This document shows positions 1 to 27,169 of a DNA stretch of 27,169 bases, in pieces. Position 1 is the stretch's first letter. Each line of letters opens with the position of its first letter. Location: positions 1-27,169 of IMG/VR virus record IMGVR_UViG_3300021963_006787, one strand, 5' to 3'. The translations under genes and the position numbers were made by a program. The notes beneath the pieces are model-generated. The model saw only the letters and a program-made list of their open reading frames with translations. It was not told where the DNA came from and did not search any database. The DNA is from a virus.

Positions 1-205
1 TTAATTTGGATTCCTTTCCATCTTTATGTTTGATGTATATGTGTGATTTCGTTTTAACTAATGTATCATCGAAATCAAATATTCTTAATTTCTTTTCACC
101 AGCTTCTTGTAACGGTCTGAAAGCAAATGCGTTTAAGTTCGAATATATTTTTCCGAACTCAACTTTCATACCATTCCACATACCTGATGTAAAGTTGTTA
201 ACCAT
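1..205 (-). CDS. HAD-superfamily phosphatase, 5' part (cut by left edge)
   Basis: The reading frame opens at an ATG at 205-203 and stays open for 68 codons to the left edge, so only the N-terminal part is present. About 40 residues of leader precede RIFDFDDTLVKT, a textbook HAD motif I (DxDxT) in which the first Asp would be the nucleophile. Motifs II-IV would lie outside the window. The family includes phosphatases and nucleotidases that act through a phospho-aspartate; the substrate cannot be told. The start overlaps the end of the preceding gene by 8 nt, which supports translational coupling and this start. Small HAD proteins with this DFDDTL motif are common in T4-like phages of aquatic bacteria (recalled, not searched). 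Confidence 0.75.
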   Translation of the reverse strand, partial: MVNNFTSGMWNGMKVEFGKIYSNLNAFAFRPLQEAGEKKLRIFDFDDTLVKTKSHIYIKHKDGKESKL

Positions 206-506
206 TTAATTGTCTCTTCTTATTAGATTTAGCCAATGCCTCATTTTCATCGGTAAGGAATTGTACCTTAACTCTTAATTCAGCTACCTCTTTTGTAAGT
301 TGTAATATGAGATAACGCATTTCATCCTTTTCAGTTGATGATTGTGCTAAAAGGGCTTCTAACTTTGCGATTCTATCTCTGCAATCGTGTCTGATAAACT
401 CTTCATCTTTTTCTTTTCTATCTGCTCTCTTTTCGTAGAATCTCCAAGCAGATGCTCCTCCTAATACCGTTATTGCCGTAATGATTACTGAATATATATT
501 TTCCAT
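198..506 (-). CDS. Small membrane-anchored coiled-coil protein
   Basis: This encodes 102 residues. Residues about 4-21 form one hydrophobic segment, with no charged residue after Glu2 until Arg22, fitting a single N-terminal transmembrane helix. Residues about 25-95 are highly charged with heptad-like leucine/isoleucine spacing, consistent with a long coiled coil. The positive charges after the hydrophobic segment suggest the C-terminal part lies in the cytoplasm, though topology is inferred. No enzyme motif is visible. The size and architecture resemble some phage holin or spanin-like proteins and many membrane-anchored accessory proteins, but no lysin gene is adjacent, so no lysis role is claimed. 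It ends 8 nt inside the HAD gene and starts 5 nt after the previous stop. Confidence 0.65.
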   Translation of the reverse strand: MENIYSVIITAITVLGGASAWRFYEKRADRKEKDEEFIRHDCRDRIAKLEALLAQSSTEKDEMRYLILQLTKEVAELRVKVQFLTDENEALAKSNKKRQLNG

Positions 507-511
507 TAATA

Positions 512-919
512 TTATTTTTTAAGAGGTTCTTTTACACCATCATCCCCATCCATTGCATCATGTACCGAATTTAATTGGTCTACTGCCAAAGTGATTTGAG
601 AATACATCCAAGAGTCTAAAGTCTGTCCTTCAGACATTCTTTGTGAAATCATATTAGCATAATCGGCAATTCTTTCAAGTTGCCCCATTGCCATTTCATT
701 TAATCCTGCTATTGTTTCCTCTGGTGAAGAATTATCATCACCTTCATTGATTTTAGTTTTAAGGAGTTCAGTCATTTTATTAAATACCTGCTCTCCACCA
801 TCTTCACCTAAACGATATGCTCCGCCTAATTTTTCGTATATTTGGATTTTATGTTTCATTGGAATATTCTTTTCTGCTAATTTATTCCAAATTTTAGGAT
901 GGGTTACTTCGAATTTCAT
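512..919 (-). CDS. Conserved phage protein of unknown function
   Basis: This encodes 135 residues, soluble, with no signal peptide or membrane segment. The N-terminus (MKFEVTHPKIWNKL, KIQIYEKLGGAY) is followed by an acidic linker around residues 60-68. The helical C-terminal half contains MGQLERIADYAN and LDSWMYSQITLAVDQLNSV. That C-terminal pattern (QL..IA..A, then W.QS.I..A.D.L.SV) is one I recall from small proteins of marine T4-like phages, where it remains uncharacterised; no search was run. The 37-nt gap before it is unusually long for this side of the window and holds a weak promoter-like sequence, so it may begin its own transcript with the two genes after it. Confidence 0.7.
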   Translation of the reverse strand: MKFEVTHPKIWNKLAEKNIPMKHKIQIYEKLGGAYRLGEDGGEQVFNKMTELLKTKINEGDDNSSPEETIAGLNEMAMGQLERIADYANMISQRMSEGQTLDSWMYSQITLAVDQLNSVHDAMDGDDGVKEPLKK

Positions 920-945
920 ATATATTTTATCTTATTTTACCAATA

Positions 946-975
946 TAAATATATTTTTATTTAACTTTAATCAAA
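946..975 (-). promoter_or_regulatory. Possible Bacteroidota-type promoter (weak)
   Basis: On the minus strand TTTG (975-972) is followed after 18 nt by TATATTTA (953-946). The Bacteroidota primary-sigma consensus is TTTG, about 19-21 nt, TAnnTTTG, so the -7 box has one mismatch (A for the final G). It lies in the 37-nt gap before the 135-residue gene, with the -33 part inside the end of the glycosyltransferase gene. The A/T richness makes chance matches likely. Confidence 0.3.
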
Positions 976-2045
976 TCGTTCTGATATTCTTTTAACGAAT
1001 TTATTTTTATTTTAAATATATCCCATTCCATATCACCTAATTCACCACTATCTTTTAATATAGATGGCAATTGGAATATCAATTGTATATTTTCATTTGT
1101 TAATAAATTAGCATCAAATTCTACAATCACATCATTAAATAATACAGGGTAGCCATCAAATGCCACATTTGAACAATATGGCTCTACTATATTATGAATG
1201 TAATCGGTTTGGTTAATTATGTTAAATCCAATATTATATTTTGGCGATGGGGTTGGTTTGTGGTTTTCATCAAATATAGGGTCTGTACCAAACTTCCTAA
1301 CATAGATTTTTCTAGTCTTTTCCATTTGCTCTCTATAACCATCGTTTTCAATTCCCACTCCTTTTGTCCACTTATGTCCTCTTTGTGTAAAATGATAAAC
1401 TAAAGCATCTCTACTCTGAATAAAGTTAAATCCAGCCAATGCCATTCTCGTAAACAAGTCACTATCTTCATAACCATATGGGGCATACTTAGTATCATGC
1501 CCACCAAGCTTATCAAAGTATTCATCTTTTAATAGAAACCAAGGTGCAAATATTCCTTCACTTACCCCACCTTCTACTTTATCACAAAATTCAGTGAATA
1601 GAGTTTCATTAAATTCGTTTGGATATAATCCGGCATCAAATATATGTTTCTCTTTTCCAGGCGGGTGTAATGGTGGTTCAACGCAAGTACCGCATACCAC
1701 ATTACCTTCATTTATATGTTTTAAAATGTTATCAAAGAAGTTCTTATGAACAATCATATCAGCATGTAGTATACCGATAATCTTACCACTTGCTTCTTTA
1801 AAACCTTTATCATATAAAATGGTATGCCCAATTCTATTTTGTAATAGATGTACTATTGTATTTTTATCAGTCAAAGATGTCATCCATTCTTTTGTACCAT
1901 CCTCGCCACCATCATCAAATAGAATAACTTCTATTTCGTCTGAAATACTTCTTACTGATTTATAAATTAATTTAAGGTATTCCAAATTATTATAAGATGG
2001 AATTACTACTGATATATCTTTTAGTGTATACATTTTATTCTCCAT
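957..2045 (-). CDS. Glycosyltransferase family 2 (GT-A) with C-terminal extension
   Basis: This encodes 362 residues. Residues about 11-230 form a GT-A domain: SVVIPSYNN (12-20) is the nucleotide-binding strand, FDDGGEDGT (43-51) the second acidic motif, GILHADM (91-97) sits at the DxD metal site, and GYEDSDLFTRM (191-201) carries the ED pair that usually supplies the catalytic base. FTQRGHKWTKG follows as a likely acceptor or C-terminal motif. The last about 110 residues are not recognised. Such enzymes move a sugar from a nucleotide-sugar donor to an acceptor. The acceptor is unknown. It is the last gene of the glycan block and its start overlaps the preceding glycosyltransferase gene by 11 nt. 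Confidence 0.9.
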   Translation of the reverse strand: MENKMYTLKDISVVIPSYNNLEYLKLIYKSVRSISDEIEVILFDDGGEDGTKEWMTSLTDKNTIVHLLQNRIGHTILYDKGFKEASGKIIGILHADMIVHKNFFDNILKHINEGNVVCGTCVEPPLHPPGKEKHIFDAGLYPNEFNETLFTEFCDKVEGGVSEGIFAPWFLLKDEYFDKLGGHDTKYAPYGYEDSDLFTRMALAGFNFIQSRDALVYHFTQRGHKWTKGVGIENDGYREQMEKTRKIYVRKFGTDPIFDENHKPTPSPKYNIGFNIINQTDYIHNIVEPYCSNVAFDGYPVLFNDVIVEFDANLLTNENIQLIFQLPSILKDSGELGDMEWDIFKIKINSLKEYQNDLIKVK

Positions 2046-2724
2046 TTACTCCGTGAATTATGTGTCTATCCCAACCAATATGTGTTACATATGATTCCAA
2101 AAATCTCATTGCTATTCTACCTCTCCTACGATACTCCATTGAAATATCACATTCCAATGTAACACCACCACTCAATTCAGCAGGAGTTATTCTCTCACAC
2201 CCATCGTATCCATTTGGTAATTCTTTCCAATCACTCAATCTCTTTAAGCCCGGATTCAAACTGAAACCATTCCATATACCGGCGTACTTAACTAATACCA
2301 TCTTCAACCCATCCAATTCATACACTCCCTCTTCCCAAGGATGTGGCAATGTTGTATCATCAATACCTCTTAACCAAACTTGTAGTATATTTTCATCTGC
2401 TTCTAACACCTTCATAGAATCTTCGATGAATGATGGTTTTAAAAATTCCCAATCTTCTTCCATATGAAAGATGTATTCGGTATCCACCATTGAGTATGCC
2501 GCATCAATTGATTTAATTTGAAACAACTTTGGGTCATTGTATATGACCTCAATTGGAAATTCATATTTTGTTTTTACAAAATCATTACAGCCAAAGTTCA
2601 TTCCATCATCTATAATAATAAAACGCTTTAGTGGATATGTGTTGAATTTGAAAAAACTATCCAATGTCTTTTCTAACAAATCAGCTCTATTACAAGCTGT
2701 TAGTACTACCGTAACTTCTTTCAT
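2035..2724 (-). CDS. Glycosyltransferase family 2 (GT-A)
   Basis: This encodes 229 residues. TVVLTACNRADLLEKTLDSF (5-24) is the typical GT2 start, FIIIDDG (35-41) the second motif, and HMEEDWEF (87-94) occupies the metal-binding DxD region with Glu-Glu-Asp. No membrane segment is visible, so it probably acts in the host cytoplasm. The start is chosen because the conserved N-terminal strand begins at residue 4. That start lies 35 nt inside the preceding gene, the longest overlap in the window, and both reading frames are clearly real in the overlap. The donor and acceptor are unknown. Confidence 0.88.
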   Translation of the reverse strand: MKEVTVVLTACNRADLLEKTLDSFFKFNTYPLKRFIIIDDGMNFGCNDFVKTKYEFPIEVIYNDPKLFQIKSIDAAYSMVDTEYIFHMEEDWEFLKPSFIEDSMKVLEADENILQVWLRGIDDTTLPHPWEEGVYELDGLKMVLVKYAGIWNGFSLNPGLKRLSDWKELPNGYDGCERITPAELSGGVTLECDISMEYRRRGRIAMRFLESYVTHIGWDRHIIHGVNGE

Positions 2725-3604
2725 AAAAATTTTTTAATTCGTTTCTAAAATTATCCGTTGCTATTTTCGTAAATTCTGCCTTTCTATTTTTTGATGATAT
2801 AAAAGATTTTACAGTTTCATTCGGTCTTTGTGTATAACTTTCAGCTATAACTAAATTTTCAATTATAAACTGAGATATGTAATCGTTTTGAGATTTCATA
2901 ATATTCATACATTCTGTAACATATGTATCTTCTAATCCGTAATGTCCAAATGATTCAGGTATACCAGTCTTTCTCAATAATTCTCCACTTAGGCAAGTAA
3001 ACCAACCTCCTGCAAATTTAATTGATTGAATTTCTTTAACACCAACCTCACCGTATTCAGGCAAAGTATCTTCATATACATCTGCTCCTTCGTGGTAATT
3101 TAAAGGTTGATTCCAAAATCTTTCATTTACAATCACATCCCATGTGTTATCCCATTGTTTAACAAATTGTGGAGTTACTATAAAATTATCTATCCCACCC
3201 TCTTTTAACATTTTAAAAGCAGATGACACATAAAATAGGGTAGTATCTTTGAATGTAAAATCACAATCTAACCATATAAAGAAATCAGCATCTGGATTGT
3301 TTTTTAAACTATATCTTCTTTGAGAAACACATCCTAATATTTCGGATTCAGTTTCAATTCTTAATTCGTATTCACACCAACCTAAATACTTTTTACACAA
3401 CTCTGCACTTCTTTGCCATACATAATCTTTCGGTAGAAATGATTCTTCCCAATTAGTTAATTCATCTGAAAGACACATAGTAACTTCTACTTTGTAATCT
3501 ATATCTCTATCTCTAAATACTGAATTTCTTTTCAACATATTTAAAGTCAATGCCAAATCTTCTAACTCTTGTGGCATTGCAAATATTGTTATAACTCCTT
3601 TCAT
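2690..3604 (-). CDS. GT-A type glycosyltransferase
   Basis: This encodes 304 residues. The N-terminus (MKGVITIFAMPQELEDLALT) resembles the first strand and helix of GT-A enzymes. DFFIWLDCDFTF (108-118) carries a clear DxD (Asp113-Cys-Asp115) for metal and nucleotide-sugar binding, and HYGLEDTYVT (221-230) has the downstream Glu-Asp pair expected for the catalytic base. FAGGWFTCLSGELL between them fits the acceptor-site region of GT2-like enzymes. The sequence is more divergent than its neighbours, so the exact family is uncertain. Its ATG overlaps the stop of the preceding gene by one base (TAATG), and its own end lies under the next glycosyltransferase. Confidence 0.8.
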   Translation of the reverse strand: MKGVITIFAMPQELEDLALTLNMLKRNSVFRDRDIDYKVEVTMCLSDELTNWEESFLPKDYVWQRSAELCKKYLGWCEYELRIETESEILGCVSQRRYSLKNNPDADFFIWLDCDFTFKDTTLFYVSSAFKMLKEGGIDNFIVTPQFVKQWDNTWDVIVNERFWNQPLNYHEGADVYEDTLPEYGEVGVKEIQSIKFAGGWFTCLSGELLRKTGIPESFGHYGLEDTYVTECMNIMKSQNDYISQFIIENLVIAESYTQRPNETVKSFISSKNRKAEFTKIATDNFRNELKNFYERSYGSTNSL

Positions 3605-4332
3605 TATCTTATAATTTGTCCGTCAGCATGTTGCATTTCGGTGTTATGAATTTCTACATCTACATTGGTTTGAGTCAAATGCCATTTTAATAAATACTCA
3701 TTTCTCAACCCACTATCTTGTTCCGGCCATCCTCCTTTTAAAAAGTGAACATAATCTCTATCGTAATTTAAATACCAATCAATCTTTGAATAAACCGATG
3801 AATAGATTCCCATATTAGTTTTATTACCAATAGCAAATACATCATAGTACCCTCTATGCTTAACTCTTTCATCCGTATCCCAATTCCACACATGAAGTTT
3901 ATTCATATCTAAACTTTCTAAATCTAAAGTTGATGGTTCATATCTTAAATCAAATCTACTCCTAATATAAACATCATAATCCTTTTCAACCAAATCGTAT
4001 GCTTTTGAAACGGAATACCACATCGATTTACAATTTTGAAGTGGTTGTCTCCAAATAGGGTCAACTATACCTTTATTATCAAATATGATTGGTTCTTCAA
4101 ATGAAGATTTCGTTGTACCAAACATACCAATGATATCATTTATATAACCTTCACTATATTTGTATACTTGCTTAGGTCTATCTTTAAAAAATTGAGTTGC
4201 CTCAAAGTTTCCACCTCTCCATGTGTGTAGGTAGATATCACAATCGTACTTATCTAAATAAGATTTTTTTAATTCATCGTATCCTAAATAATAATTTCTA
4301 GGTTGACCTGATAATAATATTGCTACTTTCAT
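3604..4332 (-). CDS. Glycosyltransferase-like protein with N-terminal LLSGQPR motif
   Basis: This encodes 242 residues. It opens with VAILLSGQPRNYY (3-15), a motif I recall in glycosyltransferase-like proteins of phages, giant viruses and bacterial surface-glycan clusters. CDIYLHTWRG (31-40) and YDVYIRSRFDLRYE (119-132) follow in the same order as in those proteins; the R.RFDL segment is the likely counterpart of a DxD site. No membrane segment is seen. The context is strongly glycosylation: genes on both sides are sugar or phosphodiester enzymes. Start and stop are joined to neighbours by a 4-nt and a 1-nt overlap. The transferase role is inferred from motif and context, not proven. Confidence 0.7.
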   Translation of the reverse strand: MKVAILLSGQPRNYYLGYDELKKSYLDKYDCDIYLHTWRGGNFEATQFFKDRPKQVYKYSEGYINDIIGMFGTTKSSFEEPIIFDNKGIVDPIWRQPLQNCKSMWYSVSKAYDLVEKDYDVYIRSRFDLRYEPSTLDLESLDMNKLHVWNWDTDERVKHRGYYDVFAIGNKTNMGIYSSVYSKIDWYLNYDRDYVHFLKGGWPEQDSGLRNEYLLKWHLTQTNVDVEIHNTEMQHADGQIIR

Positions 4333-4763
4333 TTATAATCATTTATGTAATCTGAACAAATTCCAACACAAGCATCCAAATCATCATTATATATTTCAGG
4401 CATAACAGCGATACTACCTTTGATTGGTTGCTTGCCTGGATATGCCCAAATAACACCCATTGATGTAAGTGCTACCGTATCTTCTTGATGCCAGAAATAG
4501 TTAAATCCACCTATTGCGTTAAACCATTCCATTGCTTCTACATTCTTACAATGTACCCATAAGTGTTCGTATCTTTCGTTTAACCAATGTTGCGTTATAC
4601 CATACTGCGGTTCATCGTGTCCCAAATATAAAACACCCTCAATCATCCATACATCTATTTCTACATTGTAGCCAGTATGAATTGCTTCATCGATATATTC
4701 TGGATGATTTTCGTTTTGTGGTATTTTACCATTTAAGTTTCCTCTATGTGATATTAGTATCAT
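4329..4763 (-). CDS. GDPD/PI-PLC-like phosphodiesterase
   Basis: This encodes 144 residues with the hallmark motifs of glycerophosphodiester phosphodiesterases: ISHRGN (4-9, catalytic His6), NVEIDVW (33-39, metal ligands Glu35 and Asp37) and LYLGHDEP (45-52, second catalytic His49). LWVHCKN and AVMPEIYNDDL follow, the latter probably giving the last acidic ligand. At 144 residues it is much shorter than the usual 230-300, so it is a compact TIM-barrel or partial-barrel form. No signal peptide is seen, so it acts in the cytoplasm or on virion parts. Family members cleave glycerol-phosphate or similar phosphodiesters. In this place it may act on a phosphodiester-linked glycan, but the substrate is unknown. 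Its end overlaps the next gene by ATGA. Confidence 0.82.
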   Translation of the reverse strand: MILISHRGNLNGKIPQNENHPEYIDEAIHTGYNVEIDVWMIEGVLYLGHDEPQYGITQHWLNERYEHLWVHCKNVEAMEWFNAIGGFNYFWHQEDTVALTSMGVIWAYPGKQPIKGSIAVMPEIYNDDLDACVGICSDYINDYK

Positions 4764-4764
4764 A

Positions 4765-5634
4765 TTAATATTCTTCTCCTTCTATAACTTTTCTTTCATC
4801 CCCTCTTTCTGAATTATGATTTTCCGATTTGATTGAATGATACATATGTACTCCAAACGCTCCTATTTCTTCTGAACGCTTTACTCCACCCTGATTAAAA
4901 GCAACATTAAACAAATCATGTGCTCCACCCCAAGTTGAATTTGGATTCAATACCATACCAACTATTTGATTACAAATTGCCAATACATCATTTGTAAATA
5001 CATGCAAATTATAATCGTTTTGAATGTTATGTGATACAAATCTAATTGATGGGTCAGTATCCGGTTTACCATTTGATGAATACTCCTTATAAGGGTCAGT
5101 TAATGTTCCAGGAGTATGTGGATGGTTTGTACCACCCCTATAATATGTATCTTTTGGAGTTATTTCAAATGTAGAATTATAACATAGATAATCTATTTCA
5201 GTTTGAGCTACTTTTGATTTTGCATTGTAAATTGGTAAACTCCAAATTGAGTTAACATCCGTATGCTTATTGAATACTTTATTAAAATTACGAGATACGC
5301 AATAATCTGATTTTAATAAAAGTGTTTTACCTGGACTATTTAATCCATTTTCTATTAACATTGAAAACTGATTGATTAAATCTTGTGTTAATGTTTTTGG
5401 ACAATCTAATTCTTCGTATGGAAATACTGCTAAATTCTGAATATAATCATTTATATCCAATTCTTTTATTTTATCCTGCAACCAATCGTTATCAATTGTA
5501 TGCGAATGGGTATTATATATAATAAACCAATCCCAAACTATTGGAGTAGTTTGATTACTTAATAAAGACCTTAAACTATACTCGGCATGTTCTTTTGTAA
5601 GTGTTGCATGAGTAGTAAATATACAATTGTTCAT
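4765..5634 (-). CDS. Unknown protein in glycan cluster, possibly GT-A-like
   Basis: This encodes 289 residues. The N-terminus (NNCIFTTHATLTKEHAEYSLRSL) followed by WDWFIIYNTHS resembles the first two strands of a GT-A domain, and KTLLLKSDYCVSRNF (about 103-117) sits where a DxD region would fall. No clear DxD or ED pair is present. The C-terminal half contains GGAHDLFNVAFNQGG and ends in an acidic, Glu-rich tail. No membrane segment or signal peptide is visible. It is joined by a 1-nt gap and a 1-nt overlap to genes of the glycan block, so a sugar-related role is likely, but I do not recognise the family with confidence. Confidence 0.6.
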   Translation of the reverse strand: MNNCIFTTHATLTKEHAEYSLRSLLSNQTTPIVWDWFIIYNTHSHTIDNDWLQDKIKELDINDYIQNLAVFPYEELDCPKTLTQDLINQFSMLIENGLNSPGKTLLLKSDYCVSRNFNKVFNKHTDVNSIWSLPIYNAKSKVAQTEIDYLCYNSTFEITPKDTYYRGGTNHPHTPGTLTDPYKEYSSNGKPDTDPSIRFVSHNIQNDYNLHVFTNDVLAICNQIVGMVLNPNSTWGGAHDLFNVAFNQGGVKRSEEIGAFGVHMYHSIKSENHNSERGDERKVIEGEEY

Positions 5635-6245
5635 TACTTTAAATTACTATAAATGATTTTATCATTTTCTTTTATTTGATTAAATTCGGATAATCCACTT
5701 GTTTGTTCAGATTCTCCACCCATTTTCCAATTTATGATTTGATAATTTGGCTTTCCACTTTTGTCAAATAACCAATCATCTCCATAATGTACTTTTAATG
5801 ATTCGGGTATTTGTTTATAGGAATTTTTATGAATAAACATAAGACATCCATAGCAATTTGTACGAAATAATGTTCTTTCTATTTCAGGAATTCCACCATT
5901 ATATTGCCAACAACTAACACCTGCTCCTATCAATCCATTTTCTTCAGTTATATAATCATATACCAAATCAATAACTCCCCATTCGGTTTCTACATCATCA
6001 TTTAAAATAAGTAGTTTATCGTATTTAGCTAAATTTACACCTTTATTCCAAGCAGGATTTACATATGTATTTTTATCTTCTTTGATATGAATCACTTTTG
6101 GAGCAACAATATCTAAATGAGTTTGTTCACTATTATCTATTAAAATGATTTCACCTACCAATGGATGCTCAGATAATTCATAAAGCATTTTTCCATCTCT
6201 AAATGATTCACATTTCCACATTGTAGGGATTATAACTGAAATCAT
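5634..6245 (-). CDS. Glycosyltransferase family 2 (GT-A), compact
   Basis: This encodes 203 residues. SVIIPTMWK (3-11) and EIILIDNS (32-39) are the first two GT2 motifs; NPAWNKGVNLAKYDKLLILN (63-82) is the helix-strand leading to the metal site DDVETEW (83-89). A later HYGDDWLFDKSG may carry the catalytic acidic residue. It is shorter than common GT2 enzymes but holds the full catalytic core. No membrane helix is present. It shares a TAATG stop-start junction with the next gene and a 3-nt gap with the methyltransferase before it, which suggests coupled expression. Substrates are unknown. Confidence 0.87.
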   Translation of the reverse strand: MISVIIPTMWKCESFRDGKMLYELSEHPLVGEIILIDNSEQTHLDIVAPKVIHIKEDKNTYVNPAWNKGVNLAKYDKLLILNDDVETEWGVIDLVYDYITEENGLIGAGVSCWQYNGGIPEIERTLFRTNCYGCLMFIHKNSYKQIPESLKVHYGDDWLFDKSGKPNYQIINWKMGGESEQTSGLSEFNQIKENDKIIYSNLK

Positions 6246-6248
6246 ATT

Positions 6249-6785
6249 TTATTTTTTAACTCCCCAAAAATATAAATCATTTGGGTGTACATCTCTTGCA
6301 AAAAATTCATATTCAGAAAAATACTTATCCACATCTATTGCACTTCTTACATCTGCTTCTGTCAGATTCATATAATAATCATTCTCAATTTTAGAAGTGA
6401 ATGGTGAATCTTGTGGAGATGTTCTTCTAGTACCATGTTCAGGTCTACCAGTTGTTGCACAACTAAATAAAAATACACCATTTGGTTTTGTTAAATTTAC
6501 TGCATTTTGAATAGTTAAGTTCCAAAATTCATCATGCTCAAAACATTCTGTTGAGATTACAACATCAAATCCGTTATCATCTTTAAATTCGTGTCCCCTA
6601 CATATAATATCAACATTGTTTCCTTCTCCAATATCAATTCCAATGTATTCATAATCTTCAAATGCAAAACGATTGTTTCCATTGATATCCAATGAACCAA
6701 TATCTAATACTCTAACTCCTTTAAATTTTTCAGGAAATCTATCTCTTACCGATGATATAAATTCTTGTTGTTCTCTGTGTGCCAT
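6249..6785 (-). CDS. Class I SAM-dependent methyltransferase
   Basis: This encodes 178 residues with a Rossmann-fold methyltransferase core. VLDIGSLDINGNN (26-38) is the SAM-binding motif I, YIGIDIGEG (47-55) ends strand 2 with the acidic residue that holds the ribose, and FDVVISTECFEHDEFW (73-88) is motif IV/post-motif. PNGVFLFSCATTG is the motif VI strand. These features fit the methyltransferase 11/25-type enzymes that often sit in glycan clusters and O-methylate sugars. It lacks an NPPY or similar motif of N6-adenine DNA methyltransferases, so DNA methylation is less likely. It follows the HAD-nucleotidyltransferase fusion by 2 nt. The acceptor is unknown. Confidence 0.85.
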   Translation of the reverse strand: MAHREQQEFISSVRDRFPEKFKGVRVLDIGSLDINGNNRFAFEDYEYIGIDIGEGNNVDIICRGHEFKDDNGFDVVISTECFEHDEFWNLTIQNAVNLTKPNGVFLFSCATTGRPEHGTRRTSPQDSPFTSKIENDYYMNLTEADVRSAIDVDKYFSEYEFFARDVHPNDLYFWGVKK

Positions 6786-6787
6786 TT

Positions 6788-8164
6788 TTATTTGTTTTTA
6801 TAATTTTCTAAATAATATTTTAAATCTTCTGGTGTTCCCAATCCCCACATTTTTTCGATGTTGAATGTTTTAATCTTTTTACCATCTGCAATTGCTTCAT
6901 TGAAAGTTGGACAAGTATAGAATTCATTGTTAGTTCTGATATTCTTACTTATCATTTGTTCTGCATACTTTACATAATCAGAACCCTTAGCCCAATAATA
7001 AACTCCTACCGTTGCAATATCTGAAATTGGATTCTTCTCTGCTACTTCGGTAACATATCCATATTCATCTACCTTAGCGAATGACCATTTTGGATGTGTT
7101 GCTGTAAATGTTAAAATACCCCCATCAACTTTTTGTTCAATCATCTTATACATAAACTCATTCGAATCCCACTCTACAAATTGGTCGGAGTTTGCCATAA
7201 CCAATGGAGCATCGTTATCGATGTGTTCTTTAGCTAATAAAGTTGTACAAGCAGCTCCTTCGGTTAAGCCATCAACTTCTACAATTTTACAATTTGGTGT
7301 AATTAAATTTAACAAAGTATCTAAGTTATACTTCTCTCTATGTTCTTTTTGTACTACATAAATGTATGTAGCTTCTATATTAAGGTTATCAACAACAACC
7401 TGAATCATTGGTTTATTTTCAACATCAATTAATGGTTTAGGAAATGTATAACCTGCTTGTTGGAATCTACTTCCAGCTCCTGCCATTGGAATTAATACAT
7501 TTAATTTACCACCTTGCCATTTTGGAATACTCATACTCTTTTTTGTTTCCTCTAATTTACGAATAATTTTTGATAATACCAAATCTTTTGGAGAATCTAC
7601 TCTCAAAACATTTGCTCTACTTCTACTTGCAGCAAGTAATCCATGTGGTGAATCTTCTACAATAAGAGTTTCTTCTGGCAACACACCCATCATACTCATT
7701 GTCTTCCAATACATTTCAGGATGTGGTTTAGAGTTCTTTACATCCTCATTAGAGATGATTAAGTCCATATACTCAATTATACCTATCTTTGCTAACATAA
7801 CCAACACAGACCTTCTAATTGAGTTTGAAGCACATGCCAACTTATAACCTCTATTGCGAAGTTCTTTAAACAACTCAATCTTTTCTAAATCAGGTTGTAA
7901 TTCTGATATTGCTTCAATTGTAAGTTGTTGCTTTCTATTCCAAACTGTTTGGTATGTGTTTGGATGCAATCCTTTATTTTGTGTAAGTAATTCTAACTTT
8001 TGATTGGTTTTCAAACCATCGTAGATTGATAAATGCTCTGCTTCTGAAATTACATACTTATCACTTTGAGCGATTTCCCATAAAGCTTTGTTTAAAGTAT
8101 CAAAATGAATTTGTTTAGCTTCTACCAGTACCCCATCTAAATCAAATATTATCAATTTCGCCAT
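6788..8164 (-). CDS. HAD phosphatase - sugar nucleotidyltransferase fusion
   Basis: This encodes 458 residues in two domains. Residues 1-205 are a HAD phosphatase/mutase of the beta-phosphoglucomutase type: IIFDLDGVLVE (5-15, Asp8/Asp10), a helical cap, ASNS (112-115), Lys146 in NSKPHPE, and VEDSPHGL (169-176). Residues about 220-458 are a GlmU/RfbA-type nucleotidyltransferase: VLIPMAGAGSRF (223-234), FPKPLIDV (241-248, Lys243) and ANSDQFVEWD for metal binding. One chain could therefore process a sugar phosphate and load it on a nucleotide as a donor for the neighbouring glycosyltransferases. The exact sugar is not readable. The start overlaps the previous gene by 23 nt. There is no frameshift or stop between domains, and a short Lys/Ser linker joins them. 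Confidence 0.9.
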   Translation of the reverse strand: MAKLIIFDLDGVLVEAKQIHFDTLNKALWEIAQSDKYVISEAEHLSIYDGLKTNQKLELLTQNKGLHPNTYQTVWNRKQQLTIEAISELQPDLEKIELFKELRNRGYKLACASNSIRRSVLVMLAKIGIIEYMDLIISNEDVKNSKPHPEMYWKTMSMMGVLPEETLIVEDSPHGLLAASRSRANVLRVDSPKDLVLSKIIRKLEETKKSMSIPKWQGGKLNVLIPMAGAGSRFQQAGYTFPKPLIDVENKPMIQVVVDNLNIEATYIYVVQKEHREKYNLDTLLNLITPNCKIVEVDGLTEGAACTTLLAKEHIDNDAPLVMANSDQFVEWDSNEFMYKMIEQKVDGGILTFTATHPKWSFAKVDEYGYVTEVAEKNPISDIATVGVYYWAKGSDYVKYAEQMISKNIRTNNEFYTCPTFNEAIADGKKIKTFNIEKMWGLGTPEDLKYYLENYKNK

Positions 8165-8771
8165 AGTAACTATTTTGTTTTTCTTGTCTATCTATATTTT
8201 TGATATGTCTGATACAATACACTTCATCTACTGGTAAATTAGTATATGTTTCGATTCCTTTAATTTGCTCATGTACTTTACTTTCCCAATATAACTTTTT
8301 GTCATTTTTGTAAATACGAGTTTGAAAATCAGGAAAATTAATATACCCTTTTTCATTTTGCTTCCACCCCCACTTTTGAATATGCTCTTCGGTTATACCA
8401 TTTACAATATTGATACGAGGTACTAATATTAAATCAGCATCATTATTATCCAATATATCTTCTAAATTATGAATGAAGTTTACATCCAAATGCTCATCCG
8501 CATCCAATTGGAATATCCATTCACCTTTGCAATATGAGTTAAGAAAGTTTTTCCAAGCAGCAAAGTCGTGATTAAATTCAGATTCGATTAAAGTAATCTT
8601 ATCTGCACTTGCTTGTACTTCTAAATATTCGATTAGTTCTGACGATGCCTTTGGCGTATCTAATAATACAACGATTTCCGAATTCTCTCCTTTATAATTC
8701 CAAAGTTGAGTAAGTAAAGTTATCGTTTCTTCAAATTCATTACAAACTGTAATTGCGTAACTTAATTTCAT
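8142..8771 (-). CDS. Glycosyltransferase family 2 (GT-A)
   Basis: This encodes 209 residues. LSYAITVCNEFEE (3-15) and EIVVLLDTP (32-40) are the first motifs, FNHDFAAWKNFLNSY (66-80) is the conserved helix, and EWIFQLDADEHL (84-95) carries a clear DxDE metal site (Asp90, Asp92). The VNEFEE plus DADE pattern is typical of the branch related to lipopolysaccharide-core enzymes such as WaaE/KdtX (family knowledge; not searched). TRIYKNDKKLYWESKVHEQI fits the C-terminal part of that branch. No membrane segment is seen. Its end lies 23 nt inside the HAD-nucleotidyltransferase gene, so donor synthesis and transfer may be translationally coupled. Confidence 0.88.
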   Translation of the reverse strand: MKLSYAITVCNEFEETITLLTQLWNYKGENSEIVVLLDTPKASSELIEYLEVQASADKITLIESEFNHDFAAWKNFLNSYCKGEWIFQLDADEHLDVNFIHNLEDILDNNDADLILVPRINIVNGITEEHIQKWGWKQNEKGYINFPDFQTRIYKNDKKLYWESKVHEQIKGIETYTNLPVDEVYCIRHIKNIDRQEKQNSYYGEIDNI

Positions 8772-8776
8772 GTAAC

Positions 8777-9250
8777 CTATTTATTTTTAATTTGGGATTT
8801 TATATCAATAGATGTTACAGTTTTAGTTGATGGTGTAAGTTTATCTACATCCATATTCAATTCTATAACCTTTGATAATCCACTTAATTTATATGTTCTA
8901 TATGCTTCATTTGTAATTATTGGAACTTTACTAACCACTTTGGCGTAAAATGCTTTAGCACCACCTTTCATTTGTAATTCATCTGTTTCCTCATTTACAA
9001 ATTTACCAAAAAATTTTTTAATTAATTCCGGTCTAACATTAGATACTTTTACACAATGTACTATATCTTTTGCTTTTGAAACAAACAATGTGTATATGAT
9101 TGGGGCAGTTGTTTCTGTAAATCTACCTCTAGTACCATCCACATATTCATATTCCTTTATCAGATAGAAGCTAGCCCTAACCATTTGACCAGGAGTAATT
9201 TGATTTCTATCATCTATAAATTTACGATATATGGGATTATAGCTCTGCAT
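8777..9250 (-). CDS. Hypothetical phage protein inside glycan cluster
   Basis: This encodes 157 residues with no recognisable enzyme motif. The N-terminal region (QSYNPIYRKFIDDRNQITPG) is followed by a probable beta-rich part including QMVRASFYLIKEYEYVDGTR and APIIYTLFVSKAKDIVHCVK, then a Lys-rich C-terminus without hydrophobic helices. The pattern of a PxxYTLxxSxxxDxxHxVxxxxV strand pair is one I loosely recall from small uncharacterised phage proteins, but I cannot name the family. It lies between two glycosyltransferase genes with a TAATG overlap on one side and a 5-nt gap on the other, so it is co-transcribed with them. Its role is unknown and need not be in glycan synthesis. Confidence 0.62.
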   Translation of the reverse strand: MQSYNPIYRKFIDDRNQITPGQMVRASFYLIKEYEYVDGTRGRFTETTAPIIYTLFVSKAKDIVHCVKVSNVRPELIKKFFGKFVNEETDELQMKGGAKAFYAKVVSKVPIITNEAYRTYKLSGLSKVIELNMDVDKLTPSTKTVTSIDIKSQIKNK

Positions 9251-10518
9251 TATTTTTCTACCATTTTTAACTTAGGTAACTTCATTGGTTGAAGTTTTGG
9301 TTTCTTATTATAAATACCATATTGAGTTAAAATGGTATCAAATAGTTCAGTCATTTTTGATAAACTAAAGTTTTGTTTGTTTTGTTTACCCAATTGAAAT
9401 GATTCTATTTTATACTTATCATAATTTTTATAAACATCTTTTATAATTTGTAGTGCTTTTGAAATGTTTACATTAAACCATTTAGATTCTTTCAATAAGA
9501 AATCATCTGCGGCTGATTCATGTACTTCTTTCAACTCACCTTCCAACAATACTGCACCACTCTTTAAGAAATCCAAATGCCCACTCCATCCACTTACAAT
9601 AACAGGCTTACCTGTCAAACTGAATTCTAATAATGGTCTACCGAATCCTTCACCTTTTGTGAAATTTAACATTGCTTTTACCTTTGGATGTTCATATAAT
9701 CCGTTCATTTCAGATTGAGTTAAATCACCATGTAAAAGATAAACAGGAACTTTTTTGTAATCAGAACCTAATACTGCTCTAATTTTTTTAACCATATCTT
9801 CTCTATCTCTCACACTAAATCCAGCTGAAGATGTTTTTAAAATCAATGCAGGTTTTACTTTTTCATTTTTGAATGCCATTGCAAATGTTTTAATCATCAT
9901 TCCTACATTCTTTCTATCCTCACCCAAATCGCCTCTCAACCAATGTCCTACAAATAAGAATGCGAAATCTTCTTTTACTTTATCCAATTCCGTAATATCC
10001 GCAACATGCTCCGTTCCGAAATCATTCTCATCAAATCCTTCAAATAAAACCTCAACTGGTTTTTGTATTCGAATTTGTCTAATTACCTGATTTGTATTTC
10101 TATCTGTTTCATTGTAAACAGTTCCGATTAAACTTAATTTAGCATGCTCCGATGGAGTAATTATTAAATCCATTCGATTGCATCCTTCAATCCAATTCAT
10201 CGCACATGCCGTTGTTTCAATTGCAGCTGTAATACCTACATTGTAATAACCCAATGGTTGAAATTCGTTTGGAACTGTAACTTGCATATACACATCCGGC
10301 TTCTCTTCGATTTTTCCAATCATATTATCAAGAATCCATTTATGAAATTGATTATCATAATTTAATGCATCCATTGGAGTTTGCCCCCAACGAGTACTAA
10401 TTACTTTAATTTCAAACTTATCTAATTTATATAGAGATTGTAATAAATCTCTCGCATGGTCGCCATATCCACTTCTCGTTGCTACTGGCGCCTGAAATAC
10501 TAATGTTGGTTTGCTCAT
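9250..10518 (-). CDS. GT-B glycosyltransferase (GT4-like)
   Basis: This encodes 422 residues with a two-domain GT-B layout. The N-terminal acceptor domain starts TLVFQAPVATRSGYGDHARD (5-24), where the Gly-rich SGYG loop is usual for the family. The C-terminal donor domain has FLFVGHWLRGDLGEDRKN (187-204) and the retaining-enzyme E-x7-E motif KGEGFGRPLLEFS (288-300, Glu290 and Glu298), followed by TGKPVIVSGWSGHLDF. Family members transfer sugars from nucleotide-sugar donors with retention of configuration. No membrane segment is visible. It is separated by one base from the next GT-B gene upstream; the two could act in successive steps. Donor and acceptor are unknown. Confidence 0.9.
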   Translation of the reverse strand: MSKPTLVFQAPVATRSGYGDHARDLLQSLYKLDKFEIKVISTRWGQTPMDALNYDNQFHKWILDNMIGKIEEKPDVYMQVTVPNEFQPLGYYNVGITAAIETTACAMNWIEGCNRMDLIITPSEHAKLSLIGTVYNETDRNTNQVIRQIRIQKPVEVLFEGFDENDFGTEHVADITELDKVKEDFAFLFVGHWLRGDLGEDRKNVGMMIKTFAMAFKNEKVKPALILKTSSAGFSVRDREDMVKKIRAVLGSDYKKVPVYLLHGDLTQSEMNGLYEHPKVKAMLNFTKGEGFGRPLLEFSLTGKPVIVSGWSGHLDFLKSGAVLLEGELKEVHESAADDFLLKESKWFNVNISKALQIIKDVYKNYDKYKIESFQLGKQNKQNFSLSKMTELFDTILTQYGIYNKKPKLQPMKLPKLKMVEK

Positions 10519-10519
10519 A

Positions 10520-11902
10520 CTATAACTCTATTAATTTAAATCTTTGTTTTGGTTTCCAATTTGCAAATGCGCCTTCCATACCTTCTACCAATGCATCACA
10601 CATTGCTTCTCTACTCAATTTACCTTCTCCTAAGAAATGCTTTCTACCTTTTAAAGCTGCTTTTCTTCTTTCTTCTTTACCCATAGTGTACCATTGCATA
10701 ATCAATGGAGATACATCTTCAAAATCAACTCTATCATCAAAGATATATGGAGTAGGAACTGAACCTGTTGTTGAACGAACTGGCCAAATTGGTGTAACCC
10801 AATCTCCCCAAACATGCGTATTTTTTTTATGTTTATCATGCAAAGAACCAATCTCTACATAATCATCCGCTGTTAGTAATTTACCACTCCCTTTCTCTCT
10901 AAAACCACACTGGTCTTGCAATCCACCTGTTACAGTTACAATGATAGGAGTTCCTGCCATTACTGATTCTGCGGTTGCTAATCCAAATCCTTCGTTTGAT
11001 GCAATATTGATTGTTACATCTGACATATTGTATAACCAATTCAATTGCTCTTCAGAATATCGATTGTTGGCGAATATTACATTTGTTTCAGGCAAACAAC
11101 AATGTTCAATTGTAGTTGGTAAATCAGTACCATGCTCTTGAACAGGTTCGGTATGCATTAATAAACATACACTATCTCTTTTTTCTTCAGGTAATGCTTC
11201 AACAAATTTATTAAATGCTAATATAACATCTACTGGTTGTTTTCTTCTGATATTACGATTTGACCAATATAATACAAATTCATAGTTCTTATCACCAAAA
11301 ATACTTTTCTTAAAATCTTCGGGAACATCAACCGGCTTATATAATTCCGAATTGATACCATGTGGTACATAGCTTACTTGCCAATCTTCTGGTGTATTCC
11401 AATGTTTTTCTTTATTCCAACCATACACTCTCTTAGTGATACCATATGTTTGTTTTGAAATACATCCAATCCAATCACAACTTTCGTAATAATCTCTATT
11501 GTATTTTGGGTCTGGCAAATCATCCCAGATGTGGTAGAAGAATAATGGAGTAGTTTGTCTGATTTCATGTTCCATATCATACAACCAAATCCAATATCTT
11601 GGGTCAGTAAAGTGTAAGATAGCATCTGGCCTTTCAATCATCAATAATTGACGAATAACATCTGCATTACCATATCCATCGAATGGATATATTTTTACAT
11701 TTGCATCTGCTACGCCCGTTCTAGCTCTTACATCTTCGTTTAAATCAAACACTTTACCAGCTTCTGGGTGTTTGATTGCTGCTCCTAATTGTACCCAATC
11801 GTATTTATCAACTGTTCCTAATACTAATTGTTTGGAAACATTGGCTATACCACTAGCCATTCGTAAATCATCGGAAAGTAACAGGATTTTCTTTTTTGCC
11901 AT
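10520..11902 (-). CDS. GT-B glycosyltransferase (GT4-like)
   Basis: This encodes 460 residues. KKILLLSDDLRMASGIANVS (4-23) is the N-terminal GT-B strand and loop, and PHGIN (180-184) marks the usual interdomain hinge. FVLYWSNRNIRRKQPVDVIL (209-228) is the donor-domain start. SNEGFGLATAESVMAGTPII (302-321) holds the E-x7-E motif (Glu304, Glu312), with GGLQDQ after it, a classic GT4 signature. It is the first gene of the glycan block in transcription order, 15 nt after the small ribbon-helix-helix gene. The leader AAGAAACAAAAAAAGTT before its ATG has no Shine-Dalgarno site. A second minus-strand open frame inside it (11374-11637) is a frame shadow. Confidence 0.92.
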   Translation of the reverse strand: MAKKKILLLSDDLRMASGIANVSKQLVLGTVDKYDWVQLGAAIKHPEAGKVFDLNEDVRARTGVADANVKIYPFDGYGNADVIRQLLMIERPDAILHFTDPRYWIWLYDMEHEIRQTTPLFFYHIWDDLPDPKYNRDYYESCDWIGCISKQTYGITKRVYGWNKEKHWNTPEDWQVSYVPHGINSELYKPVDVPEDFKKSIFGDKNYEFVLYWSNRNIRRKQPVDVILAFNKFVEALPEEKRDSVCLLMHTEPVQEHGTDLPTTIEHCCLPETNVIFANNRYSEEQLNWLYNMSDVTINIASNEGFGLATAESVMAGTPIIVTVTGGLQDQCGFREKGSGKLLTADDYVEIGSLHDKHKKNTHVWGDWVTPIWPVRSTTGSVPTPYIFDDRVDFEDVSPLIMQWYTMGKEERRKAALKGRKHFLGEGKLSREAMCDALVEGMEGAFANWKPKQRFKLIEL

Positions 11903-11917
11903 AACTTTTTTTGTTTC

Positions 11918-12115
11918 TTAAAATTGTGAACCACTAATTTGTAACTCTTTGTGGTCGTTCACTTGTGTTCTAAATTTTTCGTTTTTTACATAAAGGTCTA
12001 AGGTTCTATTAACGAGCTTTTGAAAGTTGATACCACCTTTAATTGTAGCCATCTTAAAATCCTCATCATATAACTCTTTTATAACCTTAACCGTAGTTAA
12101 TTTTAGGTTTGCCAT
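11918..12115 (-). CDS. Small ribbon-helix-helix-like protein, putative regulator
   Basis: This encodes 65 residues. The order is a short basic strand (LKLTTVKVIKEL, 4-15), then DEDFKMATIKGGIN and FQKLVNRTLDLYVKNEKFRT. This matches the strand-helix-helix pattern of MetJ/Arc/CopG proteins, in which the strand pairs in a dimer and enters the DNA groove. Similar 60-70 residue proteins occur in T4-like phages of aquatic bacteria (recalled). The gene stands between the replication and the glycan genes, the place where a regulator would separate two programmes, but its target is unknown. Its ATG is preceded by a 10-nt element also found before nrdB. The assignment rests on pattern only. Confidence 0.68.
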   Translation of the reverse strand: MANLKLTTVKVIKELYDEDFKMATIKGGINFQKLVNRTLDLYVKNEKFRTQVNDHKELQISGSQF

Positions 12116-12130
12116 CGTTGTTATAAATTT
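12113..12130 (-). repeat. Start-site element shared with nrdB (AAATTTATAACAACGATG)
   Basis: Read on the minus strand, 12130-12113 is AAATTTATAA-C-AACG-ATG. Positions 24636-24619 read AAATTTATAA-A-AACG-ATG. The two 18-nt stretches differ at one base and hold the same position relative to the start codons of the small regulator gene and nrdB. The 35-nt gap upstream is otherwise almost pure A/T with TATATATATTTATATATAAA, and no clear TTTG box. The element may be a phage-specific promoter or a translation-start enhancer; which one cannot be told. Confidence 0.45.
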
Positions 12131-12150
12131 ATATATAAATATATATAAAA

Positions 12151-13014
12151 TTATTTTCCATCACATAAACCTCTTTCAAAAAATTCACACCAACCGCATA
12201 ATTTGGATGGCTTCTTAGGATACTCTACATCAGTTCTATACTTACCTTCTGAATCAAATACACTTTCTACAAACTCACTAAATCCTTTCCATGCTTTATT
12301 GATTGATGGTTTACCACTTGCTGGTACATGCTTACTGATACGAGGTATTGTAAAATCTTCTACTTCGGCTACCTTTCTTTTGAGAATAATAAATTCAACA
12401 TCAATTATATCAGGTGATATACCAATCAACTCAGCATAAAATTTCTTATATAATAGGATTTGTGAATTTTTAATTGGGTCAGATTTTTGATACTTACTCC
12501 AACCTTTGGTAGATGTTTTGAAATCGGTAATACGATATCTACCTGTCTTTTTGCTTCTAACGATAAAGTCAATGAAACCCATAAAGTTTACATTTTCTAA
12601 AATCTTAGTATTAATAGGTTGCTCAATTGCAACCAATTCATCATCTTTTAGTGAGAAGAAATTGTTGAAGTTTTTAGATTTCTGAAAATAATCTAAAATA
12701 AGATATCCATCTTCTAAAAACTCAACTAACTCTTCTTTGGAACAAATAGGGTTTGCTCCATCATTAGATTCCTTAATAAAGAACTCTCTCATCTTTTCTT
12801 TGAGGAATTCTTTTGTATCCATATTCTTATCAGCTTGTGATTTAGAAATACGAAGGCATCTACTTAAATACTCTTGAAGAGTTTCATGCATTGCCGAGCC
12901 AAATACCGAATGTATATTAGAACTTGATTCCGATAAACCATCTATGTAACTTAGCTTGTATTGATGTGGACATGAACTCCACATTGAATACTGGCTGAAT
13001 GAAACTCTTGCCAT
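12151..13014 (-). CDS. PD-(D/E)XK nuclease with Fe-S cysteines (Cas4/RecB-like)
   Basis: This encodes 287 residues. SFSQYSMWSSCPHQYKLSY (5-23) gives the first cluster cysteine (Cys15); FGSAMHETLQEYL (38-50) has the conserved His43; GFIDFIVRS (146-154, Asp149) and YRITDFKTS (160-168, Asp164, Lys166) form the GxxD...DxK catalytic core; NSQILLYKKFY gives the QxxxY helix motif. The C-terminus CGWCEFFERGLC (273-284) supplies three more cysteines for a 4Fe-4S cluster, as in Cas4 and AddB. Such enzymes are DNA exonucleases used in recombination or end processing. No cas1/cas2 or CRISPR array is present, so a replication/recombination role is more likely. It overlaps the next gene upstream by one base. 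Confidence 0.88.
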   Translation of the reverse strand: MARVSFSQYSMWSSCPHQYKLSYIDGLSESSSNIHSVFGSAMHETLQEYLSRCLRISKSQADKNMDTKEFLKEKMREFFIKESNDGANPICSKEELVEFLEDGYLILDYFQKSKNFNNFFSLKDDELVAIEQPINTKILENVNFMGFIDFIVRSKKTGRYRITDFKTSTKGWSKYQKSDPIKNSQILLYKKFYAELIGISPDIIDVEFIILKRKVAEVEDFTIPRISKHVPASGKPSINKAWKGFSEFVESVFDSEGKYRTDVEYPKKPSKLCGWCEFFERGLCDGK

Positions 13015-13466
13015 TATATTTTTAATTTTAATTTTGTTATTTGTTTTTTGTCTACACCATACTTTTCACAAATATACTTAATGTTTTCTCTACCTTCTCT
13101 AGTTGCATAAAGAATTTCAAGATATTCATTTGCTTGGTGTTCAGAACAAAGATACTCATTTTTTATGAGATTAACAACAAAATCTTCATATTTTTCTGAA
13201 GATTTTCCTTTCATATACTTTAGGAAATATCTTCCTTTGGGGATAACATTGATATACAACTTATACATATCCTTCGGCTCAAGCGATTGAGTCAAAGGTA
13301 GTATAGATGCAATAAGTTCAACCCAATCGGGGTTCATAGAAAGAAATCGGTTAATCATAAAATTACTCCAACTCTTTCTATCCTCTTCCGATAACTGCTC
13401 AAAGTACTTTGGGTCTTGCTCAGTTGTTATCGCCTTAATATGGTCAAATAATGATTTACCAGCCAT
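13014..13466 (-). CDS. 62: Clamp-loader small subunit, gp62-like
   Basis: This encodes 150 residues. WSNFMINRFLSMNPDWVELI (33-52), then LEPKDMYKLYINVIPKGRYF, line up in order with T4 gp62 (YSKFMVENALSQFPE, then YLMAAVPRGKRYGKW). The C-terminal half is helical with YEDFVVNLIKNEYLCSEHQA, as in gp62 orthologues. The T4 protein is 187 residues, so this copy is shorter, mainly at the N-terminus. gp62 binds the gp44 ATPase and helps open the sliding clamp at primer ends. Its position two genes after the gp44 homologue, with only a zinc-ribbon gene between, agrees. It has no ATPase motifs, as expected. Confidence 0.82.
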   Translation of the reverse strand: MAGKSLFDHIKAITTEQDPKYFEQLSEEDRKSWSNFMINRFLSMNPDWVELIASILPLTQSLEPKDMYKLYINVIPKGRYFLKYMKGKSSEKYEDFVVNLIKNEYLCSEHQANEYLEILYATREGRENIKYICEKYGVDKKQITKLKLKI

Positions 13467-13467
13467 A

Positions 13468-13710
13468 CTATTCGATTACTTTTTTATCCTTCAATTCATC
13501 CGGCATTAATTCTTGCAATGGTTTACCACATTGAGTACATAAAAATACTTCAATAGGAATGATTGAATCCTTAGCTTCACCGGTAATTAGACGAGAAACC
13601 TTTTTGAATCTCATACCTGGCATAAAGATTAGATTGCCACATTCACAAGGAATATCTCTCGTATCGTTTAAGCTAAAGTTTGGCATTGGGGGTTGTTGTC
13701 CGTTTTGCAT
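13468..13710 (-). CDS. Small zinc-ribbon protein
   Basis: This encodes 80 residues. Cys22-x-Cys24 and Cys58-x2-Cys61 (PCECGN, FLCTQCGK) are placed as the two knuckles of a zinc ribbon, separated by 33 residues containing the FKKVSRLITGEA segment. The first knuckle is CxC rather than CxxC. The N-terminal 20 residues are Gln/Pro-rich and probably disordered; the C-terminus is acidic. I recall similar small proteins between clamp-loader genes in T4-like phages of marine bacteria, but no function is known. It sits between the gp44 and gp62 homologues with 5-nt and 1-nt gaps, which makes a link with the clamp loader or DNA worth testing. Confidence 0.75.
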   Translation of the reverse strand: MQNGQQPPMPNFSLNDTRDIPCECGNLIFMPGMRFKKVSRLITGEAKDSIIPIEVFLCTQCGKPLQELMPDELKDKKVIE

Positions 13711-13715
13711 TTTAT

Positions 13716-14663
13716 TTATTTTATAATGTTTATAATTTGTATCAATAGAGATGCGAAAACAATTTCTTTATCTACTACTAATGAATCTTTATATTGAGAT
13801 TCTGAAATTGCTAATATCACATTAGCAGTATTTCCGCCTGCATACTCATCTACTTTATCATAAAGATATGTATACATTTCAGTATAATCATTCATCTGAT
13901 TATCCAATACCATTTGTCTTGTTTTCAGATATAGATTTCTCTTATCATCATTAGCTTTAAGTGCTTCTACTAATTTAGTTTTGAAATCAGATTCAACCAT
14001 AATAGCTTTATCTACTTTCAACTCTCCTTTAGCTGATTGTAATTGACAGGTGTTTAAGATTCTACGAATATCTGGGTAATATGAACTTACAATATCAGCT
14101 ACATTCTTAATATCATACTTAATCTTTTCAGCATCTAATATCTTACTCACCTGAATTGCCACATCCTTTTTAGTTGGAGGGGTAATTGCAAAAGATTGAC
14201 ATCTACTCTGAATTGGGTCAATAATCTTCTCAATGTAGTTACAAGTCAAAATGAATCTACAATGCTTACTGAATGTTTCCATTAGGTTACGAAGGATTGC
14301 TTGTGCGTTTGGAGTCATATAATCAAACTCATCCAAAATCACAACCTTAAATCCTGCAAATCCAACCGATGATGCGAAGTTCTTTACTTTGTTACGAACG
14401 GTATCCACATTGTTCTCATCCGATGCGTTGATAATCATATGGTCACATTTGATTGTGTTTACGATTAACTTTGCTAATGTGGTTTTACCTGTACCTGCTT
14501 TACCATACAACAATAGATGTGGGATATCATTATTATCCAAATATTGTTGAATAGTTTCTTTGATGGTTTCATTACCAACATAATCAGCAAGAGTTTGTGG
14601 GCGGTATTTCTCCACCCACAAGCTATGCTCTTTTTTATTAATGTTATTTGCGAAAAAGCTCAT
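13716..14663 (-). CDS. 44: Clamp-loader ATPase subunit, gp44-like (AAA+)
   Basis: This encodes 315 residues. LWVEKYRPQTLADYVG (15-30) is the RFC box typical of clamp loaders. LLLYGKAGTGKTT (50-62) is Walker A with Lys60, VVILDEFDYM (107-116) is Walker B, and IDPIQSRCQS (148-157) holds the SRC motif with the arginine finger used between subunits. The length matches T4 gp44 (319). The protein forms an ATP-driven ring with gp62 that loads the sliding clamp on primed DNA. Its neighbours (clamp, MazG, zinc ribbon, gp62) form one tightly packed group. The start is supported by the conserved N-terminal motif just after residue 14. Confidence 0.95.
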   Translation of the reverse strand: MSFFANNINKKEHSLWVEKYRPQTLADYVGNETIKETIQQYLDNNDIPHLLLYGKAGTGKTTLAKLIVNTIKCDHMIINASDENNVDTVRNKVKNFASSVGFAGFKVVILDEFDYMTPNAQAILRNLMETFSKHCRFILTCNYIEKIIDPIQSRCQSFAITPPTKKDVAIQVSKILDAEKIKYDIKNVADIVSSYYPDIRRILNTCQLQSAKGELKVDKAIMVESDFKTKLVEALKANDDKRNLYLKTRQMVLDNQMNDYTEMYTYLYDKVDEYAGGNTANVILAISESQYKDSLVVDKEIVFASLLIQIINIIK

Positions 14664-14664
14664 A

Positions 14665-15000
14665 TTAATTTTTTACGAATACACCATTTACGGTCTTACC
14701 AGTACGGTCTTTAATTTCATTCCAAGCGGCTTCTAAACATTCATTAGGAGTTAATCCCAATTGTTTAGCCAAAATGATAAGTGTTACAAACGCATCACCA
14801 ATACCATCTTTGATTTCCGCATCCTTAGATTTTAATAATGCTCCAGCCGTTTCACCCACTTCTTCCAAAACCTTTAACATTTGCTTTGGTGCATTTTCTT
14901 TCTTTAGGATATCTTTATCTGCTGCCCATCCAACTACATTTTCAATTAACTTATCAAATGAAGCATCGTAGTTTGGGAATAATTCTAATTGCTCTGCCAT
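14665..15000 (-). CDS. MazG-like NTP pyrophosphohydrolase
   Basis: This encodes 111 residues. QMLKVLEEVGETAGALLK (40-57) contains the EExxE metal-binding helix (Glu46, Glu47, Glu50). EIKDGIGDAFVTLIILAK (62-79) contains the second acidic helix with Asp65 and Asp69; the usual Glu three residues before the last Asp is Gly, which I recall as common in phage MazG-like proteins. The length fits a single-domain, all-alpha MazG/dUTPase-2-like enzyme. Such enzymes hydrolyse nucleoside triphosphates to monophosphate and pyrophosphate, or affect host ppGpp signalling. The position between clamp and clamp loader suggests it is made during replication. Its target nucleotide is not known. Confidence 0.87.
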   Translation of the reverse strand: MAEQLELFPNYDASFDKLIENVVGWAADKDILKKENAPKQMLKVLEEVGETAGALLKSKDAEIKDGIGDAFVTLIILAKQLGLTPNECLEAAWNEIKDRTGKTVNGVFVKN

Positions 15001-15004
15001 TTTA

Positions 15005-15718
15005 TTAATTTGAGATTTCTACTAAATAATATTTACATACAAAGTTATCAATTTGGAACTCAACATTTGCTAAACCATCTGCTGATACTTTTAACTTAGC
15101 TGATGTAGCCTCTTTGTTAGCCGTTAAGATTTCCTTCAAATACTTTGCTGAGAATGAGATTGGTTTAACTTCACCTTCAAACCCTTTAGTTGCAGTAAAT
15201 GTTACTCTATTTGTAGAGATAGAAGAATAACCAATAGCCATCTTCAAATCACCACCTTCAGTAAACACTGTGAATGTATCGATATCAGATAATGCACCTT
15301 TTGCTTTGATAAACTTATCAATCATATTCGATGCCATATCGATTGAGATACCAAACTCTGGCAATTGTTTCAAATCAGGTACAACCGGAATCACACCTAA
15401 ATCTGCTAATTGATAAGATGTTTCAGTTTCATCTGAAGATAACTTCAACACAGTCGCCTTATCACCAACTGAATCTACTTTTAAACTTAAATCGTTATCT
15501 AAGATACCTACTAAGTTTTTCAACAAAGAAGTAGTATAGATACCAATACTAAATGGAGTTGATGTAAATCCATCAAAGTCCACTTCACCTAACATAGTTT
15601 TATCATCCGAAATAAATCGAACCGATAATTTGTTTCCTTCGGCATTCCATGCTACCGACTCAATTACTCCACCTAATGAGTACTTTTGAATAAAGCGTAA
15701 TAAATTTTGCTTGTTCAT
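15005..15718 (-). CDS. 45: Sliding clamp, gp45-like
   Basis: This encodes 237 residues, close to T4 gp45 (228). There is no catalytic motif. It shows the repeated beta-rich pattern of a two-domain clamp, with YSLGGVIESVAWNAEGNKLS at the start, a KDLS-type surface region in the middle (LDNDLSLKVDS) and FSAKYLKEILTANKEA in the second domain followed by the terminal strands CKYYLVEIS. Three copies are expected to form a ring that holds the polymerase on DNA. The assignment rests on length, fold pattern and position between polymerase and clamp-loader genes. A good promoter lies just upstream, so the clamp and loader group can be transcribed apart from the polymerase. Confidence 0.88.
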   Translation of the reverse strand: MNKQNLLRFIQKYSLGGVIESVAWNAEGNKLSVRFISDDKTMLGEVDFDGFTSTPFSIGIYTTSLLKNLVGILDNDLSLKVDSVGDKATVLKLSSDETETSYQLADLGVIPVVPDLKQLPEFGISIDMASNMIDKFIKAKGALSDIDTFTVFTEGGDLKMAIGYSSISTNRVTFTATKGFEGEVKPISFSAKYLKEILTANKEATSAKLKVSADGLANVEFQIDNFVCKYYLVEISN

Positions 15719-15751
15719 ACTTTTTTTTTTAAATTTTAAATTATTGTTTTA

Positions 15752-15782
15752 CAAATATACGAAAAGTTTTTTAAAAAGCAAA
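15752..15782 (-). promoter_or_regulatory. Bacteroidota-type promoter of the clamp gene
   Basis: On the minus strand TTTG (15782-15779) is followed after 19 nt by TATATTTG (15759-15752), a full match to the Bacteroidota primary-sigma consensus (TTTG, about 19-21 nt, TAnnTTTG). The -33 box lies in the last codons of the polymerase gene. The expected start near 15745 leaves a leader of about 25 nt before the clamp ATG, with no Shine-Dalgarno site. This implies use of host RNA polymerase with its main sigma factor. Confidence 0.75.
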
Positions 15783-18332
15783 GAATTTCTTTGCCGTTTT
15801 TGTGTCATTTGATGCTTTTTGCCATTTTAGGGCGTTATAGAAATCATCTACTTTGTTTTCCAACTCCGCTTTATAAATCATATCTCTATCAACATATCTT
15901 TCTACGAAATCCATAATCTCTTTTGGGTCATTATAATCTTTGAATGCTACCGTATCTAATCCTAATGGATTCGTTTTAAGATATACCCACTTAACTTTAT
16001 CACCATCTCTAATTGGTTCATTCTTAAATGGACAATTAAAGAACTTTAATAATCGATTATAAGTGATACCAGCTTTAACATGGGCAGGTGTTCCTTTCTC
16101 AAAAGATGCAATTGATTCACCACCATCTCTCGTCCAAGTTCCTTTATCATATTTACTCAACTCTTTGATTGCCCCACCTTTTGCTATTTTATTAACTGGC
16201 AAATTAATCATATTGTTTTTAAATTCCAACAATTTAGTATCAACATAATCATTGTCTTTACCCATTAGAATATCTTTCAGCATAGCACTCATTTGTTCCT
16301 GAAATGCTTTGGGAAATGATGAACGAACTACATCCAATCCTTTAACATCTAACTTATCGCAAGGGATACCATTCTTTAATACCATCCATTGAGCGTATCT
16401 CTTCTTTGCTACCCAAAATCCTGCTTTACTGATATACTCTTTTTTAATTTCAAAACGATGTTTCTCTTTTGGAATAAAGAAGAACCTTTCTGCTAACATA
16501 TCGTAGAATGAGTTTAAGAATGTTTGAGTTTCTTCAGCAATAGTATTCACTTCTTCAGCCATTCTTTTTTCATCGAATTGCTTATATTCAGGGTATCTAT
16601 GCTTTACCAATGGTTCAGCCATCATATAGATTGAATCGGTATCGATGTACACATTGTAATCTTCTTTTGTACCCAACTCTTTCCAATATTTGATATTAGC
16701 CATTTCAGCAGTTTTCTTAATTACTACTTGTCCTGTCAGAGTTACTGCTTCAGCATTATCCACATCGTAGAAACGAAACGCAGGTAAACCTAACACACCA
16801 TACATTGAGTTCAAAAGAATCTTTTGTACCAACTGCCTTTTAGCATAGAATTCATATTTTTCAGTATCACCTTCCGTACCATATTTCTTTTCCAATTTAC
16901 GAAATTCAACACGCTTCTCAAACCAATCGTTTAGAATATCTGCAATTAAACCAGCTTTATCTTGTGTATAAAGAACTCCATTTGCGGCAACACCTAAATT
17001 ACTATCCTTAATGACTTCCTTCAATTCCTGAGTAGTATATTCGTATGTATCACCATCCTTACCTACTAACTTATATGTCGTATCTAATCCTTTAATATGT
17101 GCTTCTGCATCCCAATTCTGAATCTTACCAACTTTTGTTTCAGGACTAATATTCAGAGTCATAATGATTGATGGATATAGAGATGTTAAGTCCAAATCAT
17201 AAATCCAATCATACTTACCAACGATGGGTTCTTTTACATATGCTCCGATAAACTTCTCTTCGTTGTTATCTTTGAGAGCTTGCATTCTTTCTCTTCTATC
17301 TTTTGGTTTGTTTGTTGCAACCAACCCTTTCTTTTTAAGATAAGCTAAACAAGCACCTTCCAACCACTTTGAAGAGAATATGTAATCCTCATAAGGTACA
17401 TACCCTGCGTGACAAACGGCTCTACACAAATCAACGAATTGAAGTTTCTCATCCATTGCTACAACCAAGTCCACATCGACAATGTTATACTCAATGAATT
17501 TTTCCAAATCATTTTCAAACAAATCATCCAAACTTCCCTCATACTCAATCTTACCTCTACCTAATTCTTTAGTAGCAATATGATTTAAAGTATAAGATGC
17601 TTCCAATGTATAAGTGTATGTTTTATATAGATTAATATAATCCAAAATAGATACACCACCAAAACTCCACTTCTCTCTATATGGTGACCAGAAAGCCTGA
17701 CCTATTGGTGATAATCTTTTAGCATGTCCTTCTCCACATACATTTTTAATACGATTGTACAAATACGGAATATCAAAGAAATCTATATTCCAACCTGTTA
17801 AAATAGTTGGGTTAACTTCTTCATAATAATTAAGGAATGCAAGTAAGAGATTCTTCTCATTATCAAAAATGTGGACACTAACCTCTCTACCATCCTTATT
17901 AAATTGTTTGGCATTATTTTTAACTTTTCTTTCTTTATCTAATACGAATACATCATATAGTTTTGTTGAACCATCATGTGATGCTATCGCTGTTATTTCA
18001 TTTTGTGCAAATTGAGTATTTGGTAGACCTGATATCATTTCTACCTCAATATCAAATGTCATTGTTTTATGACCTGTTGATGGTAAATCTGAATCGTAAA
18101 TATCAACCAACACTCTTGTAGTTTCTGGAACATCCGATTCAAATAAATCATCTGCTTCATCTTTTTCCCACTTTGAAATACGAGTCAATTTATCACCATT
18201 CATTGAACGATATTGGCCATACGGGTCTTTCTTATACGCATATTTTCGGTATGGCATTGTTTGATACCCACTCTTATCATCCCACAAATGTATTAAATTT
18301 TTTGCTCTCTCGTAATAGATGTTTTGATACAT
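15771..18332 (-). CDS. 43: Family B DNA polymerase, gp43-like
   Basis: This encodes 853 residues (T4: 898). All main motifs are present. The 3'-5' exonuclease has TFDIEVE (92-98), LTGWNIDFFDIPY (178-190) and EYNIVDVD (281-288). The polymerase has DLDLTSLYPSII (379-390, motif A), QKILLNSMYGVLG (503-515, motif B) and VYIDTDSIYM (561-570, motif C with Asp564 and Asp566). The protein ends in TAKKFFAF, an aromatic tail like the clamp-binding peptide at the end of T4/RB69 gp43. Both proofreading and synthesis sites look intact. It follows the DUF4338-like gene by one base, so it is co-transcribed with the putative DNA-modification cassette. Confidence 0.98.
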   Translation of the reverse strand: MYQNIYYERAKNLIHLWDDKSGYQTMPYRKYAYKKDPYGQYRSMNGDKLTRISKWEKDEADDLFESDVPETTRVLVDIYDSDLPSTGHKTMTFDIEVEMISGLPNTQFAQNEITAIASHDGSTKLYDVFVLDKERKVKNNAKQFNKDGREVSVHIFDNEKNLLLAFLNYYEEVNPTILTGWNIDFFDIPYLYNRIKNVCGEGHAKRLSPIGQAFWSPYREKWSFGGVSILDYINLYKTYTYTLEASYTLNHIATKELGRGKIEYEGSLDDLFENDLEKFIEYNIVDVDLVVAMDEKLQFVDLCRAVCHAGYVPYEDYIFSSKWLEGACLAYLKKKGLVATNKPKDRRERMQALKDNNEEKFIGAYVKEPIVGKYDWIYDLDLTSLYPSIIMTLNISPETKVGKIQNWDAEAHIKGLDTTYKLVGKDGDTYEYTTQELKEVIKDSNLGVAANGVLYTQDKAGLIADILNDWFEKRVEFRKLEKKYGTEGDTEKYEFYAKRQLVQKILLNSMYGVLGLPAFRFYDVDNAEAVTLTGQVVIKKTAEMANIKYWKELGTKEDYNVYIDTDSIYMMAEPLVKHRYPEYKQFDEKRMAEEVNTIAEETQTFLNSFYDMLAERFFFIPKEKHRFEIKKEYISKAGFWVAKKRYAQWMVLKNGIPCDKLDVKGLDVVRSSFPKAFQEQMSAMLKDILMGKDNDYVDTKLLEFKNNMINLPVNKIAKGGAIKELSKYDKGTWTRDGGESIASFEKGTPAHVKAGITYNRLLKFFNCPFKNEPIRDGDKVKWVYLKTNPLGLDTVAFKDYNDPKEIMDFVERYVDRDMIYKAELENKVDDFYNALKWQKASNDTKTAKKFFAF

Positions 18333-18333
18333 A

Positions 18334-19560
18334 TTATCTTCCCACTTCTTTTAAATAGTTGTTTTTCATTTGTTCCCATGTCATTCCGATTGCATCTACA
18401 TAAAATAGAACTTCCGGTTTGATTTTACCCTCTTCAAACAATTTTTCATATCGTTTGATTGCTTTATCTTTCCACCATTTTACAGTGTACTCATTTCCTT
18501 TTGCAAATTTCTCTTTAAGAATTAAATCCTTTTCTTCGATTTTAGAACAAAGAAACTCATTACCATTCTCATACATTTGTGCAAAGTATACACCTCTTTG
18601 GAATCCATGGTCATAAGCGTTACCTTTGATACCCAACTCTTTAAAAATAGCCTGAATAATCTTTTGTTTAATTCCACTTACAGGTCCATTCTTTTCGTAT
18701 CCCATACTCTCACCATTTCTTTCTCTTTCTCTTGTGATATGTTGTTCATACCACTCCTTTTTATTTTCCTTTAACCATTGATGCCAAGGGTCATATACTT
18801 TATCATCGGGCTTTGTAGAAATCTTACCTTTAGATTCTCCCAATGTTTTGAAATGAGGAATACCATTGTATTGTGAGTGAATACCATATAGGGATGTTGT
18901 ACCTACTCCAATCAATGGATTATTATATTTCTTTTGCCAGTAATCTCTAACTTCAGGAGATGTTGCTAATGCGGCAATTAACTTACCGCCCAAAAAGTTA
19001 TATCCAAATGGTTGGGTTGATACGATGGTAGTTGCAATTGTAGTACAATTTAATTTACCATTCTTAAACTTATCTTCTTTTTGCCATCCAATATACTCAT
19101 CTCTTACACCCAACGATGTAATATCAGAACCTAAACAAATCTGTCCTAATATCTTCCCACTTACTCTATCTTTTACATAACACTTTACATTACGACCTGG
19201 ATTAGCTTGAAACTCCATAGTATGAATTAATCTACGAATCTCAGTCCAACGAGTAGATTGTTTAGCATCATCATCTACAATTTCTACATAAGGGTCTATT
19301 GCTTGTATTTCAGCAATAGTTAATTCCTTATTCATTATATCCGTAGGTTTCCACAACGAATCATAATGCGATTGCAACACAGGTAACTTTTTCATATTAC
19401 CAATTAAATCTTCGTTCCACTCCATCCACTTTTTGTAGAGAGTTTGTTCTTCAACTGACATTGTTCTTAGATAATCCAAGTTCTCAATGAACTTTCGTTT
19501 CATATCTTCGTAGTTGAATTCTTCTGCTTTGGCTGTTTCGCCGGTTTCCCAAAATTTCAT
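18334..19560 (-). CDS. DUF4338 / DruA-like protein
   Basis: This encodes 408 residues. The core is residues about 104-250: RRLIHTMEFQANPGRNVKCY (109-128), GKILGQICLGSDI (135-147), RDEYIGW (153-159), STQPFGYNFLGGKLIAAL (181-198) and FKTLGESKGKI (237-247). This order, with GRN.k..v.D...G.ilG...LgSD, then YIGW and tQPFGyNfLGGKL, agrees with DUF4338 proteins as I recall them, the family of DruA of the Druantia defence system. The core resembles a GNAT-like fold, as do the two Mom-like neighbours. The helical N-terminus and the Lys-rich C-terminal 150 residues are extra parts. A base-modification or DNA-handling role is inferred from position; biochemistry is unknown. Confidence 0.65.
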   Translation of the reverse strand: MKFWETGETAKAEEFNYEDMKRKFIENLDYLRTMSVEEQTLYKKWMEWNEDLIGNMKKLPVLQSHYDSLWKPTDIMNKELTIAEIQAIDPYVEIVDDDAKQSTRWTEIRRLIHTMEFQANPGRNVKCYVKDRVSGKILGQICLGSDITSLGVRDEYIGWQKEDKFKNGKLNCTTIATTIVSTQPFGYNFLGGKLIAALATSPEVRDYWQKKYNNPLIGVGTTSLYGIHSQYNGIPHFKTLGESKGKISTKPDDKVYDPWHQWLKENKKEWYEQHITRERERNGESMGYEKNGPVSGIKQKIIQAIFKELGIKGNAYDHGFQRGVYFAQMYENGNEFLCSKIEEKDLILKEKFAKGNEYTVKWWKDKAIKRYEKLFEEGKIKPEVLFYVDAIGMTWEQMKNNYLKEVGR

Positions 19561-19564
19561 ATTG

Positions 19565-19597
19565 TAAATATACTAAAAATATTCGATATTACCAAAA
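19565..19597 (-). promoter_or_regulatory. Possible promoter before the DUF4338/polymerase genes
   Basis: On the minus strand TTTTG (19597-19593) is followed after 20 nt by TATATTTA (19572-19565), one mismatch from the Bacteroidota TAnnTTTG box. It overlaps the end of the second Mom-like gene and the 28-nt gap before the DUF4338-like gene. If real, transcription would begin almost at the ATG (19560), giving a very short leader and a route to express the polymerase without the Mom genes. Confidence 0.4.
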
Positions 19598-20389
19598 TTT
19601 AGTTGTTATTTCGTTTTCAGGCGATATCGTAGTGTGGTGTGTAATTCCTTTATTATATTCTCTTGTATCCTTTGGATAAGGTTTAATTTCATGCTTTAAT
19701 CGTTTGATTAAATCTTTCTTTTCTTTCTTATCTTGTGCAAGAATCTGAATGTATCTATGTTTAGGTGGTTCTTCTCTTCTCCAAAACTCTTTGTAGCCCT
19801 CTTTACCAATTTCTTTTCTAAGATGTTCTAAGTTACCACTACCCCAATTATTGAATACACTTCTACTATGAATCCATTTGTAAGGATTGTTAGATAATGA
19901 AATACCATAATTTGGCATTAAGGCGATATCAGTATTTAACCCCTGATAAATCCAATTGGTTGCTTGGTAAATACCTCCTAAATGGTCTTGTCCGTTATCG
20001 GCGTATGAAAGGAGTACTTTAATATTCTTATCGTTCTCCCTAAACCATTTAAATGATTGTCCTAATGCATATGATTCTATATTAGCACCATATCCATCAT
20101 CACAATAAAGACGAGTAAGTTCTAAAATATTATCTTTTGTAAGTCCTTCACAAACTGATGTAGATGCTCTTGCTCCAACGGGGAATCCATAGATTAAACA
20201 ACCTATGAGTTTACTATCTCCGAATTGATTTTCGGATTCAGTTTTATAATATATGCCTAATGCATATCTACACATTGTCCAAGCGTGAGTATAATGTTTT
20301 TTAACAATTATATCTTTCGCTATATCTTTTGAAATTGGTGATAGATATACTTTCGATACATCACAATATAACTTATTAGCTTCTTTCAA
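19589..20389 (-). CDS. Mom-family DNA-modification protein (second copy)
   Basis: This encodes 266 residues. It matches the Mom adenine-modification family: AKDIIVKKHYTHAW (24-37), KLIGCLIYGFPVG (60-72), LELTRLYCDDGYGANIES (89-106) and LLSYADNGQDHLGGIYQATN (126-145), then KHRY near the C-terminus. Mu Mom has a GNAT-like fold and converts adenine in DNA to an N6-acylated (methylcarbamoyl) form that blocks restriction enzymes. This copy retains the SYxD and H..G.IYQAtNW signatures. It begins with TTG (20389-20387), since the N-terminus MKExNKLYCDxSK aligns with the first copy and no ATG is available before residue 39. The start overlaps that gene by 14 nt. It has a longer, His/Thr-rich tail than its partner. 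Confidence 0.82.
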   Translation of the reverse strand: MKEANKLYCDVSKVYLSPISKDIAKDIIVKKHYTHAWTMCRYALGIYYKTESENQFGDSKLIGCLIYGFPVGARASTSVCEGLTKDNILELTRLYCDDGYGANIESYALGQSFKWFRENDKNIKVLLSYADNGQDHLGGIYQATNWIYQGLNTDIALMPNYGISLSNNPYKWIHSRSVFNNWGSGNLEHLRKEIGKEGYKEFWRREEPPKHRYIQILAQDKKEKKDLIKRLKHEIKPYPKDTREYNKGITHHTTISPENEITTKFW

Positions 20390-21137
20390 TTGGTTCTAAT
20401 TTATAAATTTCTTCAATAAATTCCTCTTTTGCTTTTGGATATGGTAATGATGGATACTTCAAAGATTTTAATAACTTCTTTCTCTCTCTACCACTCAAAA
20501 GTATATAAACATAACGATGTTTTCTCGGTTCTTTTTTAATCCAAAATGGTAACGATACCATCGTTTGAATTATCTTTGGGTCATTAGTACCATATCTTAC
20601 GAATGATGTTCTACTATGATGCCACTCTTCATCTTCTTTCCACTTAAAACTCCAACTATCATTTGGTCTGATTCTATTTCCCTGATATATCCAATTTGTT
20701 GCTTGATATACAGTTCCTAAATGACCTGCTTTTGGGTCTGAATACGATACTAATGCTTTAATGTGTGGTGCGTTTTCTCTTAACCATTCAAATGATTTAC
20801 CAACAAACCAACTTTCAATATTACTACCATATCCATCAAATACAAATAAACGGGTAAGTTCTAAAACCTCCGTTCTATCTAATAGTTCCGAAATGGATGC
20901 GCCGGAGTGTCTACCAACCGGGTCACCATAACATGCTACTCCAATAAGTTTTTCGTTTATTCCACCAAAAAATTTGTGCTCATCATTGGAAACATAAAAC
21001 AAACCAATAGCATAAGATACCTTCGTCCATATCCCACTATAATGGTTATTGATGATGATATCTTTTGCTACATTTTTGTTTACTTGTCTTACGACTAATT
21101 TTGATGTATCACAATATAACTTATTTAATTCTTTCAT
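20376..21137 (-). CDS. Mom-family DNA-modification protein (first copy)
   Basis: This encodes 253 residues of the same family as the next gene, about half identical by eye over the first 150 residues. Motifs: AKDIIINNHYSGIW (24-37, His32), KLIGVACYGDPVG (63-75), LELTRLFVFDGYGSNIES (92-109), LVSYSDPKAGHLGTVYQATN (129-148, Asp134, His139), then WIYQG and KHRYVYILL. The family acts on adenine in DNA and protects phage genomes from host restriction (knowledge from phage Mu Mom). It starts with ATG, 17 nt inside the small HTH gene. Whether both copies are active, or form a heterodimer, is unknown. The C-terminal LKYPSLPYPK fits the usual family end. Confidence 0.82.
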   Translation of the reverse strand: MKELNKLYCDTSKLVVRQVNKNVAKDIIINNHYSGIWTKVSYAIGLFYVSNDEHKFFGGINEKLIGVACYGDPVGRHSGASISELLDRTEVLELTRLFVFDGYGSNIESWFVGKSFEWLRENAPHIKALVSYSDPKAGHLGTVYQATNWIYQGNRIRPNDSWSFKWKEDEEWHHSRTSFVRYGTNDPKIIQTMVSLPFWIKKEPRKHRYVYILLSGRERKKLLKSLKYPSLPYPKAKEEFIEEIYKLEPIERS

Positions 21138-21321
21138 ACGGCCACTTTATCATGTGTGTCCATGTTTGATTCGTAACTATTTTTTTAATGTTAGCAGGAG
21201 ATACTTTGTAGTTCCTAGCAATAACATTAATATTCCTATGACCTACTTTGTATAGTTCTCTGATTTGCAATATCTGCTCTTCAGTCAATTTGTGCATTGG
21301 ATGCGCTTCTCCTCTTAACAT
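21121..21321 (-). CDS. Small HTH protein like the tail of an HNH endonuclease
   Basis: The ATG at 21321-21319 gives 66 residues: MLRGEAHPMHKLTEEQILQI, then RELYKVGHRNINVIARNYKV and a final helix ending near TWTHM. The RGE.HP.xKLTEEQ...IR.LY pattern, then a helix-turn-helix and a final W, is that of the DNA-binding tail common in phage HNH homing endonucleases. The HNH nuclease part itself is absent, and the region upstream has no in-frame remnant. It may be a stand-alone DNA-binding protein or a relic left by a lost homing gene. A GTG at 21354 would add 11 residues, but these lie in the promoter-like region. Its end overlaps the first Mom-like gene by 17 nt. Confidence 0.6.
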   Translation of the reverse strand: MLRGEAHPMHKLTEEQILQIRELYKVGHRNINVIARNYKVSPANIKKIVTNQTWTHMIKWPYERIK

Positions 21322-21325
21322 AACT

Positions 21326-21357
21326 CTAATATAACACTTTTTTTTGACAATCACAAA
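21326..21357 (-). promoter_or_regulatory. Possible promoter before the HTH/Mom cassette
   Basis: On the minus strand TTTG (21357-21354) is followed after 20 nt by TATATTAG (21333-21326), one mismatch from the Bacteroidota TAnnTTTG box. It lies in the 42-nt gap after the thioredoxin gene. Transcription would begin near 21319, at the ATG chosen for the small HTH gene, implying a leaderless message or use of the internal Met (MHKL), which has AGGAG 11 nt before it. Confidence 0.42.
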
Positions 21358-21363
21358 TTTATT

Positions 21364-21627
21364 TTATTTTAGTGATTCATTGATTGCATTTACATACGCC
21401 ATTTTAGATGATGCGCCAGTAAATCTTTCTACTTCTTTACCATCCTTTACAATAATTACCGTTGGAACTGAACGAATACCATATTGAGTTGCCTCATCAT
21501 ATGCCTCATCTACATCATAATCTTCAAACTTTACATTTGAAAACTGACCTTTGATTTCGTTCATTACTGGAGCCAATGCTCTGCATGGTCCACACCATGC
21601 TGCACTAAATTTCTTTACCGTTACCAT
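21364..21627 (-). CDS. Thioredoxin
   Basis: This encodes 87 residues. SAAWCGPCRALAPVM (8-22) holds the redox pair Cys12 and Cys15 in the standard CGPC setting, and IRSVPTVIIVKDGKEVERFT (51-70) has the cis-proline (Pro55) next to the active site. It is shorter than cellular thioredoxins (about 105), lacking the first strand and helix, a compact form common in phages. It follows the NrdA gene by two genes and so probably reduces the CxxC at the end of NrdA to support deoxynucleotide synthesis. It could also be a polymerase partner, as host thioredoxin is for T7, but nothing here shows that. The ATG lies 23 nt inside the preceding gene. Confidence 0.95.
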   Translation of the reverse strand: MVTVKKFSAAWCGPCRALAPVMNEIKGQFSNVKFEDYDVDEAYDEATQYGIRSVPTVIIVKDGKEVERFTGASSKMAYVNAINESLK

Positions 21628-21796
21628 AATCTTTAATTTTATTTTTTCCTCTTAATTTTTGAATCAATTTGTGTTCTCTTACTTGCTTAATCTTTTTACT
21701 TAACCAACTCTCATTTTCTTCTACTCTATTCAACTTTTTTTGTAATTGGTGTAATTTCTTAGCCACCTTACCTTTGTCGATTTTCTTCTCACTCAT
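21605..21796 (-). CDS. Small basic coiled-coil protein
   Basis: The ATG at 21796-21794 gives 63 residues, 19 nt after the nrdA stop. The sequence is rich in Lys, Glu and Gln, with KKLHQLQKKLNRVEENESWL followed by SKKIKQVREHKLIQKLRG, which suggests one long amphipathic helix or coiled coil with a net positive charge. There is no cysteine, membrane segment or recognised motif. A GTG at 21826 would add ten residues and an 11-nt overlap with nrdA, but the ATG start is favoured. It lies between nrdA and thioredoxin, so it is co-expressed with the reductase; any direct role in it is a guess. Confidence 0.6.
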   Translation of the reverse strand: MSEKKIDKGKVAKKLHQLQKKLNRVEENESWLSKKIKQVREHKLIQKLRGKNKIKDYGNGKEI

Positions 21797-21815
21797 AGTA
21801 TTAGTTTTTAATTGT

Positions 21816-23597
21816 TTAACCTTCACAACTTACACATTCCGGGTCCATTGCTTTTGCTGCAATATCTCCTCTTAAAACTGATTCGGTTCTCATATAATAT
21901 AAAGTTTTTACTCCTTGCTTCCAAGCTTCCAAATGAACCTGATTAATCCACTTAGGGTCAGCCGTTGCAGGGAATGCTAAGTTTAGAGAAACTGCCTGGT
22001 CGATATATTGTTGTCTTACACCTGCTTGTCTTACTAAATCTAACTGATTAATTTCTTTGAATGTTTTGAATACATCTTTAACTGAACTACATCTATGTGC
22101 TCTTTCATCAATTGATACTTCTTTACATTCAATTAATTTTCCTTGTGAAAAACACCAATCATCTAAAAAGTCCAAATCTTGTACTGAACCACCATCTGCA
22201 AGTATTTTATCCCACACTTCTTTGGTGTTTTTATTCATTTTCTTTAACACTTTCTCCAACTCTGGATTCTTACGAATAAATGTACCCTTTGATGTTTGTT
22301 CCGTAAATACATTTGCTGCCCAAGGTTCAATACCACTACTAACATTACCACTCAACTTAGAGTTTGATACCGTAGGTGCTACTGCTCTTAGGTGTGTGTT
22401 TCTGAATCCACTTTCTTTACACCACAATGGTTCACCATATTCAGATGCTAAATCTCTACTTGCTCTTTCAGATTCAATCTTCATTTGAGAGAAAATCTTA
22501 CGAGTTTCAAATTGAGCTTGCAATCCTTCGAATGGTAATCCTTTTTGTTGTAAGTAAGTGTGCCATCCCAATACACCTAATCCTAATGCTCTACCTCTTT
22601 CTGCTGAACGAACTGAATTCTCAAATCCTTTCATATTCTTAGCTCTTTGTAAGAATTCTTCTAATACACCATCTAAGAAAATAGTAGATGTATAAACTAA
22701 ATCAGTATCTTTCCACTCATCATACTTTGCTAAGTTTAGGGAACTCAAACAACAAACGAATGAATGTTGTTCATCGGTATGTAAAACGATTTCAGAACAA
22801 ATGTTAGTCATATGTACTTTTAATCCGTTCTTCTTATACATTTCAGGATTTGCTTTGTTTACATTTCCTTTATACATAATATAAGGTTCACCCGTTGCTT
22901 TACGCTTCTGAAGTAACTTACCCCATTTTCTACGGGCTTCAGTATCACCTTCTTCAACCTTCTTCATAAATCTATCACTAACTACAACACATTGATGTAA
23001 GTTAAGTGATTGTCGATTCACATCACCTTTAGGTTCTCTGATTTCTAAAAAATCTTCAAAATCCTTATGTTCGATTTTAATGTTTACCGATGCTGCTCCT
23101 CTACGAACACTACCCTGATTGGTTGCAAGTATCGTAGAATCGTAGATTTTTGCAAATGGTACAATACCATCGCTCGTTCCGTTGCCGGTGATTTTAGAAC
23201 CTGCAGGTCGTATCATATTGATACCAATACCAACACCACCACCATGCTTTGCTAACAGCATTAATTCTAAATTCTTTGAACCAATCTCATAGATACTATC
23301 ACCAACATCAATACCGAAGCATGAAATTGGTAATCCTCTATCGGTACCTGTGTTTGCTAATACAGGCGTTGCTAAACACAACCAACCTTTCCAAATGTAA
23401 TCAAAGAACTTTGTTGCTAATTGTGGTTTATCCAATCTCTTAGCAACTGCCGTAGCAACTCTCCAATATGCATCTTTTGGCTTTTCTCCAGCTTGTAAAT
23501 ATGTTTTGGATATAGTTTTTACATATATCTCATTATTTCCCCAATGTGGGAAATCAACATCTACTTCCCATCCGTATTCTTCTCCGTAATTTTTCAT
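21816..23597 (-). CDS. nrdA: Ribonucleotide reductase large subunit, class I
   Basis: This encodes 593 residues. The catalytic motif TNICSEI (264-270) has Asn265, Cys267 (thiyl radical) and Glu269. Cys93 in PISCFG and Cys282/Cys283 in FVCCLSSLN provide the redox pair. LYYMRTES (566-573) contains the two tyrosines of the radical path, and the end CVSC (588-591) is the flexible thiol relay that thioredoxin reduces. The protein is shorter than E. coli NrdA (761) and starts without an N-terminal ATP-cone, so the usual dATP off-switch of overall activity appears absent. It converts ribonucleotides to deoxynucleotides with NrdB, encoded 10 nt upstream. No intein or group I intron interrupts it. Confidence 0.96.
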   Translation of the reverse strand: MKNYGEEYGWEVDVDFPHWGNNEIYVKTISKTYLQAGEKPKDAYWRVATAVAKRLDKPQLATKFFDYIWKGWLCLATPVLANTGTDRGLPISCFGIDVGDSIYEIGSKNLELMLLAKHGGGVGIGINMIRPAGSKITGNGTSDGIVPFAKIYDSTILATNQGSVRRGAASVNIKIEHKDFEDFLEIREPKGDVNRQSLNLHQCVVVSDRFMKKVEEGDTEARRKWGKLLQKRKATGEPYIMYKGNVNKANPEMYKKNGLKVHMTNICSEIVLHTDEQHSFVCCLSSLNLAKYDEWKDTDLVYTSTIFLDGVLEEFLQRAKNMKGFENSVRSAERGRALGLGVLGWHTYLQQKGLPFEGLQAQFETRKIFSQMKIESERASRDLASEYGEPLWCKESGFRNTHLRAVAPTVSNSKLSGNVSSGIEPWAANVFTEQTSKGTFIRKNPELEKVLKKMNKNTKEVWDKILADGGSVQDLDFLDDWCFSQGKLIECKEVSIDERAHRCSSVKDVFKTFKEINQLDLVRQAGVRQQYIDQAVSLNLAFPATADPKWINQVHLEAWKQGVKTLYYMRTESVLRGDIAAKAMDPECVSCEG

Positions 23598-23607
23598 AAC
23601 TTATAAT

Positions 23608-24621
23608 TTAAAATATATCATCCCAATTTTCACCTTCTCCTGCTTTTGAATAATCCGTTGGTCTCATTGCGAAGAAATCGGTGTGTGTAACTCCTCCTGT
23701 AAGATGATAGAACCAATCCAATTCAGATGCTTTCTTCTCATCATATTCAAAGTAATCATCTCCTCCTGGTATTGGGTTGTAACCTAATTCCGCTAACTTT
23801 TCATTAACTCTCTTTGTAATGAATTCTTTTAGGTCATCTTTTTTAAGATTTTCCAAATCTCCTAATTCAAAAATCTTATCAATAAATTTATGTTCTAAAT
23901 CTCTAATGATTTCAGCTGCTTTGTAGATATCAGCTTTAGCTTCTTCTAACAATTCAGGAAACTCATCACACATATGTCTGAATAGTTGACAACCCATCTT
24001 TGAGTGTAGGGATTCATCTCTAACACTCCACTTCATTTGTTGTCCAATTCCTTTTAGGAGATTTCTCATTTGGAATGAATACAATACAGCGAATGATGAA
24101 TAAAGTGCTACACCCTCTGCAAATGCCGAAAAGATAGCAAGTGAACGAGCAACCTCAACTCTAGCCTGATGATTGGTATCCAAATCTTTTGGTGTCCAAT
24201 CTGCGGTTGTGTTTGTTAATAACTCAAATCTTTCCTTCATTGTTTCATCATGTAGGAAACCTGCGAAATCATCCAATCCTAATGTTTCATTAAGATATGA
24301 ATATGCTACTGAATGGATTGTTTCTTGAGAACCAAATGCCATTGCCATCTGTCTAATCTCATGCTTTGGAAACCATTTAGTAACCATACCAGTCCAATAG
24401 TCTGATACTGCACATTCGGTTTGAGCAAAACCTAAAAGGATGTTACCAACTAAGTGTTTTTCTTCTTTTGTTAAGTTCTCATTCCAATCCTTAACATCTC
24501 CCTGCATTGGTATTTCAGTATGTAACCAAAATGCTTGCATTTGTTTCAACCATCCCTCATTGTAGTAATCAGGGTATTCAAATGGTTTGTATGGAATCCT
24601 ATCCGTAAATAATTTGCTCAT
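23608..24621 (-). CDS. nrdB: Ribonucleotide reductase small subunit, class I
   Basis: This encodes 337 residues. QETIHSVAYSYL (99-110) has the ligands Glu100 and His103 and the radical-site tyrosine Tyr107 (E. coli Tyr122). A later Glu in FAEGVALYSS and RDESLH give the remaining ligands. At the position of E. coli Asp84, which aligns without gaps 31 residues before Glu100, this protein has Glu69 (FAQTEC), as in the chlamydial class Ic enzyme, yet it keeps the tyrosine. The C-terminus GEGENWDDIF is the usual tail that binds NrdA. Its start has the AAATTTATAAAAACG leader shared with the small regulator gene. The cofactor metal cannot be told from sequence. Confidence 0.96.
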   Translation of the reverse strand: MSKLFTDRIPYKPFEYPDYYNEGWLKQMQAFWLHTEIPMQGDVKDWNENLTKEEKHLVGNILLGFAQTECAVSDYWTGMVTKWFPKHEIRQMAMAFGSQETIHSVAYSYLNETLGLDDFAGFLHDETMKERFELLTNTTADWTPKDLDTNHQARVEVARSLAIFSAFAEGVALYSSFAVLYSFQMRNLLKGIGQQMKWSVRDESLHSKMGCQLFRHMCDEFPELLEEAKADIYKAAEIIRDLEHKFIDKIFELGDLENLKKDDLKEFITKRVNEKLAELGYNPIPGGDDYFEYDEKKASELDWFYHLTGGVTHTDFFAMRPTDYSKAGEGENWDDIF

Positions 24622-24636
24622 CGTTTTTATAAATTT
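24619..24636 (-). repeat. Start-site element shared with regulator gene (AAATTTATAAAAACGATG)
   Basis: Minus strand 24636-24619 differs by one base from 12130-12113, at the same distance from the start codon. A further AAATTTATAA lies at 24680-24671 in this gap, and one occurs in the first Mom-like coding region at 20410-20401, so the 10-mer alone is not specific; the shared spacing is the notable part. Confidence 0.45.
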
Positions 24637-24720
24637 TTGTTTGAAGTGTAGGTATAACTATCTTCCGAATTTATAAATTTTCTTTTTTCTTTAGAAAATT
24701 TTATATGACTTTTCGTCAGT
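24622..24720 (-). other. Longest intergenic gap (99 nt), with AT-rich inverted repeat
   Basis: The gap between helicase and nrdB is the longest in the window. An 8-nt inverted repeat (plus strand AAATTTTC at 24675-24682 and GAAAATTT at 24694-24701, 11-nt loop) lies within it and could act as a weak stem-loop between helicase and nrdB. TGAC-GAAAA-GTCA forms a second, 4-bp hairpin just after the helicase stop. No TAnnTTTG box with a TTTG partner was found here, so how nrdB is started is open. Confidence 0.5.
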
Positions 24721-26076
24721 TTACCCCATGTTTTCCACATACTTCTTATGTAATAATTTTTTCTCTAAATTTTCACCATTCTTAGAATCTTTTGTAGCAG
24801 TCATACCATCAACCGATGCTGCTGCAAACACATCCATAATACCGTGAAAAGTATCAATCTTTGCTGGGAATGTCATCCCATCAGGTCCAAATCTATTTTT
24901 AACGATGTGAATTCGACCTGTGTTGGATAGTTTATCCTTTGTTTTTCTACTAACACTCATAATGAAATCAGCAGTTTGTACTTTCTTATACGAATCACCA
25001 ACTGAATCTGCTCCAATTACTTCATGCTCAATAGCTGCTCTATTTGTTTGAGTTGCTGTCCAAATTGGAATACCCATCTCACCACTCAATCCTCTAAGTT
25101 CTTCATAAATTCCACCTAACTCCGCATATAATCCATCTCTACCACTACCACTTTTTAATAAATCGGCGTAATCAATAATGATTAAATCTGGTGCAAATCC
25201 AATTTGCTTTAACTTTTCAATATGAGCTGCAAGAGTTTTAGAAGATGCGAATTGTGGTGGATAGTATTTTATACGAACTCTACCAGGTGTACTCTTAATC
25301 TTTCTGATAATATCATCCTTTCGTTCTTTATGTTCGGAAGTTTGAATTCCAGTCAAAATTGTAGTATATCTTTGTCCTACATAACTTTCGGATAACTCCA
25401 AAGAATAATGTAAAACATTTTTACCCTTTTGTAATGCCGAACATGCTATCTTTGATAAGAACCAACTCTTACCAATACCCGATGGAGCCATTACAACTCC
25501 TAATTCACCTGGTCCTAATCCGCCATCCATTAATTCATCAATAACCTCCCAACCTGTGGATACTGAATTTCGTTTAACATCTTCCATTATCATTTCGAAT
25601 TCATCGATATAATCCATACCCAAATCCGATTCTACACCCACTTTGGATGCAGCCATCATTGTATCTATGATTTTATCGTAATTACCTGCTTTAAGAAGGT
25701 CAACGGATTTTAGTAAGGCATCTTTTACCTTTTGATTTTTGGCGAATGTAAGATATTCCTTCTTTACATATGGAATATCATCTGAACCTACTTGTAGGTA
25801 AACATTTTTTAGTTGGTCAACTACGGTCTGCTTTAAACCTTTATCCTCAATATCACCTACTTTAATTTTAAACACTTCCATTGTAGGAACTGCTCTATAC
25901 TCATTAAAGTAATGCAATACCGAATCGATAATCCATTGGTTTGCTTGTGATTCAAAAAATGTTGGTTTGGTGATTTCGTTTACCTGTTCAAGAAACTTAA
26001 CATCTGTTATAAGAGAAGCAACAACTTTAGATTGATACGATTGTCCATATTTTACCAATGTATCTACTACTTCCAT
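24721..26076 (-). CDS. 41: Replicative DNA helicase, DnaB/gp41-like
   Basis: This encodes 451 residues. The N-terminal about 150 residues are helical with no catalytic motif, as in primase-binding domains of this family. GWEVIDELMDGGLGPGELGV (175-194) leads to Walker A APSGIGKSW (197-205, Lys203). Walker B is LIIIDYADLL (298-307, Asp302), and WTATQTNR (339-346) is the DnaB H3-like sensor region. The length is near T4 gp41 (475). The hexamer unwinds the fork ahead of the polymerase and works with a primase not seen here. It overlaps the preceding small gene by one base (TAATG). Confidence 0.95.
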   Translation of the reverse strand: MEVVDTLVKYGQSYQSKVVASLITDVKFLEQVNEITKPTFFESQANQWIIDSVLHYFNEYRAVPTMEVFKIKVGDIEDKGLKQTVVDQLKNVYLQVGSDDIPYVKKEYLTFAKNQKVKDALLKSVDLLKAGNYDKIIDTMMAASKVGVESDLGMDYIDEFEMIMEDVKRNSVSTGWEVIDELMDGGLGPGELGVVMAPSGIGKSWFLSKIACSALQKGKNVLHYSLELSESYVGQRYTTILTGIQTSEHKERKDDIIRKIKSTPGRVRIKYYPPQFASSKTLAAHIEKLKQIGFAPDLIIIDYADLLKSGSGRDGLYAELGGIYEELRGLSGEMGIPIWTATQTNRAAIEHEVIGADSVGDSYKKVQTADFIMSVSRKTKDKLSNTGRIHIVKNRFGPDGMTFPAKIDTFHGIMDVFAAASVDGMTATKDSKNGENLEKKLLHKKYVENMG

Positions 26077-26312
26077 TATGCTTCAGCTTTTTGTTTCTTT
26101 AATTGTTTTTTTGATTTAACCTTTACTTGGTCGGTAGCTTGGTCAGTAGCTTGGTCGTTCTTTGGTTTACGAGTCGCCAACTTCCATTCTGACTTGGGGA
26201 TAAATTTCCAATATCCACCTTTTACTCTTTCATCTGCATCAATATCTGATACTCTACGGATTTCATCCAATTCGTAACCTTTGGCTACTTTGATACATTT
26301 AATACACTTCAT
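26076..26312 (-). CDS. Small basic CxxC protein with Ala-Thr-Asp-Gln repeats
   Basis: This encodes 78 residues. MKCIKCIK gives a Cys3-x2-Cys6 knuckle at the very start, but no second cysteine pair exists, so a full zinc ribbon is not formed within one chain. GGYWKFIPKSEWKLATR (32-48) is a conserved-looking core. The C-terminus has an imperfect repeat (ATDQATDQ) and a Lys-rich tail. I recall similar short proteins, with a KxxPKSEWK core, in T4-like marine phages, without known function. It lies between GroES and helicase genes, coupled to the latter by TAATG. Confidence 0.65.
   Translation of the reverse strand: MKCIKCIKVAKGYELDEIRRVSDIDADERVKGGYWKFIPKSEWKLATRKPKNDQATDQATDQVKVKSKKQLKKQKAEA
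26126..26157 (-). repeat. 12-nt tandem repeat (about 2.6 units) within the CxxC gene
   Basis: On the plus strand TTGGTC recurs at 26127, 26139 and 26151, giving a 12-nt period with single-base variation. It encodes the Ala-Thr-Asp-Gln repeat and keeps the frame, so copy-number change by slippage would add or remove four residues without breaking the gene. Confidence 0.8.
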
Positions 26313-26338
26313 ACTTTTTGTCCATGTTTAATTTAAAA

Positions 26339-26644
26339 TTATTTTACTACCATTAAGATTTCTGATTCTCTTAAAATGATATATTTTTTACCACCGATTT
26401 TGATTTCTTGTCCTTGGTGATATGGTGGAAGAATTACTTCATCACCTACATTTACATTCATCGGAATCAATACTCCACTTTGTGTGTAAACGCCAGGTCC
26501 TACCGATTCTACCTTTGCTTTTTTTACATCTTCAGTTTTTGCACTATCCGGAATAATGATACCACTTGCGGTTGTTTGTGGCTCACCTTCTAATTCTGTT
26601 AGGAGAACTCTATCTCCAAGGGGTTTTACTAATCTTTCTGCCAT
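26339..26644 (-). CDS. groES: GroES-type co-chaperonin
   Basis: This encodes 101 residues. LVKPLGDRVLLTELE (5-19) is the conserved start, TASGIIIPDSAKTE (25-38) the mobile loop with the hydrophobic Ile-Ile-Ile that contacts GroEL, and VNVGDEVILPPYHQGQEIKI (64-83) followed by YIILRESEILMVV the C-terminal half. It matches the full length of bacterial GroES (about 97). This is a clear GroES in sequence, unlike T4 gp31, which has the same fold but little sequence likeness. It probably forms the lid for host GroEL to fold phage proteins, such as the major capsid protein. No groEL is seen in the window. The gene is 3 nt after the nuclease gene. Confidence 0.96.
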   Translation of the reverse strand: MAERLVKPLGDRVLLTELEGEPQTTASGIIIPDSAKTEDVKKAKVESVGPGVYTQSGVLIPMNVNVGDEVILPPYHQGQEIKIGGKKYIILRESEILMVVK

Positions 26645-26647
26645 TGT

Positions 26648-27169
26648 TTAAAATTTTGCTATGTGAGAAAATGTGGATTGTAACCAGTCCGTAACATTTG
26701 GAAATGCATCCAATATACGGGTTTTCAATCCGATTTTTAAAAATTCTTGCTTACTGAATTTATCCATTTGTTCGTTGTATCTATCCATAATTTTCATACG
26801 GAGGTTACCACTAAATGTTGGTTCAGATAATTGCATCAATTTACGATTTCTTTTTAATATTTCCAAATTATTTTCAAATAAATCATGAGCTTTTGTTTTC
26901 TTTGGTTGCTCATTGATATATTCTAATAAAGATTCAGTAGTTTGTACCTCCTCTTCTGCTAATATTGGAAATGATTTAATAATCGTTTTTAATCCCAACC
27001 CACTAATACCTTCTACATTATCGGATTTATCACCATCAATCATTCTGAAATTAATAAAGTTATGTGGGTGAATACCAAATTCTTCCTTAACCTCATCAAT
27101 ATTGTAAACTTTCTTTTTAGATGGCGAATATACACTCACATCTTTGTTTACCAATTGTAAGAAGTCCTT
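26648..27169 (-). CDS. rnh: RNase H / 5'-3' exonuclease (FEN-like), 3' part
   Basis: The frame is open from the right edge (KDFLQLVNKDVSV) to the stop at 26648, 173 residues, so the N-terminal part is missing. KDFLQLV is the end of the conserved DKDFLQL motif of 5'-nucleases, and MIDGDKSDNVEGISGLGLKT (about 43-62 of the visible part) holds the metal-binding GDKSDN and the helix-3-turn-helix DNA-binding motif. The C-terminal helical part ends with DWLQSTFSHIAKF. T4 RNase H of this family removes RNA primers and some adjoining DNA from lagging-strand fragments. A TTG at 27154 is not a start, because the frame and homology continue past it. Confidence 0.9.
   Translation of the reverse strand, partial: KDFLQLVNKDVSVYSPSKKKVYNIDEVKEEFGIHPHNFINFRMIDGDKSDNVEGISGLGLKTIIKSFPILAEEEVQTTESLLEYINEQPKKTKAHDLFENNLEILKRNRKLMQLSEPTFSGNLRMKIMDRYNEQMDKFSKQEFLKIGLKTRILDAFPNVTDWLQSTFSHIAKF

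Follow-up and report, generated by a model that had tools for sequence, protein, structure and literature searches.

We found that positions 957 to 11902 of the window, a 27,169-base IMG/VR record of a freshwater virus of bacteria that is probably a fragment of a larger genome, hold an invariant glycosyltransferase core joined to a hypervariable cassette. On balance, we read this block as a late, phage-encoded glycan-assembly operon that would glycosylate a virion protein directly in the cytoplasm. Its 13 ORFs are all intact and overlap or leave gaps of at most 5 nt (Table 1). The initial annotation had described a twelve-gene run; the run is real, but its ORF count is 13. Glycan synthesis fits 12 of them, namely two retaining GT-B and four GT2-type glycosyltransferases, three unclassified proteins, a methyltransferase, a HAD-nucleotidyltransferase (HAD-NTase) fusion and a mini-GDPD, the exception being the gp2-like ORF 8777-9250. 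The block adjoins replication genes, and it goes beyond chance because the same position is kept in relatives.

Table 1. Features of the block and its flanks, all on the minus strand of the window
Feature	Positions	Description
Promoter-like element TATATATTTATATATAAA	12127..12150	Block head; ORF 11918-12115 starts about 18 nt downstream
ORF	11918..12115	65 aa; first gene behind the promoter-like element; kept in some relatives only
GT-B1	10520..11902	460 aa; retaining GT4-type glycosyltransferase; invariant core gene
GT-B2	9250..10518	422 aa; second GT-B glycosyltransferase; invariant core gene
Possible internal promoter TATGGTATTTATA	9300..9330	Inside the GT-B2 3' end, about 60 nt before 8777-9250
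Probable T4 gp2-like protein	8777..9250	DNA-end protector fold in predicted structure; inside core
GT2-type glycosyltransferase	8142..8771	Pfam 5e-12; last conserved core gene
HAD (beta-phosphoglucomutase type) + sugar-phosphate nucleotidyltransferase fusion	6788..8164	Putative donor module, part 1
SAM-dependent methyltransferase	6249..6785	phrog_32762 3e-56; Pfam Methyltransf_23; variable cassette
GT2-like protein	5634..6245	Pfam 3e-4, below curated cut-off; variable cassette
Unclassified, GT-like by position only	4765..5634	No family match; 9 related loci, among block genes
Mini-GDPD	4329..4763	144 aa, unusually short; putative donor module, part 2
Unclassified	3604..4332	phrog_13607 7e-22 (unknown function)
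Unclassified GT-A-like protein	2690..3604	WLDCD (DxD-like) motif; often last cassette gene
GT2 glycosyltransferase	2035..2724	Pfam 4e-11; variable cassette
GT2 glycosyltransferase	957..2045	Pfam 5e-22; variable cassette; last block gene
Second promoter-like element	936..960	24 nt before 512-919; PWM 14.8
ORF	512..919	Conserved; closes the block in relatives

Across about 80 relatives, all viral contigs, the first genes of the block are nearly constant: GT-B, GT-B, the gp2-like gene and one GT2. GT-B1, for which we found 308 related stretches, matched Pfam above the cut-off (3e-9); the Pfam match of GT-B2 was sub-threshold (0.0018), and this protein was recognized through the glycosyltransferase family phrog_2170 (2e-23). 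Both enzymes carry in the C-terminal domain the E-x7-E motif of retaining, GT4-like GT-B transferases (E304/E312 in GT-B1, E290/E298 in GT-B2), invariant in the alignments of relatives, which bears out the two GT-B genes first annotated. Of 83 loci, many of them incomplete, 49 have a homologue of the GT2 gene at 8142-8771. The best PDB match of GT-B1 is chlorovirus B736L (E 2e-12 and 8e-13), to which GT-B2 is weakly matched, and PDB profile searches with the two proteins listed B736L and GT4 enzymes and no T4 glycosyltransferase. We rejected the argument that similarity to B736L proves capsid glycosylation; the similarity does not settle the target, because the T4 alpha-GT and RB69 ORF003c, which act on DNA, also match B736L (PMC6024577). 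The remaining core gene, 8777-9250, had been listed as the one unknown of the glycan block and is probably a gp2-like virion protein rather than a glycan enzyme. Its AlphaFold model (pLDDT 82.6) retrieved several gp2/DNA end protector proteins from BFVD by Foldseek, with E values of 5.7e-4 (the best, prob 1.0) and 3e-3; against the PDB the model gave no match with E <0.001, and a second look with VIA stayed at Z <5.

Comparison of the block among related phages, which the initial annotation had proposed, separated this core from a distal part with 59 gene families in 32 loci, sugar aminotransferases, an epimerase, acetyltransferases and methyltransferases among them. Cassette sharing was low (median Jaccard 0.17-0.29), even between loci whose GT-B1 proteins share at least 92% identity. 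In the window, Pfam matches agreed with the four GT2-type enzymes and the methyltransferase annotated at first. The proteins at 2690-3604, 3604-4332 and 4765-5634 gave no Pfam or NCBIfam match and no classification by hhalign against GT2 members, and PDB sequence searches with the first and the last returned chance-level matches only; for these three ORFs, the label "GT-like" describes position, plus the DxD-like motif in 2690-3604. Homologues of 2690-3604 occur in 16 of 32 cassettes, and 3604-4332 belongs to the same family as the cassette clusters c50 and c29 (hhalign 100% and 97%).

The HAD-NTase fusion and the GDPD-like enzyme of the initial annotation both held. The former has Pfam matches to HAD_2 and NTP_transferase (1e-29 and 2e-11) as well as PDB matches. 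The latter carries the HR-E-(ExD)-HD set on a TIM-barrel fold, and its catalytic HR, E, E-x-D, HD, K and H residues are invariant in 44 sequences; its AlphaFold model (pLDDT 94.5) reached a VIA Z of 10.6 to the T. maritima GDPD, in a list dominated by GDPDs. A HisF barrel, raised by weak Foldseek scores for the model alone, was rejected when the VIA second look resolved to GDPD. The NTase part lies near a GDPD in 70 of 80 phage loci and in 50 of 54 bacterial and archaeal loci, and this co-occurrence in phage and cellular loci therefore suggests a host-type donor module in which GDPD is the predicted partner of HAD-NTase. In most bacterial surface-polysaccharide loci with the NTase, identity was 60-76%. 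A literature search for the GDPD and NTase pair found nothing relevant; the conserved pair seems to mark an uncharacterised donor pathway, present in SAR11 and Prochlorococcus, and is possibly new donor chemistry. A heptose donor was considered because phosphoheptose isomerase genes adjoin the GDPD in S-SM2, and we left this sugar uncommitted because the HAD domain is of the beta-phosphoglucomutase type.

In the 209-kb relative G001, a ATATTTATA-type motif precedes the tail sheath, tail tube, head-tail adaptor and other virion genes, with 34 intergenic sites on the coding strand versus 4 on the other, and the association with virion genes was confirmed in the relative G002. A PWM trained on the G001 virion-gene sites outside the block scored 19.5 at the head of the block in the window, versus 13.2 for the best of 1745 antisense control pieces. 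This head element, which is a sequence motif and not a mapped transcription start, exceeded the 99% control level in 23 of the 24 relatives having the 11918 ORF and was weaker in the clade lacking that ORF (about 10 of 56 relatives over threshold). The window holds the motif at only one other intergenic place, before 512-919, where the element is present in 6 of 6 relatives; none of the virion type was found before the replication genes of the window. At the possible internal promoter TATGGTATTTATA, the codons TAT-GGT-ATT-TAT are identical in 58 of 58 relatives, with neighbours mostly at a synonymous share of 0.55-0.98, and the PWM score is 7.3, below the 99% control level. Scanning the block for sigma-70 and terminator consensus sequences gave chance-level results. 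From these motifs, we infer that the block would be expressed late, from a virion-gene-type promoter.

Whether large glycan clusters in T4-like aquatic phages function or are stuffer has been a question since 2010, when Sullivan et al. (PMC3037559) left both options open for cyanophage LPS clusters. For the present block, stuffer or decaying host DNA without function seems very improbable: the catalytic residues of GT-B1, GT-B2 and GDPD are invariant across relatives, the same core recurs in many loci with its promoter-like element kept, and no ORF is broken. The conserved core, the kept catalytic residues and the virion-type element speak for a functional block and suggest the virion as its target.

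A simple hydropathy scan found no clear transmembrane segment in the block, the lone stretch above threshold lying inside the HAD domain, in line with the initial statement that no gene has a clear membrane anchor. Flippase-like proteins (at least 7 TM) were found in 0 of 90 phage loci of at least 12 kb versus 16 of 42 bacterial loci, and neither PF02397 nor PF00953 was found in the window, G001-G005, Mel-JY01 or immuto, with controls positive. The block thus lacks the membrane flippase and membrane-bound transferases of GtrABC-type serotype conversion, and the phage genomes searched lack the initiating sugar-1-phosphate transferase of a lipid-carrier (Wzx/Wzy or Pgl-like) route; its soluble glycosyltransferases are of the kind expected for virion glycosylation. 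Host lipid-carrier enzymes could be borrowed. These absences support the cytoplasmic target first proposed and weigh against the rival reading, in which an infected host has its envelope (O-chain or capsule) glycosylated to block superinfection by other phages. The envelope reading has been published for the clusters of pelagimyophages (PMC7029224) and jumbo cyanophages (PMC7824862). In its favor here are the donor module common to bacterial surface-polysaccharide loci and the likeness of hypervariable cassettes to O-antigen loci. However, promoters of the virion-gene type would be active late in lytic growth, when a surface change is of little help, and we consider this target rather unlikely.

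A T4- or RB69-like glycosylation of the phage's DNA bases appears less probable still. GT-B proteins lie beside the replication module in the window and in RM378, the T4 and RB69 enzymes share a distant similarity to B736L, two Mom-type DNA-modification genes occur near the block, and PF00303 (the dCMP hydroxymethylase/thymidylate synthase family, the two being undistinguished here) is present in G002, G004 and immuto. However, PF00303 was not found in G001, the complete Mel-JY01, G003 or G005, and the first two possess the GT-B pair. The Mom genes, present in 9 of 20 records only and not found in G001, Mel-JY01 or immuto, all with the GT-B pair, were rejected as acceptor source. The promoter-like element of the block is of the virion-gene type rather than early, and to our knowledge ten or so transferases and sugar-modifying enzymes exceed the needs of any known DNA glycan. 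The initial target list (virion protein, DNA or envelope) is therefore narrowed, virion protein being preferred over DNA because of the promoter type and the PF00303 absences.

The block thus offers a swappable sugar-chain kit with a particle-gene-type signal; therefore, the phage's own particles are most likely to be sugar-coated, and with confidence slightly better than even we favor a virion protein over host surface or DNA as the target. In weighing this, we counted in its favor the gp2-like virion gene in the core and a distant GT-B2 relative between tail genes of Arthrobacter phage Kitkat, and against it the replication-gene neighbours here, the related GT-B gene among replication genes of RM378, the weaker head element in the clade without the 11918 ORF and the PF00303 genes of three relatives. 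More speculatively, cluster c8, a small protein found in the core of most relatives and ending in a Ser/Thr-rich tail that is shuffled, could be an acceptor.

Gene content supports what was initially suggested, a multi-step pathway that supplies its own activated donor and includes a methyl decoration. In the scheme that we infer for acceptor, sugars, transfer order, late expression and coat role, HAD-NTase and mini-GDPD would make or recycle an activated donor (an NDP-linked sugar or polyol phosphate), the same role being presumed in bacteria such as SAR11 and OM43, within their surface-polysaccharide loci. GT-B1, GT-B2 and the GT2 at 8142 would then build a constant inner glycan directly on cytoplasm-assembled protein, and cassette-specific glycosyltransferases and the methyltransferase would add a variable outer part, with recombination swapping cassettes to diversify the coat. 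More tentatively, freshwater T4-like phages may possess a "virion serotype" locus. This late operon, constant in its inner core and swappable in its outer cassette, would give a strain-specific particle sugar coat and share its GDPD/HAD-NTase donor module with abundant aquatic bacteria. If so, lake phage particles would differ by sugar coats much like bacteria by O-antigens, affecting adsorption, grazing and host range.

Among known systems, the cyanomyovirus "LPS" clusters of S-SM2, S-CAM9 and S-PRM1 (Sullivan et al. 2010, PMC3037559) are likewise runs of glycosyltransferases, epimerases and NDP-sugar enzymes in T4-like phages; as in our block, NTase/GDPD donor genes lie inside the run, with a HAD-NTase of about 60% identity over the full length in S-CAM9 and S-PRM1 and a mini-GDPD. 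They differ in genome position, no GT-B1 or GT-B2 relatives were found there, and a fixed core with a swappable cassette is not described in the part of PMC3037559 considered here. The moraphages, large freshwater phages with predicted Bacteroidota hosts, have four glycosyltransferase orthogroups in their core genome; the part of PMC12619734 considered describes neither an operon nor a cassette, donor module or promoter. Flavobacterium phage immuto and Microcystis phage Mel-JY01, relatives that are in culture and have a genome sequence, keep the order exonuclease, GT-B1, GT-B2, GT2 and methyltransferase/glycosyltransferases with small differences, whereas their GT-B1 is 44-51% identical, their cassettes are different (two DegT-type aminotransferases in immuto) and no gp2-like gene stands at that place. 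Virion glycosylation in mycobacteriophages, unlike our block, involves few glycosyltransferases and is not known to use a large swappable cassette. There, phage-encoded transferases glycosylate capsid and tail-tube subunits (Freeman et al. 2023, as cited in PMC12619734). Chloroviruses, although eukaryotic viruses, glycosylate their capsid in the cytoplasm with virus-encoded transferases, and their glycans also have a conserved inner and a variable outer part (PMC9614988); the chlorovirus protein B736L is the best PDB match of GT-B1. T4 and RB69 share GT-B transferases in a T4-like phage, but their DNA glycosylation needs hydroxymethylcytosine (PMC6024577), and two relatives with the GT-B pair gave no match to the synthase family. 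Judged by its genes, the block resembles the cyanophage "LPS" clusters and the mycobacteriophage systems for virion glycans.

The block comprises 13 open reading frames (ORFs), all on the minus strand with overlaps or gaps of at most 5 nt. The initial annotation had described a run of 12 genes; the run itself stands, and its gene number is corrected to 13. Family searches recovered the methyltransferase and HAD-nucleotidyltransferase fusion it had named, both GT-B proteins (E-x7-E motif invariant in each) and the four GT2-type proteins, one under the curated cut-off, while the further GT-like ORFs (2690, 3604 and 4765) gave no informative family match and are so called by position. As it had also observed, no clear membrane segment was found in any block protein.

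Coordinates of features in the window and in related records
Feature	Record	Coordinates	Description
Whole block	window (27,169 bases, virus record)	957-11902	glycan synthesis
ORFs 957, 2035, 8142	window	957-2045; 2035-2724; 8142-8771	GT2-type
ORF 5634	window	5634-6245	GT2-type, under cut-off
ORFs 2690, 3604, 4765	window	2690-3604; 3604-4332; 4765-5634	GT-like by position
GDPD-like	window	4329-4763	144 aa
ORF 6249	window	6249-6785	methyltransferase
HAD-NTase	window	6788-8164	HAD-nucleotidyltransferase fusion
gp2-like	window	8777-9250	putative virion protein
GT-B2	window	9250-10518	GT-B
GT-B1	window	10520-11902	GT-B
Leading ORF	window	11918-12115	65 aa, ahead of GT-B1
Closing ORF	window	512-919	conserved
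Mom-family pair	window	19589-21137; 18334-19560	adjacent DNA-modification genes (Pfam Mom, 7e-45 and 4e-44), adjoining a DruA-domain gene (PF14236, 5e-21)
c8	L012	13131-13544	small core-block protein
Beta-barrel protein	G001 (L092)	42686-45967	phage-encoded outer-membrane protein, CarboxypepD_reg domain, Bacteroidota-like signal peptide
APS-kinase-family protein and NifU/IscA-type Fe-S scaffold pair	G001 (L092)	48400-48846; 47030-47769	behind block
Ser/Thr-rich protein	G001 (L091)	25698-27182	494 aa; 60-residue stretch 78% Ser+Thr; no Pfam match
Hairpin and AATAAATA element	S-CAM9 (L261)	5640-5720	before first glycan-cluster gene

A scan with GT-B1 returned 308 related stretches, 80 of which were retained as loci. 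The comparison among related phages proposed in the initial annotation reveals a near-fixed order, exonuclease, GT-B1, GT-B2, gp2-like gene, (c8) and GT2, and strong differences in the genes that follow. The 32 loci with at least five genes in this variable cassette hold 59 cassette families, 24 of them seen once, and among locus pairs with GT-B1 at least 92% identical the median cassette-family sharing was only 0.29 (Jaccard). Some of these families are GT-B and GT-like proteins; others are NAD-dependent epimerase, RmlD-like reductase, DegT-type aminotransferases and hexapeptide acetyltransferase, alongside C-methyltransferase, FkbM and other methyltransferases, a 2OG-Fe(II) oxygenase and a kinase-aldolase fusion. 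The core gene previously left as the single unknown is now read as encoding a putative gp2-like virion protein, because its predicted structure (pLDDT 82.6) has several T4 gp2 or 'DNA end protector' proteins among its matches to viral models (best E 5.7e-4, probability 1.0); no PDB entry matched with E <0.001. The c8 protein, found in L012 and about 46 other relatives and absent from the window, has a conserved N-terminal part and a shuffled Ser/Thr/Pro/Gly-rich tail (30% Ser+Thr; proteome mean 13%), and is possibly a glycan acceptor.

The proposed GDPD-like enzyme is borne out, since all catalytic residues are kept in 44 sequences and the best alignments of its model (pLDDT 94.5) are to GDPDs of solved structure (Z 10.6 to T. 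maritima TM1621). Its gene occurs in 111 stretches of viral contigs. An NTase is present in 70 of 80 viral GDPD loci (within 2 kb in 61 of these) and within 3 kb in 50 of 54 bacterial and archaeal loci, frequently with the NTase again fused to HAD (60-76% identity in most). Inspection by eye showed GTs and NDP-sugar enzymes as the locus neighbours in SAR11, OM43 and a gammaproteobacterium, and flippase-like membrane proteins as well in the latter two. Cultured Synechococcus myophages likewise have both genes. We infer that the two genes constitute a donor pathway that phages acquired from their hosts. The NTase of some phages lacks the HAD part and is adjoined by a fusion of PRK/uridine kinase and class II aldolase (family c72; L036, L052, L145), a hint that the same donor may be reached by another route.

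In G001, a 209-kb relative with near-identical block content, a ATATTTATA-type motif is found upstream of genes, virion genes among them, at a distance of mostly 4-53 nt; intergenic sites number 34 on the coding strand and 4 on the other. Ten were sampled, and among the PHROGs names of their genes are tail sheath, tail tube, head-tail adaptor and virion structural proteins. When sites outside the block were used to train a matrix, it recovered the same pattern in the relative G002. Only two gene starts in the window have a site above every control (maximum 13.2), the block head (19.5) and the closing ORF (14.8), and none of its replication genes does. The site exceeds the 99% control level in 23 of 24 relatives with the leading ORF, which is first behind the element, and in about 10 of 56 of the clade lacking it. 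All 58 relatives compared share the same four consecutive codons at the GT-B2 3' end, before the gp2-like gene, where a further promoter-like site may lie. In Synechococcus phage S-CAM9, a single case, the first gene of the glycan cluster directly follows a hairpin of terminator type and an element similar to the T4 late promoter.

Proteins with at least seven predicted membrane segments occur in none of 90 phage loci of at least 12 kb, versus 16 of 42 bacterial loci, and searches of the window, the relatives G001-G005, Mel-JY01 and immuto found no initiating transferase (PF02397 or PF00953); the controls were positive. The glycan is therefore most likely assembled on a cytoplasmic acceptor, as the initial annotation favoured, unless host enzymes are borrowed. 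Together with predicted late-type control and a putative virion gene inside the core, the missing membrane steps incline us towards virion protein as the target. The best PDB match of GT-B1, chlorovirus B736L, is not decisive, because T4 and RB69 DNA GTs resemble it too (PMC6024577) and its own acceptor is unknown (PMC9614988). Similar phage clusters have been read in print as modifying the host O-chain (PMC7029224, PMC7824862), but the same absence of membrane steps and the predicted late-type control make a host-envelope target rather unlikely here. Modification of DNA, which PF00303 genes in G002, G004 and immuto would suit, seems more doubtful still, as none was found in G001 or complete Mel-JY01 and Mom genes are not consistent among relatives; found in 9 of 20 records searched, the latter are therefore independent of the block. 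Sullivan et al. (PMC3037559) left open function versus stuffer DNA for such clusters; we consider stuffer DNA highly improbable for this block, virion protein remaining our preferred target.

Outside the block, the window carries a replication module of T4 type, with genes for the clamp loader and sliding clamp, family B DNA polymerase, ribonucleotide reductase, a DnaB-type helicase and GroES. The nearest named relatives of GT-B1 are in Microcystis phage Mel-JY01 (51%) and Flavobacterium phage immuto (44%), and the host is likely a member of Bacteroidota. Glycan clusters in phages, like virion glycosylation, have been described before, and one report describes four core glycosyltransferase orthogroups in large freshwater Bacteroidota phages (PMC12619734). 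As far as the literature searched shows, the fixed core with a hypervariable cassette, the GDPD/HAD-NTase module spanning phages and aquatic bacteria, and the sequence-based indications of a promoter for such a block are new. In its variable cassette the block resembles an O-antigen locus, but it differs in sitting between phage replication genes and a conserved closing ORF.
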